Source: Prosthecobacter sp. (GTDB lineage: Bacteria > Verrucomicrobiota > Verrucomicrobiia > Verrucomicrobiales > Verrucomicrobiaceae). From it: DNA of 64,000 nt. This document shows positions 1 through 64,000 of this stretch, one piece after another; within the stretch, counting starts at the first letter, position 1, and every line of letters starts with the position of its first letter. The notes under the pieces are model-generated. The model ran no database searches. It was given only the letters and a program-made list of their open reading frames with translations, and was not told the DNA's origin. The position numbers and the translations under genes were made by a program. The stretch lies in contig JAIPJY010000028.1 of NCBI GenBank assembly GCA_021733925.1, forward strand, positions 21,709 to 85,708, read 5' to 3'.

Positions 1-61
1 GCAGATTCACCCCGAACCAGAGGAGGATCTTCAGATAGAGAGGCAGGTGCAGGCGGCTCAT
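1..61 (-). CDS. sensor histidine kinase, N-terminal fragment (runs off the window)
   Basis: Only the first 20 codons are inside the window. They begin MSRLHLPLYLKILLWFGVNL, a short basic stretch leading into a hydrophobic helix, as expected for the first transmembrane segment of a membrane sensor kinase. The ATG lies 6 bases beyond the stop of the response regulator gene on the same strand, so the two should be co-transcribed. The identification rests on that pairing and the membrane start. No kinase motif is visible, so it could be another membrane protein. Confidence 0.6.
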   Translation of the reverse strand, partial: MSRLHLPLYLKILLWFGVNL

Positions 62-67
62 GGTTGA

Positions 68-778
68 TCAGCGGCTTGGAGTGACGAGCTGGTAGCCATA
101 GCCGCGCACGGTTTTGATGAACTGCGGGTTCTTCGGGTCGTCCCCGAGTTTGCGGCGCAGCGTGGAAATGTGCATGTCGATGGCACGGTCAAACACATCC
201 CATTCACGGTCGGCGACATCTTCAATGAGCTGCTCACGCGTGCGCACGCGGCCATGGGCTTTTGCCAGCGAGAGAAGCAGGCCAAATTCCGCCGGAGTGA
301 GTTCTAGAGGGGCATCCCCAAGCACGACCACATGCGAATCCGCATTGATGCGCAACGGGCCGACAATGAGTTCTTTCATAGGTGCCTGCGGAGAAGTTTC
401 AGCGACCCAACCGGAGCGCCGCAGCACGGCCCGCAGGCGGGCGAGGAGTTCACGCGACGAAAAAGTCTTGGGCAGATAGTCATCTGCACCGAGTTCGAGA
501 CCGACGATGCGGTCCACCTCTTCACCACGGCCTGTGAGCATCACGACCGGCACCTTGGATTTTGTGCGGATGCGGCGCAGCACTTCGAATCCATCGCAGC
601 CGGGCATCATCACATCGAGGATAATCGCATGCCAAGTCTCACTAGTGGCGCGCTCGGCTCCGCTGTTTCCCTCGTGTTCGCATGCGACCTCGAAACCCAT
701 CGGCTTCAAGTAATCCGCCACGAGCTGAGAAAGCTCGGTGTCGTCATCAATCACAAGGATGCGCGTGGCGGGTATCAC
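68..778 (-). CDS. OmpR/PhoB-family response regulator, CpxR-like
   Basis: This 236-residue protein is a phosphorylation-switched transcription factor. The receiver domain (about residues 5-118) has the acidic pocket D11-D13, the phospho-acceptor D55 in LDVMMP, T82 and the conserved lysine K104. The C-terminal half (about 135-233) is a winged-helix trans-activation domain ending in VRGYGYQL. The segment GLELGADDYLP followed by RELLARLRAVLRRS is close to enterobacterial CpxR, which suggests an envelope-stress role, but the regulon is unknown. The residue after K104 is threonine, where almost all family members have the cis-proline of the KPF motif. The partner kinase begins 6 bases downstream. 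Confidence 0.92.
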   Translation of the reverse strand: MIPATRILVIDDDTELSQLVADYLKPMGFEVACEHEGNSGAERATSETWHAIILDVMMPGCDGFEVLRRIRTKSKVPVVMLTGRGEEVDRIVGLELGADDYLPKTFSSRELLARLRAVLRRSGWVAETSPQAPMKELIVGPLRINADSHVVVLGDAPLELTPAEFGLLLSLAKAHGRVRTREQLIEDVADREWDVFDRAIDMHISTLRRKLGDDPKNPQFIKTVRGYGYQLVTPSR

Positions 779-1031
779 GTGATGAATATCGCCAGCTGAC
801 CTGTGAATCGCGAGCTTCTTTACTGTTTGCTGACAAAAGAACTCGATCTTTGGAATGATGTTAAGAAATCAGTTCTTGCCGTATCAGGCTGGCTTGTCAT
901 GCTCGATAAGCAAAGCCAATGAACCGGACAGTGATCCTATCCTACGTTAGAAACTCGTCGCGCCGAGCAGCATCATGCAATGGCTGCAGTGCTTTGAATC
1001 CGGGGCTGCGCTTCGAGGGAGGTCGCTTCTA

Positions 1032-1976
1032 ATGGCCTGGGTTGCAATCACCTGTCCGCAGTGCTCCGCGCCACTCCCGCGAGTGGCCATCTGGAGAGCC
1101 GTGAAATGCCCGTCTTGCGGCGCACTCATCAACCGGACGGAAGCGATGGTGCTGCGCGATTCGTTTCATCAGGCCCTGCTGCGTGCACGCCAAGGTCAAG
1201 GTGGTGCAGGAGCCGATCTTCAATGTGGTGGGGAGAGTTATCATGTGATCCAGACTCTGGGGAGCGGTGGAATATCCCAGGTCTATCTCGCCAGAAGAAT
1301 CGGAGAGCAGCCTTTTCTGGCGACCATCAAGGTTTCTTCCTCGCCTGATGCTGCGGCCAGCTACGCCCGTGAGGCCGAAGTATTGCGTGAACTGCAGGCA
1401 TCCCAAAGCGGAGCGGCCAGCATTTATGCTGCCCAACGTCTGCCTGAAGTCATTACGCAAGGTCCGGTGGCGGGAGGTGCCTCCAAGCAGGCTCTGGTGC
1501 TGCGGCATCCCATCGGATACTGGGGAAGTCTGGCTGCATTGAGCGAGCGCTTTTCAAACGGCATCGATCCACGACATGCTGTGTGGATCTGGCGGCGGCT
1601 TCTGGATGTGCTGCATTTTTTGCATGCCCAAGGCTGGTCACATGGTGATGTGCGGCCTGAGCACGCGCTGGTGCATGTACAGGACCATGGCGTGCGTCTG
1701 ATAGGATGGGCTTCGGCAAAAAGGAATGCGAGTGAGAGTGACCAATCCACGGATTTGCTGCGCTGCGCAAGGGTGGTGCGGGTTTTGGTGTGCGGGGCTG
1801 GCGGATCCGGCGTGATTCCACATGGAGTGCCCGCCGGCTTGACTGAGCTCTTGATGAGCGCGAGCGAGGACGAGAATTTTTGCCAAACACAGGGGGCGCA
1901 TGGTCTGGATGTCTTGCTGCGAACTGCGGCTCAGGAAGCCTTCGGTGCGCCGTCGTTCCTGCCTTTGATCATTTAA
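1032..1976 (+). CDS. zinc-ribbon protein kinase-like protein, probable pseudokinase
   Basis: The protein has 314 residues from the ATG at 1032, chosen because the zinc ribbon (CPQC...CPSC, residues about 8-30) starts there; an in-frame ATG at 975 would add 19 unremarkable residues. A protein-kinase fold follows: glycine loop GSGGISQVYLA (about 84-94), lysine K100 in ATIK, and a catalytic-loop equivalent HGDVRPEH (204-211). The metal-binding Asn of HxDxxxxN is His (H211), and the DFG position reads G225-W226-A227, so both Mg-binding residues are lost. It may bind nucleotide or scaffold rather than phosphorylate. It is the first gene of a same-strand cassette with a vWA protein and a PurA-like enzyme, a partial parallel to TerY-type vWA/kinase modules. 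Confidence 0.72.
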   Translation: MAWVAITCPQCSAPLPRVAIWRAVKCPSCGALINRTEAMVLRDSFHQALLRARQGQGGAGADLQCGGESYHVIQTLGSGGISQVYLARRIGEQPFLATIKVSSSPDAAASYAREAEVLRELQASQSGAASIYAAQRLPEVITQGPVAGGASKQALVLRHPIGYWGSLAALSERFSNGIDPRHAVWIWRRLLDVLHFLHAQGWSHGDVRPEHALVHVQDHGVRLIGWASAKRNASESDQSTDLLRCARVVRVLVCGAGGSGVIPHGVPAGLTELLMSASEDENFCQTQGAHGLDVLLRTAAQEAFGAPSFLPLII

Positions 1977-2018
1977 CGTCACGATTCCGCAAACAGACAA
2001 CCTAACCACCAACACACC

Positions 2019-2984
2019 ATGGGATACGGAAACTACTCTTTAGCTGCTCACACCGCACTGATTGCCGGACGTTCGCATCAGGCACGTGCGGAAGTCTTCA
2101 GTCAAACGCAATGCCATGCACTCATGAATCCGAAAGGGCTCAAGGTGCGGGAATGCCGGGACAGCGCGGACCACCCCAATTCGCTGGGCATCGTCTTTGC
2201 CTTGGATGTCACGGGATCGATGGGAGACATCCCGCATCTGCTGGCAAAGCAGGAGCTGCCCAATCTGATGAAACTGCTCAACGCATGCGGAGAGGCGGAC
2301 CCGCAGGTGATGTTCATGGCAGTGGGAGATGCCACCTCTGACCATGCCTCCTTGCAGGTGGGGCAGTTTGAAAGCACAGCGGAGCTGATGGATCAGTGGC
2401 TGACCTGGAGCTATCTGGAAGGCGGTGGAGGTGGCAGCGGCCAGGAAAGTTATGAACTGGCGTTCTACATTGCCGCCCAACACACTGACATGGACAACTG
2501 GGTGAAGCGGAAGAAGAAGGGGTATCTCTTCATGACGGGTGACGAACTGCCTTACCCCGCCGTGTCACGCCATCAGATTGAGGCGCTTGTTGGTGAAAAG
2601 CTTGATGAAGATATTCCGATTGAAGAGGTGATCGCCGCTGCTGCGGAGAGCTACCATCTTTTCTTTCTGATTCCCGATGCGGGGCGGGCAAAGCGCTGCG
2701 GCCCTCGCTGGAGGCAACTTCTTGGAGATCACACCATCATCATGGAATCGCCAAGTGATGCGTGTACCGTGGCGGCTGCCATCGTGGGATTGACCGAGGG
2801 GCGCATCCCAAGCCTCGAGGCCTTGGCGACAATCTTGTCCAACAATGGATTCAACCGCGATCATGTGGGATCAACCATTCGCGCTGTCCAACCCTATGCC
2901 GCACTGCTCAACCTGACACCCCTGGCTTCAGCCAGCTCAGGAGCCGCGTCCGGGGATTCGTGGTGGAAGCGTTTGTTTGGGTGA
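2019..2984 (+). CDS. von Willebrand factor A domain protein (TerY-like vWA)
   Basis: The 321-residue protein is cytosolic, with no signal peptide or membrane segment. A vWA domain starts near residue 56 (GIVFALDVTGSMG) and carries the MIDAS metal-site signature DxTGS at D63; FMTGDE further on fits a later MIDAS acidic position. A glycine run (GGGGGSG, about 134-140) sits in the middle of the domain. vWA proteins of this type act as metal-dependent scaffolds that assemble partner complexes. It lies 42 bases after the kinase-like gene and 9 bases before the PurA-like gene, so the three are very likely one operon. Its binding partners are presumably those neighbours (inference). Confidence 0.8.
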   Translation: MGYGNYSLAAHTALIAGRSHQARAEVFSQTQCHALMNPKGLKVRECRDSADHPNSLGIVFALDVTGSMGDIPHLLAKQELPNLMKLLNACGEADPQVMFMAVGDATSDHASLQVGQFESTAELMDQWLTWSYLEGGGGGSGQESYELAFYIAAQHTDMDNWVKRKKKGYLFMTGDELPYPAVSRHQIEALVGEKLDEDIPIEEVIAAAAESYHLFFLIPDAGRAKRCGPRWRQLLGDHTIIMESPSDACTVAAAIVGLTEGRIPSLEALATILSNNGFNRDHVGSTIRAVQPYAALLNLTPLASASSGAASGDSWWKRLFG

Positions 2985-2993
2985 TCTTCTCCT

Positions 2994-4346
2994 GTGAGTG
3001 AAACACGCTATGCATCGGTGCTGGGGCTTGGCTTTGGTGACTGCGGAAAGGGGATTTTCGTTGACGCACTGACGCGGCGCTGGCAGGCCCATACCGTTGT
3101 TCGTTTCAGCGGCGGAGCGCAGGCCGGGCATAATGTAGTGACCGCTGCAGAAGGCGGGCATTCGACACGGCACCACACGTTTTCACAGTTCGGCTCGGGG
3201 ACACTGGAGCCGGGAACGCGCACGGTGCTGCTTGATCCGATGGTGCTGCATCCGACGGCCTTGCTCGTGGAGGCTGAGGCCTTGAGTCGCATCGGTGTTC
3301 ATGATGCACTCTCGCGTCTGATGATTGATGGGCGTTGTCGTATCACGACTCCCTATCATCAGGCAGCGGGAAGGGCGCGCGAGCTCCTGCGAGGTGAGGC
3401 GGTTCATGGAACCTGCGGTGTGGGTGTGGGAGAAACGGTGCGTCACGCGCTGGCTCATCCCGATCAGGCGATGCGGTATGCCGATCTGTCGGCTGCCAGT
3501 GCATCCCAGGTGCGGGTGCAACTCGACAAGCTTAACTCGATTCGAGAGACACTTTTCGCGGAGCTTGCTCTGCTGTGCCCAAGAAACGGGGATGAGGCAT
3601 TGGCGGTGGAGATGCAGACGTTGCAGGATGAGTCATTGGCCGGGAAATGGTTCAATGTGGCAAGAGCGCTGGCGCGCCAATGCGCTCCGGCGTCCATCGA
3701 GATGATGGGTGCTCAATTGAAGCAGCCCGGATGCGTATTGTTTGAGGGCGCGCAAGGCGTGCTCCTCGACGAATGGCGTGGTTTTCATCCCCATACGACC
3801 TGGAGTTCCATCACCACGGCAGCAGTGGAAGCCGCTACCGCATGTTTTGATCTTGCCGCACCCTTCGAGCACTATGGTGTGCTGAGGTCCTACCTCACTC
3901 GGCATGGTGCTGGCCCATTGCCGACACACGATGAATCGTTGAATGACTGGCTGCCCGAGCCGCACAACCACTCCGAGGGATGGCAAGGCCGATTTAGGCG
4001 CGGGCACCCCGATGCCGTGCTTTTGCGCTACGCACTCGAAGTGACGGGTCCGCTGAATGGGCTGCTGGTCAGCCATCTGGATGTGTTTCAACGCGGCATG
4101 CCGCTCAAGTGGTGTGAGAGTTATTCGACTGACTCATCGCCCTGCATTGAACGACTTCCTATTGGCGCCTGCGGTGACTTGTCACACCAGAGCATGCTGA
4201 CCAAACTTCTCGAGAGTGCCCGACCACGGTATTCTTCGGACTCCATCCATTCGGACGGTGACTACCTAGGCCGCATTGCCGGTGTGACTGAGCTGCCGGT
4301 CATGCTGCGCTCCTACGGCAACACCAGCGCGGCTGTCCAGGGGTAG
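2994..4346 (+). CDS. divergent adenylosuccinate synthetase (PurA) paralogue
   Basis: The 450-residue protein starts at GTG 2994, 9 bases after the vWA stop. PurA landmarks are recognisable: the P-loop GDEGKGK appears as GDCGKGI with catalytic Asp D16 kept, the catalytic His region GGHNAGH appears as GGAQAGH with H46 kept, the IMP loop TTGRGIGP is changed to TCGVGVGE, FEGAQGVLLD is well kept, and the guanine-binding TKLDVL reads SHLDVF. The arginine-rich substrate loop before the C-terminus is rearranged (GRFRRGHPD). This is therefore not the housekeeping purA but probably a GTP-using ligase of the same fold acting on a nucleotide or related substrate. The kept D16 argues against a phage PurZ-type enzyme. 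The substrate is unknown. Confidence 0.75.
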   Translation: MSETRYASVLGLGFGDCGKGIFVDALTRRWQAHTVVRFSGGAQAGHNVVTAAEGGHSTRHHTFSQFGSGTLEPGTRTVLLDPMVLHPTALLVEAEALSRIGVHDALSRLMIDGRCRITTPYHQAAGRARELLRGEAVHGTCGVGVGETVRHALAHPDQAMRYADLSAASASQVRVQLDKLNSIRETLFAELALLCPRNGDEALAVEMQTLQDESLAGKWFNVARALARQCAPASIEMMGAQLKQPGCVLFEGAQGVLLDEWRGFHPHTTWSSITTAAVEAATACFDLAAPFEHYGVLRSYLTRHGAGPLPTHDESLNDWLPEPHNHSEGWQGRFRRGHPDAVLLRYALEVTGPLNGLLVSHLDVFQRGMPLKWCESYSTDSSPCIERLPIGACGDLSHQSMLTKLLESARPRYSSDSIHSDGDYLGRIAGVTELPVMLRSYGNTSAAVQG

Positions 4347-4438
4347 AGATGGTCGTCTGAGTGCGGTCTTGACGCAATCCTGACAAATCTCCGGCGATTC
4401 CTTGAAGCCGTTCTGACGCAGCGAGGGTTAGAGTCAGC

Positions 4439-7400
4439 ATGATGAAAACGATTTTTGCCTTTCTACTGCTCACGACCAGTCTTTCAGCCCACACTTGGAA
4501 AGCCGGTGCATCCGCTGACAAAGAGACCCTGCGTCAGCATCTTCTGGTGGAATGGATGCAGCAGCATGCGGTGTCGGCTGAAGGAGAGATCAAGCCCGTG
4601 CAGGTGACTTCGGCGGCATCTACTTTGAATCTCGCTGCGGCAATGGCGGCGAACGCACCTGCGGCGGCAAAGCCATTTCTCGCATTCCAGAGGCTCGAAT
4701 TGAAGTGGGACAAGGATTTCTTGTTCGTGGGATCGAACGGGCTGCCGGATCACAACATGATGGTAGGCATCACGGCATGGCAGCAGCAGGTGCCGTTGCC
4801 GCAGAATTACACGGGGGACAATGCATGGCGTATTCCTCTGAATCCGGTGCCTGCGAAAACTCCAGCGGTCGTGGAGGGGCATTTCCTGCGGGGTGCCATT
4901 GCCCTTGGTGTGAACGGCATTCCGATCTTCAATCCGCAGAACAATCGAGGAGAGGTTTCCTATGAGATTGGCGAACTGGATCAGTGGGGGGGGCACTGCG
5001 GGCGGGCGGATGATTATCACTACCACATCGCGCCGTTGCATTTGCAATCGGTGGTGGGGAAGGGGATGCCGATTGCGTATGCGCTGGATGGTTACCCGAT
5101 CTATGGGCTCACGGAGCCGGATGGCTCGCCAGTGGGCAAGCTGGACGAATGCCATGGCCATGAGGATGCGAAGGTGGGCTACCACTATCATGCCTCAACG
5201 AAGCGGCCGTATCTTCAGAGCGCTTTTCATGGAGAAGTCGTCGAGGCGGAGGGCCAGGTGGACCCCCAGCCACGTGCGCAGGGTGTGCGCCCGGATACAG
5301 CTCCGCTGCGTGGAGCTGAGATCACCGGCTTTGAGAGCTCGGGATCCAACAGCTACAAGCTGAGCTATCAGGTGGGCGGTGAGACACGCTCGATCTCCTA
5401 CAGCATCAACAGCGATGGTACTTATCCCTTTGAGTTTAACAATGGCCGCGAGGGTGTCGTGAAGGAAGTCTATACGAGCCGGGGTGGTGGTGGCAAAGGA
5501 CCCGGCGGAGCTGGAGGAAAAGGCAATGGTTTGGGGAAGGGCAATGGAATGAGGCACGATGACCGTCGGCCCGCTCCTCCAGATGAAGCGCCGCCTACAC
5601 CGCAGTCGCAGGCCTCTGGCAGCATGATGGATGTGAATGGCGATGGCTTCGTCACTGCACAAGAGTTTGCCGACAATGTGAAGCGTGAGCTTGCTGCGAA
5701 ACGCAGCGGTGGAACGCTGGCAGATGCGCTGGCTAAGGCTCGTGGCGAATTCACTTCGCTGGATCGCAATGGGGATGGCAGACTGGATGTGAGTGAGATG
5801 CAAGCACCAGCGGGGTCGCCTGCCGAACAACCGAGTGGTCGGCGTGGCGGAGCGCCTGCGGCAGCGGGCGGAGGCTTCGTTTTGACCAGTCCTGAGGTGG
5901 AAGATGGTGGAAATTTGCCCGCAGATTACACGGGCGATGGAGGTGGTGCTACGCTGCCCCTTGAATGGAAGGGCGCACCCGCTGGCACGAGGAGCTATGC
6001 GTTGATCATGGATCATCTTGCGCCGAGCAATGAGATGAAGAGCTACTGGGTCATGTGGGACATTCCGGCGAACGTGACGAGCCTGCCGAAGAATGTGAAG
6101 GGTGTGGGCAGATTGGGAGTCGGCTTCAAAGGCGAAATCGGCTACGAGCCGCCGCATTCGAAGGGGCCGGGGGCGAAGACGTATGTGCTGCATGTTTATG
6201 CACTTTCTGCTGAGCCGAAAATCGCGAGTGCATCGGGTGTGAATCGTGAAGCGTTACTTGCGGCGATCGAAGGGAAAATTCTCGCCAAAGCCGATTTGAG
6301 TGTGGTTTACTCGCGTGGTGGTGTCGCAAAAGGTGGTCCTGGCGGAAGTCCGCCACCGACGCAGCCCGGGCCACCACCAGATCAGCCGGGAGAACAGCGC
6401 AAACCGTGGATGCAAATACACGGTTCCGAATTGGACGGCAACGGCGATGGCATCGTGACACTGGAAGAGACTCTTGCGGACATGAAGGTTGCGGCTTCGA
6501 AATACGATGCGGATAAAAATGACAGCATAACTTCCGCAGAAATTGATGGGGCTGGAGACATCCGAGCGGGTGCCGCTTTTGCAGGATTCATTTACCGTCA
6601 CGCTTTCGAACTCGATGCCAATCAGGACAGTCAGTTGACCACTGCCGAGCTTGAAAAAGCTGCGAAGTATATTTTTGACTCTGCGGATCTCGATCATGAC
6701 GGCAAGCTGAGCGCGGCCGAAGTGCAAAGTGCTCCTAATGCGCCGCTGGGCAATCCGCCTCCGCGTAGCACGGACGAGCCACCTGCGACGCCTCCGCCTG
6801 GTCCCGCTATGAAAGCCACGAGCAGCAGCAGTGCCCTGCTCATGCAGGCTCAAGGCAATCCCGGAGGTGGTAAAAAGAAGAAAGGCGGTGGGCCGCCCGG
6901 ACTTATCAAGCCGAGCATCACTGACACGATGAAGCTCAATGTCTATGCGGACAATTGGTTCATGCTTTATGTGAATGGACGTCTCGTTGCTGTCGATCCC
7001 ATTCAGTTCACCCCGCACAACGTCGTCAGCGTGGATTTCCTGCCTGAGTATCCGATGACGATTGCGGTGCTCGCGAAGGACAATGCCGATCCCAAGACCG
7101 GTCTCGAATACGGCAGCAGCATTGGTGATGGAGGCTTCGTTTTGAAGTTTGCCGATGGCACCGTGACCAATGCCAGTTGGAAAGCCAAAAGCTTCTTCCA
7201 CGGCCCGATCAACGGCGACACTGCAAACCCGCAGGTCAAACAGGAACTGCTGCCGGCCAACTGGTGGGGCGTCGATTTCGATGACAGCACCTGGAAAAAC
7301 GCCAAAGAGTACACCGTGGAGGAGGTCGATCCCAAGCAGCCTTATTTCGAGAATGATTTTGAAGGCGCCAAGTTCATCTGGACTGACGACCTCGCGCTCG

Positions 7401-7501
7401 ACAACACCATCCTCTTCCGAACCAGGATCGAGAAGTCCGAGTGGAAGCAGCGCTGGAACACGAAGCCTGATCTCGACGTCACCGGAGCACCACTGAAATG
7501 A
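4439..7501 (+). CDS. secreted multidomain protein: YHYH, EF-hands, PEBP/YbhB-like, C-terminal beta-sandwich
   Basis: The 1020-residue protein begins with a Sec signal peptide (MMKTIFAFLLLTTSLSAHTW). Residues about 85-265 form a YHYH domain with DYHYH near 191 and GYHYH near 246. EF-hand calcium loops follow near 395 (DVNGDGFVTAQEF) and 440 (DRNGDGRLDVSEM). Residues about 477-627 are a PEBP/YbhB-YbcL phosphatidylethanolamine-binding-type fold. Four more EF-hand-like loops lie at about 662, 686, 721 and 744. A low-complexity Gly/Lys/Pro linker leads to a beta-rich C-terminal domain (about 820-1010). Function is unknown; calcium-stabilised ligand binding outside the cytoplasm is inferred. Its stop overlaps the sulfatase start (ATGA), indicating translational coupling. 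Confidence 0.85.
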   Translation: MMKTIFAFLLLTTSLSAHTWKAGASADKETLRQHLLVEWMQQHAVSAEGEIKPVQVTSAASTLNLAAAMAANAPAAAKPFLAFQRLELKWDKDFLFVGSNGLPDHNMMVGITAWQQQVPLPQNYTGDNAWRIPLNPVPAKTPAVVEGHFLRGAIALGVNGIPIFNPQNNRGEVSYEIGELDQWGGHCGRADDYHYHIAPLHLQSVVGKGMPIAYALDGYPIYGLTEPDGSPVGKLDECHGHEDAKVGYHYHASTKRPYLQSAFHGEVVEAEGQVDPQPRAQGVRPDTAPLRGAEITGFESSGSNSYKLSYQVGGETRSISYSINSDGTYPFEFNNGREGVVKEVYTSRGGGGKGPGGAGGKGNGLGKGNGMRHDDRRPAPPDEAPPTPQSQASGSMMDVNGDGFVTAQEFADNVKRELAAKRSGGTLADALAKARGEFTSLDRNGDGRLDVSEMQAPAGSPAEQPSGRRGGAPAAAGGGFVLTSPEVEDGGNLPADYTGDGGGATLPLEWKGAPAGTRSYALIMDHLAPSNEMKSYWVMWDIPANVTSLPKNVKGVGRLGVGFKGEIGYEPPHSKGPGAKTYVLHVYALSAEPKIASASGVNREALLAAIEGKILAKADLSVVYSRGGVAKGGPGGSPPPTQPGPPPDQPGEQRKPWMQIHGSELDGNGDGIVTLEETLADMKVAASKYDADKNDSITSAEIDGAGDIRAGAAFAGFIYRHAFELDANQDSQLTTAELEKAAKYIFDSADLDHDGKLSAAEVQSAPNAPLGNPPPRSTDEPPATPPPGPAMKATSSSSALLMQAQGNPGGGKKKKGGGPPGLIKPSITDTMKLNVYADNWFMLYVNGRLVAVDPIQFTPHNVVSVDFLPEYPMTIAVLAKDNADPKTGLEYGSSIGDGGFVLKFADGTVTNASWKAKSFFHGPINGDTANPQVKQELLPANWWGVDFDDSTWKNAKEYTVEEVDPKQPYFENDFEGAKFIWTDDLALDNTILFRTRIEKSEWKQRWNTKPDLDVTGAPLK

Positions 7502-8853
7502 AAACACTAATCGCATCAGGCATATGCCTCCTTCTGGCAGCCAGCGCTTTCGCCAAAGGGCCGAACATCCTTTTCATCCTCGCCGATGATCAATCTTGGA
7601 GCGGCACCTCGGTCCGCATGATGCCCAATGAGCCGGGCAGCGCGAGCCGTGAATTTCACACGCCGAATCTGGAAAAACTTGCTGCGCAAGGGATGACGTT
7701 TTCGCAGGCCTATGCTGCGCATTGCAAATGCGAGTGCTCACGCGCAGCGATCCAAATGGGGCGCACCACGACTACGCTCAACGCGCCCGACAAAAATGCA
7801 CGCAACTGGAGTGCTCCGGTCACGGACTCGCTGGTGAACACGCTCAAGAAGGCGGACCCCAGCTACCTTGCGGCGCATTTCGGCAAATGGCAGTGGTTTC
7901 ATACACCGGAGTCGATGGGCTATGATGCCAGTGATGGCATCACGATTAATGAGGACGGCGATACGACCGATCCAGAGGATCCCAAGCAGTCCTTCAGCAT
8001 CACCCGCCGGGCGGGGGCGTTCATGGAGTCTGCGGTGAAGGAAGGGCATCCGTTCTTCATTCAGCTCTCCTACTATGCCGTGCATCAGAAACCGCAGGCG
8101 CTTGCTGCGACGCTCAAAAAATACGAGGGGATGGACAGTGCGGCCAAAGGCGGGCGTGGAGATCGTGCTGTGATGGCTGCCATGACCGAGGATTTGGACA
8201 CCTGCGTGGGCGAGGTTTTGAAAAAGATCGATGACTTGCGAATTGCCGAGAATACCATCGTCATCTACACCTCCGACAATGGTGCCCGCACGACGCTTCT
8301 TAACGGCGGGAAGGGGGATCTGGGGGAAGGCGGGATTCGTGAGCCTTTGATCATTCGTGGTCCCGGCATCAAGGCAGGTTCCCATTGCACGACGCCCGTC
8401 ATTCTCTACGACCTCATGCCTACCGTGGCGGACTTTGCATCACCGGGCTTCGCCATTCCAAAAGGTGTCGAAGGAGGCAGTTGGAAGCCGCTGCTGTTAA
8501 GCGCGGGCAGCGCGCCGGTGAAGCGACCCATCGGCCGTTTCGTGTGGCATCAGGCGGTCGAGGTCGAGCATCCACAGTCCGCCATCCGTGAAGGCGATTA
8601 CAAGCTGCTCTATTTCTGGGATACCAAGGAAGGACTGCTCTTTGATGTGGTGAATGATCTGGGCGAAACGCGTGATCTCGCGAAACAAAAGCCAGACCTT
8701 GCGGCCCGGCTTCTGGCGGAGCTCAAGGCCCACATCCGTGCCGGACTCGGGGAGCAGGCGTCTGCCGCACTTGAGCGCGGCGAATTTCCGCAGGGACGCG
8801 GCCCCGGCAAAGGCAAGGGGCCACGAGGTGGCAAGAAGAAGATGATGAAGTGA
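7498..8853 (+). CDS. exported sulfatase-family protein with atypical active-site motif
   Basis: The 451-residue protein has a Sec signal peptide (residues 1-19, SAFA/K). Alkaline-phosphatase-superfamily metal residues are clear: D30-D31 in ILADDQ and D-N in YTSDNGA. The formylglycine position is C78 in C-E-C-S-R, whereas the canonical motif is C-x-P/A-S-R, so the key Pro is Cys80. The usual GKWHLG segment is GKWQW (K130, Q132), losing the conserved His. The substrate is presumably a sulfate ester, but altered motifs make hydrolytic activity uncertain. The C-terminal tail is rich in Gly, Lys and Arg. It overlaps the preceding YHYH gene by 4 bases and forms a two-gene unit with it. Confidence 0.88.
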   Translation: MKTLIASGICLLLAASAFAKGPNILFILADDQSWSGTSVRMMPNEPGSASREFHTPNLEKLAAQGMTFSQAYAAHCKCECSRAAIQMGRTTTTLNAPDKNARNWSAPVTDSLVNTLKKADPSYLAAHFGKWQWFHTPESMGYDASDGITINEDGDTTDPEDPKQSFSITRRAGAFMESAVKEGHPFFIQLSYYAVHQKPQALAATLKKYEGMDSAAKGGRGDRAVMAAMTEDLDTCVGEVLKKIDDLRIAENTIVIYTSDNGARTTLLNGGKGDLGEGGIREPLIIRGPGIKAGSHCTTPVILYDLMPTVADFASPGFAIPKGVEGGSWKPLLLSAGSAPVKRPIGRFVWHQAVEVEHPQSAIREGDYKLLYFWDTKEGLLFDVVNDLGETRDLAKQKPDLAARLLAELKAHIRAGLGEQASAALERGEFPQGRGPGKGKGPRGGKKKMMK

Positions 8854-9000
8854 TCTGAAGCCACAGTCAGGTGCATTTCGGTATTTGATGTGTGGTTGTT
8901 GGAAGATTGTAAATCTGGCGTTTACTGCGGATGAAGAAGGTGGGCCGCCAGTGTTGATTTGCCGGCGGTTTGCGTCTTCACTGCCATTCAATCACGCCCC

Positions 9001-10161
9001 ATGTCCGAAGCCTTCAATTCCAACTACCCCTCCATCGAACATCTTCGCGAGAGAGCGCGCCAGCGGGTGCCGCGTTTCGCTTTTGAGTATCTGGAGGGGG
9101 GATGTTTTTCGAACATCAATCTTCAGCGCAACACGGATGAGATCCGGCAGGTGCAGTTGCGGCCTTGGTATTTGAGGGACTATCCGGGTTCGGATCTGAA
9201 GACGGAGCTGTTTGGTATTACCTACGATGCGCCGTTTGGGGTTTCGCCCATTGGTCTGCAAGGACTGGTCTGGCCGAAGGCGACGGAGATCATCGCGAAG
9301 GCGGCGCATCAGCACAACATTCCCTTCACACTCAGCACCGTCGCAACTGCCAGCATCGAAACCGTGGCTGAACTCACGGAGGGGAAGGCTTGGTTTCAGC
9401 TCTACCATCCCGCCGAGGATTCACTGCGCGACAAGCTGCTTGATCGTGCACGGGATGCAGGCTTTCCGGTGCTCGTCATCCTCGCGGATACGCCAACTTT
9501 TGCCTATCGGCCCAAGGAAATCCGCAATGGTTTGTCCATTCCGCCACGCATGTCGGTGCGCAATGTGATCCAGATGATGCTGCATCCTACCTGGTCGTTC
9601 AGCCAGCTCGCGGCAGGGGCACCGGAGTTCAAGACGATGAAGCCTTATTTGCCGAAGGGGCTGAGCATGAAACACCTTGGGCTTTTCATGAACAAGACCT
9701 TCTCAGGTCGTTTGAATCCGGCCAAGATCAGCGCCATTCGCGAGCGCTGGAAGGGCAAGCTTGTGGTGAAAGGAGTCGTCACCGAGGAGGATGCGGAAAC
9801 GGCGCTCGGGCTCGGCGTGGATGGCTTCATCGTGTCAAACCACGGTGGACGTCAGCTTGATGCGGGACAGTCCACCATCAAACCTCTCACTGAACTCGCG
9901 AAGAAATTTGGCCAGCGCACCACGGTGATGATCGACAGCGGCCTTCGTGCCGGGCCGGATGTGGCTTGTGCGCTCGCCAGCGGTGCAAAGTTTGCCTTCA
10001 TGGGTCGGTCCTTCATGTATGGCGTCGCGGCACTCGGTAAAGCGGGTGGAGACCACACGATGACGATGCTCAAACGCCAGCTCAAGCAGGTCATGGAGCA
10101 GGTAGGGTGCGAGCGTGTCGCAGATCTGCCGAAACATCTTGTCAGTGGTCCGCAGGCTTGA
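9001..10161 (+). CDS. FMN-dependent alpha-hydroxy-acid dehydrogenase (L-lactate dehydrogenase/glycolate oxidase family)
   Basis: The 386-residue cytosolic TIM-barrel flavoenzyme oxidises a 2-hydroxy acid, such as L-lactate, to the 2-keto acid. Family signatures are FGVSPIGLQGLVWP near the N-terminal third, the KGVVTEEDA strand with FMN-contacting lysine, and the catalytic SNHGGRQLD motif with H281. IDSGLRAGPDV and GRSFMYG complete the FMN phosphate site. The start at 9001 is preferred over the in-frame ATG at 8959 because homologous proteins begin close to the EHLRERARQRVPRFAFEYLEGG segment. The truD gene follows after 2 bases. The exact substrate cannot be read from the sequence. Confidence 0.9.
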   Translation: MSEAFNSNYPSIEHLRERARQRVPRFAFEYLEGGCFSNINLQRNTDEIRQVQLRPWYLRDYPGSDLKTELFGITYDAPFGVSPIGLQGLVWPKATEIIAKAAHQHNIPFTLSTVATASIETVAELTEGKAWFQLYHPAEDSLRDKLLDRARDAGFPVLVILADTPTFAYRPKEIRNGLSIPPRMSVRNVIQMMLHPTWSFSQLAAGAPEFKTMKPYLPKGLSMKHLGLFMNKTFSGRLNPAKISAIRERWKGKLVVKGVVTEEDAETALGLGVDGFIVSNHGGRQLDAGQSTIKPLTELAKKFGQRTTVMIDSGLRAGPDVACALASGAKFAFMGRSFMYGVAALGKAGGDHTMTMLKRQLKQVMEQVGCERVADLPKHLVSGPQA

Positions 10162-10163
10162 AC

Positions 10164-11240
10164 ATGACCTTAGATTCGAACGATCTTCCCTTCCTGCACG
10201 GCGGCCCGCTGGGCCGGGCGCGTTTCAAAGTGCAGCCGGAGGATTTTGTGGTGGAGGAGTTGCTGGGGTTTGAACCTTCGGGTGTGGGCGAGCATTGCCT
10301 CGTGTGGGCGGAAAAGCGAAATCTGGACAGCAACACGGCGGCGGCACGACTGGCAGACGCAGTGGGGATTCGGCGGCGGCTGGTCAGTCACTGCGGATTG
10401 AAGGACCGTCATGCGGTCACGCGTCAGTGGTTCAGCCTGCACATGCCGGGGCAGGAGTCGCCGGAACTGGTGGTGTTGGAATCCGAAGGGCTGCGCGTGC
10501 TGCGCATCACCCGCAACACGCGCAAGCTGCGGCGTGGCATTCATCTGGGCAATCGCTTCAACATCCGGCTGCGAGAGCCGAATTTTGATGCGACGCTTGC
10601 TGCGCAGCGCTGGCAGGCAATCACGGAGAAGGGCGCTCCGAATTTCTTTGGCTCACAACGCTTCGGCAATGAAGGGCAAAACGTGGCGAAGGCGCAGGCG
10701 ATGTTTCGCGGCGAATTCACGCCGGGAGATCGCCTGCTGCGTGGCATTCTGCTTTCCGCCGCGCGCAGTCATCTCTTCAATGCCGTGGTGGCCGGCCGCA
10801 TGGCACGCGGGAGCTGGGACAAACCGCTGGCAGGTGAAGTCTTCGGCTTCGCCGACAACGGCACAATTCTGCTGCCGGAAAATCAGCGTGGCGATGAAGT
10901 CGCACGATTTGAAAAAGGCATCGTCGAACTCACCGCGCCACTATGGGGCAGTGGTGAACTGCAAAGTGTGGGGGAGGTGCGCAGCCTCGAACAGGAACTG
11001 CTGGCTGGGTTTCCTGACATCACCGCCGGACTCGAAGCCTTCGGACTGCGGCAGGAGCGCCGCGTGATGCGGCTGCGTCCGCTTGATTCCACGTTTGAGG
11101 TGCTGGAAAATGGCGACCTAAAAATCTGCTTTGATCTGGCCAAGGGAACGTATGCCACGACCTTGCTGAGTGAACTGGCAGAGCTGGATGAATCCGGCGG
11201 TGATGCGGAAGCATCGTGTATTCAGCGCAATGAAGGGTGA
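10164..11240 (+). CDS. truD: tRNA pseudouridine(13) synthase TruD
   Basis: TruD isomerises uridine 13 of tRNA to pseudouridine. The 358-residue protein has the characteristic N-terminal FKVQPEDFVVEE segment, the catalytic motif GLKDRHA with D81 (equivalent to Asp80 of the E. coli enzyme), the NFFGSQRFG motif, and a KGTYATTLLSEL ending typical of the family. The start at 10164 gives the normal family N-terminus; an in-frame ATG at 10107 lies inside the upstream gene. The 2-base spacing from the FMN dehydrogenase gene suggests co-transcription without an obvious functional tie. Confidence 0.94.
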   Translation: MTLDSNDLPFLHGGPLGRARFKVQPEDFVVEELLGFEPSGVGEHCLVWAEKRNLDSNTAAARLADAVGIRRRLVSHCGLKDRHAVTRQWFSLHMPGQESPELVVLESEGLRVLRITRNTRKLRRGIHLGNRFNIRLREPNFDATLAAQRWQAITEKGAPNFFGSQRFGNEGQNVAKAQAMFRGEFTPGDRLLRGILLSAARSHLFNAVVAGRMARGSWDKPLAGEVFGFADNGTILLPENQRGDEVARFEKGIVELTAPLWGSGELQSVGEVRSLEQELLAGFPDITAGLEAFGLRQERRVMRLRPLDSTFEVLENGDLKICFDLAKGTYATTLLSELAELDESGGDAEASCIQRNEG

Positions 11241-11266
11241 TCAGAGTGCGTAGCTGAAGAATCGCA

Positions 11267-12130
11267 ATGCTCCAGAACCACCGCTCATTCATCCTTCGTT
11301 TCCTTGCTGTCTGCCTGACCGCTTCGCTGTCTTGTGCTTTTGGGACTGACGCAGTCCCCGGACAGCGGGTCTTCTACACAGGGCACAGCTTTCACATGTT
11401 TGTGCCGGGGATGATCGAATCGATGGTCAAGACCACGGACATTCAAGGCCACAAGCTCGTCGGGCAGCAGGGCATTGGTGGTTCGCGGGTGATCCAGCAC
11501 TGGCAGGTGCCGGATGAAAAGAACAATGCGAAGCAGGCTCTCATGGGGGGGAAGGTCGATGTCTTCACGATGGCGCCGCACCTGCTCATCCCGGATGAAG
11601 GCATCACGAATTTTGTAAGGCTTGGTTTGGAGCACAACGCCAACATGCGCTTCCTCGTGCAGGCCTCATGGTATCCCTTTGACCTGCCTGCACCTGTGCA
11701 GGGGCAGACGGACCGGCGCATCAAGGACAATGCCCAGCGTGACAACGCGAAAATTGAGGATCTGCAAGCTGCCGTCGATGGCTGGCGCACCCAGCTCGAA
11801 GCGCAGGCCGCTGCGCTCAATCAGCAGCACGGCAAGGCGTGTGTGTTCATTGTTCCTGTGGGTGATGCGGTGGTGAAACTGCGTGCCATGGTTGTGGCGG
11901 GCGAGTTTCCGGGGATCACCAAACAATCCGCGCTCTTCCGCGATCCCATCGGGCATGGTCAGGGGCAAATCATGGCTCTGGCAGCCTACTGCAACTTTGC
12001 CGCGATCTATCGCATGAGTCCGGTGGGACACATCGCTCCGGAGCGCAGCATCAATGCGGCGCAGCATGCCATTCTTCAGAAGATCGCGTGGGACATCGTG
12101 TCAAAGTATCCACAGGCGGGAGTGAAGTGA
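11267..12130 (+). CDS. secreted SGNH-hydrolase-like protein
   Basis: The 287-residue protein starts with a signal peptide (about residues 1-25, ending SCAFG). The segment VFYTGHSFH resembles block I of SGNH/GDSL hydrolases with His in place of Asp (GHS for GDS). GIGGSRV resembles block II, and DPIGHGQGQIMALAAY could supply the C-terminal His. A heptad-like helical segment (about 148-185) lies between. If the fold is right, the serine in GHS is the nucleophile of an extracytoplasmic esterase or deacetylase. This is a distant resemblance and substrate is unknown. It stands 26 bases after truD and is convergent with the CBM9-like gene, whose end is 4 bases away. Confidence 0.6.
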   Translation: MLQNHRSFILRFLAVCLTASLSCAFGTDAVPGQRVFYTGHSFHMFVPGMIESMVKTTDIQGHKLVGQQGIGGSRVIQHWQVPDEKNNAKQALMGGKVDVFTMAPHLLIPDEGITNFVRLGLEHNANMRFLVQASWYPFDLPAPVQGQTDRRIKDNAQRDNAKIEDLQAAVDGWRTQLEAQAAALNQQHGKACVFIVPVGDAVVKLRAMVVAGEFPGITKQSALFRDPIGHGQGQIMALAAYCNFAAIYRMSPVGHIAPERSINAAQHAILQKIAWDIVSKYPQAGVK

Positions 12131-12134
12131 GAGA

Positions 12135-12746
12135 TCAGCGCACGAGTTCGAGCACTCCGAATGAAGCGGGCACATGAAAGTCTGGGCGCTCCGTCTGCGG
12201 ATTCATCCAGGGCATCCAGCCGGAGTGAACGGTGCCATCGGACCGGTGATGAAACTCGGCGCGGTAGAGGCCGGCGAAGAACTCGGCTGAGCCGGGCTTG
12301 AGCACCTGCAAAGCACGCAGCGTGTCGAGCGGCAGGCTGCCGGTGACGGTGTAGCGATTGCCTTCGATGTGGGCGGTGAGTTCCATGCCTTCGCAATGCC
12401 AGTCCCAGTTCATTTCGCGATAGAAACTCGCCTCGTAGGCCAGCACGTCTCCACGCGGGGACATTTCGAGACAGTAGTAGGGCTTCAGGCTCAGATCAGG
12501 GGCGAAGAAGATTTCGACGCGGTCGGAGCCGAGCACGCGATCTTTGGCGGTTGGACCGTCGGGCAGCACGAGATCGTCATCGATGCAGTCGAAGCGGAAA
12601 TGAAGATGTGTTTCATCCCAGAGGGCGCGGAACTCGGTGAGCGGAGCGGTGCGCTCTTCCCAAGGAAAGGTGAAGTCGGTCAAAGGCTCGGCCACGGACC
12701 AATCCAAGGGAGATGTGGAGGTGTGGCGGACTGGGTAGCGTTTCAT
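12135..12746 (-). CDS. carbohydrate-binding family 9-like protein
   Basis: This 203-residue protein has no signal peptide. Its WDETHLHFRFDCIDDD region followed by SDRVEIFFAP, PYYCLEMSPRGDVLAYE and FFAGLYRAEF matches the CBM9-like fold found in proteins annotated as carbohydrate-binding family 9-like, which bind sugar chain ends or are fused to enzymes. Standing alone and apparently cytoplasmic is unusual for a sugar-binding module. It is divergent from the PHP metallohydrolase gene, the two starts being about 75 bases apart. Ligand and role are unknown. Confidence 0.72.
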   Translation of the reverse strand: MKRYPVRHTSTSPLDWSVAEPLTDFTFPWEERTAPLTEFRALWDETHLHFRFDCIDDDLVLPDGPTAKDRVLGSDRVEIFFAPDLSLKPYYCLEMSPRGDVLAYEASFYREMNWDWHCEGMELTAHIEGNRYTVTGSLPLDTLRALQVLKPGSAEFFAGLYRAEFHHRSDGTVHSGWMPWMNPQTERPDFHVPASFGVLELVR

Positions 12747-12820
12747 GCGGCAGCATTGGCAAGACTGGGCGTCAATTCAACGGCGGGTGGATAGTTGTCT
12801 GCATGCAGGATCGTTCGATC

Positions 12821-14758
12821 ATGATGAAATGGATTTTGCTTTGCCTGCCAGCGCTGACTTTGATGGCGGAGGATTTGACCGTGGAAGCCAGACGGCTGCA
12901 TCTGGGAAAGGCGGGGCAGTTTGAATGGGAAGCATTCAAGGATCGAGCAGTCGATGCGGAGCGTCTGGAGAGGCGGTTTGAAGCGAAGGTGAATGCCACG
13001 GAGCAGACGCTGCGGCTCTGGCAGCGCGATGTGAAACTGACATGGCCGGTGCTGTTGAACGGGCGCAAGCTGGGAACGCTGGTGACGGCGGAAACGGCGA
13101 TGGAGAGCCTGCTGACGATCCCGGCGGGGGGGTTGCGTGACGGGGAAAATGTTCTGACCATCGAAGCGCCGCCAAGCCTGGACGACATCGAGGTGGGACC
13201 GGTGTTCATCGCAGCGAAGCCGATGACGGAGGTGGTGAGCGGTGCGCAGGTGGAAGTGTCGGTGACGGATGGCGAAATGGGCGGCGGACTGCCGTGCCGG
13301 CTGACCTTGACGCGAATGGACGGGACATTGCAGCCGCTGCGAGCAGAACCCGCAGGCGAGGTGGCGGTGCGCATTGGCGTGGTTTACACACGGAATGGCA
13401 AGGCCATGCTGTCGCTCCCGCCGGGTGACTACATCCTGCACGCAGGACGTGGTTTTGAATGGAGCGTAGAGAGATCGGAGATTTCGGTGCGTGCGGGCGA
13501 GACGAAGCAGGTGGCGCAGCAACTGCGGCGTGAGGTGCCGACGGCGGGCTGGATCGCGGTAGACAGCCACATTCACACGCTGACTCACAGCGGGCATGGC
13601 GATGCAAAGATCGAGGAACGCATGCTGACGATTGCGGGGGAGGGGATCGAACTGGCGATAGCCACAGATCACAACCATCACACGGACTATGCGCCCAGCG
13701 CGGCGAGCATGGGCGTGGCGGAGCGGTTCACGCCGGTGATCGGCAATGAGGTGACGACGAAGCACGGGCACTTCAATGCGTTCCCGATTGATCCGGGTGC
13801 GCGGGTGGTGAATCACCAGCAGGAGGACTGGGCGAAGCTGCTGCCAGAGATCCGTGCGACACCGGGCGTGAAGGTGATCACGCTGAATCATCCACGGGAC
13901 CTGCACAGCGGCTTCATTCCGCTCGGCGGCATGCAGTTCAATGCGAAGACGGGCAGGCATCGTCATGCGGACGCGCTGGACATTGATGCGATGGAGGTGA
14001 TCACCTCGGCGGCGATGCAGTCGGACATTCATCTGCTCTATCGGGACTGGTTTGCTTTGTTGAACCGCGGGCATCGCATTGCGGCGGTTGCATCGAGCGA
14101 CAGTCATGATGTGAACCGCTTCATCCTGGGACAGGGGCGCACGTATGTGGCGGCGAAGGATGCGGATCCGGCGAACCTCGATCTCGACGAAGTCTGGCGC
14201 AGCTACAAAGAGGGGCGGCTGCTGGTGAGCCTGGGACTGCTGGCGCAGCTGAAGGTGAATGACAAGTTCACGGTCGGCGATCTAGCCATAGGGCTGGCGG
14301 AAAGCATCCAGGTGGAGGCCACCGTCTTTGGTCCGGGGTGGACGCAGGCGGATCGGATTGAACTTTTCGCTAACGGGATTTTGATTCGCGAGCAGAAGAT
14401 CGAGGACAACCATCGTGCGGGTGAAAAGGCGCGCATCGTCTGGCAGTTGCCGAAACCGGCGCATGATGTGAATCTGGTGGTGATCGCAACGGGGCCGGGC
14501 GTCACTGAGCCGTTCTGGGAGATTCCGCGTCCGTATCAACCGAGCAGCAAGGCCTTCGTGCCGCGTGTAGTGGGCTCCACGAATCCCGTCTGGCTGGATG
14601 CGGATGGTGACGGCCGGTTTGAGCCGGCGGTTGCCATTGCCCGGCGATTGATTCAGGAAAGCGGGGGAGATCGCGTGAAGTTGCAGGATGCCTTGAAGCG
14701 TTGCGATGAGGCCGTGGCGGTGCAGGTGGAGTCGCTGATGGTGAAAAGTGAACAATGA
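12821..14758 (+). CDS. exported CehA/McbA-family PHP-domain metallohydrolase
   Basis: The 645-residue protein starts at the ATG-ATG pair at 12821/12824, which begins a short signal peptide (MMKWILLCLPALTLMAEDL). About residues 20-235 are beta-rich accessory domains. A PHP metal-hydrolase domain follows with metal-ligand motifs DSHIHTL (about 248), DHNHHTDY, GNEVTTKHGHF, NHPRD and SSDSHD. This layout matches the CehA/McbA family, which includes phosphoesterase-like and carbamate-hydrolysing enzymes. The C-terminal 150 residues are another beta domain. It is divergent from the CBM9-like gene and followed 40 bases later by the Tat FAD oxidoreductase. The natural substrate cannot be deduced. Confidence 0.83.
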   Translation: MMKWILLCLPALTLMAEDLTVEARRLHLGKAGQFEWEAFKDRAVDAERLERRFEAKVNATEQTLRLWQRDVKLTWPVLLNGRKLGTLVTAETAMESLLTIPAGGLRDGENVLTIEAPPSLDDIEVGPVFIAAKPMTEVVSGAQVEVSVTDGEMGGGLPCRLTLTRMDGTLQPLRAEPAGEVAVRIGVVYTRNGKAMLSLPPGDYILHAGRGFEWSVERSEISVRAGETKQVAQQLRREVPTAGWIAVDSHIHTLTHSGHGDAKIEERMLTIAGEGIELAIATDHNHHTDYAPSAASMGVAERFTPVIGNEVTTKHGHFNAFPIDPGARVVNHQQEDWAKLLPEIRATPGVKVITLNHPRDLHSGFIPLGGMQFNAKTGRHRHADALDIDAMEVITSAAMQSDIHLLYRDWFALLNRGHRIAAVASSDSHDVNRFILGQGRTYVAAKDADPANLDLDEVWRSYKEGRLLVSLGLLAQLKVNDKFTVGDLAIGLAESIQVEATVFGPGWTQADRIELFANGILIREQKIEDNHRAGEKARIVWQLPKPAHDVNLVVIATGPGVTEPFWEIPRPYQPSSKAFVPRVVGSTNPVWLDADGDGRFEPAVAIARRLIQESGGDRVKLQDALKRCDEAVAVQVESLMVKSEQ

Positions 14759-14798
14759 TCTTGTCCAAATCTGCCTTTCATCTGACTTCTATACCATC

Positions 14799-16220
14799 AT
14801 GAGCACTCCCAGCCCTTCCCCTGACCTCAAACGCCGTTCCTTCCTGCGCGCCGCATTCTCCGGTGCACTTGTCACCCCTGGAGTCATGAACGCGGCAGAG
14901 GTGGAGAAGGCGATTGCAGGGAAGTTTCATGAGCCTGCGCAGGATCTGCCGCTGGCGGAGGATGCGGACGTCATTGTGTGCGGTGCCGGACCTGCGGGCA
15001 TTGCGGCGGCGATCACTGCAGCGCGCGCGGGTGCCAAGGTGCGGGTGTTTGAATGGCGGGGCTGCCTCGGTGGCGTGTGGACGGCCGGATTGCTGGGTTA
15101 CCTGCTGGATTTCGACAAGCCCGGCTTCAACCAAGAACTGCTGAAGCGGTTGGAGGAACGCGACATCCGCCGTGGCACGAACAAAAAGAGCGTGGTTTAC
15201 GAGCCGGAGGGCATGAAACTACTGCTGGAGGAAATGTTCGTGGAAGCGGGAATCAAGTTCCAACTCCATACGAAGGTCTGCGCGGCGTATCGCGAAGGGA
15301 AACGGCTCACGACGATTGTGACCGAGTCGAAGTCAGGGCGTCAGGCTTGGAAAGCGCCCGTGTTTATTGACACGACGGGTGATGGAGATCTCGGTGCGCT
15401 GGCAGGTTGTGCTTTTGAATACGGTGAAGCAGATTCGTGCCCCTGCCAGCCGATGTCGCTTAATGCGCTGCTGGTTTGCAAAGACGCGGCGGCATTGAAG
15501 GATTACATTCACGGTTCAGATCCGAGCAAGACGGATGGCACGTCAAAAGACGCGTTTCTCACGGAGATCAAACGCACCGATCATTTCCCCTCGTATGCGA
15601 AGCCGACGCTATGGCAGGTGCGGGATAATCTGCTGCTGGTGATGATGAACCACCAGTACGGCGTGCCGTGTTTTGATGCGGCGAAGATCACCGAGGCCAC
15701 CGTGCACGCGCGGGCGGAAATGAACAAAATCGTGAACGGCCTGCGCAAGCTCGGCGGACCGTGGGAGGGGCTGCAAATCGCCGCGACGGCGGAGCAGATT
15801 GGTGTGCGCGACGGGCGGCGCATTGCTGGGCGCTACACGGTGAGCAAGGAAGATGTGATCGCCGGGGCGCGCTATGATGATGCTGTGGTGAGGCCCACGT
15901 TCAGTGTGGATATTCATGCGCTGAGCGCAGACATGAACAAGAAGTCGGCCTATAGCAATGCGGGCATCAAGGTGAAACCGTATGACATTCCGCTGCGGGC
16001 GTTGATTGCGAAAGACGTGGACGGTCTGATGATGGCCGGGCGCAACATCAGCGGAGATTTCATCGCGCACGCGAGCTATCGGGTGACAGGAAATTCCGTG
16101 GCGATGGGCGAAGCTGCGGGTGTGACTGCTGCGCTGGCTGCGACGACAAAGCGTCTGCCGCATGACATTCCCTGGAGCGAAGCCGAGGCCAAGCTGAAAG
16201 CGCTGGGGCAGCGGGTGTAG
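14799..16220 (+). CDS. Tat-exported FAD-dependent oxidoreductase
   Basis: The 473-residue protein carries a twin-arginine signal (KRRSFLRAAFSGAL, about residues 12-25), so it is folded with its flavin before export. A Rossmann dinucleotide motif GAGPAG starts at G62 within VIVCGAGPAGIAAA. FIDTTGDGDLGALAG in the middle and DGLMMAGRNISGDFIAHAS near the end are typical of the FAD_oxidored group common in Verrucomicrobiota and Planctomycetes next to carbohydrate genes. The start at 14799 places the Tat motif at the N-terminus. Substrate is unknown, possibly a sugar or carboxylate. Its stop codon directly abuts the stop of the convergent Mini-RNase III gene. Confidence 0.86.
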   Translation: MSTPSPSPDLKRRSFLRAAFSGALVTPGVMNAAEVEKAIAGKFHEPAQDLPLAEDADVIVCGAGPAGIAAAITAARAGAKVRVFEWRGCLGGVWTAGLLGYLLDFDKPGFNQELLKRLEERDIRRGTNKKSVVYEPEGMKLLLEEMFVEAGIKFQLHTKVCAAYREGKRLTTIVTESKSGRQAWKAPVFIDTTGDGDLGALAGCAFEYGEADSCPCQPMSLNALLVCKDAAALKDYIHGSDPSKTDGTSKDAFLTEIKRTDHFPSYAKPTLWQVRDNLLLVMMNHQYGVPCFDAAKITEATVHARAEMNKIVNGLRKLGGPWEGLQIAATAEQIGVRDGRRIAGRYTVSKEDVIAGARYDDAVVRPTFSVDIHALSADMNKKSAYSNAGIKVKPYDIPLRALIAKDVDGLMMAGRNISGDFIAHASYRVTGNSVAMGEAAGVTAALAATTKRLPHDIPWSEAEAKLKALGQRV

Positions 16221-16553
16221 TTATTTACCGGTGCGCTTGCGTTTTGCTTCCTGTTTGAGGAAGAGCGGCTCAAGAGTTTCGCGAATCCATGCGAAGGCGG
16301 GTTCCAGACCTTCGCGCTGATAGATGACGCCGATGTCGGCTTCGACGGCGGTTGGATTGCCGGTGCAGGAGAGGAACTGATTGCAGGTGAAGCGTGTTTT
16401 CATCTCGGCATCCACCTTGCCCTGCTGCTTCAGGATGAGGCTGCGGACGTAGAGTTCGAGAACGGCATCGCCTATCCAGGCGTTTTCGCGCAGGCGCTGG
16501 GTGAGATCGAGGTCGGGTGGGGATGCCATGAGCGTGGCATCCAGAGCGAGCAT
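16221..16553 (-). CDS. mrnC: Mini-ribonuclease III-like protein
   Basis: The 110-residue protein is an RNase III catalytic domain without the double-stranded-RNA-binding domain. The first signature (ENAWIGDAVLELYVRSLIL) keeps the metal-binding Asp of GDAV, and the second (EADIGVIYQREGLEPA) keeps the catalytic Glu. In Gram-positive bacteria and cyanobacteria, enzymes of this size mature 23S rRNA. A shorter start at 16529 (MASPPD) is equally plausible. It lies 21 bases after the stop of the BlaR1-like gene on the same strand and may be its distal operon member. A role in 23S maturation here is inference. Confidence 0.78.
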   Translation of the reverse strand: MLALDATLMASPPDLDLTQRLRENAWIGDAVLELYVRSLILKQQGKVDAEMKTRFTCNQFLSCTGNPTAVEADIGVIYQREGLEPAFAWIRETLEPLFLKQEAKRKRTGK

Positions 16554-16574
16554 TGATCCAAGTTCAACCGGGGA

Positions 16575-19500
16575 TCACTTGGTTTTGGCGGGCGGCGCTG
16601 AACTGCTCAGCCCTTGGAAATAGGCACTGACCCAGGTGTGCTGCAGGCGGGTGGCCTTAACAGAGACTGAGTTCTGTTCTTTTTTGAAGCTCATGCTGGG
16701 CTGAGGTGCGTCTGCAACAGGCTTGGTTTCGCCACCCTCAATGACCGTGCTGATGTCCTTGAGAATGGTTTCGATGCTGGCCTGTGTTTTTGGCAGGGCA
16801 TATACTTTCGTGACCAGGGCGGTATCGTCGGCGGCACGGATGAACCACCTGTTCTGGTCAAGTGCGAGCACCAAACCGTTTGCGCGACAAAGAGTCTCAA
16901 GGACCTCAAACGGGCTGCTGTTGATACTGAAAGTCACCAACTTTTGATTGATGGGATTGTCGTCCGGCAGTGAGATGAAATTGATGCTGGCATCGGTGGC
17001 AAGAAAACGCAGCACATCGCCGAGGTTCGCCTTGGCGAAGTCGTACTGTTGTGGGCGGGCTTTGCGCAGCTCCGCCGCCCTGGCCTCGGCGGCATTTGGT
17101 GAAGTCTGTGAAGCAGGGCTGGAAGCCTGATCTTTGGTGGCCGGCGCTTCTGCGGAAACAGGTGTGAGGAAAAAGGACTGGGCGTCGGAGGTGAGCTTGT
17201 GATTTGCGAGCTCCGCGCAGTAGTGCAAGGCTTCGGAGAGCGGAACGTCCTTGAGTGACAGGGTGATTCGTGCCGATGCATCTCCGCCGGGCTTGACGAT
17301 GATGTTGACTCCTTTTTTATCGGGGTCGAGGTCTCGGGCCTTGATGCGAATGAAGTCGATGCACTCCGTGAGTGTGGCATCGCGGAATTCGACGCTGGGA
17401 ATGAGGATTTTGGCGGCCGGAGCTGGAATGACAATCTCACCGAGTTTGCCGGATGGGTCGGGCACAACAGGCGCAGTTGCGGATTTCGCAAACACGGGGT
17501 CATCAGCAGGGCCGATGAGAACCGCGTATGGCTGAATGATCATCTTGAGGCTGGCCAGTTCCACGACATAGCGCAGGGCTTCACCCAGAGGCACGTCTTT
17601 GAGCTCCATGGAGATGGCGGCCTTTGAGGGTGGATTGCCTTGTCTATAGATGATGCTTACTCCTGGTGCCTTGGGGCCAGGGCTGAGCTCACGGCTTTTG
17701 ACGCGGAGGTATTCGATGGCTTCTTCCACCGAGGCACCCTGAAACTGAACGCTGGGGATGATGATCTCGTTGAGCTTGGTTTTGATGAAATCAGTCGATG
17801 CTGCTGCTTTCGTCTGAGCGGATGAGGTCATGTAACTCAGATCAAGCGCCCGGGACTTGGCGGCTTCGGCCTCAGTGCCGAAGTAGATGCCGCCGAATGG
17901 CTTACGTGTGAGGGTGTCGTAGAAAGTAATGTGTGGCAGCCCTTGCGAGGGAGTGGGTAGATGCAGGACGAAGCTGCCCCTGCCTCGTTTCAAAAGTACC
18001 TGCTGCCTTGCATCAATTGCGGATGCCTTGTTATCGGCGGTGGAAGTGATGTACAGGGCTGCAGTTGCTTCATCTGCGCTGCCGAGTTCATAATCCACCC
18101 CGACCGTGAGCATCTCGGCTGAGCGCGTCATGGAGGTAATGACCATGGAGTCGCGAGGACGAAAGGCGGATTTCCCGACGGCGAAGTCGCTGGGGGTGGC
18201 TGCCGGAAGACCGCCCTTCTTGGGATCGATCACATGGGGGGTGATGATATAAAGCACGGGACGTTTGCTTTGAGGCTTGCCGTCATGCCAACCTGCGATC
18301 ACGCAGGATTGTCCGGTCTGCATTTGTTGAATGGCCTTGTAAACCCGGCTGCGGGCGTTCGCATAGTCGCCTTTGAACTCGGAGATCACCGCACCTGTTG
18401 CTGGATCAAAGAGATCCGAGTCGGTGATATCAATGCCGAGGTTGACCGCATCACCACTCACGGTGGGCGTGAACTTGCAGACGAGGCCGATTGGCACATA
18501 AACAACTTTGCCGTCCTTGTCTTTGCTGGGCTGGTTCACGATGCTTTTAATCACGACTTCCTTCTCGTTGGAGGTGACTATGCGTGGGTAGGAGGTGACA
18601 TTGGTTCTGTCATTCCTCAGCAGTTCCCGCAGTTGAACGGCGAACTCGTCGGGGGACAACAGTGCCGGGAGAAAAGACTGTGTTTCTTCGGCTGGCAGCC
18701 TGCCGTCAAAATTCCAGTCGGTGGCTTTCTTGAATTCAACGATTTTCACTTCGATCGCGATGAGCGGCGCATCCTCAGCGGGTTTCGGCTGCTGAGCACG
18801 AGTGACGCCGAAAAAGGTCATGAGCACGATACACATGGTGATCAGGGCCTTCATAACAGGATGAGGCGCACGATGTTTGGCAATGGACTGGATGCGGGAA
18901 CGCAAGGCGGCGCCCCGCTGGAAGATGCCTACAAAGCCGAGGCTCAAGCCGCGAGGGGAGAAGGCGGTTTCGACTTTGAGGAGGGCATGGCCGTAGGCGA
19001 TGCGGTGGTCATGGGTGGCATCCTGGAGCACCTGGGCATCGCAGGCGGCTTCGCGGTCGGTACGGATTTTGAAGAACGCGATCCAGAGCAGGGGATTGAA
19101 CCAATGCAGCGCCATCAGCACGCACATGAGGGCATTGAGCGGGAGATCGCCCCTCTTGAGGTGCATGAGTTCGTGCTTGAGGACGAGTCTTGCCTCGGCT
19201 GGCGTGAACTCGCGGTCGAACTCTGCGGGCAGCAGCAGGGTGGGGCGCAGGAGACCGGTGACGGCAGGGCTGCTGACACTGGAGGCGATCAAAACTCGCG
19301 GGACGTAGCGCAAGTGCATTTCGCTGGCGATTTGGGCGAGCGTGGCGAGAAGCTCGTCGCTGGCGGGATGGCGGGCGTGTTTGAAACGGCGCAGGGTGAG
19401 CATGAAGGAGACGCTGCCGAAGACGAGCATGCCTGCGGAGACGCCGAGCCAGGAAAGAAGGAGCACGTGCTGCCAGTTGGCGGGTTCGGGCATCGGGGCC

Positions 19501-19790
19501 GGTGCCTCGAAAACAACCGGGGCCGCTTCCACCATCAAAGGAGAGACGGCTGAGGGAGTTGGTAGTGCTGGCTGGGGTGAAGCTTGAAAGACGTGCTCGA
19601 TGCTCCAACGGCTTTGTGGCAACACAGGCATGAGGAGAACGACAAGCACGGGCAGCCAGAGGGCATAGCGCATGCGGGCGGTGAGATGCCGACGAAAAGC
19701 CGCCTGAACGAGCAACGTGGCCAGCGTGAGAAGCGACGCACGAAGACTGGCTGCGAGGAGCCAGTCGAAGATTTGGGTGAGCGTGTTCAT
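16575..19790 (-). CDS. BlaR1-type M56 membrane peptidase fused to secretin-like and STN-like repeats
   Basis: This 1071-residue protein begins with a BlaR1/MecR1-like M56 zinc peptidase (about 1-330): several membrane helices, the zinc motif H206-E-L-M-H210, and a last helix near 313-330 (ALITMCIVLMTFFGV). In BlaR1 this peptidase leads to inactivation of the repressor BlaI. The periplasmic part is not a penicillin-binding sensor. Residues about 345-520 resemble a secretin domain (TSYPRIVTSNEKEVV ... FTPTV ... ITPHVID). Three related STN/secretin N-type repeats follow at about 675-760, 795-880 and 915-985, two opening with IPSVxF. The sensed signal is therefore probably not a beta-lactam. It starts 6 bases after blaI. 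Confidence 0.83.
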   Translation of the reverse strand: MNTLTQIFDWLLAASLRASLLTLATLLVQAAFRRHLTARMRYALWLPVLVVLLMPVLPQSRWSIEHVFQASPQPALPTPSAVSPLMVEAAPVVFEAPAPMPEPANWQHVLLLSWLGVSAGMLVFGSVSFMLTLRRFKHARHPASDELLATLAQIASEMHLRYVPRVLIASSVSSPAVTGLLRPTLLLPAEFDREFTPAEARLVLKHELMHLKRGDLPLNALMCVLMALHWFNPLLWIAFFKIRTDREAACDAQVLQDATHDHRIAYGHALLKVETAFSPRGLSLGFVGIFQRGAALRSRIQSIAKHRAPHPVMKALITMCIVLMTFFGVTRAQQPKPAEDAPLIAIEVKIVEFKKATDWNFDGRLPAEETQSFLPALLSPDEFAVQLRELLRNDRTNVTSYPRIVTSNEKEVVIKSIVNQPSKDKDGKVVYVPIGLVCKFTPTVSGDAVNLGIDITDSDLFDPATGAVISEFKGDYANARSRVYKAIQQMQTGQSCVIAGWHDGKPQSKRPVLYIITPHVIDPKKGGLPAATPSDFAVGKSAFRPRDSMVITSMTRSAEMLTVGVDYELGSADEATAALYITSTADNKASAIDARQQVLLKRGRGSFVLHLPTPSQGLPHITFYDTLTRKPFGGIYFGTEAEAAKSRALDLSYMTSSAQTKAAASTDFIKTKLNEIIIPSVQFQGASVEEAIEYLRVKSRELSPGPKAPGVSIIYRQGNPPSKAAISMELKDVPLGEALRYVVELASLKMIIQPYAVLIGPADDPVFAKSATAPVVPDPSGKLGEIVIPAPAAKILIPSVEFRDATLTECIDFIRIKARDLDPDKKGVNIIVKPGGDASARITLSLKDVPLSEALHYCAELANHKLTSDAQSFFLTPVSAEAPATKDQASSPASQTSPNAAEARAAELRKARPQQYDFAKANLGDVLRFLATDASINFISLPDDNPINQKLVTFSINSSPFEVLETLCRANGLVLALDQNRWFIRAADDTALVTKVYALPKTQASIETILKDISTVIEGGETKPVADAPQPSMSFKKEQNSVSVKATRLQHTWVSAYFQGLSSSAPPAKTK

Positions 19791-19796
19791 GGGTGG

Positions 19797-20177
19797 TTAG
19801 GAGTTGAGATTTTGGTCGAGCAGCCTTTTGAGCTCCTTCACCTCTTCCGCAGTGAGCTTGCTGTTTTGGGCGAAGTGGACGAGCAGGGGCTTGGCCGCGC
19901 CGCCGAAGATGCGCTGCATGAAGGACTCGCCCTCGGCGCGCACGCAGGCCTCGCGTTTCACGGCGGGGAGGAAGGTGCGGGTGCCGCTGGCGTTCTCGTC
20001 GGTCTTGAGCGCGCCTTTTTCAACGAGGCGCATGAGCAGGGTTCGGACGGTGTTTTCCGCCCAGTTCATGGTGGGGCGCAGTGCCTTGGTGACTTCAGAG
20101 GCGGTCTGTGGGGAAGACTCCCAAAGAGCCTCCATGACGGACCATTCGGATTCGGCGATGTCGGGTGCGGTTGGCAT
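19797..20177 (-). CDS. blaI: BlaI/MecI-family transcriptional repressor
   Basis: The 126-residue protein matches the usual BlaI length. The winged helix spans about residues 5-80 (ESEWSVMEALW...TVRTLLMRLVEKGAL), and the C-terminal helices (KLTAEEVKELKRLL) provide dimerisation. BlaI dimers bind TACAnnTGTA dyads and are removed by the cognate BlaR1 protease. It is followed after 6 bases by the BlaR1-like peptidase gene. Two dyads of this type lie in its own promoter, implying autorepression of the blaI-blaR1 unit. Confidence 0.93.
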   Translation of the reverse strand: MPTAPDIAESEWSVMEALWESSPQTASEVTKALRPTMNWAENTVRTLLMRLVEKGALKTDENASGTRTFLPAVKREACVRAEGESFMQRIFGGAAKPLLVHFAQNSKLTAEEVKELKRLLDQNLNS

Positions 20178-20197
20178 GATTTATTGGAATTAAAATC

Positions 20198-20239
20198 ATT
20201 TCACTACATTTGTCGTGAACAGGCAACTACAAATGTAGT
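20198..20239 (-). promoter_or_regulatory. blaI promoter with two BlaI operator dyads
   Basis: Reading on the minus strand, TTGCCT (20226-20221) and TGAAAT (20203-20198) are separated by 17 bases and fit a sigma-70 promoter at 4/6 for each element. A perfect dyad ACTACAAATGTAGT occupies 20226-20239, next to the -35 element. A second, one-mismatch dyad (TACA-TT-TGTC core, 20205-20214) lies in the spacer. Their centres are 23 bases apart, about two helical turns. TACAnnTGTA is the known BlaI/MecI operator core, so occupation should block this promoter. Confidence 0.82.
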
Positions 20240-20293
20240 GATCATGGAGCGGTGTATGCCCAATGTCACGAAAAAGGCGGCACGGCGTCAGAG

Positions 20294-21805
20294 CTAGGTG
20301 CGGGGGTGCAAGGTGATGGTGGTGTCGTCTGCTTCGATCCTGTGACCACTAAGCCGGGCGCAATGTTTGAGCGCTTCATCTGCGGGAAGGCCGTGAGTGA
20401 ACAGGGTGATGAGGGTCTCCTCCATGCTCCCTGGCGTGATGGAGATTTTCAGATTCCTGACCGGCGGATCGGCTTTTGCCGCAGCCTCCTGGATGGCTTT
20501 CACGGCCTCGCTCAGGCTGGCCCTGCGCAGGTCGAGCTGTGGCAGGATGATTTTTCCGGCTTTGGCAAGAGCCGCCGGCAGAGGGGCTGCGGGCTGCGGT
20601 GGTTCATCCAGTAGTCTTTGGTCGGTGAGCCATTTTTCGGCCAGAATGAAATGTTCGGGCGGCTGCCTGCAAGCCAAGGTGAGACGCTTGCGATCTAGGG
20701 TGAATCCGCTCCCGTCGTAAAAGGGGATATTCGAGGATCTGGCAGCCGCATTGATGGCTGCATTATCCTGAAATCGTGTCAGGAACTGGGGCTTCACCTG
20801 AAACAGCCGCCTCCTAAACTCTCCCGGAGAGCACTCATTGTCGCTCGAGATAACATGAAAAACCAGCGCATGATCTTCAATCCCCTGGCTCATCTGTGAG
20901 AGCTCGGTCAGATACATCAGGGCATTCCGAAGCGTCATGCCCTTCTCAATGAAAAGCGAGACACTGGCCCCCGATGAAGTGTGTCGCACATCTTCGGCCG
21001 TTTCCCGCAGCCAGACCACATTGATTCCGTGGCCCGATGAGCCTTTGGATTTCTTGTCCAGTTCGCGGCTCTGTGCCACCAGCCATTCAAGGGTCTCAAG
21101 CGAGGTCCGTGCGTCAATAAGGGTCTCAGGAAGTTTGAGGCGTTGCAACTTGTCGCGGGTCAGTGTCACAGCATCTTTCCCGGGTATTCCGTAATGGATT
21201 TCTTCCAGCAAGATGAGGGTATGGTGCAGCACGTCGCCTTTGGCTTCGGTGCGACAGAGCAGGCAGGATGCATCCTCGGATGACCAAGTCCGCGCTTGAA
21301 TTTTCAGCAAGGGATTTACCACACGAGATGGATCTGGAAACGAGACCAGAAGGTCGATCTCGTCATACAGGCGGCATTTCAAAGCCGTCAGGACATGCAT
21401 TTCGAGCTTCTCGGCTGCAAAAGGGATCGTGAAGGTCACCGTAGCACCGACAGGCACAGTTTTGGAGTCCAGCGGGTGATTTTTGGCAGCGAATTCTGTT
21501 TCGAGCGCGCGCAGGGTCTTCAAGGCTTCGGACGTTGGGAGAATGACCGGCAATGTCATCATACCTGGCAGCATTGGCTGAGGGGACGGCACTTGCTGCA
21601 AGGTGGGCGGATGGGGCGGGAAGTGACTGGCCAGTGGGGCGATTTCCTTCAGCGGCAGCGCAGAGTCAAGCTCCCAGACACGGGCCGAAACCTGCACCAT
21701 GCCATGGTTCTCCCCAGCAGCAGGGAGACAGAGCGTGGTGGCAAGAAGGCCGAGGAGACAAGGGAACAGCACCGAGAGGCATGAATTCTGACTCATGCCC
21801 CCCAT
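20294..21805 (-). CDS. exported protein with secretin/STN-like repeats
   Basis: This 503-residue protein has a signal peptide (about 1-30, LGLLATTLCLPAAGE). It contains segments related to the repeats of the neighbouring BlaR1 fusion. One is ILPQLDLRRASLSEAVKAI followed by LPADEALKHCARLSGHRIE (about 420-497); an earlier one surrounds SLFIEKGMTLRNALMYLTELS (about 285-310). No channel-forming C-terminal secretin module is visible. It lies upstream of blaI on the same strand, but 116 bases and a separate blaI promoter intervene. A partner or competitor of the BlaR1-type sensor is possible but unproven. The ATG four codons in is an alternative start. Confidence 0.6.
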   Translation of the reverse strand: MGGMSQNSCLSVLFPCLLGLLATTLCLPAAGENHGMVQVSARVWELDSALPLKEIAPLASHFPPHPPTLQQVPSPQPMLPGMMTLPVILPTSEALKTLRALETEFAAKNHPLDSKTVPVGATVTFTIPFAAEKLEMHVLTALKCRLYDEIDLLVSFPDPSRVVNPLLKIQARTWSSEDASCLLCRTEAKGDVLHHTLILLEEIHYGIPGKDAVTLTRDKLQRLKLPETLIDARTSLETLEWLVAQSRELDKKSKGSSGHGINVVWLRETAEDVRHTSSGASVSLFIEKGMTLRNALMYLTELSQMSQGIEDHALVFHVISSDNECSPGEFRRRLFQVKPQFLTRFQDNAAINAAARSSNIPFYDGSGFTLDRKRLTLACRQPPEHFILAEKWLTDQRLLDEPPQPAAPLPAALAKAGKIILPQLDLRRASLSEAVKAIQEAAAKADPPVRNLKISITPGSMEETLITLFTHGLPADEALKHCARLSGHRIEADDTTITLHPRT

Positions 21806-21898
21806 AGTAGCCGTATCGTTGGTATAAACACCAGCTTTCTCGGGCCCGAATCCTGCTCCCTCGCGGTTGACACCCCCTCCCCCCGGCAGTAATCCTGA

Positions 21899-22981
<1,083 letters not shown>

Positions 22982-23014
22982 TCTAAACGAACACAGCAAC
23001 CTTCAAAGCCTTCG

Positions 23015-23045
23015 ACGGGCCGGCTCACGTGAGCCGGCCCGTTTT
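23015..23045 (+). terminator. rho-independent terminator of gapA
   Basis: The sequence is a perfect 14-base inverted repeat (arms 23015-23028 and 23029-23042, core GGCTCACGTGAGCC) rich in G and C, followed by a short T run. It starts 33 bases after the gapA stop, exactly where a factor-independent terminator is expected. Confidence 0.9.
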
Positions 23046-23098
23046 GCGTACCCGCTCATCTCCCAACTTTCCATGAATCTTATTTTCTCTTTCCAACC

Positions 23099-24271
23099 AT
23101 GTCTCTTTTATCTCAACTGCACCTCCTGCCCAGGCCCTTCTGGGTTCTCGTAGGCGCGACCTTCGTCAACCGGTTCGGCGTTTTCGTCGTGCCGTTCCTG
23201 GCGCTCTTTATCACGCGGAATGGCAATACGGCCACGCAGGCCGGTTACGCCGTGGCTGCGTATTCATTGGGGGGCTTCATTGCCGCCGGGATCGGCGGCT
23301 GGATGGCGGACCGTCTTGGGCGGAATGTCACCATGGCTGTCTCAGCGCTCGCGGGAGCAGTTTGCATGATCGCCATGTCGCAGGCGGTGGACTGGCGGGC
23401 GCTGGCTGCCCTGGCCTTCATCACCGGGGCCATCAATGAGGCGGGGAGTCCTGCCAGCGCGGCGCTGGTGCAGGACATCGTTCCGCCTGAGCACCGCGTC
23501 GTCGCCTATGCAGTGCAGCGGTTTTCGATCAATCTCGCGTGGTCCCTCGGGCCAGCGGCAGCCGGTTTCCTGGCGGAATATTCGTTCTTCTGGCTGTTCG
23601 TGGTCGATGCGGTCACATCGGCGTTCTTTGGCATCATCGCGTGGCTGTTTTTGCCGCGCGGCAGACGCACGGCCCGCGAGCACGCGGGCTGGGGGCATGC
23701 GTGGCAGTCGATCCGTGCCAATCACGCCTTCCTGGCCTTGTTCGGCGCCTGCGTTTGCACGGCATGGATCTTCCGGCAGACGAACACCACCTTTCCGCTG
23801 CACTTTGAGCGCAATGGGCTGCCGCTGCATTACTGCGGTCTCGTGCTCGCTTTGAATGGTGTGATGATCTGCCTCTTCGAAGTGCCGCTGGCGGTCGGGC
23901 TGCGCCTGTTGCCCGTCAAGCAGGTGCTCGCGCTCGGCTACATCCTGATGGGGGCCAGTTTCCTCGCGTTCCTGATCAGTGGATCGCTCACGGCGTTTGT
24001 GCTGATGATGGTGGTGTTCACTGTGGGCGAAATGTCGGCGTTTTCACGGCAGCAGGCCTACTCGGCGAGTCTCTCTCCAGAAGACATGCGGGGGCGTTAC
24101 GTCGGCTTTCTAGGTTTCGCATGGTGCACGGGCAACACGGCCAGTTCCGCGCTCGGCATGTCGCTCTATGATCATCATCCCACGGTGCTGTGGGTGATGA
24201 ATGCCGTGCTCGGCATTGTCGCGGCACTCCTCATTCTCTACACTCGTAAAACCCAGCTGCATGAATCCTGA
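23099..24271 (+). CDS. major facilitator superfamily transporter
   Basis: The 390-residue membrane protein has about twelve hydrophobic helices. The MFS loop 2-3 signature is present as GGWMADRLGRN (about residues 61-71), and the helix-rich N- and C-terminal halves flank a basic loop (LPRGRRTAREHAGW). The overall pattern is of the MdtH-like drug/H+ antiporter group, but the substrate is not evident. Its stop codon overlaps the start of the RarD-like gene, so both are translated from one message. Confidence 0.85.
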   Translation: MSLLSQLHLLPRPFWVLVGATFVNRFGVFVVPFLALFITRNGNTATQAGYAVAAYSLGGFIAAGIGGWMADRLGRNVTMAVSALAGAVCMIAMSQAVDWRALAALAFITGAINEAGSPASAALVQDIVPPEHRVVAYAVQRFSINLAWSLGPAAAGFLAEYSFFWLFVVDAVTSAFFGIIAWLFLPRGRRTAREHAGWGHAWQSIRANHAFLALFGACVCTAWIFRQTNTTFPLHFERNGLPLHYCGLVLALNGVMICLFEVPLAVGLRLLPVKQVLALGYILMGASFLAFLISGSLTAFVLMMVVFTVGEMSAFSRQQAYSASLSPEDMRGRYVGFLGFAWCTGNTASSALGMSLYDHHPTVLWVMNAVLGIVAALLILYTRKTQLHES

Positions 24272-25151
24272 AAAATCATCCGCCAATGCAGTGCTGAGTG
24301 CTGTGATCGCCTTTGGCCTGTGGGGCGTGCTTCCAGTGTATTGGAAGCAGATCGGTCATCTCGGCAGCGGCGTTGCCCTGGCGCAGCGTGTGGTCTGGAC
24401 CCTGGCCACCGTGCTGCCCCTGCTGATGCTGCGCGGCGAATGGACCGGCTTTCTGCGCTCCATGCGCGACACGCGCCTGCTCAAAGCGCATGCGTGGTCC
24501 GCCTTTTTGCTGGCCATCAACTGGGGCGTCTTCGTGTGGGCCGCACAGCATGGGCGCATCATCGACTGCAGCCTCGGCTACTTCATCAATCCGCTGCTAA
24601 ATGTGCTCATCGGCAGCCGGTTGCTGGGCGAGCGGTTGTCGCGATTGCAAAAATTCAGCATCGCCTCCGCTGCATTTGGGGTGTTGACGCAACTCATCTT
24701 GTTGGGGAGGTTTCCGTGGATTGGCCTGCTGCTGGCTGGGAGCTTTGCGCTCTACGGCCTAGCACGTCGGCGCTCGCCGCTGGGTTCACTGCCGGGGCTG
24801 GCGGTGGAAACCGTGGTCGGCATCCCGGTGGCGGTGCTCTATCTGATCTGGACGCAGCAGAGCGGCATGCCCATCTGGGGCACGGCTTCAGCACATGATT
24901 TGCTGCTCATCGTCGGTCTCGGCATCATCACCACGATTCCGCTGCTGGGTTTTGCACATGGTGCGCGGCAGCTGCCGTTCGCCCTGCTCGGCGTGCTGCA
25001 GTTCCTCGCGCCCACCGGCCAGTTCATGGTGGGGGCCTTTGTGTATCACGAGCCGGTCAGCACCGCTTCCTTGGTGTCGTTTGGCCTGATCTGGCTCGGC
25101 GTGCTGCTCTTTTGCAGTGACCTGTGGCTGCGCAAGCCCTCCCGGGCCTGA
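24261..25151 (+). CDS. rarD: EamA-family transporter RarD
   Basis: The 296-residue protein has ten predicted helices of the drug/metabolite transporter superfamily. RarD signatures include FGLWGVLPVYWKQ near the start, NWGVFVWA, SLGYFINPLLNVLIG and the late LQFLAPTGQFMVGAF. The start at 24261 sits inside the last codons of the preceding MFS gene (11-base overlap), giving the normal RarD N-terminus. Transport substrate is not established. It ends 5 bases from the convergent ddl gene. Confidence 0.9.
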   Translation: MNPEKSSANAVLSAVIAFGLWGVLPVYWKQIGHLGSGVALAQRVVWTLATVLPLLMLRGEWTGFLRSMRDTRLLKAHAWSAFLLAINWGVFVWAAQHGRIIDCSLGYFINPLLNVLIGSRLLGERLSRLQKFSIASAAFGVLTQLILLGRFPWIGLLLAGSFALYGLARRRSPLGSLPGLAVETVVGIPVAVLYLIWTQQSGMPIWGTASAHDLLLIVGLGIITTIPLLGFAHGARQLPFALLGVLQFLAPTGQFMVGAFVYHEPVSTASLVSFGLIWLGVLLFCSDLWLRKPSRA

Positions 25152-25156
25152 GCAAC

Positions 25157-26080
25157 TCAGGGTCTGGCAGCAATCGACAGCTCGATGATCTTTGCGCAGA
25201 GATCGGGGAACTCGATGCCGACGGCCTTCGCGGCCTTGGGAAGCAGGCTGCTGCTGGTCATGCCGGGGATGGTGTTCACTTCGAGCACGAAGGGTGCCTG
25301 ATCGCTGTCACGCAGCATGACATCCACGCGGCCATAGACTTCGGTGCCGCAGGAGCGGAAAGCTTTCAGCGCGGCGTCCTGCACGGCCTTGGTGACCTCG
25401 GGGCTGAGATCGGCGGGGCAATTGTAGTTCGTTTTGCCGGTGCCGCCCATCCATGGGTACTTGTTGTTGATGTCGTAGAAGCCTTCGACGGGTTCGATGT
25501 GAATGATTGGCAGCACCTGATCGCCGAGAATACCGATCGTCAGTTCTTTGCCTGACACGTAGTCTTCGATCAGGGTGTCATTACCAAACTTTTTCGCGTC
25601 TTCTATGGCGGCATCCAGCTCAGCCTGGTCATGGCAAATGTGGACGCCGACGCTGGAACCTTCACGCGGTGGTTTGACGACGAGTGGCAGGGAGATCGCC
25701 AGCGGCTGGCTGCCATCCAGGGGATAGGTCTGCGAGAGCGGAGTCGGCACACCGGCGGCGATGAAGCGTTCCTTGCTCAGCAATTTGTCGAATGCGATGC
25801 GGCTGCTGGTCACGCCCGCACCGGTGTAGCGGATGCCGCGTTGTTCCAGGATGGCCTGGATCTGGCCGTCCTCGCCAAAGGTGCCGTGAATCAGGTTCAT
25901 CGCGATGAACACATCTCCGGGCACTTCGAAGTCCGGGCCGGTGACATCGACTTCGATGACAATGGCACCCTTGCTGCGCAGCGCCTCGGCGACGCTTTCG
26001 GCAGTTTTGAGCGAAACTTTGCGTTCGGAGCCGGGGCCACCCATGAGAAGGGCGATTTTCTTGTTCGTGAGGTCGAGCAT
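25157..26080 (-). CDS. ddl: D-alanine--D-alanine ligase
   Basis: The 307-residue ATP-grasp enzyme joins two D-alanines for peptidoglycan precursors. N-terminal substrate motifs GGPGSERKVS and HGTFGEDG, the ATP-grasp PPREGSSVGV, and the C-terminal EVNTIPGMTSSSLLP with metal-binding Glu and Asn are all in place. The start at 26080 (MLDLTNKKIALLMGG) fits the family; the reading frame stays open for 137 more codons upstream, but that stretch lies antisense to the divergent deacylase gene. The divergent neighbour, 87 bases away, also acts on D-amino-acid derivatives. Confidence 0.94.
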   Translation of the reverse strand: MLDLTNKKIALLMGGPGSERKVSLKTAESVAEALRSKGAIVIEVDVTGPDFEVPGDVFIAMNLIHGTFGEDGQIQAILEQRGIRYTGAGVTSSRIAFDKLLSKERFIAAGVPTPLSQTYPLDGSQPLAISLPLVVKPPREGSSVGVHICHDQAELDAAIEDAKKFGNDTLIEDYVSGKELTIGILGDQVLPIIHIEPVEGFYDINNKYPWMGGTGKTNYNCPADLSPEVTKAVQDAALKAFRSCGTEVYGRVDVMLRDSDQAPFVLEVNTIPGMTSSSLLPKAAKAVGIEFPDLCAKIIELSIAARP

Positions 26081-26167
26081 GGTGTGCAGATATGGAATGC
26101 GGAGGCCGGATTGGCAAAAGGAATCCTGGCAATGTCCGTGCCATCCGCGACGTCTTTCCTTGTCACC

Positions 26168-27727
26168 ATGAATCCCGGCCTCCTTTTCGCCTTTCTGCTC
26201 ACGGGTTCCGCCTTTGCGGCGGATTTTGATCTGCTCATCACGAATGCGCAGATTGCGGATGGCAGCGGTGGCCCGCTGGTCGAAGGCAGCATCGCGGTAA
26301 AAGGCGGTCGAATCGTGGAGGTCGGCCAGATCGAAGGTTCGGCCGATGCTGTCATTGATGCCGGTGGCAAAGTGGCCGCGCCGGGATTCATCGACGTGCA
26401 CACCCACTCGGAGGACATCTGCCTTATCCCGGCTGCGGAAAATTTTCTGCGCATGGGGGTGACGACCATCATCACCGGCAACTGCGGTCATTCACGCACC
26501 GATGTGGCGAAGTTTTTTCAGGAGATCGAGGAATCGAAAGTTGCCCTCAATGTGGCCACTCTGATCGGTCATGGTTCCGTACGTGAGCAGGGCATGGGAG
26601 GCAGCTTCATCCGTGCGCCGAACGATGAACAGCTCACCATGATGAAAGGCTTGGTCGATCAGGCGATGAAGGATGGAGCGGTCGGCCTGAGCACGGGGCT
26701 GATCTATGTGCCTGGCTCGTTTGCCAAGACGGACGAGCTCATCGCGCTGGCGAAAGTCGCTGCCACCCATGACGGCATCTATGTCAGCCACATGCGTTAT
26801 GAAACAGTGCGCATTTTTGAGGCGATTGATGAGATCATCCGCATTGCAAGCGATGCGAAGATTCGCGCTGAAGTCTCCCACATCAAACTCTCCGGACCGA
26901 CTGCATGGGGCAAGGCCAAACAAGTACTCGCCGTGCTTGATAAGGCACGTGCCGACGGTTTGAAGATCACGCAAGATCAGTACGCCTACACGGCCTCCAG
27001 CACCGGCCTGCGCCAGACCTTGCCGGACAGCGCCCTCGAAGGTGAGCACGCGGACTTCGTCGCGCGGATCTCTGATCCGCAGAAGAAAGCCGAGATCATC
27101 GCCAGCATGGCTGAGATGCGTGCGCGTCAGGGTCGCAAGGACTACAGCCATGCGGTGATCGCCCGCTGCAAGGCCGACCCGTCTCTCAATGGCAAAACCA
27201 TTCCCGAAGCAGCGAAGAAGCGGCGTGGCGCAGACACGCTCGACGATCAAATCGAAGTCATCCTTGAGATCGAAGCCAAAGGCGGAGCCAGTGCCATCTT
27301 TCACGGGATGAATGAGGAGGATCTGCAGACCTTCCTGAAGCACCCGCTCACCATGATCGCCAGTGACGGAGGTCCTCGTCGTCTGGGCGAGGATGTGCCG
27401 CACCCACGCAGCTACGGCAACAATGCGCGGGTGCTGGGACGCTACGTGCGAGAATTGAAATTGCTCACTTTGCCAGAAGCCGTACGCCGCATGACTTCAC
27501 TGCCAGCGCAGACCTTTCACCTCAAAGGTAGAGGCGTGATCAAAGCGGGTGCGCATGCTGACATCGTAATCTTTGATCCTGACAAGGTTACGGACCCCTC
27601 CACCTTCAGCGACCCGCATCATTATGCGGAAGGGTTTGAGCATGTGATCGTGAACGGTGCCGTCACGATTTGGGATGGCAAGCTCACGGAGATGCGGAGC
27701 GGAGGCCCTTTGCGGATGGGGCAATAG
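26168..27727 (+). CDS. exported N-acyl-D-amino-acid deacylase (D-aminoacylase family)
   Basis: The 519-residue amidohydrolase-superfamily protein starts with a Sec signal (MNPGLLFAFLLTGSAFAADF). Metal-site motifs are PGFIDVHTHSED, ITGNCGHS, the EVSHIKLSG segment and the late IASDGGPR containing the catalytic Asp. YSHAVIARCKAD and GRGVIKAGAHADIVIFDPD are typical of D-aminoacylase/dihydroorotase-like enzymes. It should remove acyl groups from N-acyl-D-amino acids outside the cytoplasm, possibly cell-wall-derived. Start 26168 was chosen for the signal peptide; 26132 is a possible alternative. It is divergent from ddl. Confidence 0.87.
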   Translation: MNPGLLFAFLLTGSAFAADFDLLITNAQIADGSGGPLVEGSIAVKGGRIVEVGQIEGSADAVIDAGGKVAAPGFIDVHTHSEDICLIPAAENFLRMGVTTIITGNCGHSRTDVAKFFQEIEESKVALNVATLIGHGSVREQGMGGSFIRAPNDEQLTMMKGLVDQAMKDGAVGLSTGLIYVPGSFAKTDELIALAKVAATHDGIYVSHMRYETVRIFEAIDEIIRIASDAKIRAEVSHIKLSGPTAWGKAKQVLAVLDKARADGLKITQDQYAYTASSTGLRQTLPDSALEGEHADFVARISDPQKKAEIIASMAEMRARQGRKDYSHAVIARCKADPSLNGKTIPEAAKKRRGADTLDDQIEVILEIEAKGGASAIFHGMNEEDLQTFLKHPLTMIASDGGPRRLGEDVPHPRSYGNNARVLGRYVRELKLLTLPEAVRRMTSLPAQTFHLKGRGVIKAGAHADIVIFDPDKVTDPSTFSDPHHYAEGFEHVIVNGAVTIWDGKLTEMRSGGPLRMGQ

Positions 27728-27803
27728 TTAGAAATGCCGGGATTCGCGCCTGCATGACAACTTCATCATTTGCCGCCGCCGTCAGGCCCGCTTCCTTGTC
27801 CTG

Positions 27804-28478
27804 ATGCACATCCTGATTGTCGAAGATGACCCCAAGACCGCCGCATTGCTTGCCAGCGCGCTGCGGCAGGAGGAATTCGAGGTCAGTCATGTGGGGGATG
27901 GCGAGAGCGGGCTCCAGCGTGCTCTGGGAGGAGCCTTTGACGCCGTGCTGGTGGACATCATGCTGCCGAAACGCGACGGCCTCAGCCTTGTGCGTGAGCT
28001 GCGTCAGCAGGGGCGCACCACGCCTGTCATCATGCTTTCCGCGCGTGGTGAGGTGGAGCAGCGCGTGGAGGGGCTGAACGCCGGTGCGGATGATTACCTG
28101 CCCAAGCCCTTTGCCATGTCGGAGCTTCTCGCACGGCTGCGTTCGCTGCTACGGCGGAACGTTTCCCTCAAGCCGGCTGTCATCACGATTGCGGATCTGA
28201 CTTATGACGCTGGCACCCGCGAGACACGGCGTGCAGGAAAACGCATCGAACTGTCCTCACGCGAGAGTCTGCTGCTGGAGTGCCTGCTTCGCGCCGAGGG
28301 GCGTGTCGTCAGTCGCCGCGAGATCATCGTCAGCGTGTGGGAGTATGACTTTGATCCTGGCACCAATCTTGTGGATGTATATGTGCGGCGTCTGCGGGAG
28401 AAGCTCGACCGAGACCACACGCCCGCGCTCATCCAAACCGTACGCGGTCTCGGCTACGCACTGTGCCTTCAGCCATGA
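27804..28478 (+). CDS. OmpR-family response regulator of the metal-efflux cluster
   Basis: The 224-residue regulator has a receiver domain with D8-D9, phospho-acceptor D51 (LVDIMLP), S79 and K101 in KPF, and a winged-helix output domain ending TVRGLGYAL. Sequence character (MHILIVEDDPKTA...GLNAGADDYLPKPFAMSELLARLRSLLRR) is that of the CusR/CopR/QseB group, which commonly controls copper and other metal genes. The kinase gene starts within its last codons (ATGA overlap), and the TolC-adaptor-RND genes follow on the same strand. It therefore most likely regulates that pump. Confidence 0.92.
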   Translation: MHILIVEDDPKTAALLASALRQEEFEVSHVGDGESGLQRALGGAFDAVLVDIMLPKRDGLSLVRELRQQGRTTPVIMLSARGEVEQRVEGLNAGADDYLPKPFAMSELLARLRSLLRRNVSLKPAVITIADLTYDAGTRETRRAGKRIELSSRESLLLECLLRAEGRVVSRREIIVSVWEYDFDPGTNLVDVYVRRLREKLDRDHTPALIQTVRGLGYALCLQP

Positions 28479-29545
28479 CACTGCGCCGCCGCATCCTGTT
28501 CTATTATGCCGTCACGCTGAGCGTGTCTCTGGTCATCGTGGCGTTCTGGAGCTGGTTTGAATTCACCGAGCAGCGGGACGCCGCCTTGCGCGGCGGTGTG
28601 GAGGCGGCAAGAAAGCATGACCCCCTGGTGGAAACGGTCGAAATCATTTTGTTTGGCGGCGTGCCTGCGATCCTGCTCGGCATCATTGGCGGCCGCCTGC
28701 TCATGCAGCGCGCCCTGCGTCCCATCGAAGACCTGACTGAGGCTCTCGAAAAAACCACGGAGTCCAATCTTGCCGAACCTGTGGCGCGCAGCGGCAACGG
28801 TGATGAGATTGACCGCATGTCCGCTGTTTTCAACAGCATGAAAGAACGCCTGGGCGCTTCCTTCACCCAGGCGCGTGAGTTCACTCTGCATGCCTCGCAT
28901 GAGCTCAAAACGCCGCTCACCATTCTCCACGGAACGCTGGAGCAGATGATCGGGGACGGCACCACTCCGGCGGCGCATCGCGAACGCATCACCTCGATGC
29001 TTGAGGAGGTGCAGCGCCTTTCGGTCATCGTCGGCCAGCTTGCCTTTCTCGCCAAGGCAGACGCCGGTCTGCTGGAAACCACGCATGGCTCCGTGGCCTT
29101 GCATGAACTCGTGCGTGATCTGGTGGAAGACCTCACGCTGCTGTCTGCGGCACAGAACATTACCGTCACGCTCGCGGCATGTCAATTTGCCGAGGTGGCG
29201 GGAGACCGCATGCGGTTGCGCCAGTTGCTGCTGATCCTGGGTGACAATGCGGTGAAGCATAATCACAAAAATGGCAGCATTGCCTTGGAGCTTCATCAGG
29301 ATGAGAAGCAAATCATCTTCCGCATCACCAACACCGGTCCGGTACTTCCCCTCGAACTGCGATCCCGTGTTTTCGAGCGCTTTCTGCGGGGCGATGCTTC
29401 GCATGGCAGCACCACCGAGGGCAGCGGTCTCGGGCTGAGCATCGCGCAATCCATCGCCAGATCGCATCATGGCAGTCTGGTTTTCGAGGTGCTGGCTGAT
29501 GATCGCACCCGGCTCACGTTGAGTCTGCCGTCCTGTCTGAAGTGA
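28475..29545 (+). CDS. sensor histidine kinase of the metal-efflux cluster
   Basis: The 356-residue membrane kinase starts at 28475 in the ATGA overlap with the regulator gene. It has two helices (about 8-26 and 55-78) around a very short periplasmic loop of about 30 residues. A HAMP linker (RALRPIEDLTEALEK), a HisKA box with phospho-acceptor H142 in SHELKTPL, and an ATPase domain with the N box (LGDNAVKHN), VFERF and GSGLGLSIAQSI follow. The small sensor loop is much shorter than that of CusS, so the signal may be read inside the membrane or through a partner. Confidence 0.9.
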   Translation: MTLRRRILFYYAVTLSVSLVIVAFWSWFEFTEQRDAALRGGVEAARKHDPLVETVEIILFGGVPAILLGIIGGRLLMQRALRPIEDLTEALEKTTESNLAEPVARSGNGDEIDRMSAVFNSMKERLGASFTQAREFTLHASHELKTPLTILHGTLEQMIGDGTTPAAHRERITSMLEEVQRLSVIVGQLAFLAKADAGLLETTHGSVALHELVRDLVEDLTLLSAAQNITVTLAACQFAEVAGDRMRLRQLLLILGDNAVKHNHKNGSIALELHQDEKQIIFRITNTGPVLPLELRSRVFERFLRGDASHGSTTEGSGLGLSIAQSIARSHHGSLVFEVLADDRTRLTLSLPSCLK

Positions 29546-29612
29546 CGGTTTTTTAATGACAACCTTTTCACTGGTGGCCGGTTCACGGTGCCGCTTAGTC
29601 AAATGGCATCGC

Positions 29613-30938
29613 ATGAAACATTCCCCGCTCTTATTCATCCTCGCTGCTTCTGCGCTGGCTTCATGCATGAGCTACAAGGCGCATCCGCTTTCGGCGGAGG
29701 CCAGTTCGGCGGCATTTGCAGGTCGTTCATTGAGTGATCCCGGCCTGCGGCAGTTCCTCATCGAACAAAAAGCAGAGCATGGCACCTGGGAGGTGAATCG
29801 TCTGGCGCTGGCCGCAGCGTATTTCCATCCGGATGTAACTTTGGCACGTGCAGAGGCGGATGAGTTGTTGGCGGCCATCAAAACAGCCAAACAGCGACCC
29901 AATCCTGTATTCACTTTCGGTCCGCAGTACGCCAGCCTCCATCGCACCTCGATCACTCCCTGGTTTCTGGCTGGAAACGTTTTCTATCAAATCGAAACCG
30001 CCGGCAAACGCACCCGGCGCACGGAGCAGGCGATGGCTGCCGCAGAAGCAGCCAGATGGCGCATATCTGCGCGGGCCTGGGCGGCTCGTTCCCGCGTGCG
30101 TACGGCGATGCTGGAACTGCACAGTGCGCGAGAAAACATCCGACTGCTGGAGACGGAACAGAAACTGCATGATGAGGCGATCAAGAAACTCACAGCGCAG
30201 ATGGAGGCGGGTGATGTGTCGCCGTTTGAGCTGACGCAGGCACGTCTGGCGCTGAACCGCACACGTCTGGCTCTGCAGGATTCCCAACGACTCGCCGCCA
30301 CAGGGGAAGCCAAACTCGCCGCTGCAGTGGGTGTGCCCTTGTCGGCCCTGAAGAGCATCGCCCTCGATTTTTCAGGATTCACGCGCCTGCCTGCCCAGAG
30401 CACCAGCAACAGCCGCCGCCTGGCATTGACTCAGCGGGCGGATTTGATGGCGCTGCTGGCGGATTATGCAGCGTCGGAATCCGCGCTGCGGCTTGAATAT
30501 GCCAAGCAGTATCCCGATGTGCGACTCGGTCCCGGGTTTGATTACAACCAAGGCCAGAACCGCTGGCAGCTCGGAGTGAGCTTTGAGCTGCCAGTGAATG
30601 GCAATCGGGGGCCCATCGCACAGGCGGAGGCGAAGCGTAAGACCGCAGAGGCACGGTTTCTCGCCCAGCAGGATACGATTCAAGGTGAACTGAACATCGC
30701 GCTGGCTGCCTATGAAGCCTCGCGAAAGAAGTCGCAGACCGCCGCGACGTTGTCGCAGGAGGCTGCGGCGGCCGCTGGCACAACGAAACGCATGGTCGAT
30801 GCCGGAGAGCTTTCACCCCTCGAACTCACCCGCCGTCAGATTGAAGCCAGCACGGCCAATCTCGCACGCATGGCTGCGGACATCGAGGCACAGACCGCCG
30901 CCGGAGCGCTGGAAGATGCCATGCAGGCACGGCTTTGA
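29613..30938 (+). CDS. TolC/CusC-like outer-membrane efflux lipoprotein
   Basis: The 441-residue protein starts with a lipoprotein signal (FILAASALASC, Cys at residue 18). Two long helical repeat units with heptad character (about 75-240 and 290-430) contain OEP motifs such as GDVSPFELTQARLAL and AGELSPLELTRRQIEAS, one per repeat. It forms the outer-membrane channel of a tripartite pump. The ATG at 29613 is preferred to 29556 because it places the lipobox correctly. The adaptor gene follows 10-19 bases downstream. Confidence 0.88.
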   Translation: MKHSPLLFILAASALASCMSYKAHPLSAEASSAAFAGRSLSDPGLRQFLIEQKAEHGTWEVNRLALAAAYFHPDVTLARAEADELLAAIKTAKQRPNPVFTFGPQYASLHRTSITPWFLAGNVFYQIETAGKRTRRTEQAMAAAEAARWRISARAWAARSRVRTAMLELHSARENIRLLETEQKLHDEAIKKLTAQMEAGDVSPFELTQARLALNRTRLALQDSQRLAATGEAKLAAAVGVPLSALKSIALDFSGFTRLPAQSTSNSRRLALTQRADLMALLADYAASESALRLEYAKQYPDVRLGPGFDYNQGQNRWQLGVSFELPVNGNRGPIAQAEAKRKTAEARFLAQQDTIQGELNIALAAYEASRKKSQTAATLSQEAAAAAGTTKRMVDAGELSPLELTRRQIEASTANLARMAADIEAQTAAGALEDAMQARL

Positions 30939-30957
30939 TTTTTCACTTATGCACATC

Positions 30958-31938
30958 ATGAAAACACTCGCTTCTCTTGCTCTCTTGTTTGCAGTGCCTG
31001 CGCTGCATGCCGCCGATTCGGGTGGTTCTGCGCCTGCCGCCGTGACCAAGGAGGGAGACCTCGTGGTGCTCACGCTCAAACCCGATGCTGAGAAGAGCCT
31101 GCGATTGAAAGTTGTTCCGGTGGAAAAGCGCCGAGTTCCAGGTGCACGCCTGTTTTCTGGGGAAGTCGTTTATCCGCTGGCCGGGGAGGGTAGTGGAGTC
31201 GCTCCCGTGCTGGGAGGTACGCTTGATGAGGTACTGCGTCTCGCCGATCTACAGGCAGCCGCCGATGGCCGCATCCTCCAGGCCAAGGTGCAGATTGATG
31301 CGGCAAAAATTGCTGTCGAGCGCGCGCAGAGAGTGCTCAATGCCGAAGCCGGCAGCGTGCGTTCTGTCGATGAAGCCAAAACGGCGCTGTCTCTTGCCGA
31401 AGGCACGCTGGCCACTGCTCAGGCGCAGCGTGCCATCCTGGGCGATCCCGTGGGCAAAGCAGGCGGAAAAAAACGCGCTTGGATCCGGGTGGCGATTTAC
31501 AGCGGCGAGCTGTCTTCGCTTGATGCCAAGGCGGCGGCAAGCATTCGCACCCTGGGCTTTGATGCCAAAAGCCAGAGTGCGGAACCCGTGGCCGGACCAC
31601 CCACGGCCAATGCACTGACCAATACCGTGGACTGGTATTACCAGCTGCCTGCCACCAGCACCTTGCGTGCGGGAGAGCGTGTTGCCGTCGAAATTCCCAC
31701 GCCTGACAGCCAGGTGGAGCATCTGGTCATTCCTTTCAATGCGGTGCTGTATGACATCAATGGCGGCCAGTGGGTCTATGAGCAGACCGCTGACCACGCC
31801 TACACACGAAGACGCATTCAGGTCCTGCGCATTGCCGGCGCTGATGCTGTGCTTGCCAGCGGGCCTGCAACCGGCAGCAAAATTGTGACTGACGGCGCCA
31901 CGGAGCTGTTTGGCACGGAATTTATGACTGGGAAATAA
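30958..31938 (+). CDS. RND efflux periplasmic adaptor subunit
   Basis: The 326-residue protein has a Sec signal ([19 protein letters not shown]). A degenerate barrel-sandwich domain and alpha-helical hairpin (about 75-160, [19 protein letters not shown] ... [12 protein letters not shown]) are followed by beta-barrel and membrane-proximal domains ([18 protein letters not shown]). It links the inner-membrane RND pump to the outer-membrane channel. The hairpin is short and the first lipoyl half-motif weakly kept, so it is a divergent member. An alternative ATG is at 30949. The RND gene starts 5 bases after the stop. Confidence 0.83.
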
Positions 31939-31943
31939 CGGCC

Positions 31944-34900
31944 ATGCTGAACTCCATTGTCACCTGGGCGCTGAACATGCGCGTGCTCGTTGTCGCAGCG
32001 GCGCTGGCACTGCTGCTGGTCGGAATTAATGCGACGAAAAACGCACCGCTGGATGTGTTTCCTGAATTTGCGCCGCCACAGGTGGAGGTGCAGACGGAGG
32101 CCCCGGGGCTTTCCACAGAGGAGGTCGATGCGCTGGTCACCGTGCCGCTGGAAAACTCGCTCAACGGTCTGCCGTTTCTCAAAACGCTGCGCTCCAAATC
32201 GGTTCTGGGCTTGTCCTCGGTGGTGATGATCTTTGATACAGGCACCGACATCCTCAAGGCGAGGCAGCTTGTGCAGGAAAGACTGAATCTCGCCCAGACC
32301 CAGCTGCCCGCCGTGGTGAAGCCGCCGGTGCTCATGTCTCCGCATTCGTCGCTGAGCCGTGTGCTGAAAGTGGGGCTGACGTCGAAGACCTTGTCGCAGA
32401 TGGAATTGAGCGAACTGGCGCGCTGGATGATCCGTCCGCGCCTTATGTCCGTGAGTGGCGTCGCCAATGTCGCGATCTGGGGACAGCGCGACAAACAATA
32501 CCAGGTGCTCGTCGATCCCCAGCGCCTGCGTGCCGCTGGTGTGACACTGGATGCGATCACCAAAGCCGCAGGTGATGCCGCATTGATCAGCGCTGGCGGA
32601 TTCATCGACACTCCGAATCAGCGGCTCAGCGTGGCGCAACTGGCCTTGATCGTCACGCCGGAGGATCTGGCTCGCACCGTGGTGGAGTTTCGCAATGGCG
32701 CACCGATCCGTCTTGGTGATGTCGCCGAGGTGAAGATCGGACATCCGGCGCCGATTGGAGATGGTGTCATCAATGATGGTCCGGGCATCCTGCTCATCGT
32801 CGAAAAGCAGCCTTGGGGCAATACGCTGGATGTAACTAATGGTGTCGAAAAGATGCTGGAGGAGCTGAAGCCCGGGCTGTCTGGCGTGGAGATGGACAGC
32901 ACCATCTTCCGGCCTGCCACGTTCATTCAGCTTTCCATGGATCACCTCACCGAGGCGCTGTGGCTCGGCTGTCTGCTGGTGGTCATCGTGCTCGCGCTGT
33001 TCCTTGGCGACTGGCGCACCACGGTCATCAGCCTCACGGCCATCCCGCTCTCGCTGGCCATTGCGCTGCTCTTTCTGGCATGGCGTGGTGAAACGATCAA
33101 CACCATGGTCCTCGCGGGTCTGATCATCGCGCTAGGAGAGGTGGTGGATGATGCGATCATCGATGTGGAAAACATCCTGCGTCGCCTGCGCCAGAACGCT
33201 GCGCTCACCGTGCAGAAGTCGAAGCTGCGGGTGGTGCTTGACGCTTCGTTGGAAGTGCGCAGCGCGGTTGTTTATGCCAGCGTCATCATTGTGCTGGTGT
33301 TTATCCCGGTGTTTTTCCTTCCGGGCCTTGCTGGAACGTTTTTCAGGCCGCTGGCATTGTCCTACATTCTCGCCATCAGTGCTTCACTTGTCGTGGCGCT
33401 GACGGTGACACCCGCGCTGAGTTTGATGCTGCTGCGCGTGAATGATGGTCATCATCGCGATGCGTTTGTCGCTCGCGGACTCAAGGCCGCCTACCGTGCC
33501 GTTCTGCCGGTCTTTGCGCGCAGCCCATGGCTGGCGCTGCTCATTCTGACAGGTGCCTTTGCCGTCACCGGATTCATCTGGCACACGCAGCTCAAGGAGG
33601 AATTTCTGCCGAACTTCAAGGAGCGTGACTTTCTCATGCACTGGCTGGAAAAACCAGGTGCTTCTGTCGAGGCGAGCACGCGCATCACCATTGCCGCCAG
33701 CAAGGACCTGCGCGCGATTCCCGGCGTGCGCAATCTCGGCGCGCACATCGGTCGTGCGGAGGTCGCGGATGAAGTGGTCGGCCCGGACTTCACAGAGCTG
33801 TGGATCAGCCTCGATCCCAGCGTCGATTACGATGAAACGATCCACAAGGCGCAGGCGGTGGTGGACGGGTATCCGGGGCTTACGCGCGACCTGCTCACCT
33901 TTCTGCGGGAACGTGTGAAGGAAGTGCTCACTGGAGCAAGCGCCAGCATCGTCGTGCGCATTTTCGGCCCGGATCTCGATGTGCTGCGTGATCGTGCGGC
34001 GGCTGTCGGCGCCACCCTGAAGGATGTGGAGGGGGTGAGCGCCCTGAAGGTGGAATCCCTCACGCTGGTGCCGCAGATCACCGTCAAGCTGCGTCCCGAA
34101 TCCGCCGCACTGCATGGCCTCACGGCTGGCATGGTGCGCCAGGCGGTGACCACGCTCATCAGCGGGAGAAAAGTGGGCGAAGTATTCCAGGATCAACGCG
34201 TGCACGATGTCACGGTCTGGTGCCTGCCCGCCGTGCGCGCTGATTACACCACATTGCGCGAGCTGCTTATCGAAACACCTGCCGGTGGTCATGTGCGCCT
34301 CGCCGATGTGGCCGATCTCGCCATCGTGCCCACGCCAAACGCGATCAAGCGTGAAGGGGCCTCACGCCGCATCGACGTGACCTGCAACGTCACTGGCCGT
34401 GCTTTGGGAGAGGTCGCACGCGAGATCGAGGAACGTGTCGGCAAAGTCCAGTTCGCCGCAGGCTATCATCCTGAAATTCTCGGCGAATGGGCCGAACGCC
34501 AGGCGGCGCAGAGTCAACTCGGCTGGCTCGCACTGGCCTCATTTGGTGGAATTCTCGTCCTGCTGCTCGCTGATTTTCAATCGCCACGTCTGGTGGTGCT
34601 GATTACGCTGACGCTGCCCTTTGCACTCATCGGTGGTGTCATGGCGGCGTGGTTGGGAGGTGGCGTGCTGTCACTTGGTTCGCTGGTTGGTTTTGTGACG
34701 GTCCTCGGCATCGCCGCGCGCAATGGCATCCTGCTTGTCAGTCACTACCGCCATTTGCAGACCGACGAAGGCCGCAGTTTCGGACTGGATCTCGTCTTGG
34801 AAGGAAGCGCTGAGCGACTTGTCCCCATCCTCATGACCGCCTCCACCGCCGCGCTCGCGCTGCTGCCGCTCGTGCTCAAAGGCAATGTGCCGGGCAATGA

Positions 34901-35030
34901 AATCGAACGGCCGATGGCGCTCGTCATCCTCGGCGGGCTCGTGACCAGCACGCTGCTGAATTTATTTCTCCTGCCAGCCTTGTATGTGCGGTTTGGCAAA
35001 GTATCGGGCAGTGTGCAAAAGACAGTATGA
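31944..35030 (+). CDS. heavy-metal-type RND efflux pump (CzcA/CusA family)
   Basis: The 1028-residue inner-membrane transporter has the RND plan: one N-terminal helix ([17 protein letters not shown]), two large periplasmic loops and two clusters of helices. [20 protein letters not shown] near the start and the helix-4 proton-relay segment [12 protein letters not shown], with paired aspartates, are typical of the heavy-metal efflux (HME) branch. [26 protein letters not shown] is the matching C-terminal segment. Metal specificity is not clear; the CusA methionine pattern is not obvious, in contrast to the second pump at 41725. The MFS gene overlaps its stop by 4 bases. Confidence 0.92.
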
Positions 35031-36211
35031 GCGATTCTAAAGCTCCATCCCTTCGTCCACGCCTGCCTGCCACCGTTTGGGCGCTGGGATGGGTGAGCTT
35101 TTTCACGGATGTCTCCACCGAGATGGTGTACCCGCTGCTGCCGGTGTTTCTCACGACCGTGCTGGGTGCCAGCATGGCGTTTGTGGGATTGGTCGAGGGC
35201 ATCGCGGAGTCCACGGCGAGCCTGCTGAAAATCGCCAGCGGCTGGTGGTCGGACCGGGTGCGAAAGCGCAAGCCGCTCATGATTGCGGGCTACGGCCTCA
35301 GTGCTCTCACTCGGCCGTTGATCGCCATTGCCGCCACAGGTGGGCAGGTGCTGGGCGCACGCTTCATCGACCGCATCGGCAAAGGCATCCGTACTTCGCC
35401 GCGCGATGCCTTGCTGGCGGCCTCGGTGCCAGCGGAACAACGCGGTGCGGCCTTTGGCGTGCAGCGCGCCATGGACAACGCGGGGGCGGTGTTCGGCCCC
35501 CTGATTGCGTGGATCATGCTCCAATGGTTTACCAGCGATTACCGTGTGCTGTTCTGGATCGCAGTGATTCCCATGGTGGGAGCGATGGGCTGCCTGATTT
35601 TTGGCGCACGGGATCAGGTGCAGCCTGCAACACCGGCAGCAGACAAGCCCCTGGTTCCCTTCAACATCACGCCCGGCTTTAAGAGCTATCTCGGTGCGGT
35701 GCTGTTGTTCACGCTTGGAAATTCAAGCGACGCCTTTCTGCTGCTGCGGGCGCAGGCGGTGGGCATCCCCGTCAGCAGCCTGCCACTGCTGTGGCTGGCG
35801 CTCAGTCTGGTGAAGTCGGTCAGCAGCTATCCTGCTGGCGTGCTGAGTGATCGCATCGGCCGTCGTGGACTCATCATTGGTGGCTGGTGCGTGTATGCGC
35901 TGGTGTATGTCGGTTTCGGTCTTGCGAACCAGCCTTGGCACATCTGGGCCTTGTTTATCGCCTACGGTTTGTTTTACGGCATGACGGAATCGACGGAGCG
36001 TGCGCTCGTGGCTGATTTTTATCCCGACGCCCAGCGTGGCCGGGCTTTTGGCAGCTTTAATTTCATCACCGGAATTGGTGCTTTGCCAGCGAGCCTGCTC
36101 ATGGGCTGGCTATGGACGGCTTTTGGGCCTCTCGTTGCCTTTGGCTCGGGAGGGGCGCTCGCCTTATGTGCGGTGATCTGGTTTGGGTTCAAAGTCCCGC
36201 CCGCACGATGA
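35027..36211 (+). CDS. MFS transporter at the end of the metal-efflux operon
   Basis: The 394-residue protein has twelve predicted helices. The N-terminal segment [19 protein letters not shown], the loop [20 protein letters not shown] and [14 protein letters not shown] match an MFS group frequently found beside metal-resistance genes in bacteria. Translation is coupled to the RND gene through an ATGA overlap, so it is part of the same response. Its substrate is unknown, possibly a metal or metal complex. It ends just before a hairpin at 36219 shared with the convergent small lipoprotein gene. Confidence 0.85.
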
Positions 36212-36218
36212 AAACAAA

Positions 36219-36243
36219 GCGGCGTCTGGATCTCAGACGCCGC
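36219..36243 (-). terminator. terminator between convergent genes
   Basis: A perfect 10-base stem (GCGGCGTCTG / CAGACGCCGC) with a 5-base loop sits between the MFS stop (36211) and the small lipoprotein stop (36268). Read on the minus strand it is followed by TTTGTTTT, so it should end transcription of the lipoprotein gene; it may also slow transcription from the plus side. Confidence 0.8.
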
Positions 36244-36267
36244 CTCCATGAATGACACGATCACGAA

Positions 36268-36597
36268 TCAATGCATCGTGCAATGATGCATGGTGCCACC
36301 ACAGGTCTTGCAGGAGTGTTCAGGCAATTCGCCCTTTTTGCCCCAGGCGACGAGCTTGGTCTGACAATCCGGGCAGCTCATGTGGCTGGAGGAGCGGAGT
36401 GTGACGATGCCTTTGTCACCAGCAGCCGAGGTGACGGAGGGGGATTTGAACGTGACGGTGTGGCATTTGCTGCATGTCACCGCGCTGGTGGGGCTGTAGC
36501 TTGCGGGCTTGGCGGAAGTGGCCTGACAGGAGACGAGAGCCAGGGCGCTGATGGCCATGAGTCCTGTGATGATGGATTTGATGAGTTTCGTTTTCAT
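36268..36597 (-). CDS. small Cys/His-rich lipoprotein, probable metal binder
   Basis: The 109-residue protein has a lipoprotein signal (ISALALVSC, Cys at 24). The mature part contains paired cysteine knuckles CSKC, CPDC and CKTC and ends GGTMHHCTMH, a Met/His/Cys-rich tail. This looks like a zinc-ribbon-type fold or a soft-metal (Cu, Zn) binding lipoprotein. It lies inside the metal-efflux island, just downstream of the ECF sigma operon on the same strand (112 bases after it), so co-regulation with efflux is plausible. No named family is recognised. Confidence 0.72.
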   Translation of the reverse strand: MKTKLIKSIITGLMAISALALVSCQATSAKPASYSPTSAVTCSKCHTVTFKSPSVTSAAGDKGIVTLRSSSHMSCPDCQTKLVAWGKKGELPEHSCKTCGGTMHHCTMH

Positions 36598-36709
36598 GAT
36601 GTGGTTGTCTTGATGGTTGATGAAGCATCTGCTTCAACGACGACAAACCCCGCTGCTTTGGCAAACCCTTGTGGTGCGCAAGGCGGGCGCACTGCATGCC
36701 AATGCAGAG

Positions 36710-37282
36710 TCAGTCAGCCTGTGAACCGCCGAGCGCTGCACGCAACATCTGGCGGGCACGGTAGATGCGTGTTTCCACGGCTTTAGCACTGCAGCCTGCG
36801 GCGTTGGCTATTTCAGCGTAGCTCATGTCCTGATAGGTGAAAAGCAGCATGGCCTCGCGCAGATCTGTAGGCAGTGCGGCGAGTGCAGCCTCTACGCGCT
36901 GCATCTGCTCGCTGCGTTCCATCTGCTCATCCGGGCCGGGCTGTGCATCCACGCTCTCGGGCACATGATCGTCCTCGTTGTCGATGGACACTGTGGGATG
37001 TCGCTGCTTCCAGCGTGCATGATTGCGCGCTAAATTGGCGGCGATGCGGAACAGATAGGTGGGAAACGGCGCGGTGGGACGGTAGCGGGCGCGGCTTTGA
37101 TACAGCTTCACAAAGGTTTCCTGCGTGAGGTCGGTGGCTGCGGCGGCGTTGCCGGTCATGCGCAGGAGAAAAGCAGCCACCTTGTCTTTCCAGCATTCCA
37201 TCAAACTGTTCAGCGCCAGATCATCGCCGGCGGCGAGTCTCTGCATGGCGGCAATGTCGGCGTCGGGAGGCGTGTCGGACAT
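36710..37282 (-). CDS. ECF RNA polymerase sigma factor (CnrH-like by position)
   Basis: The 190-residue protein has sigma region 2 (TDLTQETFVKLYQSRARYRP ... FRIAANLARNHAR, about 50-90) and region 4 (LREAMLLFTYQDMSYAEIANAAG... about 135-185, ending ETRIYRARQMLR). There is no region 1 or 3, the hallmark of extracytoplasmic-function sigma factors. It is the third gene of a minus-strand trio: membrane anti-sigma, periplasmic metal-sensor-like protein, sigma. This is the gene order of cnrY-cnrX-cnrH, and it implies release of the sigma factor on metal binding. Its target promoters could not be picked out. Confidence 0.9.
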   Translation of the reverse strand: MSDTPPDADIAAMQRLAAGDDLALNSLMECWKDKVAAFLLRMTGNAAAATDLTQETFVKLYQSRARYRPTAPFPTYLFRIAANLARNHARWKQRHPTVSIDNEDDHVPESVDAQPGPDEQMERSEQMQRVEAALAALPTDLREAMLLFTYQDMSYAEIANAAGCSAKAVETRIYRARQMLRAALGGSQAD

Positions 37283-37291
37283 GCGCGTGAA

Positions 37292-37786
37292 TCAGTGGGA
37301 TGCATGGGATGCCGCCGCCGGAGAATGGGCTGGCCCAAGCACATGGGGCAGCACGACCTTCAAGTAGCTGTCCGCCTGCTCCGGTGCCATGCAGGCGGCG
37401 GTGTCATAGACATGCTGCATCATGGCCTGCTGACATTCCAAAGTAAGATCGGCACGTTCGCGCATGAGTTTCAAGACATCCCCTGACACCGTACGGCTGC
37501 GTGAGGAGGACTCCATCAGCACCTGATCAGAACTTTGCACACGCTTGCACAGCTCCGCGCATCTGGGCTGGTAGGCCAGGTGCAGCGCCCGCACCTTTTC
37601 AAACTGTGCGTCAGTGAGATGCAGCGAGAGCCGCAGCCATTGGAGCTCGGGAAGCAGGCTGTCGTTTTCGACCGGCATTTGTGTCGCGTCGGTACAGGCG
37701 CAGGGCCTCAGCATTTGTTGCGAGCCAAAGTACATGCCAACCCCGAGCAGAACAGCGACGATGAGGATGATCAATCCGTGTTTCAT
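37292..37786 (-). CDS. membrane-anchored periplasmic metal-sensor-like protein (CnrX/ZraP-type)
   Basis: The 164-residue protein has one N-terminal membrane anchor (LIILIVAVLLGVGMYFG, about 4-20) and a helical periplasmic domain with the arrangement of CnrX/Spy-like heavy-metal-resistance proteins (LSLHLTDAQFEKVRALHLAYQPRCAELCKRVQ). Possible ligands are cysteines in CAC, the PRCAELC pair, TLECQQ, AACM and a His-rich C-terminus (ASHASH). Cysteine enrichment relative to CnrX suggests a thiophilic metal such as copper (inference). Its start overlaps the anti-sigma stop (ATGA), and the sigma gene follows after 9 bases. Confidence 0.75.
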   Translation of the reverse strand: MKHGLIILIVAVLLGVGMYFGSQQMLRPCACTDATQMPVENDSLLPELQWLRLSLHLTDAQFEKVRALHLAYQPRCAELCKRVQSSDQVLMESSSRSRTVSGDVLKLMRERADLTLECQQAMMQHVYDTAACMAPEQADSYLKVVLPHVLGPAHSPAAASHASH

Positions 37787-38106
37787 GGCGATACTTCGTG
37801 TTCCATCTGCAGCATGGGGTTGATGGATTCGACATAGGCCAGTTCACCCTGAACTTGGAAGGACTCACGGTGTTGGACCCAGCCGAAACTGCCACCCAGC
37901 AGCATGCAGATGGCAATGGTGGCAAAAGCAGGCGCAGGCCGTGCCAGTGCGCCCATCCATGCATGCCAGGCCTGTGACAGCGCTGTGCTGAGAGATGTAG
38001 CCTCCTCCGCCTCAATGCGCGCCCAGACTTCCCGTGTGAAGGCGCAGGGGAGAGAAATGGGCGCGGGAGTTTCGCGGAGGAGCTGGTGCAGTTGATCGTC
38101 GTTCAT
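37783..38106 (-). CDS. membrane anti-sigma factor-like protein (CnrY-like by position)
   Basis: The 107-residue protein has a cytoplasmic N-terminal region of about 58 residues (MNDDQLHQLLRETPAPISLP ...) that could bind the sigma factor, a single membrane helix (PAFATIAICMLLGGSFGWV, about 59-77) and a short periplasmic tail. Small single-pass proteins of this shape upstream of a sensor and an ECF sigma gene are anti-sigma factors such as CnrY. No sequence motif proves the role; the argument is topology and gene order. A TATAAT element lies 27 bases upstream of its start. Confidence 0.68.
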   Translation of the reverse strand: MNDDQLHQLLRETPAPISLPCAFTREVWARIEAEEATSLSTALSQAWHAWMGALARPAPAFATIAICMLLGGSFGWVQHRESFQVQGELAYVESINPMLQMEHEVSP

Positions 38107-38132
38107 GGGCTCAAAAGTGGGGGCTTGGCGGA

Positions 38133-38138
38133 ATTATA
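38133..38138 (-). promoter_or_regulatory. -10 element upstream of the anti-sigma/sensor/sigma operon
   Basis: A perfect TATAAT on the minus strand lies 27 bases before the ATG of the anti-sigma-like gene. The hexamer 17 bases upstream (ATGGTA) matches TTGACA at only three positions, so this would be a weak -35 promoter, perhaps aided by an activator. Confidence 0.45.
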
Positions 38139-38181
38139 CGCTAACAAGAAAGTGGTACCATGTTTAACACCATGGATCGCC

Positions 38182-38224
38182 CAAACCCTCGGGAATACTG
38201 TTTTGAAGATTTTTTGAGGGTTTG
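38182..38224. repeat. inverted repeat between divergent metal-regulation genes
   Basis: A perfect 9-base inverted repeat, CAAACCCTC at 38182-38190 and GAGGGTTTG at 38216-38224, has its arms separated by 25 bases. It lies in the 193-base divergent region between the sigma operon and the Cys-rich protein plus CusCBA-like operon. It could be a protein-binding site or an RNA hairpin. Confidence 0.45.
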
Positions 38225-38299
38225 CGCGGATTGAAGTGTTAGGCTTTGTACAGCCAATTAGTTTACCTTACTGGCCCGTTTCCATCACCACTTCCCCCC

Positions 38300-38668
38300 A
38301 TGAACGCCCGTTTGCTCAGAGCCATGCTCGTTACCACACTGGGTGTGGTGCATTTGCTCGGTGGCATGACTTCCCGCAGCGCTGGAGCGCCGCAGGTGGA
38401 AGCACCGGCTTGTGGGATGGCGTGCTGCGTGAAAGATGTGTGCGAATGCCAGCCGGAGGTGACCGACGGGCCTTCGCGGCAAGTCCCGCTGACTCCTGTG
38501 GGGCCAAAGCTTGAAACCAAGTTTGTGCCCATGCTGCTCACGATTCTTCCAGCCCCGGAGGTTGGTGGTACGCCGCCCGCCGTCCTGTCAGCTTCAGCTG
38601 ATATGACGCGAATTGGCGAGGTTCGCGCGACGCCAATGTTCCGGCTGCATTGCGCCCTGCTCATGTGA
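38300..38668 (+). CDS. small exported Cys-rich protein
   Basis: The 122-residue protein starts at ATG 38300, which opens a signal-like hydrophobic stretch (RLLRAMLVTTLGVVHLLGG). Just after it comes the cysteine cluster CGMACCVKDVCEC, five cysteines in 13 residues, likely to bind copper or another soft metal. The rest is Pro/Thr-rich and unstructured. It precedes the TolC-adaptor-CusA genes by 83 bases and could be their first operon member. An in-frame ATG at 38246 would bury the signal peptide. No family is recognised. Confidence 0.6.
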   Translation: MNARLLRAMLVTTLGVVHLLGGMTSRSAGAPQVEAPACGMACCVKDVCECQPEVTDGPSRQVPLTPVGPKLETKFVPMLLTILPAPEVGGTPPAVLSASADMTRIGEVRATPMFRLHCALLM

Positions 38669-38751
38669 AGAGGCTTGTTCCTGACAGTTGAGGTGTGTCC
38701 ACGTGTCGTGGCCATCACATTGCTAGAACGAATCCTTTTCCATGAGAACCT

Positions 38752-40017
38752 ATGTACCTTTTCAAAACAACAGCAGCGCTGGTGCTGGCCCTGGCGGCGG
38801 CGAACGCTGCCGACGGCAGCACGGCAGCCAATACCAATTTCATTCATCGCCTCATTGGTGAGGCGGTGACCAAGCACCCCAAGGTCGGCGCAGCGGATGC
38901 GCGGACGCAGGCCGCCGCATCGGCCGCCCGTGGAGTTCGACTGTGGCAGGATCCGCAGGTCGGGCTGGGGATGATGGCGGCCAACAACATGCGCCGCAGA
39001 GTCAGGGGCGACATTCTGGCCAGCATCGACCAACCCTTGCCGCGCCTGAGTTTGTACAAGGCGGAGAAGCGCAAAGCAAACGCGGCCGAACTGGCGCAGC
39101 AGGCCACTCAGCAGCAAACAGCAAATGAACTGGGCCTGTCTGTGGCGCAGGCCGTGCTGGAACTCGCTCTGGCAGATGAAGTGATTCGTCTGCAGGCGGA
39201 GAATCTCGCGTGGCTGGGCACCCTCGTGAAGACCGCCGAAGAGCGTTCCAAGAACCCGAACGCCACAGCCACGGAGACGCTGCGGCTGGAAAGTGAATTC
39301 GCCGTGCGCGCACAGACACTGGCGAGTGCAAAGCGCCAGCGTGCGCAGTTTGCCACCACGCTGAACCTGCTGCTGGTGCGCCCGCCGGAGGCACCATGGG
39401 CACCGCTGATGCTGCCTGCGCACGCGGAGGAAATTTTCAATTCGATCGTGCTGAAGGTTCGGCTGGAGCGTGACAATCCGCAGCTCGGCGCCATGCGGCA
39501 TATGGTCGAGGGAGCACAGGCGGAAGCGGATGCAGCGCGGGCGCGAAAGAAGCCGGTGTTTTCGGTGGGCACGCAATACTTCACTTACTCAGGCGGCTCC
39601 ATCAATGACTCGATGCTGGTGTTCGGTTTCAAAATGACGCTGCCATGGTTCAACAGCAGGGTTTACAAGGCGGACATTGAGCGTGCGGACCATCTGCGTG
39701 CTGCCTCGCAGCAGGATTTGGATGCGGAGCAGCGTGAGCTCTACACTCAGCTCACAGCTTTGATCACCGAGGCGAAGAACCAGCAGCAGCTTGCGGAGGC
39801 CTACACTGACGAGGTTCTGCCAAAGTCGGAGCAGGCGATCAAGACATTGCAAAACGCGTGGGTGTCCTCCAAGGCCACACTTCTCGAAGTGTTGGATGCC
39901 CAACGCCTGCTGCTTGATGCGCGGCAGGAACAAAAGCGCGCACTCGCCGCGCGGCACGCCGCATCGTATTCGCTCTCGGCCCTGGTCGGCGGCCTGACCA
40001 AAACTCCAATTCGTTAA
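38752..40017 (+). CDS. TolC-family outer-membrane efflux protein (CusC/CzcC-like)
   Basis: The 421-residue protein has a Sec signal (MYLFKTTAALVLALAAANA/A) and no lipobox, unlike the first TolC protein. Long helices carry OEP features: SIDQPLPRLSLYKAEKRKANAAELAQ, the coiled segment around residues 115-215, and WVSSKATLLEVLDAQRLLLDARQEQ near the end. It should form the outer-membrane exit duct for the downstream adaptor and CusA-type pump; the adaptor gene begins 4 bases after its stop. Confidence 0.88.
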   Translation: MYLFKTTAALVLALAAANAADGSTAANTNFIHRLIGEAVTKHPKVGAADARTQAAASAARGVRLWQDPQVGLGMMAANNMRRRVRGDILASIDQPLPRLSLYKAEKRKANAAELAQQATQQQTANELGLSVAQAVLELALADEVIRLQAENLAWLGTLVKTAEERSKNPNATATETLRLESEFAVRAQTLASAKRQRAQFATTLNLLLVRPPEAPWAPLMLPAHAEEIFNSIVLKVRLERDNPQLGAMRHMVEGAQAEADAARARKKPVFSVGTQYFTYSGGSINDSMLVFGFKMTLPWFNSRVYKADIERADHLRAASQQDLDAEQRELYTQLTALITEAKNQQQLAEAYTDEVLPKSEQAIKTLQNAWVSSKATLLEVLDAQRLLLDARQEQKRALAARHAASYSLSALVGGLTKTPIR

Positions 40018-40021
40018 ACCC

Positions 40022-41728
40022 ATGAAAATTTTCCTCACACTCCTCTGCATTGCAGCTGCTCTCGGCGGCGGCTGGTTCCTTCGCGATCACTTTGGCGGCA
40101 TGGCCATGGCAACAGCCACTCCGTCTGCTGAACGCAAAGTTCTCTTCTATCAAAGCGCCATGCATCCATGGATCAAAAGCGACAAACCCGGGCGCTGCAC
40201 CATCTGCGGCATGGCGCTGACGCCGGTTTATGAAGGAGAGAAGGGGCTCGATGTATCGAGCGGTGGCGACACGGTGGTGCTCACGCAATCGCAGATCCAG
40301 GTGCTGCATGTCGAAACGGCCGAGGCCAAAGTGCAGCCGCTCAGCATGACCTTGCGCGTCGCCGGCAGTCTTGAGGAGGATGCCTCGCGCCACCGGATTC
40401 TCTCCTCCTACATCGACGGCCGCATTGACAAGCTCTACGTGAACTTCATGGGAGCACAGATCAAGGAAGGGCAGCCGCTGGTGGAGTTTTACAGCCCAAC
40501 ACTGCTCCAGGCCGAGCGCGACTATCGGCAGCTCACGGGTGATTTGAAAAAGAACACGGGCTTGCGCCTCCGTCAGATGGGGCTGGCTCCCGCGCAGATC
40601 GCGGCGCTTGAGACCAAGTCTGGTGACGCCCTGACCTCGCAGATTCTCGCCCCAGTCAGCGGTACCGTGGTGGAGCAGAAGGTGTTTGAAGGGCAGTACG
40701 TCAAGGAAGGGGATAAGCTCTTCGAGATCGCCGATTTCTCGACCATGTGGTTTCAGTTCCGCGCGTATGAGCAGGACATGCCATGGATTCAGATCGGCCA
40801 AAGTGTGACGGTCACCACGCCATCGCTTCCGGGCAAATCCTTTGAAGGCAAGGTCACTTTCATCGATCCGAATTTCGATGATGCGACGCGCTCCACCAAG
40901 GTGCGCGTGGAACTGGCGAATCCGCTCATCAATGATCGCCGCATGCTTCTTTATCGCCTCTATGCGGATGGTGATTTGAAAGTGGATGTTCCATCCGTTC
41001 TCGCCGTGCCGCGCTCGGCGGTGATTGAGGCCGGTCCGCAGGCTGTGGTCTATGTGGAGCAGGGCGGCGGTGCGTATGCGCGCACGGTGGTGAAACTGGG
41101 ACGCCACGGCGACTCGCTGATTGAAATCATGTCCGGCCTCAAGGCGGGTGACCGGGTTGTGACAAACGGTAACCTGCTCATTGACGGGCAGGCGGAGATG
41201 AACCGCTCCTTCATGACCCCGGTGGAGCCTATGAAACCTGCCGCACCTCTTGCAGAGCTGACCGACAAACAAAAGCAGGCAATCGACGCCTTCATCAAGG
41301 TGGCGGATGCGATGGCCAAAGCCCTCGCTGCAGATGATCTGCCCGAGTTCAACAACGCCAGCGAGCCAGCGATGATGCTGACGGGTGACCTGGTGACCTC
41401 GCTGCGCTCACCCGAAGGCATTTCTGAAACACTCGATGCACTCGACAAGGCCCGGCATTTCCATGGCTTCGACGACATCGCCCAGGCACGAATGGCTTTC
41501 CACAAATTCAGCGTCGCCGCCACCGCCGTACTGGAGCCGCTGCGCATGGCCGAAGGTGTGCCAGCCTTCGATGTGTGGGAATGCTTCATGGTGCATCAGG
41601 CCATTCCCGGTGCGCCGAAGAAGGGGCATTGGCTGCAGGCTCATGGTCGTGCCGGTGAAAATCCGTTCTTTGGCAAAGAGATGCTGAACTGCGCCAAGGA
41701 AATCAAACATGGAGGCGACAAGCCATGA
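40022..41728 (+). CDS. CusB-like RND adaptor with heavy-metal-binding and DUF3347-type domains
   Basis: The 568-residue adaptor has an N-terminal anchor or signal (FLTLLCIAAALGGGWFL). Residues about 40-72 form a heavy-metal-binding domain (YQSAMHPWIKSDKPGRCTICGM; Met, His and the CTIC cysteines). The adaptor core (about 90-400) includes APVSGTVVEQKVFEGQYVKEGD and the beta-barrel. The C-terminal part (about 410-560) matches DUF3347, with WECFMVHQAI and FFGKEMLNCAKEI. Such domains are thought to hand periplasmic copper or silver to the pump. Its stop overlaps the CusA start by 4 bases, so expression is coupled. Confidence 0.91.
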   Translation: MKIFLTLLCIAAALGGGWFLRDHFGGMAMATATPSAERKVLFYQSAMHPWIKSDKPGRCTICGMALTPVYEGEKGLDVSSGGDTVVLTQSQIQVLHVETAEAKVQPLSMTLRVAGSLEEDASRHRILSSYIDGRIDKLYVNFMGAQIKEGQPLVEFYSPTLLQAERDYRQLTGDLKKNTGLRLRQMGLAPAQIAALETKSGDALTSQILAPVSGTVVEQKVFEGQYVKEGDKLFEIADFSTMWFQFRAYEQDMPWIQIGQSVTVTTPSLPGKSFEGKVTFIDPNFDDATRSTKVRVELANPLINDRRMLLYRLYADGDLKVDVPSVLAVPRSAVIEAGPQAVVYVEQGGGAYARTVVKLGRHGDSLIEIMSGLKAGDRVVTNGNLLIDGQAEMNRSFMTPVEPMKPAAPLAELTDKQKQAIDAFIKVADAMAKALAADDLPEFNNASEPAMMLTGDLVTSLRSPEGISETLDALDKARHFHGFDDIAQARMAFHKFSVAATAVLEPLRMAEGVPAFDVWECFMVHQAIPGAPKKGHWLQAHGRAGENPFFGKEMLNCAKEIKHGGDKP

Positions 41729-44700
41729 TCGAGCGCATCATCGACTGGAGTCTGAAGAACCGCTTTCTCGTCGCGTGTGGAGCGCTGCTCATCATCGCAA
41801 TGGGTGTGCGTGCGATTTATCTCACGCCGGTGGATGCGATTCCTGATCTCACGGAGAACCAGGTGCTCGTCTATGCCGACTACATGGGCCGCAGTCCGCA
41901 GGAGGTGGAGGATCAGGTGACTTATCCACTGTCCACCGGCCTGCAGGGCCTCGCGGGTGTGAAGGAGGTGCGTGCGACGTCGATGTTCGGCTTCTCGCTG
42001 CTCACCATCATCTTCGAGGAGCGCATTGATCAATACTTTGCCCGCTCACGTGTGCTGGAGAGGCTGAACTACCTGCAAGGCGCGATGCCCGAAGGTGTGA
42101 AGCCGCAGCTTGGCCCTGATGCCTCGGGGTTGGGCTGGGTGTATCAGTACTATCTCGATGTCGATGCCACAAAGGCTCCGAACGGCGGCTACGATCTGGC
42201 GGAACTGCGCTCACTGCAGGACTGGTACATCCGCTATCAACTCGCCAGCGTGCAGGGAGTGGCCGAGGTGGCGAGCATCGGCGGCTTTGTGAAGCAGTAT
42301 CAGGTGGAGCTGAACTCCACCAAGATGCGCACCGCGAACGTCACGCTGATGGATGTGATGACGGCGGTGCGGGACTCAAATCTCAACGTCGGCGGCAAGG
42401 CGTTGGAGGAAAACGGTGCGGAGTTTGTGCTGCGCGGCATCGGACTGGTCACGAGTCCCTCCGACCTCGAACTCGTCACTGTGAAGGCGGTGGGGGGAAC
42501 GCCGATCTACTTAAAGGACATTGCCACCGTGCAAATTGGCGGCGACTTCCGGCGTGGCGCGCTCGATTTAAATGGCCACGAGGCCGTGGGCGGCACTGTG
42601 GTCATGCGCACCGGCGAAAATGCCAAGGCGGTGATCGAGCGCATCAAGGAGAAGATCGCCCAACTCGCGCCGAGCCTGCCACCAGGCATCACCATCAAAT
42701 CATTCTATGACCGCAGCGAGCTGATCGACAACACCATCGACACGCTCAAGCATGCGCTGCTGGAGGAGTTCATCCTCGTCACGCTCGCGCACATCATCTT
42801 CCTCTGGCACTTCCGCAGCATTCTCATCGTCACGCTGCCGCTGCCGATCTCCATTTTGATTTCATTCCTGCTGATGAAGGAGTTCGGCATCACCAGCAAC
42901 ATCATGTCCCTCACAGGCATCGCCATCGCCATCGGTGTGCTGGTGGATGCGGCCATCGTGGTCACTGAAAATGTGATCCGGCACTGTGAGGAGGCGGAGA
43001 TGAAGAAAGGCGGAAGGCTTGATGCCAAGGAGACCTGGGAGGTCTCGCGCACGGCCTGCATTCAGGTGGGCCGCCCGATCTTCTTTGCGATGGCGATCAT
43101 CATCCTGGCTTTCGTTCCCGTGTTTGCACTGACGGGTCAGGAGGGGAAGCTGTTTCATCCGCTGGCCTTCACCAAAACCTTTGCGATGATCGGCTCCACG
43201 TTGCTCGCGGTCACGCTGGTGCCGGTGCTGTGTTCGCTGCTCGTGCGCGGGCCGTTTCATTCGGAGGAAAACAACGTGGTTATGAAGGTCCTGATGCGTC
43301 TGTATGAGCCGACGCTCAACTGGGCGCTCAGTCATCGTAAAACGGTGGTCTCCTCGGCCATGCTCATTCTCTCCGTGGCATTGCTCATCGCCTTTGGCTT
43401 GCCGCGTTCCACGGTGAAGCAGATGCGCGACGCTGGGTATCCGCGTCTCGCGGAAGCCGTTGCCGGATTTGGCCGGGAGTTCATGCCGCCACTCAACGAA
43501 GGCAGTTTGCTCTACATGCCGGTGCTGATGCCAAAAACGGGGCTCAAGGAAATCCAGCGCGTCATGTCGTGGCAGGACCAGGTCATCGCCGAAGCGCCGG
43601 AAGTCGCCTCCGTCGCGGGCAAGCTCGGTCGTTTTGACACCGCCACAGACCCCGCCCCCACCGAAATGCTGGAGACCACGATCATGCTCAAGCCGGAATA
43701 CATTCCTGACGGCCGCTGGAGTGTGAAACGCAATCCCGCCTGGCGTGCGGGCATGACGGTGGAGAAACTGAAGGCCGAACTCACCGAGAAGATGAAGCAG
43801 GTGCCTGGCTACGTGCCCGCATTTCTGCAGCCCATCGAAAATCGCATCCTCATGCTCTACACCGGCATTCGTGCGCAGGTCGGCGTGAAGATCTACGGCG
43901 ACAACCTCGACAAGATTCAGCGCAAGGCCTTCGAGGTCGAAAAACTCATCAACGGCATCGAAGGCGCGGCAGGCGTCTCACCATCACGTGTGCAGGGCAA
44001 GCCCTACCTCAACATCCAGGTAGATCGCGTGGCCATGGCGCGCTACGGCCTCAGTGCGAAGGATGTTCTTGATGCCGTTGAGGTTTCCATCGGCGGCAAA
44101 AACGTCAGCACCACCATTGAAGGCCGCCAGCGCTTCCCCATTCAGATCCGCGTGCAGCGCAGCGAGCGGGACGACATTGAAAAACTCAGCAGCATCCTTG
44201 TCGCCAGCCGTGCCGGCATGGCCCCGCCGGGTTCCGCCGCCATGATCACGGCGGGTGGCGCTCCTGCCATCGCCTACATCCCGCTCGGCATGGTAGCAAA
44301 GATCACGCGTGACGTTGGTGCGAACGAAATCGCCAGCGAGGACGGCCGTCTGCGTTCCTTCGTGCAGGCCAATGTACAGGACCGCGACCTTGGCAGCTTC
44401 GTGCAGGAGGTGGAGGAGAAGCTCAACACCATCCAGTGGGAAGGGATGACCTACAAGCTGACCGGTGAGTATGAGAACCAGCGCCGCTTTGTGCAGACCA
44501 TGCTCATCGTCTTTCCCATCGTGCTGCTCATCATCTTTGTGCTGCTCTACATCGTCTATCACAGCGCGCTGGAGGCCGCGCATGTCATGCTCGCGGTGCC
44601 GTTCGCACTGAGCGGAGGCGTGCTGCTGCAAAAACTGCTCGGCTACAATTTCAACGGCGCGGTCTGGGTTGGCTACATCGCCCTCTTTGGCACCGCAGTA

Positions 44701-45060
44701 CAGACCGGCGTCGTCATGGTGGTGTATCTCGAAGAGACCGTAAAGTCACGCATGGCGCAGCTCGGCAGCGCCTTCGCCTACTCAGACCTCGTGCAGGCGG
44801 TGAAGGACGGCGCACGTCTGCGCCTGCGCCCGAAGGTGATGACCGTTGCCACCATCGTTGCTTCATTGCTGCCCATCATGTGGAGCCACCGCCAGGGGGC
44901 CGAGGTGATGCAGCCGCTGGCCACGCCTGTCATCGGCGGCATGATTTCCAGCCTGATCCACATCCTCATCGTCACACCCGTGATCTTTCTCTGGCTGCGC
45001 GGACGCGAATTCCAGCGCGGCACACTCCAAGGTTCTCTCGTTCAGGACGAATCGAAATAA
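41725..45060 (+). CDS. CusA/CzcA-family heavy-metal RND efflux pump, Cu(I)/Ag(I) type
   Basis: The 1111-residue inner-membrane pump starts MIERIIDWSLKNRFLV, as CusA proteins do. PVDAIPDLTENQVLVY, the proton-relay helix IGVLVDAAIVVTEN and the periplasmic segments EFMPPLNEGSLLYMPV, EMLETTIMLKPE and RILMLYTGIRAQVGVKIYGD belong to the monovalent-cation (CusA) branch, where periplasmic methionines carry Cu(I)/Ag(I). It is the pump of the second tripartite system here and is coupled to the CusB-like gene by a 4-base overlap. The cognate regulator may be the adjacent CnrYXH-like trio or the two-component pair at 27.8 kb (inference). Confidence 0.94.
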   Translation: MIERIIDWSLKNRFLVACGALLIIAMGVRAIYLTPVDAIPDLTENQVLVYADYMGRSPQEVEDQVTYPLSTGLQGLAGVKEVRATSMFGFSLLTIIFEERIDQYFARSRVLERLNYLQGAMPEGVKPQLGPDASGLGWVYQYYLDVDATKAPNGGYDLAELRSLQDWYIRYQLASVQGVAEVASIGGFVKQYQVELNSTKMRTANVTLMDVMTAVRDSNLNVGGKALEENGAEFVLRGIGLVTSPSDLELVTVKAVGGTPIYLKDIATVQIGGDFRRGALDLNGHEAVGGTVVMRTGENAKAVIERIKEKIAQLAPSLPPGITIKSFYDRSELIDNTIDTLKHALLEEFILVTLAHIIFLWHFRSILIVTLPLPISILISFLLMKEFGITSNIMSLTGIAIAIGVLVDAAIVVTENVIRHCEEAEMKKGGRLDAKETWEVSRTACIQVGRPIFFAMAIIILAFVPVFALTGQEGKLFHPLAFTKTFAMIGSTLLAVTLVPVLCSLLVRGPFHSEENNVVMKVLMRLYEPTLNWALSHRKTVVSSAMLILSVALLIAFGLPRSTVKQMRDAGYPRLAEAVAGFGREFMPPLNEGSLLYMPVLMPKTGLKEIQRVMSWQDQVIAEAPEVASVAGKLGRFDTATDPAPTEMLETTIMLKPEYIPDGRWSVKRNPAWRAGMTVEKLKAELTEKMKQVPGYVPAFLQPIENRILMLYTGIRAQVGVKIYGDNLDKIQRKAFEVEKLINGIEGAAGVSPSRVQGKPYLNIQVDRVAMARYGLSAKDVLDAVEVSIGGKNVSTTIEGRQRFPIQIRVQRSERDDIEKLSSILVASRAGMAPPGSAAMITAGGAPAIAYIPLGMVAKITRDVGANEIASEDGRLRSFVQANVQDRDLGSFVQEVEEKLNTIQWEGMTYKLTGEYENQRRFVQTMLIVFPIVLLIIFVLLYIVYHSALEAAHVMLAVPFALSGGVLLQKLLGYNFNGAVWVGYIALFGTAVQTGVVMVVYLEETVKSRMAQLGSAFAYSDLVQAVKDGARLRLRPKVMTVATIVASLLPIMWSHRQGAEVMQPLATPVIGGMISSLIHILIVTPVIFLWLRGREFQRGTLQGSLVQDESK

Positions 45061-45127
45061 ATTTTCGACAAGGCTTTCTGCCGCGTCGTATTCACCCCCA
45101 ACACAACAAAAACCAACAGACAACACC

Positions 45128-45373
45128 ATGAAATCCAAACTGCTCATCTCCTTCCTCGGTCTCATCCTCAGCGTCAGTGCTGCGGATACCCCTGCCTACC
45201 CGCTCAAAACCTGCGTCGTCTCCGGTGAGAAGCTCGGCGGCATGGGCAAGCCGGTCGCCATCACCCATGAAGGCACAGAAGTGCTGCTCTGCTGCAAATC
45301 CTGCATCAAGGACTTCAAAGAGGATCCCGCCAAGTATGTGAAGATGGTCAAGGATGCCGCCGCGAAGAAATAA
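45128..45373 (+). CDS. small exported YHS-like metal-binding protein
   Basis: The 81-residue protein has a signal peptide (LLISFLGLILSVSA/A). The mature part of about 62 residues contains TCVVSGEKLGGMGKP and LLCCKSCIKDFKEDPAKYV, the pattern of YHS-like domains associated with metal transport and P-type ATPases. Four cysteines could hold copper. It follows the CusA gene after 67 bases and probably belongs to the same metal response. Confidence 0.78.
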   Translation: MKSKLLISFLGLILSVSAADTPAYPLKTCVVSGEKLGGMGKPVAITHEGTEVLLCCKSCIKDFKEDPAKYVKMVKDAAAKK

Positions 45374-45384
45374 CCGGCAGCAGC

Positions 45385-46404
45385 TCAGGCCAGTTTCTGG
45401 CACACCCACTCGCCGATGCCGCGTGCGTCTTGATCGGCCACGCTGGCATCGCTCTGGCATTCCTCGGCGCTGAATGCACTTCGTGTCGCGATGCGTCCGC
45501 CTTTCCAGACGTGAACGCCGGACGGATACGGGCCGACTTTGCGCGGATCACTCCAGGTGTGGATGCCGAGCGTCTGCGGATTGACCGCTGCGGCGATGTG
45601 CATGGGACCGCTGTCCACGCTGATGCAGAACTTCGCCTGTCGCATGAGCCAGATCAGCTCGGGCAGTGTAGTGCGCTGGCTCCAGTCATGAATATGGCTG
45701 CCCGTGGGACGGGTCGGGTCAGACGTCATGCCGACGAGCAAGACCGTGTGCGGGGCCAGTGCATCACAAAGGGACTGTAGGGCTGAATTGGAGAGGGATT
45801 TGCCCTCTCCACGCGACCAGGGATGCACGGCGATGAAATTCTGCAGCGAGTCCGGCCAGCCGGAGGGTGCTGCGCCGGGAGTGAGTTCAAAGGAGTTGTC
45901 GTCAGGCTCAATACGAATGCCCAAAGCGCGTGGCATTTCGAGATAGCGATCCACGGCATGGGCTCCGGCATTCACGGACACTGTGTGATTGTAAAAGAAA
46001 CGGGAGCCTTCACGGGCATCCGAAAGTCCGATGACGGCTTTCGATCCACGCCAGCTGCTGACGACTCCACTGCGCAAGAGGCCCTGAAAATCGAGCACGA
46101 TCTCGGGTTCCTCACGCGGCAGAGTCATCCAGGTGCGCCGCCAGTTCCAGAAGCGCAGCAGACCCGCGAGACCGCGAAAGGTTTTGCGCGGGAAGGGGAT
46201 CACCTCGTCGAGCAGCGCGCTGCCCTGCAGAATAGGCGTCCATTCGGTATTGGCGAGCCAGCGGATCTTCAGCTGCGGATGCGCGTTGCGCAGCGCTTTC
46301 ACGGCCGGCAGCGTGTGGACGATGTCACCCAAAGAACTGGGTTTGACGATGAGCGCGGAGCGGAAATCACGCAGGTTGGGAAGCTGGCGCGTGGTGGCGC
46401 TCAT
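45385..46404 (-). CDS. glycosyltransferase family 9 (heptosyltransferase-like)
   Basis: The 339-residue GT-B-fold enzyme is typical of lipopolysaccharide core assembly. The N-terminal ALIVKPSSLGDIVHTLPAVKALR and the C-terminal sugar-nucleotide segment FCISVDSGPMHIAAAVNPQTLGIH are diagnostic for GT9. Family members add heptose from ADP-heptose at the inner membrane; the exact sugar here is unknown. The metallophosphoesterase gene overlaps its start by 4 bases, so the two are translationally coupled. It supports a Gram-negative envelope. Confidence 0.9.
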   Translation of the reverse strand: MSATTRQLPNLRDFRSALIVKPSSLGDIVHTLPAVKALRNAHPQLKIRWLANTEWTPILQGSALLDEVIPFPRKTFRGLAGLLRFWNWRRTWMTLPREEPEIVLDFQGLLRSGVVSSWRGSKAVIGLSDAREGSRFFYNHTVSVNAGAHAVDRYLEMPRALGIRIEPDDNSFELTPGAAPSGWPDSLQNFIAVHPWSRGEGKSLSNSALQSLCDALAPHTVLLVGMTSDPTRPTGSHIHDWSQRTTLPELIWLMRQAKFCISVDSGPMHIAAAVNPQTLGIHTWSDPRKVGPYPSGVHVWKGGRIATRSAFSAEECQSDASVADQDARGIGEWVCQKLA

Positions 46405-47123
46405 TTGCCCAAGGCAAGGCGGTCGGCCAGCAGAGAGGGCAGACCGGCGGCGCGGATTTTACCCTGCGCGGTTTCGATGTCGTATTCCAGCCGGCGGATC
46501 GAGATCGTCTGCGCCTGCACGTCGTAGATGGCGTAGGCGGCCCGCCAGTCGCCGTCACGCGGCTGCCCGACACTGCCGACATTGACGAAGTATTTCACAC
46601 CGCGCTGCAGAGTGACTTCAGTTCCACGGGCGGCACGCACGGCGTCGTCCTTTTCAAAGATACGCGGCACATGCGTGTGGCCATAGAAGCAGACCTGGGT
46701 GAACTGGTAGCTGAAACTGGCCATCGCATCAAAGCGGTTGGTCACGTAACCCCAGTTGCCGGGAGAATCGAGCGTGGCGTGGACGATGGTGAAGTCGCGT
46801 ACCTGGCGCACCAGCTTCAACTCACGGAGCCACTGGCGCTGTTCCTCGCTGAGCTGTTCACGCGTCCACAGCAGGGCGTTCTGGGCCAGGGGATTCAATT
46901 CTTCGAGGGAGCTCTCACTGGCGGCGCCCTCATCGTGATTACCGCGTACGACCGGGCAGCCCATGTCCCGCACTGCCTGAAGGCATTCCACTGGATTGGC
47001 CGCATAGCCGACGATGTCGCCGAGGCAGACGTAGTTGGAACAACCCTGCTCCTGAGCGTCCCACAGAACGGTCTGAAGGGCTTCAAGGTTGGCGTGGATG
47101 TCTCCGAAAATGGCGAATTTCAT
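46401..47123 (-). CDS. calcineurin-like metallophosphoesterase (YfcE-type)
   Basis: The 240-residue cytosolic enzyme has all five metal-binding blocks of the family: FGDIHANLEAL, LGDIVGY, RGNHDE, VHATLD and GHTHVP. Related enzymes are Mn-dependent phosphodiesterases of broad specificity. It is translationally coupled with the GT9 gene downstream, which hints at a lipid or sugar-phosphate substrate in envelope synthesis, but this is inference. Confidence 0.9.
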   Translation of the reverse strand: MKFAIFGDIHANLEALQTVLWDAQEQGCSNYVCLGDIVGYAANPVECLQAVRDMGCPVVRGNHDEGAASESSLEELNPLAQNALLWTREQLSEEQRQWLRELKLVRQVRDFTIVHATLDSPGNWGYVTNRFDAMASFSYQFTQVCFYGHTHVPRIFEKDDAVRAARGTEVTLQRGVKYFVNVGSVGQPRDGDWRAAYAIYDVQAQTISIRRLEYDIETAQGKIRAAGLPSLLADRLALGK

Positions 47124-47437
47124 CGTCTAAGGTTGGCGGCGAATAGCGCACCTTCGGGACATGGGCAGGGAAATCAAGCATTTCAGTATCAGAAAACTAC
47201 CGTGATGGTTGAGGCTGGAGGCCGCACCACCCTGCAGGATAAGCAAACGGGGCGGATCACACGATCCGCCCCGTTACTTGATAGAGTCCAACAGCCAGAA
47301 GGAACCACTATTTGAAAGTTTTGACTGAACCGTCTCCAGTTCTTTGTCTGGTGGTATTCTTCCACTATTCAAAAACAATGCGTCAGATGCACGTAAATGA
47401 GATGTAAGGAGGATGTGAGAACACCTCGGATCAGCTG
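47124..47437. other. intergenic region with one hairpin
   Basis: About 314 bases lie between the metallophosphoesterase start and the folA stop. Apart from the hairpin at 47246-47275 I see no gene, RNA or clear promoter. The part from 47124 to about 47200 should hold the promoter of the metallophosphoesterase-GT9 pair. Confidence 0.5.
47246..47275 (-). terminator. terminator downstream of folA
   Basis: A perfect 13-base stem (AACGGGGCGGATC with its complement) closes a 4-base ACAC loop. On the minus strand it is followed by TGCTTATCC, a weak U tract. It lies about 160 bases downstream of the folA stop and would end folA transcription before the next operon. Confidence 0.6.
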
Positions 47438-47914
47438 TTATTTCGCGTCCGCCAGTCTTTCGTAATAGCGAAATTCCAAACCCTCTGACTGACCCACGAT
47501 TTCCTTGAGTTGGAAGAGATGCTCGAAGGGGGGCAGGAGAACATCGCCCTCGAAAGGCTCGGGGATCCAGGTGAGATAAAGTCCGTCACACTGGGGCAGC
47601 AGTTCTTCGAAGACACGGGCACCACCAATAACAAAGACGGTGTCGGCTTCACCGCACACCTGCGGAAGTTCTGCGGTGCTGCGAATGACGGTGAGTCCTT
47701 CGCGTGGTGCCATTGTGTGGCTTATAACAATGTTCTGGCGTCCCGGCAGCGGTCTGCCAATGGAGTCAAACGTCGCACGCCCCATCAGGATGGGGTGTCC
47801 GAGCGTCGTTCGTTTGAAAAACTTCAAATCCTCCGGGAAATGCCACGGCAGTTTGCCCTCGCGTCCAATGACGCGGTTGCTCGACATGGCAACGATGGCG
47901 ATGAGGCGCGGCAT
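47438..47914 (-). CDS. folA: dihydrofolate reductase
   Basis: The 158-residue enzyme reduces dihydrofolate with NADPH. The family signature VIGREGKLPWHFPEDLKFFKRTT includes the catalytic acidic residue (Asp of PEDL), and ILMGRATFDSIGRPLPGRQNIVIS and FVIGGARVFEELLPQCD complete the NADPH site. Length matches bacterial DHFR. The beta-CASP nuclease gene ends 9 bases upstream on the same strand, so they are probably co-transcribed. Confidence 0.95.
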   Translation of the reverse strand: MPRLIAIVAMSSNRVIGREGKLPWHFPEDLKFFKRTTLGHPILMGRATFDSIGRPLPGRQNIVISHTMAPREGLTVIRSTAELPQVCGEADTVFVIGGARVFEELLPQCDGLYLTWIPEPFEGDVLLPPFEHLFQLKEIVGQSEGLEFRYYERLADAK

Positions 47915-47923
47915 GGCCGGATG

Positions 47924-49282
47924 TTACCAAAGATCGACCGGCTGATTCGGTTCTGGGCGGATGATTTCCGTCTCAGGGATGCTTTCGGTGAAGCGGCGGG
48001 TGAACCACATCTGCGCGGGCTCTTCGCCGTGGACAAGCAGCAGCTTCTTGGGCTTCACTTTCTCGATGTATTCGGCGATTTGCTCACGTGAGGCGTGGGC
48101 GCTGAGGTCAAAGCTCTCGATGCGGGCGTTCAGCGCCACAGCAGGCATGTCTTTGGCGAGTTTGATCATCGTGCCGGGGGTGGCATTGCGGATCTTGTAG
48201 CCGGGAGAATCGGGGTCGGTGTAGCCGACGAAACAGACGGTGTTGCGCGGGTTATCGAGGAATTTTTGCGCGAAGGTGTTGGAGACGGTGTGCTCCGTCA
48301 TCATGCCGCTGGAAAGCGCGTAAAGTGAGCGCGGGCTGGAAACAAGTTCCACGCGCTTCTTGCTCTTGCGCGGGACGAGCATCTTCATGTCTTCCAGCAG
48401 GCGGAAGCCTGGATAGCTGCGGCGGCTGCGGGAGGCGTAGTGATCATAGAGCACGGTGATCTTGGTGCTCAGACCGCCGATGTAGAGCGGCATCTCAGGG
48501 ATGAGACCTTCCTGGTGCAGTTCGTGCAGCATGAGCATGACCTCCTGCGTCTTGCCGAGGGCAAAGACAGGGATCATGACGGCTCCACCGGCTTCTTGCG
48601 TTTCGCGGATCACGCTGGCGAGGCGCTCTTTTTCGCCTTTGCGGGAAAAGCCTTCCGGCCGTGCATAATCGCCACGCGTCGTCTCGGCGATCATCACATC
48701 GATGCCGCTGGTGGGGAAATCGGCGGCGCGGCAGATCGTCTGCGCCTCGAAGTTCACATCGCCCGTATAGAAAAGTGTGTTGCTGCCTTCACGGACCAGG
48801 ACGCCCGTGGAACCGAGGATGTGACCGGCGTCGAACATCGTGGCCTCCAGGTTCGTGTCTGGAATTTCAAACGGGCGGTCGATGTCGCGGTAGATCCATC
48901 GGGCGCGGATGTCATCCAGTTCACGGTGGGTGAAGAGAGGATACTCCGAGATGCTTTCCTCCTCACGCTGCTTCGTCATCACGTTGACGGAGTTGTGCAG
49001 CATCGCGGAGGCGAGTTCCCCGGTGATTTCAGTCATCAGCACGGGCATGTTCGGCTGCTTGCGCATCAGCACGGGCATGGAGCCGATGTGATCGTGATGC
49101 GCATGCGTGATGATCGCGGCGTTGATCGACTTGTGCGGAAGCTGGCTGAAATCTGGCAAGGCCTCGTAGCCTGCGCGTTTGGGGTGCATGCCGGAATCGA
49201 GCACAACACGATGATCTCCGGCTTCGAGGAGGTAGGAATTGGCGCCGATCTCACGTCGGCGTGTCAGGTTGCGGAAACGCAT
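47924..49282 (-). CDS. metallo-beta-lactamase beta-CASP RNase
   Basis: The 452-residue protein is of the CPSF73/Ysh1-type beta-CASP nuclease family. The zinc site is THAHHDHIGS with later DAGHILGS and YTGDVNF. The beta-CASP motifs are visible: motif A in AETTRGDY, motif B in SAHASREQ and motif C in LLVHGE. Such enzymes process or degrade RNA in the cytoplasm. There is no KH domain, so it is the short bacterial form rather than an archaeal CPSF. It precedes folA by 9 bases. Confidence 0.92.
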   Translation of the reverse strand: MRFRNLTRRREIGANSYLLEAGDHRVVLDSGMHPKRAGYEALPDFSQLPHKSINAAIITHAHHDHIGSMPVLMRKQPNMPVLMTEITGELASAMLHNSVNVMTKQREEESISEYPLFTHRELDDIRARWIYRDIDRPFEIPDTNLEATMFDAGHILGSTGVLVREGSNTLFYTGDVNFEAQTICRAADFPTSGIDVMIAETTRGDYARPEGFSRKGEKERLASVIRETQEAGGAVMIPVFALGKTQEVMLMLHELHQEGLIPEMPLYIGGLSTKITVLYDHYASRSRRSYPGFRLLEDMKMLVPRKSKKRVELVSSPRSLYALSSGMMTEHTVSNTFAQKFLDNPRNTVCFVGYTDPDSPGYKIRNATPGTMIKLAKDMPAVALNARIESFDLSAHASREQIAEYIEKVKPKKLLLVHGEEPAQMWFTRRFTESIPETEIIRPEPNQPVDLW

Positions 49283-49462
49283 GCTTTATTTTTGGGGGGG
49301 AAGGGAGGGCGACACTAGGGGCTGGTCAGTGTTCCACAAGGGGTAATTGAGGGTGGCGGCAGCCATATGCCGCCATGCACGCAGGTGCCTGCTATCTGGT
49401 TGCCGTCCCGCGTTCTTGTTTCACCTTTTGGCATCATGCGCACCCACCTGAAACGATTGCCG

Positions 49463-50308
49463 ATGAAACCTGTAATCTTTCTTTGCCTTTTTCAGGCGGG
49501 GATGTCGCTCCAATCTGCGGACCGCGTCTGGAAAGATGCCAGTGGCCAGAATGAGATCCGGGCTGAACTGGTCAGCCATACCGGCGACAATGTCCTTCTC
49601 AAGCGTGAAAACGGTACGGTCATCACTGTGCCACTGACGAGTTTAAGCCGTCAGGACCAAGAATTCATCACCGGGACGCGGATGCCTAGTGAGACGGGTG
49701 TGCAGGAAGTCCTTAACATCGAACTGCCCAAACCGATGTTCATCGGTTGGCCACGCGTGGAACTTCCCAATATGGAGGTCTACGATCCCTCGAAGCGCAT
49801 CAAGAGTTTCATGGCCCTCAAAGGCACCGTGAACGTCGCAAAGGGTAAGAGGGTCACTTCCTCCGACACGGCGCCGATCATCGGCGATCTGATGCTTGTC
49901 ACTGACGGTGATGCCGATGGTTCCGACGGGAACTTCGTCGAACTCATGCCTGGCAAACAATGGCTTCAGATCGACCTCGAAGCCACGCATGTGATTCAAA
50001 AAATCGCGGTCTGGCATTTTCACAAGATGGCCGTCGCATACATTGACGTTATCATTCAAGCATCGGACGATCCTGAGTTCAAAATCGGTGTCACCACCCT
50101 GTGGAATTCCGATCATGATGATTCCTCCGGCATGGGAAAGGGCAAAGACCCCGCCTATTTGGAGACGTGCTCTGGCCGCATCTTTGAAGGCAAGGCAGCC
50201 AAGGCTCGTTACGTCCGCCTATGGAGCAATGGAAACTCGGCCAACGATATGAACCACTACTGCGAGGTTCAGGTCTTTGCCGTTCCGGCCCAAAAAACAG
50301 CAAGGTAA
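49463..50308 (+). CDS. exported protein with SHD1-like and discoidin-like domains
   Basis: The 281-residue protein starts at ATG 49463, which opens a signal peptide (MKPVIFLCLFQAGMSLQSA). An SHD1-like module follows (RVWKDASGQNEIRAELVSHTGDNVLLKRENG, ending in PLTSLSRQDQEFI). These short modules are typical of secreted Verrucomicrobia and Planctomycete proteins. The C-terminal 160 residues (NVAKGKRVTSSDTAP ... WLQIDLEATHVIQKIAVWHFH ... ARYVRLWSNG) resemble a discoidin/F5-8C-type carbohydrate-binding fold. Surface sugar binding is likely; no catalytic residues are seen. Confidence 0.75.
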   Translation: MKPVIFLCLFQAGMSLQSADRVWKDASGQNEIRAELVSHTGDNVLLKRENGTVITVPLTSLSRQDQEFITGTRMPSETGVQEVLNIELPKPMFIGWPRVELPNMEVYDPSKRIKSFMALKGTVNVAKGKRVTSSDTAPIIGDLMLVTDGDADGSDGNFVELMPGKQWLQIDLEATHVIQKIAVWHFHKMAVAYIDVIIQASDDPEFKIGVTTLWNSDHDDSSGMGKGKDPAYLETCSGRIFEGKAAKARYVRLWSNGNSANDMNHYCEVQVFAVPAQKTAR

Positions 50309-50312
50309 GAGC

Positions 50313-51521
50313 CTACTTCCTGCGGCCGGCGAGACGCGCAAATACCGTCGATGCGGCGAGCAGTGATGCCGGAATCGTCGGCGGGCACCAGATCAAACTG
50401 GACTGAAAAGCAAGAAAGCAGGCGACCAATGCCGCGAAGATGCACAGCATCCCGCGCAGGATGGATTTGGTGCGCGGCACGAAGAGCACCAGCCAGAATC
50501 CCGCCAGACCGGCGGCACCCCAGAGGATCCATTGCGCCCAGCGCGGCAGCAGCCGCAATCGTGGCAGGGCGAGCACCTGCGCGAGCGCTTGGGCATGCAG
50601 ACGTGCCAGTCCGCTTTGGGCGTCATCATCGGTCCCAATCACGATCACCTTGTCACCTGAGAGATTCGCCTTGTCCTGCGGGGACAGGGCATCGGCCAGT
50701 TCCGAGGTCATCAAATGGAGCGCATCCACCTCGTGAACCGGCTGTTTCGTGTTGATGATGAACTCACCGGCGGCCGAAAGCGGTACAAAAGCGCCGTTGG
50801 AGAGATAGGCGCCCGCTCCAGGCCCCAGCAGCAGGCGCTGTGTGGCATAGGGTGTCTGGGTGAAACGAGCCAGAGCTTGGGCTAGGACAGTTGGCAGCAG
50901 ATGGCCACTCTCTTGCACGGCATAAGGCAGTTTGCCGACGTCCTTCGCGTCCAGCGGAACAGAAATGCCGATCTCTGCCTGTCGGCGGATCAGGTCGTCT
51001 GGCGCAGCGATCAAGGCCCCCAAGGGGGGGGCAGACCCGATGTCTCCCTGCACCTTTTGAAACTGCGGCAGTGAGTTTTCAAGGCCACCCAGAAATGCGG
51101 GTGCCTCACGGTTGGCGGCAAGCTGGGACTCAATGCCCAGGACGGTGCTCGGAAAGGGCACCAATGCATGCGCTGCTTCAATCACAAACTCGGGCGAAGG
51201 GCGGCCCCAGAACAGAGTTTCGGGAACCACGACCACCGCAGGATTGTAGGCCTGCAGGCCCTTCAGTACCATCTGCCAGTCGAGCGGGCGCGGGGGCCAG
51301 CCAGCATATTCCGCTTTGTCAGCCAGACGCATCTTCACCAGAACGACGGGTGAAGAAGAGACCGCGTGATCATCGGCCGAGGTAAAACGATCCCGTGCGT
51401 TGGCGACAAGAAAATCGAGAAACAACTCATCCACGCGCTGGAATCGTCCCGCCTGATGCTCGCGATCCAACCACCAGCCGAGGCTGCCGAGGAGGAGAAC
51501 GAGAATCAGGGCACGGATCAT
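50313..51521 (-). CDS. CHASE2-like membrane sensor protein without output domain
   Basis: The 402-residue protein has an N-terminal helix (ALILVLLLGSLGWWL), a large extracytoplasmic domain with CHASE2 traits (VDELFLDFLVANARDRF, VVVVPETLFWG, LPYAVQESGHLLPTVLAQAL, the AGEFIINTKQP strand and KVIVIGTDDDA), and C-terminal membrane helices (about 325-395). CHASE2 proteins normally end in a kinase or cyclase; here the protein stops after the membrane helices and a short basic tail. It lies 30 bases after the clpC stop and may share its transcript. Confidence 0.65.
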   Translation of the reverse strand: MIRALILVLLLGSLGWWLDREHQAGRFQRVDELFLDFLVANARDRFTSADDHAVSSSPVVLVKMRLADKAEYAGWPPRPLDWQMVLKGLQAYNPAVVVVPETLFWGRPSPEFVIEAAHALVPFPSTVLGIESQLAANREAPAFLGGLENSLPQFQKVQGDIGSAPPLGALIAAPDDLIRRQAEIGISVPLDAKDVGKLPYAVQESGHLLPTVLAQALARFTQTPYATQRLLLGPGAGAYLSNGAFVPLSAAGEFIINTKQPVHEVDALHLMTSELADALSPQDKANLSGDKVIVIGTDDDAQSGLARLHAQALAQVLALPRLRLLPRWAQWILWGAAGLAGFWLVLFVPRTKSILRGMLCIFAALVACFLAFQSSLIWCPPTIPASLLAASTVFARLAGRRK

Positions 51522-51551
51522 GGCAGGCAGAGCCCGGCGGACCGCTCCCGG

Positions 51552-54083
51552 TTAAGGGGCAGGCGTCTCGGCCGGAGCCGCAACGTCAGTGGTTTCGCGC
51601 GCGTCGGCGGCAAATTTGAGTCGCTTGGTTTCCTCGTCGTGGGAGACCTTGACCGTGTCACCTTCGCGGATGTCACCGCGCAGGAGATGTTCGGCCAGCG
51701 GGTCTTCGATGTTTTTCTCCACGGCACGGCGCATCGGGCGCGCACCATACTGCGGATCAAAGCCCTCTTTCATGAGGAACTCGCGGGCGCTGTCGTCGAG
51801 CGTGATGTGGATGTTCTTCTTCTTGAGGCGGAGAACCACTTTGCTGACTTCGAGATCGACAATCTTGTTGAGCTGCTCCTTCTCGAGCATGCGGAAGATG
51901 ACGATGTCGTCGAGGCGGTTGAGGAACTCGGGCTTGAAGAACTTCTTCGCGGCTTCGGTGATCTTGCCTTTGATGCCGGCGTTGTCGGCGGCGTCTTCCT
52001 GCATGGCCATGAAGCCCAGGCTGGTCTGGCGTTTGATCTGCTCCGCACCGATGTTGGAGGTGAGGATGACGATGGTGTTCCGGAAGTCGATCTTGCGGCC
52101 GAAGTTGTCGGTGACCTGACCTTCTTCGAGAATCTGCAGGAGCAGATGCATCACATCCGGGTGCGCTTTTTCGACTTCGTCGAACAAGATCACGGAGTAA
52201 GGGCGACGGCGCACCGCTTCGGAAAGCTGGCCGCCTTCTTCGTAACCGACGTATCCCGGAGGCGCACCAATCAGACGGCTGGCGGTGTGCTTCTCCATGT
52301 ACTCGGACATGTCGATCTGGATCAGCGAATCAGCCGTGCCAAACATGAATTCGGCGAGGTTCTTCGCGAGGAAGGTTTTGCCGACACCCGTTGGGCCGAG
52401 GAAGAGGAAGGAGCCGATCGGACGGCGTGGATCCTTCAAGTCGGCGCGGGAGCGGCGCAGGGCCTTGCTGATGGCGATGACGGCTTCGTCCTGGCCGATG
52501 ACCTTGCCCTTGAGCTCGGTTTCCATCTTGAGGAGTTTCTCGGCTTCAGCCTGTTCCATACGCTGCAGCGGAACGCCGGTCCATTTGGACACGACGGACA
52601 TGATGTCCTCTTCAGTGACATCAACGATGCGCTCCTGATTGTTGGTGCGCCAGGTTTCCAGCACATCATCAAAACGTTTCTTCGCGTTCTTCTCACGATC
52701 ACGCAGGCTCGCGGCTTTTTCGAAATCCTGTTCCTTGATGGAACCTTCCTTCTCGACGCGGATCTCTTCGATCTCGCCTTCGATCACCTTGAGTTCGGGC
52801 GGACGTGTCATGGCGGCGATGCGGGCCTTGGAGCCGGCTTCGTCCATGATGTCGATCGCCTTGTCAGGCAGGAAACGGGAGGGCAGGTAGCGTGAGCTGA
52901 GATTCACCGCGGACTTGAGCGCGTCTTCGCTGTACTTCGCCTTGTGGTGCAGCTCGTATTTGCCACGCAGGCCAAAGAGAATCTTGATGGCATCCTCGAC
53001 GGAGGGCTCCTCGATCTTCACGCTCTGGAAGCGGCGTTCGAGCGCGGAGTCCTTCTCGATGTATTTGCGGTATTCATTGAGCGTGGTGGCGCCAACGCAT
53101 TGCAGTTCGCCACGGCTGAGCGCGGGTTTGATGATGTTGCTGGCATCCATCGCTCCTTCAGCGCCGCCTGCACCGACGATGGTGTGCAACTCGTCGATGA
53201 AGAGAATGACGTTCTTGTTGCGGCGGATTTCATCCATGACCGCCTTGATGCGCTCTTCAAACTGGCCGCGATACTTTGTGCCAGCGACCATCAGGGCGAG
53301 ATCGAGAGTGATGACTTTCTTGTCACGCAGGATTTCAGGGACGTTGCCGGCGGCAATCTCCTGGGCCAGGCCTTCGACGATGGCGGTCTTGCCAACACCG
53401 GCTTCTCCGATGAGCACCGGGTTGTTCTTGGTGCGGCGGCAAAGGATCTGAATGACACGGGCGATTTCTTCCGAGCGGCCGATGACGGGGTCCATTTCAC
53501 CTTTGATGGCGAGCTCGGTGAGGTCGCGACCGAAGGCTTTGAGGGCCGGGGTCTTCTCGTTCTTCTTCTTGTCACCTGCGGGCGTGTTGCCAGTGGGGTT
53601 GGCGGGTTCGCTTTCCTCCTCTTCCTCTTCGTTCTGGGAGGAGAAGTTGGGGTCGAGTTCCTTGAGGATTTCGCTGCGCGCCTTGTCGAGGTTCACATCG
53701 AGATTGCGCAGCACCTGAGCGGCCACGCCCTCGCCTTCGCGGAGGAGTCCGAGCAGGATGTGCTCCGTGCCGACGTAGCTGTGATTGAGGGCCTTGGCTT
53801 CCTTCGAGGCCAGGGCGAGCACCTTCTTCACTCTCGGTGTGTAGGGAATGTTGCCGACCATCTTGGTCTCAGGGCCGGAGCCGACCTGTTGCTCGACCTG
53901 CATGCGCACGGTCTCGAGGTCGAGGCCGAGCTTGGTCAAAACGTTGACTGCGACCCCCTGGCCGAGTTTGATCAGTCCAAGCAGGAGATGCTCCGTGCCG
54001 ACGTAATTGTGGTTGAAGCGATCGGCTTCCTTGCGGGCAAGGGCCAGAACCTGTTGGGCGCGTGGAGTGAAATTATTCATCAT
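51552..54083 (-). CDS. clpC: ATP-dependent Clp protease ATPase subunit ClpC
   Basis: The 843-residue AAA+ unfoldase contains two N-terminal Clp repeats (about 5-75 and 80-150, each with NHxYVGTEHxLLGL), an acidic linker, AAA-1 with Walker A GEAGVGKT, a middle domain with UVR-type helix ([18 protein letters not shown], about 425-445) and AAA-2 with GPTGVGKT. The middle domain identifies ClpC rather than ClpA or ClpB. It feeds substrates to ClpP, and McsB-phosphorylated arginines serve as a degradation tag in Bacillus. Its start overlaps the mcsB stop by 11 bases. Confidence 0.96.
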
Positions 54084-55197
54084 GGGTGGTGGAGGTGGTG
54101 CCTCCGTTGTTAGATTGTGATGGCGGAAAACTACCCGGGCCGTCGATGGATTGCAACCGAGTGCGGGTTAAATCAGCGCGCATGCTGTCTCGCTCCTCAG
54201 GGGACAATTCACGCGCAGCATTGAGCTGCAGATGCGCAGGTTGAATTTCAAGCAAAAGCATGTCGATCAGGCTGCGGTCGCAGTTCCCGACAAGGTCGAG
54301 ATCAGCACCGAGACGAAGCATGGATAGCAGATTCAATGCCTCTTTGGAGGTAAGGATGTGCGCATACCTCAGAATGGCGAATGCACGCCCGATTTGGTCG
54401 CGCAGCATGGTCTGGTGGTCCTCCTTGAGCTTGGCCCGGGCCGTGACTTCGGAGCGGACGACGCCCTCGATGACTTTTTCGATCTGGGCGATGATTTCAG
54501 GCTCCGCTTCACCCAGCGTGTGTTGGTTGGAAATCTGGAACAGGTTGCCGAGAGCTTCAGTGCCTTCGCCATAGAGACCACGCACAGCGAGGCCGATCTT
54601 GCCAATGGCCTTGATCACGGGGTTGATCTGTTCGGTGAGCACCAGCGCTGGCAGATGCAGCATCACGGAGGCGCGCATGCCGGTGCCGAGATTGGTGGGG
54701 CAGGCGGTGAGGTAGCCGAGTTTGGGGTCGAACGCATAGGGCAGCAGGCCTTCCAGCTCTGTGTCCACTCGGTCCACCACTTCAAAGGCGCTGGTGAGGT
54801 TCAGCCCCGGACGGATGCCTTGGATGCGGAAGTGATCCTCCTCATTGATCATGATGGAGATGCTCTGCTTGCGGTCCACCACCACGGCGCAGCCGGAGGA
54901 TCGTGCCGCATGCTCACGGCTGACGAGATGGCGCTCCACCAGCACCTGTTTGCGGATCTTGCTGAGTTCGGTGTAGTCCTCGCTGTAGCCGTCCCGCATT
55001 TCGGGCAGCTCTTCCACCACCGGGCGTGCACGCTCCAGCAGCTCGATGCGCTGTCGTTCCTGGCTGAAACCAGGAAACGGGTAGCCCCGAAGATTGCGAG
55101 CAAGACGCACTCGCGAGGTCATGACGACGTCGGAGTGCGGCCCCGCGCCTTTCATCCAGTCGGCGGGGTTCTTGATCAATGTGGCAAAACGCATCAT
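54073..55197 (-). CDS. mcsB: protein arginine kinase McsB
   Basis: The 374-residue phosphagen-kinase-fold enzyme phosphorylates protein arginines. Hallmarks are VVMTSRVRLARNLRGYPFP, the NEEDH catalytic loop (INEEDHFRIQGI), and GYLTACPTNLGTGMRASVMLHLPAL with the active-site cysteine. McsB needs McsA as activator and marks proteins for ClpCP. The gene lies between mcsA (76 bases upstream) and clpC (overlapping). The 45 C-terminal residues extend past the usual end with a Ser/Thr/Gly-rich tail. Confidence 0.95.
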   Translation of the reverse strand: MMRFATLIKNPADWMKGAGPHSDVVMTSRVRLARNLRGYPFPGFSQERQRIELLERARPVVEELPEMRDGYSEDYTELSKIRKQVLVERHLVSREHAARSSGCAVVVDRKQSISIMINEEDHFRIQGIRPGLNLTSAFEVVDRVDTELEGLLPYAFDPKLGYLTACPTNLGTGMRASVMLHLPALVLTEQINPVIKAIGKIGLAVRGLYGEGTEALGNLFQISNQHTLGEAEPEIIAQIEKVIEGVVRSEVTARAKLKEDHQTMLRDQIGRAFAILRYAHILTSKEALNLLSMLRLGADLDLVGNCDRSLIDMLLLEIQPAHLQLNAARELSPEERDSMRADLTRTRLQSIDGPGSFPPSQSNNGGTTSTTHDE

Positions 55198-55273
55198 GAG
55201 ATTACGAAGTTGGACCTTGCAGATAGGATACGCGTTGAAAGACGCGGAAGGATGATTCCACCTGATGCATCCT

Positions 55274-55831
55274 TCATTTGGAGGCCTTGGGCTGGAGACT
55301 TTCGATCTCGGATTTCAACTTGGCTGCGTCCTCATAGCGTTCCTCACTGACGGCCAGATCGAGTTCGGCGCGAAGCTTGGCGACGTCCGGTGGTGGCACT
55401 GCGGGAGGTGCCACCGGGGCAGGGGGGGAGGCTTCCTTCACGGTGGTCACTCGCTGCCGCGGCAGTATTTGGGGTGCGACGGCATTGGTGTGACTCGGAC
55501 GCTTGCCCACATGCCGGGTTCCCTTGTGCATGTTGCGCAGCAGTCCGTCCAATCCATCGCGGAAAGCGGTATAACATTCAGGGCAGCCCATGCGGCCAAT
55601 CTTTTTCAGCTGTGAGGCGGTGAAGCCGCAGGCGTCGCACACGATCTCCATCGTGTCCGACTCCGTTCGGTGGGAGGGGCTCAAAAATGCTTCCGCAAGA
55701 CCGAAGCCGGTCTCTTCGGTCACGCCTTTGGCCTTCGAACAGGTCTCACACAGATTCACCGTGGTCATCTGACCGTTGATGATCTGGGTGAGGAACACGG
55801 TGGCCTCATTTTCGCAAACGTCGCATTTCAT
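55274..55831 (-). CDS. mcsA: McsA, activator of protein arginine kinase
   Basis: The 185-residue protein has two zinc-finger units, each with two CXXC pairs (CDVC/CETC and CDAC/CPEC), and a C-terminal UVR motif (LRAELDLAVSEERYEDAAKLKSEIESL, about 149-175). This is the McsA plan. The start at 55831 (MKCDVC) puts the first zinc knuckle at the extreme N-terminus as in other McsA proteins; an ATG at 55855 would add 8 residues. A Pro/Ala-rich linker separates the halves. It is first in mcsA-mcsB-clpC, and no ctsR gene accompanies it. Confidence 0.93.
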   Translation of the reverse strand: MKCDVCENEATVFLTQIINGQMTTVNLCETCSKAKGVTEETGFGLAEAFLSPSHRTESDTMEIVCDACGFTASQLKKIGRMGCPECYTAFRDGLDGLLRNMHKGTRHVGKRPSHTNAVAPQILPRQRVTTVKEASPPAPVAPPAVPPPDVAKLRAELDLAVSEERYEDAAKLKSEIESLQPKASK

Positions 55832-55912
55832 GGAATTAATCGTGCATGCATTCATGCCACACTGGTGATACGAACGGCAGACCGTACTGGGTATGACAGG
55901 TATTCGCGCCCG

Positions 55913-56527
55913 TCAACCAATGCCCTGAGCCGCCAGCCATTCGTTGAGCTCCGCCTGCAACTGAGAATGCTTCGCAAAGCTGTAGTGAAAAGTCCGAAAA
56001 CCCAGCCGTGCGGCAGTGGCGATATTTGGCTCCAGATCGTCGATGTAAAACGTCCGTGCGGGGTCGAGATCCAGCTGCGCGGCGGTCTTGAGAAAGATCT
56101 CCTCCCCCGGCTTGGCGCAGCGTGCGGTATGCGAGTACACGCCATCCTGGAAGTGCTGAAAGATCGTGAACTCGCGCAGGAAGTAGCTTTTGTGCAGCTC
56201 GTTGGTGTTTGAGAGCAGATGCATCGGCAGCCTGCCCGCCAAAGCGCCGAGCGTCGCGTGCATGGGTTCATTCTGGGTAAAAATTTCGCACCAGATGGCT
56301 GCGAATTCCTCGGGGGAGCCGCGAAAGCCCGTCCGCGCCATGCCCTGCCGCACGAACTCCGCATCATCCATGTCCCCCACCTCATACGGGCCTTTGATGT
56401 CATCAAACAGCGTCAGCACCGTCTCCGCCGGATGATCACAGCACTCCGCCAGCCGCCGGGCGGCGATGCTGAAGTCGAAGTCGATAAGGACTTTGCCAAT
56501 ATCGGAAAGGATGACGGGCTGGGGCAT
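55913..56527 (-). CDS. HAD-superfamily hydrolase, subfamily IA
   Basis: The 204-residue phosphatase-type protein starts at 56527 (MPQPVILSD). Motif I is ILSDIGKVLIDFD with nucleophile D9 and Gly instead of the second Asp, as in YihX-like members. A four-helix cap follows, then motif II LLSNTNELHK, the motif III lysine in KPGEEIFLK, and motif IV FYIDDLEPNI. It resembles small sugar-phosphate phosphatases of the FMN/YihX type. It is not obviously linked to its neighbours. Confidence 0.87.
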   Translation of the reverse strand: MPQPVILSDIGKVLIDFDFSIAARRLAECCDHPAETVLTLFDDIKGPYEVGDMDDAEFVRQGMARTGFRGSPEEFAAIWCEIFTQNEPMHATLGALAGRLPMHLLSNTNELHKSYFLREFTIFQHFQDGVYSHTARCAKPGEEIFLKTAAQLDLDPARTFYIDDLEPNIATAARLGFRTFHYSFAKHSQLQAELNEWLAAQGIG

Positions 56528-56592
56528 GGCTCTCCTATGCACGCAGGTCTCGCCTGCGCCAGATGAATCCGTGTTGTGAAAGGCGCGGCGGA

Positions 56593-57369
56593 TTACTTCA
56601 TCAGCTCGACGAGTTTCGGACCGATCGCGTCGGCCCAGATCTGATAGCCGGCGGCGGAGAGGTGCAGGAAGTCGGGCATGATCTCCTTGGTGAGCGCACC
56701 GTCCGGCTGAGGGAATTTGCCGCCGATGTCGAGGAAGAAGACATTCTTGCCGTCGTCGAGCTTCGAGATGATCGCATTGACCTGCTTGAGCTTGTCGTTG
56801 GCGGCACCGAGTTTGCCTGTGGGTTTATCGCCACGGGGGAAGATGGCGAGCAGGAGGATTTTTGCCTGCGGCTGCTTGGCGCGGATGGTTTCGACGATGG
56901 CGGTGACGCCCTTGGCGATGCCTTCAACGGTATCCGAGCCGGAGTTGTTTGTGCCGATCATGAGCACAGCGGCCTTGGGCTTGATGACCTCAAGTTCGCC
57001 ATTCTGAATGCGCCACAGCACATGCTGGGTGCGGTCGCCGCCGATGCCAAAGTTGGCAGGTGTATACTCGCCGAAAGCTTTCGCCCAGACTTCCTTGCCA
57101 CTGCCCGCCCAGCCGGCGGTAATTGAGTCACCGAGGAACACAAGCTGGGCTTTGCCCTCCTTGGCGATGCTCACGAACTTCTCATGCGAAGCGATGAAGC
57201 CAGGGTTGATCTTGCCATCTTTGCCATACTTCTCCGCAGGCACATCAGGCGGCTGGGGTGGCATGACAACCGCAGGAGCGGCTGGCTTGACGGCAGGAGC
57301 CGGGGTCTGAGCCCGGAGGGCGGTGGTGGCAAGCAGCAGAAGGGACAATGCGAGTGATGTAATTTTCAT
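56593..57369 (-). CDS. exported SGNH/GDSL esterase (PAF-acetylhydrolase-like)
   Basis: The 258-residue protein starts at 57369 with a signal peptide (SLALSLLLLATTALRAQ) and a Pro/Ala-rich linker. SGNH blocks are intact: block I FLGDSITAGW (nucleophile Ser), block II GIGGDRTQHVLWR, block III MIGTNN, and block V DFLHLSAAGY with Asp and His. The overall pattern matches PAF-acetylhydrolase beta/gamma-like esterases of Verrucomicrobia and Planctomycetes, likely removing acetyl groups from carbohydrates outside the cytoplasm. Confidence 0.9.
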   Translation of the reverse strand: MKITSLALSLLLLATTALRAQTPAPAVKPAAPAVVMPPQPPDVPAEKYGKDGKINPGFIASHEKFVSIAKEGKAQLVFLGDSITAGWAGSGKEVWAKAFGEYTPANFGIGGDRTQHVLWRIQNGELEVIKPKAAVLMIGTNNSGSDTVEGIAKGVTAIVETIRAKQPQAKILLLAIFPRGDKPTGKLGAANDKLKQVNAIISKLDDGKNVFFLDIGGKFPQPDGALTKEIMPDFLHLSAAGYQIWADAIGPKLVELMK

Positions 57370-57513
57370 GCATTTGTATTGTGGAGGACTGCTCGTCGGC
57401 AGGCAATCCGAAAGAGCATGTAACGCGATTCGTTTAGATAACCCGGCGGCGTCAGCCTCTCCCGGCCCCTGCACCGCTCACCTTTGGCCGCAAACGTTTT
57501 TCCTTCACCAGGA

Positions 57514-57543
57514 TTGACGCGATCTGCCAGTTCTGACTAGCAT
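57514..57543 (+). promoter_or_regulatory. putative fdhA promoter
   Basis: TTGACG (57514-57519) and TAGCAT (57538-57543) are 18 bases apart, with 5/6 and 4/6 matches to sigma-70 consensus, ending 45 bases before the fdhA start. Match quality is moderate and unsupported by other data. Confidence 0.4.
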
Positions 57544-57588
57544 GGCTGGGAATTCCCTAAATTCAACCAACCACAACCACACAATATT

Positions 57589-58785
57589 ATGCCAAGCAAT
57601 CATGGTGTCGCCTACATGGGTACCGGAAAGGTAGAGGTTCAAAGCATTGATTTCCCCAAACTGGAGCTGCGCGAACAAAAGCGTAAATGCCACCACGGAG
57701 TCATTCTCAAAGTCGTCTGTACGAACATCTGCGGCTCCGACCAGCACATGGTGCGTGGCCGTACCACCGCACAGAAGGGCCTGATTCTCGGCCATGAAAT
57801 CACGGGTGAAGTCATCGAGACGGGCCGCGACGTGGAGTTCATCAAGAAAGGCGACATTGTCAGCGTGCCTTTCAACATCGCCTGCGGACGATGCGCCAAC
57901 TGCAAGGAAGGCAAGACTGGCATCTGTCTGAATGTGAATCCAGCCCGGCCAGGTGCGGCTTATGGCTACGTGGACATGGGCGGCTGGGTCGGGGGTCAGG
58001 CAGAGTATGTGATGATCCCCTATGCGGACTTCAATCTGCTGAAGTTCCCGGATCGTGATCAGGCAATGGCCAAGATTAAAGACCTCACCCTCCTCTCGGA
58101 CATTTTCCCCACCGGCTATCACGGTGCGGTCACTGCAGGGGTGGGACCAGGCGCAACCGTTTACATCGCCGGAGCCGGCCCCGTCGGCCTTGCCTGCGCG
58201 GCTTCCTGCCATCTGCTCGGTGCAGCGGTCGTCATCGTCGGCGATTTGAACAAGGAGCGCCTTGCCCAGGCCCGTCGTTTTGGCTGTGAAACCGTGGACG
58301 TTTCCCTGTCCGCCTCCATTCAGGATCAGATCGAGAACATCCTCGGCGTACCGGAAGTGGATTGCGCAGTGGATTGCGTCGGCTTTGAGGCACGTGGCTG
58401 CGGCCACAACCACAGCAAGGAAGTGCCTGCGCAGGTGCTCAACAGCGTCATGGAAATCACCAAGGCAGGCGGTGCCATCGGCATTCCCGGACTCTACGTC
58501 ACGGGTGATCCGGGCGCGGTCGATGAAGCGGCCAAGGTGGGCGCTCTGTCCATCCGCATCGGTCTTGGCTGGGCCAAGAGCCACACCTTCGTCACCGGCC
58601 AGTGCCCGGTCATGCGCTATCACCGCCGCCTCATGATGGCGATCTTGCACGACAAGATCAAAATCGCCAAGGCAACCAACGTGCAGGTGATCTCCCTCAA
58701 GGGCGCCCCCAAAGGCTACGTGGACTTCGACAAAGGCGCGGCCCGCAAGTACGTCATCGATCCGCACGGCATGATCAAAGCCTGA
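57589..58785 (+). CDS. fdhA: glutathione-independent formaldehyde dehydrogenase
   Basis: The 398-residue zinc alcohol dehydrogenase closely resembles Pseudomonas putida FdhA, which oxidises formaldehyde to formate with NAD+ without glutathione. Diagnostic segments are VVCTNICGSDQHMVRGRTTA (catalytic zinc Cys), LGHEITGEV, structural-zinc cysteines in CGRCANCKEGKTGIC, the Rossmann motif AGAGPVGLACA and a long DCVGFEARGCGHNHSKE insertion typical of the subgroup. It is a single-gene unit ending in a terminator and may detoxify formaldehyde formed by neighbouring oxidations (inference). Confidence 0.95.
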   Translation: MPSNHGVAYMGTGKVEVQSIDFPKLELREQKRKCHHGVILKVVCTNICGSDQHMVRGRTTAQKGLILGHEITGEVIETGRDVEFIKKGDIVSVPFNIACGRCANCKEGKTGICLNVNPARPGAAYGYVDMGGWVGGQAEYVMIPYADFNLLKFPDRDQAMAKIKDLTLLSDIFPTGYHGAVTAGVGPGATVYIAGAGPVGLACAASCHLLGAAVVIVGDLNKERLAQARRFGCETVDVSLSASIQDQIENILGVPEVDCAVDCVGFEARGCGHNHSKEVPAQVLNSVMEITKAGGAIGIPGLYVTGDPGAVDEAAKVGALSIRIGLGWAKSHTFVTGQCPVMRYHRRLMMAILHDKIKIAKATNVQVISLKGAPKGYVDFDKGAARKYVIDPHGMIKA

Positions 58786-58809
58786 TCGGTTCTAGAAGCC
58801 AGTCTTCGA

Positions 58810-58842
58810 AGCCCTCCCGCTGCAAAGCCGGAGGGCTTTTTT
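58810..58842 (+). terminator. rho-independent terminator of fdhA
   Basis: An 8-base stem (AGCCCTCC / GGAGGGCT) with a 12-base loop is followed directly by a run of six T, 24 bases after the fdhA stop. Confidence 0.88.
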
Positions 58843-59151
58843 GTGGTCATATGCGGGCGGAATGGAGCGAAGGGGCGAAAACCATGACAGACCCGGATGG
58901 TGCACGGTTGTCCCGCAAGGCTCACATCTGCCCTGCTGTGGCAGTGGCTGCCGCGCCGCCGTTTTTTTTCATATCAGGCAGCTTTTTTTGGAAGTGAGGC
59001 AGGCCCTTCCCACACCCCAAACCCCGTGGTGCATCTCGTCTTAATATGAATGTAGATGCAAAAAAGCAGCTTTGGCATTTTTGCGTTTACTTTTGATGGG
59101 CTCAGGGATAATGCTTCATCTAAGTCGAGTACAAACTTAAGCTATAGACCT
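58843..59151. other. intergenic region upstream of the alpha/beta hydrolase gene
   Basis: No gene or RNA is recognisable in these 309 bases. An AT-richer part near 59081-59112 contains TTTACT and GATAAT 15 bases apart, a possible promoter that would favour the hydrolase start at 59152 over 59056. Two poly-T runs (58962-58969 and 58983-58989) are not attached to stable stems. Confidence 0.4.
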
Positions 59152-60249
59152 ATGCCTAAATACTGGATGATCAGCAACCGACTGTTCCGGCAAGGAAAAC
59201 CCACGCGCGAGGTTGGCAAGGTTTCCTACTGGACCACCGATGTGGACGACGCCTCCACCATCGACAAGTGGACGCAGGTCTCTTCAGCCGAATTCGAGAT
59301 GCAGCTCAAGCAGGCCGCGCTGGCCTTCCCTCTCATCTCCAAGGCCTCGGCGACCGCTTTCACCGCCCAGAGCGGTCAGCCGCCGGAGGCCATGCCCATG
59401 CTCGCCCAGCTGGCCGCGCATCAGGATCAGAAGCACGTCGGCTTCTTCGTCCACGGCTATAACAACGGCTTCACCGACGCCGCGCGGCGCTATCAGCAGC
59501 TCACCCGCGACCTCTTCGCCGGCCCGGACGGCCTCGGCCTCTGCATCTCCTTTGACTGGCCCTCCCTCGGCAGCATCCTCGGCTACCTCCCGGACCGCGA
59601 CCACGCCCAGGCATGTGCCGCCGACTTCACCGACATCCTCGGTCGTCTGCACGACTGGCTCCTCGTCAAACAAAAGGACGCGCAGAAAGCCCCCGAAGAC
59701 GGCTGCCGTGCCAAGATCTCCATCATCGCCCACAGCATGGGCAATTTCCTCCTCCATCGTGCCATGGGTGCCAGCTGGAAGCGGCAAAACCAGCCCCTCA
59801 GCGTCTCCCTCGTGAACCAGATCCTCATGGTGGCCGCCGATGTGGACAACGACCTCTTCGAGCCCGACAGCCAGGATGCCACTGATGGCTGCGCAGTCGC
59901 CAATCTCACGTACCGAGTCACCTCCTTGTACACCGGACGCGACACCGTGCTTGGCGCCTCCTCCGGGCTCAAGCACTTCGGCACGCGCCGCCTCGGCCGC
60001 AGCGGCCTGGCCAAGCGCCCGCCCACAGACGGCGTCAGCGGCAGCGTGGACAATGTCTGGGATGTGGACTGCTCCACCTTCTTCCCGTCGAAATACGACA
60101 GCATCCCCTTCATCGATGGCATCCCCATTCATGGCGCTTACTTCGTCACCCCTGCAGTCGTCAGTCTCATGAAGGAGATCCTCAAAGGCACCGATCGCAG
60201 CGCCCTGCAACACCGTGGCCTTCTCACCGGAAAAGCCTGGCCCGCCTAG
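59152..60249 (+). CDS. DUF900-type alpha/beta hydrolase
   Basis: The 365-residue protein has no signal peptide. An alpha/beta-hydrolase core is marked by VGFFVHGYNNGFTDAARRY (oxyanion strand with HGYN) and the nucleophile elbow SIIAHSMGNFLLHRA with Ser in AHSMGN. These match the DUF900 esterase/lipase-like family. The catalytic His may be in PIHGAYF near the end. The start at 59152 avoids an in-frame extension to 59056 that overlaps the possible promoter. Its substrate is unknown. It lies 179 bases before the di-haem cytochrome gene. Confidence 0.75.
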   Translation: MPKYWMISNRLFRQGKPTREVGKVSYWTTDVDDASTIDKWTQVSSAEFEMQLKQAALAFPLISKASATAFTAQSGQPPEAMPMLAQLAAHQDQKHVGFFVHGYNNGFTDAARRYQQLTRDLFAGPDGLGLCISFDWPSLGSILGYLPDRDHAQACAADFTDILGRLHDWLLVKQKDAQKAPEDGCRAKISIIAHSMGNFLLHRAMGASWKRQNQPLSVSLVNQILMVAADVDNDLFEPDSQDATDGCAVANLTYRVTSLYTGRDTVLGASSGLKHFGTRRLGRSGLAKRPPTDGVSGSVDNVWDVDCSTFFPSKYDSIPFIDGIPIHGAYFVTPAVVSLMKEILKGTDRSALQHRGLLTGKAWPA

Positions 60250-60428
60250 CACATTTCGCACGTCGTGCCGGCGCACTGACCACTCCCCATTCTCCTTTTT
60301 CACTCCTCCAAACCGCCACGCCAAGGCTCGCGCCTTGATCGAGGACGAATCCAGGCGCCACCCCTTTAAGCCTCTCTCACCCCACTTTCGGTCAACTCAT
60401 CCGCGCTCCGTCCACTCCACCATCCATC

Positions 60429-62258
60429 ATGAAAAAGCCACTGCCCATCATCGCCCTCATTCTCCTCGCAGGCGTGCTCCTCTACTTCAGATACTCCGCC
60501 GGCACCATCATTGACACGGGCGCACCGGTCGTGAACTCCAAAGACAAGGCCGTCAATCTGGAGCAGGGCTGGTCTGTCCGCACGCAGCAGGCCTACTACT
60601 TCACCAATCAAGGCTCCCGCATTCTCCCTTACGCGTGGTTTCTGGCCCTCGAAATGCCCGACAGCCAGGAGCTCTTTCGCGGCGACGACAACATGCGCAG
60701 CCTCCGCTACCTGCCCACCGACCCCGATTCCAAATGGAACCCCGACGGCCTGCCCGTCGGCTTTGTCAAAGGCCTCGACTCCAACAAGCAGGCCTGGATG
60801 GGCATGACCTGCGCCGCCTGCCACACCGGCCAGATCGCCTACAACGGCACGCAGATCCGCATCGATGGCGGCCAGACCATCGCAGACGTGGACGCTTTCG
60901 ATCTCAGCCTCGTCGCCGCCATGAAAAAGACCTCCGAGGATGAGGAAAAGTTCGGCCGCTTTGCCAGCCAAGTCCTAGGGCTGACCGGGACCGACGAAGC
61001 CAAGGCCACCCTGCGCGACGCGCTGAAAAAGCGCACCGCCGCACTCCACGACCGCAATGAGGCCAATCATTACCAGAGCCCCAACATGCCCCAGTACGGC
61101 TACGGCCGCACGGATGCCATTGGCCAGATTTTCAACAAGGTGCTGTACCACATGAACAACGTCCCTGACAACGCCCGCCCCTCCGACGCTCCTGTCAGCT
61201 ACCCCTTCCTTTGGGGCACACATCAGTCAGACGTCGTGCAGTGGACCGGCTTCGCCCCCAACGGCCCGCTCAACATCGGCTCCCTCATCCGCAATGGCGG
61301 CGAAGTTCTCGGTGTGTATGGAGAGATGGACATCCCCGACGATAAAAAAGTGCACAAATACAAGTCCTCCATCATCGTGGAAAGCATCGGCCTTCTGGAG
61401 CAGTGGGTGGCCACCCTGCGCTCGCCCAAGTGGCCCGGCAAAATCCTTCCGCCCATCGATCAGGCGCTCGCCGACAAAGGCAAGGTTCACTACGACAAGC
61501 ACTGCGTCTCCTGCCACGCCGCCGTCAGCCGTGAAAACGAAGGCATGAACTACAAGTCCGTCCTCGTGGACATCGACAAGGTCAAAACCGACCCCCGCGA
61601 GTACGACAACATGATCAAGCTCCGCAAAGCCGGAAAATTCGCCGGTCGCAAGCAGGCAGGTCTCATCGGCAAAGTGATCCCCGAAGAAACCACCGGGCTG
61701 GATCCTCTGATCCATTCCGTCATCGGCGGCCTGCTCGAGCACCCGCTCGAATCCCTCAAGGCCAACATCACCATCGCCAAAGGAGAGATCACTGCCGAGA
61801 CCATCAACGACGCCGTCAACACCCTCCAGTCTGACAACCCCGTAGAGGACACCACCACCGTGCTTGAGCGCATCCTCGCAGACTTCAACCAGCGCGCCAT
61901 GAATCTCCGCACCAACCCCGTGCTCAACAAAAACCTCCCCATTGCGCCCAGGGTGTACAAAGCCCGCCCTCTCACCGGCATCTGGGCCACACCGCCATAT
62001 CTGCACAATGGCTCCGTGCCCAACCTCTGGGAAATCCTCCTGCCCGCCGACAAACGCTCCAAGACCTTCCACCTCGGCACCCGCGAGTACGACCCCGAGA
62101 AGGCAGGCTACAAAGACATGCCCGAATTTGACGGCAAGCCCTCCTTCACCTTCGACACCGCCCTCCCCGGCAACACCAACGTCGGTCACGAATACGGGGT
62201 GACGGAGCTCAATGACGCCCAGCGCACAGAGCTCCTCGAATATCTCAAGACACTTTGA
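60429..62258 (+). CDS. membrane-anchored di-haem cytochrome c (CcpA/MauG/RoxA-like)
   Basis: The 609-residue protein has an N-terminal anchor (PLPIIALILLAGVLLYF) and an extracytoplasmic part with two covalent haem motifs, C128-A-A-C-H132 and C359-V-S-C-H363. Spacing, size and segments such as TGIWATPPYLHNGSVPNLWEIL place it in the di-haem peroxidase group that includes MauG and the rubber oxygenase RoxA. It could be a peroxidase, an oxygenase or an electron donor. The adjacent P450, 115 bases downstream on the same strand, is the most likely partner. Export requires cytochrome c maturation, not seen in this window. Confidence 0.88.
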   Translation: MKKPLPIIALILLAGVLLYFRYSAGTIIDTGAPVVNSKDKAVNLEQGWSVRTQQAYYFTNQGSRILPYAWFLALEMPDSQELFRGDDNMRSLRYLPTDPDSKWNPDGLPVGFVKGLDSNKQAWMGMTCAACHTGQIAYNGTQIRIDGGQTIADVDAFDLSLVAAMKKTSEDEEKFGRFASQVLGLTGTDEAKATLRDALKKRTAALHDRNEANHYQSPNMPQYGYGRTDAIGQIFNKVLYHMNNVPDNARPSDAPVSYPFLWGTHQSDVVQWTGFAPNGPLNIGSLIRNGGEVLGVYGEMDIPDDKKVHKYKSSIIVESIGLLEQWVATLRSPKWPGKILPPIDQALADKGKVHYDKHCVSCHAAVSRENEGMNYKSVLVDIDKVKTDPREYDNMIKLRKAGKFAGRKQAGLIGKVIPEETTGLDPLIHSVIGGLLEHPLESLKANITIAKGEITAETINDAVNTLQSDNPVEDTTTVLERILADFNQRAMNLRTNPVLNKNLPIAPRVYKARPLTGIWATPPYLHNGSVPNLWEILLPADKRSKTFHLGTREYDPEKAGYKDMPEFDGKPSFTFDTALPGNTNVGHEYGVTELNDAQRTELLEYLKTL

Positions 62259-62326
62259 GGGAACACGGATCGAACGGGAGTCAGGCAGGATTCGCCCAAC
62301 CGCCTTGTGCCGTCTTTCGGTCAGTT

Positions 62327-62353
62327 CACCCATCACCCATCACCCATCACCCA
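62327..62353 (+). repeat. CACCCAT short tandem repeat
   Basis: Nearly four head-to-tail copies of the 7-base unit CACCCAT occupy this stretch, ending 20 bases before the P450 start codon. The array lies in the 5' leader region, where length changes could alter expression. Confidence 0.85.
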
Positions 62354-62373
62354 CCACTCCCCAACGCGCCCTC

Positions 62374-63792
62374 ATGAAACTCAAACCCGTCCTCGCCCTC
62401 GCAGCCTCCGCCTGCGTGGTTTCCTGCTCCATCTTCGCCCCTATCAGTCGCACACATCCCAAGGATTCGCAGGCCTTCCTCAAGGACTACGACCGCCAGT
62501 GGCTTGAGGTCCTCAAGCTCAAGACCGTGTTCAACTGGCTGCAGGACAACTCGATTGAAACCTTCAAGGAAATGCGGGCGCAGCGCCCCATCATCACCAC
62601 CGCTCCGGTGCCGACCAAGGCCGGCCTGAAGTTCACCTCCACCGTTCTCGTCGCCAATCGCAAGGATGTCGTGGAGGTTCTCGACAACTGGGATGTCTTC
62701 ACCGTCCGCCTCTACGGCTCCAAGATGGACGACTGCATGGGGGCCTTCATGCTCGGCCGTGACGACACACGCTACAATCTGGTGGAGAAGCCCTACATGC
62801 GCCATCTCATGACCCCGGCGGACTTCCCGCGCATCAAGAGCCAGGTCGTTTCCCTCAGCCGCAAAGCCATCGCTGAAGGCACCCAGACCACCACCGACCC
62901 CAAGACTGGCAAATCCATCGGACGCATCGAGATCGTCAACAAGGTCGCCCGTCGCGTGCCCATTCTCCTCACCGGCACCTATGGCGGCTTCCCCGGCCCG
63001 GACGAGGCCTCCATGTTCCGCTGGTCGCGCGCCACCCAGGCCGACTTCTTCAAAAACATCAAGGCAGAGCCCCCGGTGCATGCCGATGCCATCAGGGCGG
63101 GGCATGAGATGACGGCCTACCTCGGCGGCCTCATCCAGGAAAAGCACGCCCTCCTCACCAAAAACCCGGGCGCCGAGGACACCATCCTCGCCCGCATGCT
63201 CAAAGAAGGCACCAACAAGGTGCAGGGCATCACCGACGACCGCATGATCATCCTCACCGCAGGCCTGCTCATCGGCGCCGGAGAGACCACCCAGACCGCC
63301 ATTTGCAAATGCCTCGCCGAGCTCTTCAGCCGCCCCGCCGAGCTTCAGGGTGCCATCAAAGCTGCTCGTGAAAACAACGACGAACTGCTCGGCCGCTACG
63401 TCTGGGAGGCTCTGCGCTTCCGCCCCGGAAACTCCGTGCTCCCACGCTACGCCGAGAAAGACTACGTGCTCGCCAAAGGCACCCCGCATGAAACCAAGAT
63501 CGCCAAAGGCTCCCTCGTGCTTGTCGGCACCCAGTCCGCCATGTTTGACGAAACCTTCGTCAAGAATCCCGAGCAGTTCCGCCTCGACCGCCCACAGAGC
63601 ATGTACATGATCCTCGGCTACGGCTGGCATCGCTGCCTGGGGGATCACATCAGCCTGATTCAGGTGCCGCAGATCATCAAAGCCCTCCTTCTCAAGAAAA
63701 ACCTCCGCCCCGCTCCCGGCAAAGACGGCCAGATCGACCTCAAAGGCGGCCCGTTCCCAGAGCAGTACATCCTCGAATACGACCTGGAATAA
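62374..63792 (+). CDS. cytochrome P450 with N-terminal lipoprotein signal
   Basis: The 472-residue protein has the main P450 landmarks: I-helix LLIGAGETTQTA, the ExxR pair E345 and R348 (WEALRFRP), and the haem loop GYGWHRCLGDH with axial C421. The N-terminus (MKLKPVLALAASACVVSCS) is a lipoprotein signal with lipobox VVSC at C18, so the enzyme is predicted to be lipid-anchored outside the cytoplasm, very unusual for bacterial P450s, which are soluble in the cytosol. The loop preceding Cys421 lacks the usual Phe (Tyr-Gly-Trp-His-Arg-Cys). It follows the exported di-haem cytochrome c, which could donate electrons. Confidence 0.86.
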   Translation: MKLKPVLALAASACVVSCSIFAPISRTHPKDSQAFLKDYDRQWLEVLKLKTVFNWLQDNSIETFKEMRAQRPIITTAPVPTKAGLKFTSTVLVANRKDVVEVLDNWDVFTVRLYGSKMDDCMGAFMLGRDDTRYNLVEKPYMRHLMTPADFPRIKSQVVSLSRKAIAEGTQTTTDPKTGKSIGRIEIVNKVARRVPILLTGTYGGFPGPDEASMFRWSRATQADFFKNIKAEPPVHADAIRAGHEMTAYLGGLIQEKHALLTKNPGAEDTILARMLKEGTNKVQGITDDRMIILTAGLLIGAGETTQTAICKCLAELFSRPAELQGAIKAARENNDELLGRYVWEALRFRPGNSVLPRYAEKDYVLAKGTPHETKIAKGSLVLVGTQSAMFDETFVKNPEQFRLDRPQSMYMILGYGWHRCLGDHISLIQVPQIIKALLLKKNLRPAPGKDGQIDLKGGPFPEQYILEYDLE

Positions 63793-63806
63793 AAGCAGCG
63801 ATGGGA

Positions 63807-63825
63807 CCGAAGGCTCTCCCTTCGG
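63807..63825 (+). terminator. weak hairpin after the P450 gene
   Basis: A 7-base stem (CCGAAGG / CCTTCGG) with a 5-base loop begins 15 bases after the P450 stop. There is no T tract, so it may not terminate transcription by itself. Confidence 0.35.
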
Positions 63826-63946
63826 CTGGCTCACCCGCATTCGTTATACCACGATCCATTGAACCCGGATCATGCAATGGAAGTGGAGTTGAAGGTGTAA
63901 ATCGTTGTCGGAAGGAGGGGTTGACTGGTGTGCAAGAGTCACCGTC

Positions 63947-64000
63947 ATGGTGAACCTGCCCATTGAATACTCTGACAAGCCGGTGACGCCCTTTGGCGGC
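63947..64000 (+). CDS. start of a gene at the window edge, possibly a transposase
   Basis: The last 54 bases encode MVNLPIEYSDKPVTPFGG in an open frame that leaves the window. The LPIEYSDKPVT-FGG style resembles N-termini of IS1380/DDE-group-1-like transposases, but 18 residues do not allow a firm call. No terminal inverted repeat was recognised upstream. Confidence 0.4.
   Translation, partial: MVNLPIEYSDKPVTPFGG

Follow-up and report, generated by a model that had tools for sequence, protein, structure and literature searches.

A di-haem cytochrome c and a lipoprotein-type cytochrome P450 from Prosthecobacter sp. as a putative two-step oxylipin module

The exported di-haem cytochrome

The window analysed here is a 64,000-nt stretch of Prosthecobacter sp. 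DNA (GCA_021733925.1, contig JAIPJY010000028.1, positions 21,709-85,708, forward strand). As originally predicted, an exported di-haem c-type cytochrome is encoded next to a cytochrome P450, both on the + strand. The cytochrome (60429..62258, 609 aa) is NF040606/RoxA-like by profile matches and motifs, and we propose that it is a lipid dioxygenase. It begins with a hydrophobic export signal or membrane anchor (MKKPLPIIALILLAGVLLYF..., 60429..60500, +), and c-type haem is attached outside the cytoplasm. The two haem c motifs, CAACH (60810..60824, +) ending in His132 and CVSCH (61503..61517, +) ending in His363, are spaced by 231 residues, and both histidines are invariant in the 16 rows of our cytochrome alignment. 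His526 is part of a PYLHNGSV motif (61995..62018, +), while His587 within GHE (62187..62189, +), a candidate distal ligand, is again invariant in all 16 rows.

These features resemble those of FadCcp, the P. aeruginosa oleate-diol synthase pair PA2077 (10S-DOX) and PA2078 (7,10-diol synthase), periplasmic di-haem RoxA-like proteins which act sequentially on fatty acids according to the available part of PMC4496055. The same part of that source gives H130, H365, H543 and H603 of PA2078, which we compare, by position only, with H132, H363, H526 and H587, together with the PY(F/L)HNGSV motif and a CXXCH spacing of 235-245 residues. The window cytochrome thus has the two CXXCH motifs at about the published spacing, the MauG motif and a candidate distal His, a resemblance that is positional. 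Since haem-ligand mutants of the second-step enzyme PA2078 stayed active (PMC4496055, available part), kinship to FadCcp alone does not fix the haem roles in the present protein.

The NF040606 model 'di-heme-cytochrome C peroxidase' matched the cytochrome with E=1.3e-178 and 595.4 bits at a cut-off of 150, which places it in this subfamily, and the RoxA-like PF21419 matched with 63.7 bits. Of the earlier label 'MauG/RoxA-like', the RoxA part is therefore retained, while the likeness to MauG is limited to the short 'MauG motif'. The specific RoxA, RoxB and RoxC models reached 62-75 bits against cut-offs of 900-1000, and identity as a rubber oxygenase was rejected on this basis. In a PDB search, the single sequence found no chain but RoxA, which was also by far the best with a profile. 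The likeness to RoxA (4B2N) covers the C-terminal haem region and the overall kind of protein, whereas the inter-haem spacing differs (199 residues in RoxA; PMC4496055, available part) and the sequences diverge around the expected equivalents of RoxA W302 and F317, in a region where no alignment to RoxA or PA2077 was obtained. The structure model of the cytochrome (pLDDT 53) was too poor for conclusions on the fold. A Trp-rich region, which may line the active haem, is unlike that of most P450-linked relatives but resembles that of a P450-linked cytochrome from Methylobacterium.

The window cytochrome is 37-42% identical to three relatives from genomes lacking this P450 (L076-L078) and 28-34% identical to the 12 other P450-linked cytochromes of the alignment. 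An independent pairing in the window was considered on these grounds; it was weakened by the cytochromes of loci L095 and L096 (~36%, blastp) and by P450-linked cytochromes of Methylobacterium plasmids (38%).

The P450 and its lipoprotein-type N-terminus

The P450 (62374..63792, +, 472 aa) was identified by PF00067 (60.5 bits) and by an AlphaFold model that shows the P450 fold with a mean pLDDT of 89.7. Its confidence is high from around residue 30 onwards, and residues 1-29 score below 50, as would be the case for a detached signal and linker. The ExxR motif (Glu345-Arg348, 63406..63417, +) and the haem-thiolate Cys421 in GYGWHRCLG (63634..63636, +) are both present, as had been claimed; all aligned rows but one (56 of 57) keep them, and the exception has no letters there. 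In the I-helix, the sequence Ala-Gly-Glu-Thr-Thr (residues 302-306, 63277..63291, +) contains the acid-alcohol pair Glu304/Thr305. In both sequence and fold, the closest P450s to this family are ordinary bacterial ones, CYP134A1 and CYP125 among them, and the window member forms a long lone branch of the tree (1.38). No other genome among 68 of its family (E<=1e-20) or 366 of its order (E<=1e-50) gave a match, and a search of 296 genomes of another phylum returned only the centre genome itself.

The open frame spans 62212-63792, with ATG 62374 as the likely start. From there the protein reads MKLKPVLALAASACVVSC, followed by Ser; the n-region contains lysines, the core is free of charges, and the lipobox is VVSC. 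This corresponds to a predicted type II signal peptide (MKLKPVLALAASACVVS, 62374..62424, +) preceding Cys18 (62425..62427, +), the predicted lipidated residue at position +1. The lipoprotein signal of the original prediction lies behind this ATG, which is more likely to be the start than the first ATG of the open frame. Signals were scored with our own lipobox rule, based on n-region charge, uncharged core and lipobox Cys. By eye, the P450 signal narrowly misses a strict lipobox pattern of the PROSITE form (Cys14, Lys4). Since the rule fires on only 15 of 200,000 random N-termini of P450 composition, the signal is unlikely to have arisen by chance. Across both strands of the window, 7 of the 1299 ATGs followed by 35 open codons were positive, including that of the P450 and those at 29613 (+) and 36597 (-); the latter two read like true lipoproteins and end in -SC like the P450 signal. 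Judged by its sequence, the P450 thus appears to be a membrane-anchored lipoprotein outside the cytoplasm.

In contrast, none of the 56 homologue rows, of which 55 include the N-terminus, triggered the rule. Inspection by eye of further relatives from genomes of another class and from plasmids also revealed no signal, L095 being ambiguous and L109 having no assigned start. Read further upstream, the L095 frame gains a hydrophobic stretch that contains a Cys, but its would-be lipobox includes a Glu; an inner Met was taken as its start, and its signal status is unsure. The few P450 relatives found in 387 genomes of the phylum and 369 of another class likewise read signal-less. Signal-less homologues had been named beforehand as evidence against the signal; they argue against a family trait but do not make the signal in the window unreal. 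We describe it as a private addition of about 33 residues, clearly present in no homologue examined. Because the homologous P450s linked to a cytochrome c lack a signal although their partner must be exported, sharing of one compartment with the partner is not a general rule.

Alternatively, translation could start at GTG 62416 (residue 15), which would yield a cytosolic P450 with a chance 'signal', and lipid hydroperoxides would then enter the cell as in the homologues. This start lies 24 residues before Tyr39, within the 6-35 residues seen for the first possible start in 41 of 54 homologue rows, and would agree with the signal-less N-termini of the other family members; a Shine-Dalgarno sequence was seen by eye at neither start. 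However, a full type II signal would have to lie behind an ATG by chance, at the low random and in-window frequencies given above, at least two of the other six rule-positive ATGs read like true lipoproteins, and GTG is the rarer start codon. Third-position G+C is 0.73 in the 33 extra codons, 0.63 in the upstream DNA and 0.84 in the P450 body, which leaves the start choice undecided by composition. Taken together, we regard the GTG start as improbable, though it is the alternative that survives best, and ATG 62374 is used below. The pairing of a lipoprotein-type P450 with an exported di-haem protein, as first proposed, is supported at the level of sequence.

Partners of the P450 family

A genome scan yielded 56 loci with relatives of the P450, and at 53 of them the neighbourhood encodes a putative lipid dioxygenase, for which three unrelated kinds were seen. 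Many of these rows are closely related, 28 actinobacterial members belonging to a single clade, so that the counts do not represent independent events. Partners were identified by Pfam at L009, L010 and L022 and by tblastn elsewhere. A di-haem cytochrome c relative is present at 16 loci, and all eight of these cytochromes checked against NF040606 scored over the cut-off (413-504 bits). At 33 loci the partner is a cyclooxygenase-like An_peroxidase relative, whose gene starts no more than ~85 bases after the P450 in 31 cases (935 bases at L045, 4.1 kb at L020); the cyclooxygenase-type YRWH motif is kept in 32 of the 33, with L061 cut by the contig end. Four loci carry a lipoxygenase relative, at L028 with one gene in between, and no partner was seen at L011 (contig end), L023 and L059. 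The lipoxygenase-linked P450 clade groups with a cyclooxygenase-linked cyanobacterial P450 (support 99/94), suggesting a partner switch.

Among 369 genomes of another class, the P450 occurs in 9, 7 of them new. Five of the new P450s are accompanied by the di-haem cytochrome, one is located beside a DyP-type peroxidase and one is fused to such a protein. Of 11 plasmid matches, seven were opened: two have an annotated di-haem peroxidase, three a cyclooxygenase-like protein and one a DyP-like protein, while nothing was seen at the last, where the P450 occupies the first bases of the record. This gives three relatives beside or fused to DyP-type peroxidases. Four control loci with ordinary P450s contained none of the partner kinds at E<=1e-3; the controls are few, and most of them cover less DNA than the loci they were compared with (L006-L008 at ~3.7 kb each, and L080, the other P450 of the genome, at 10 kb). 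A motif scan for ferredoxins or reductases within 4 kb of the P450 at 57 loci gave no credible hit, its 15 matches being wrong-frame translations when inspected by eye. Lipases recur near the family (patatin-like, Tle1-like), and a class-3 lipase lies near a P450-less relative of the cytochrome. At one locus, an HbpS-like haem-degrading gene was observed.

The P450 family is thus genetically coupled to dioxygenase-kind partners, and from the families of these partners we infer that they make hydroperoxides.

In the I-helix, Thr305 has given way to Asn (19) or Ser (10) in 29 of 33 cyclooxygenase-linked rows and is also missing from three of four lipoxygenase-linked rows, and Glu304 is replaced by Pro in all three DyP-linked P450s. 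The Glu-Thr pair is kept in three further cyclooxygenase-linked P450s and in all 22 cytochrome-c-linked P450s with this region, that of the window included. Loss or change of the acid-Thr pair is common, although not universal, in reductase-independent hydroperoxide P450s, and the window P450 does not show it. Because the canonical pair is kept, ordinary O2 activation may also be within reach of these P450s, most of all in the cytochrome-c group, a point against the reductase-free reading proposed below.

Proposed reaction and alternative readings

P450s are taught as intracellular enzymes, in bacteria tied to NAD(P)H-fed reductases. For the present pair, on balance we lean towards a two-step oxylipin module outside the cytoplasm. 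In the first step, modelled on PA2077, the exported cytochrome would add O2 to an unsaturated lipid, most probably a fatty acid, to give a hydroperoxide. In the second, modelled on the P450 domains of fungal dioxygenase-P450 fusions, CYP74 and prostacyclin synthase, the P450 anchored by lipid at Cys18 would break the O-O bond at its haem-thiolate and rearrange or re-insert the oxygen, as an isomerase, a diol or epoxy-alcohol synthase, or a lyase. This step would require no NAD(P)H, ferredoxin or reductase, since the hydroperoxide carries its own activated oxygen, and such a P450 could therefore work where these do not exist. Any place in which haem loads, the periplasm included, would suffice. 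For none of the P450 family members was a measured activity found.

The sequences point to an apparently stand-alone bacterial dioxygenase-P450 module with an apparently exported P450. More broadly, the widespread P450 family might work interchangeably behind four unrelated oxidases (di-haem cytochrome c, cyclooxygenase-like, lipoxygenase and DyP-type) and convert their lipid hydroperoxides in a reductase-free second step, and the window member might be the first natural exported P450; we hold this wider reading tentatively, at somewhat less than even confidence. Partner swapping would directly predict, in a form open to testing, which type of substrate dozens of bacterial P450s of this family use. 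If the products are oxylipins, bacterial oxylipin chemistry would widen well beyond the Pseudomonas and cyanobacterial systems.

By analogy, the module may be a bacterial, unfused counterpart of the fungal fusions (linoleate diol, allene oxide and epoxy-alcohol synthases), which join a cyclooxygenase-kind haem dioxygenase to a P450 as described in the accessible part of PMC13049297, where the origin of the fusion P450 is left at 'an ancient bacterial ancestor'. Shared with them would be the cyclooxygenase-kind haem dioxygenase and a self-sufficient P450 with a bacterial-type HxC Cys pocket (PMC13049297, same part). In contrast to the fungal enzymes, the genes are separate here apart from one DyP fusion, the partners are of four unrelated kinds, and the window P450 is apparently exported. 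In FadCcp the second enzyme is another di-haem homologue, whereas for the window pair we propose a P450. Nostoc punctiforme, as told in the accessible part of PMC13049297, likewise has an unfused bacterial module of two steps, the first carried out by a cyclooxygenase relative, a 10S-DOX, but its second enzyme is a catalase-related hydroperoxide lyase and not a P450. CYP74 (allene oxide synthase, hydroperoxide lyase) and the prostacyclin and thromboxane synthases are P450s that rearrange peroxides without a reductase, as is proposed for the present family. The I-helix Asn given for plant AOS and prostacyclin synthase in that part of PMC13049297 recurs in 19 of the 33 cyclooxygenase-linked relatives, whereas the window P450 has Thr, and the family is nearest to ordinary bacterial P450s rather than to the CYP74 group.

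According to the original prediction, the cytochrome could supply electrons or peroxide-derived oxidising power. As an extracytoplasmic conventional monooxygenase, the P450 would receive electrons or oxidising equivalents from the cytochrome, in keeping with its intact Glu304-Thr305 and with the established transfer of electrons between the haems of di-haem peroxidases (MauG, bacterial peroxidases). However, other members of the P450 family have cyclooxygenase-like proteins or lipoxygenases as partners, neither of which carries electrons, and the genes around the pair in the window include no recognised reductant for the cytochrome. Electron donation was rejected as the main reading on account of these other partner kinds, and we rate it as quite unlikely. 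The idea of peroxide-derived oxidising power came close; since the partners look like lipid dioxygenases throughout the family, the cytochrome more likely supplies an organic hydroperoxide as the substrate. An equally small chance is given to detoxification, in which the P450 would reduce or dismute lipid hydroperoxides derived from the partner or from oxidative damage and shield the envelope, with no signal product: the DyP-type pairing and the HbpS-like gene would fit, but dioxygenase-kind partners and lipases suggest synthesis. An isoprenoid or rubber-like polymer as substrate, with the P450 trimming the products of a RoxA-like cytochrome, is very unlikely, because despite the PF21419 domain and the RoxA match in the PDB, the cytochrome scores far under the RoxA/B/C cut-offs, the partners of the sister P450s belong to fatty-acid enzyme families, and lipases lie nearby.

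For the favoured oxylipin module, a possible lipid-releasing enzyme is the alpha/beta hydrolase (PF05990, DUF900; 59056..60249, +) encoded just upstream of the cytochrome, relatives of which (E<=1e-10) occur in 5 of 48 genomes of the genus, the window genome included. Finally, sequence comparison revealed a short element shared by the regions upstream of both genes, CTTTCGGTCAACTCATCC (60385..60402, +), 26 bases before the cytochrome ATG, and CTTTCGGTCAGTTCACCC (62314..62331, +), 42 bases before the P450 ATG.

Partner genes of the P450 family

The di-haem cytochrome of the window (60429-62258, + strand; NCBIfam NF040606 and the Pfam RoxA-like cytochrome c domain) is separated by 115 bases from the P450 (62374-63792, + strand; Pfam PF00067). 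The cytochrome contains a hydrophobic N-terminal segment, two CXXCH motifs and PYLHNGSV, and the view 3′ of the P450 is limited to the 208 bases past its stop codon, where window and contig both end.

The neighbourhood of the family P450s is the key result. When GTDB species genomes were scanned with an alignment of two sequences, 111 pattern matches were obtained, and 56 of these were confirmed as P450 relatives; this number is incomplete, as the pattern does not catch every family member. They span Pseudomonadota, Cyanobacteriota, Actinomycetota, Bacteroidota, Verrucomicrobiota and Gemmatimonadota, and are not independent, the 28 actinobacterial rows forming one clade. The pairing, whose conservation the original prediction proposed to check, was found at 16 of the 56 loci, where the P450 lies next to a relative of the window cytochrome in varied orientation (same direction, divergent or P450 first); most others (33 and 4) possess different kinds of partner. 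The linked cytochrome reads as two frames in L018 and L019 and runs past the contig end in L015.

An animal-haem-peroxidase homologue is present at 33 loci. In 31 of these its start lies at most about 85 bases beyond the P450; it lies 935 bases after the P450 in L045, and 4.1 kb away on the opposite strand in L020. The cyclooxygenase-type YRWH motif is kept in 32 of the 33, the exception (L061) being cut at a contig end. Four loci, all cyanobacterial, contain a lipoxygenase, with one gene in between in L028. Three of them (L030, L022 and L028) share, as judged by eye, a similarly starting upstream gene, which is Tle1-like in L030, the one scanned. The remaining three loci have no partner in view: L011 lies at a contig end, and the other two are L023 and L059, the latter strongly divergent. 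Partners were identified by Pfam for L009, L010 and L022, by NF040606 for 8 of the 16 cytochromes, and by BLAST for the rest.

Nine of 369 sampled genomes from another class encode a family P450. Among the seven new ones, five are accompanied by a cytochrome, one lies beside a DyP-type peroxidase and one is fused to such an enzyme. The fusion (L098, 2880-7151), of 1423 aa, involves a distant family P450 and adjoins a TPR protein. On plasmids, 11 records match the P450, and 7 of these were opened. Two Methylobacterium records show the order cytochrome, regulator, P450, peptidoglycan-binding protein. The P450 is followed by a 'peroxidase family protein' in Rhizobium etli and Sinorhizobium medicae, and the R. 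gallicum plasmid contains an unannotated homologue of that protein. A Skermanella plasmid (L107) carries a DyP-like gene (4442-5944) directly ahead of a P450 with GGPPQPP in place of GGxETT in its I helix; the gene before the DyP-like one (2946-4460) has no Pfam match. The Bradyrhizobium P450 begins at the very first bases of its record, with no partner in view.

Partner type clusters strongly in a tree of 55 P450 rows, with 5 changes vs a shuffled mean of 20.4. The lipoxygenase-linked rows form one group (100/100) that joins a cyclooxygenase-linked cyanobacterial P450 (99/94); therefore, the partner was probably exchanged within this branch. The window P450 stands alone on a long branch (1.38 in one tree, 1.44 in another), with no supported sister.

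Further genes were observed around these cassettes. Patatin-like genes occur in five cytochrome-type loci, four of them distinct (L005 and L017 on one contig; L016, L025 and L064). NTF2-like (DUF6841) genes stand beside a cytochrome-type cassette (L012, 5398-5835) and a lipoxygenase-type cassette (L030, 7355-7753), and may encode a common product-handling protein. In L028, the frame between P450 and lipoxygenase (9380-10786) resembles, by eye, a second P450. P450-linked cytochromes with their own lipoprotein-type signal are found in L019 (2314-3687, LLVAGC) and L095 (3855-5762, SLAGC). G235, a genome without a match to the family P450 in the phylum search, encodes a lipoprotein-type NF040606 cytochrome (L076, 4754-6466) in the vicinity of a class-3 lipase gene (7229-8035).

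Active site and proposed chemistry

The residue ahead of the O2-activating Thr is acidic in all 56 rows with that column: Glu in 55, Asp in L059. Thr305 itself is kept in all 16 cytochrome-linked rows, window included. The 33 cyclooxygenase-linked rows have Asn (19), Ser (10) or Thr (4) at this position, and three of the four lipoxygenase-linked rows have Gly. Among further rows, Glu-Thr occurs in six cytochrome-linked and three cyclooxygenase-linked P450s, while in the three DyP-linked ones the acid is replaced by Pro. Parts of the family thus bear marks of reductase-free chemistry, and the window's own group is without them. Across 57 loci, a motif scan of the 4 kb around the P450 revealed neither a credible ferredoxin nor a credible reductase; this is weak evidence, since many bacterial P450s also lack such neighbours. 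According to PMC13049297, an Asn near the haem iron is known but dispensable in some hydroperoxide P450s, and others have Thr.

In the mechanism proposed by analogy with P. aeruginosa PA2077 and PA2078, the cytochrome would produce a lipid hydroperoxide in the periplasm, which the lipoprotein P450 would convert there. PMC4496055 describes these two proteins as periplasmic di-haem RoxA relatives, of which PA2077 converts oleate to the 10-hydroperoxide and PA2078 converts this to a diol, the haem histidines of PA2078 being dispensable for the latter step. H132, H363, H526 and H587 of the window cytochrome are close to H130, H365, H543 and H603 of PA2078, a likeness by positions rather than by sequence alignment. 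That the group of the window P450 lacks the marks of reductase-free chemistry counts against the hydroperoxide reading for this protein, and is the main reason why we lean only slightly towards it.

Predicted lipoprotein signal of the P450

From the ATG at 62374, the P450 N-terminus reads MKLKPVLALAASACVVSC, followed by S. A purpose-made rule, which requires a charged n-region, an uncharged core and a lipobox, is satisfied by 15 of 200,000 random N-termini of P450 composition and by 7 of the 1299 window ATGs with 35 open codons, including the P450's own; two of the seven (29613, + strand; 36597, - strand) read like true lipoproteins that also end in -SC. The lipoprotein signal predicted for the window P450 is not clearly seen in the homologues: the rule was negative in all 56 rows with any start tried, one row (L061) being a C-terminal fragment. 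Since many homologues start a few residues ahead of a YLxxYD-like stretch aligning at about residue 39, the window P450 is a standard P450 with about 33 extra N-terminal residues. The AlphaFold model (mean pLDDT 89.7; 27-sequence alignment) is confident from about residue 30 onward, and both structure comparison and profile search place ordinary bacterial P450s closest, including CYP134A1 orthologues and CYP125. The main doubt is translation from a GTG at residue 15, which would give a length like that of the homologues. In our judgement, true export of the P450 is quite likely.

Novelty, distribution and window context

No exported or periplasmic P450 was found in the open-access literature searched, where two papers contain the phrase 'secreted cytochrome P450'; judging from their titles, one reviews trees together with their fungi and the other reports the genome of a fungus pathogenic to trees. 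Bacterial dioxygenase-P450 pairs were covered as well, and the family is undescribed among the open-access matches listed (including excerpts of PMC13049297, PMC11719350 and PMC9524268), subscription journals falling mostly outside this scope. The component pieces are of known kinds; a bacterial P450 that is encoded by a separate gene and swaps partners, and its predicted export, are undescribed as far as seen.

The P450 was matched in 5 of 387 phylum genomes (E<=1e-10), of which only the window genome and G126 (46% identity) were counted to the P450 family, the other three showing 26-30%. Matches among 68 family genomes (E<=1e-20) and 366 order genomes (E<=1e-50) were confined to the window genome. 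The cytochrome is also rare, with NF040606 in 3 of 374 phylum genomes (E<=1e-60), and relatives occur in 4 of the 68 genomes of the taxonomic family. This sporadic presence suggests horizontal transfer. The base composition of the two genes is unremarkable (third-position G+C of 0.82 and 0.84 vs 0.73 and 0.80 in two neighbours).

An 18-base element with 15 identical positions lies at 60385-60402 and 62314-62331, 26 and 42 bases before the ATG of the cytochrome and the P450, respectively. A search of the 7.3 Mb genome that leaves its three variable positions free and tolerates one mismatch finds it at only one further site; an equally good match arose in 4 of 200 shuffled upstream regions. It is possibly a control site common to both genes. 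Elsewhere in the window, we take the overlapping frames at 51552-55197 to resemble ClpC and a McsB-type protein arginine kinase, and the outer membrane factor, adaptor and RND pump frames at 38752-45060 to resemble a metal efflux set.
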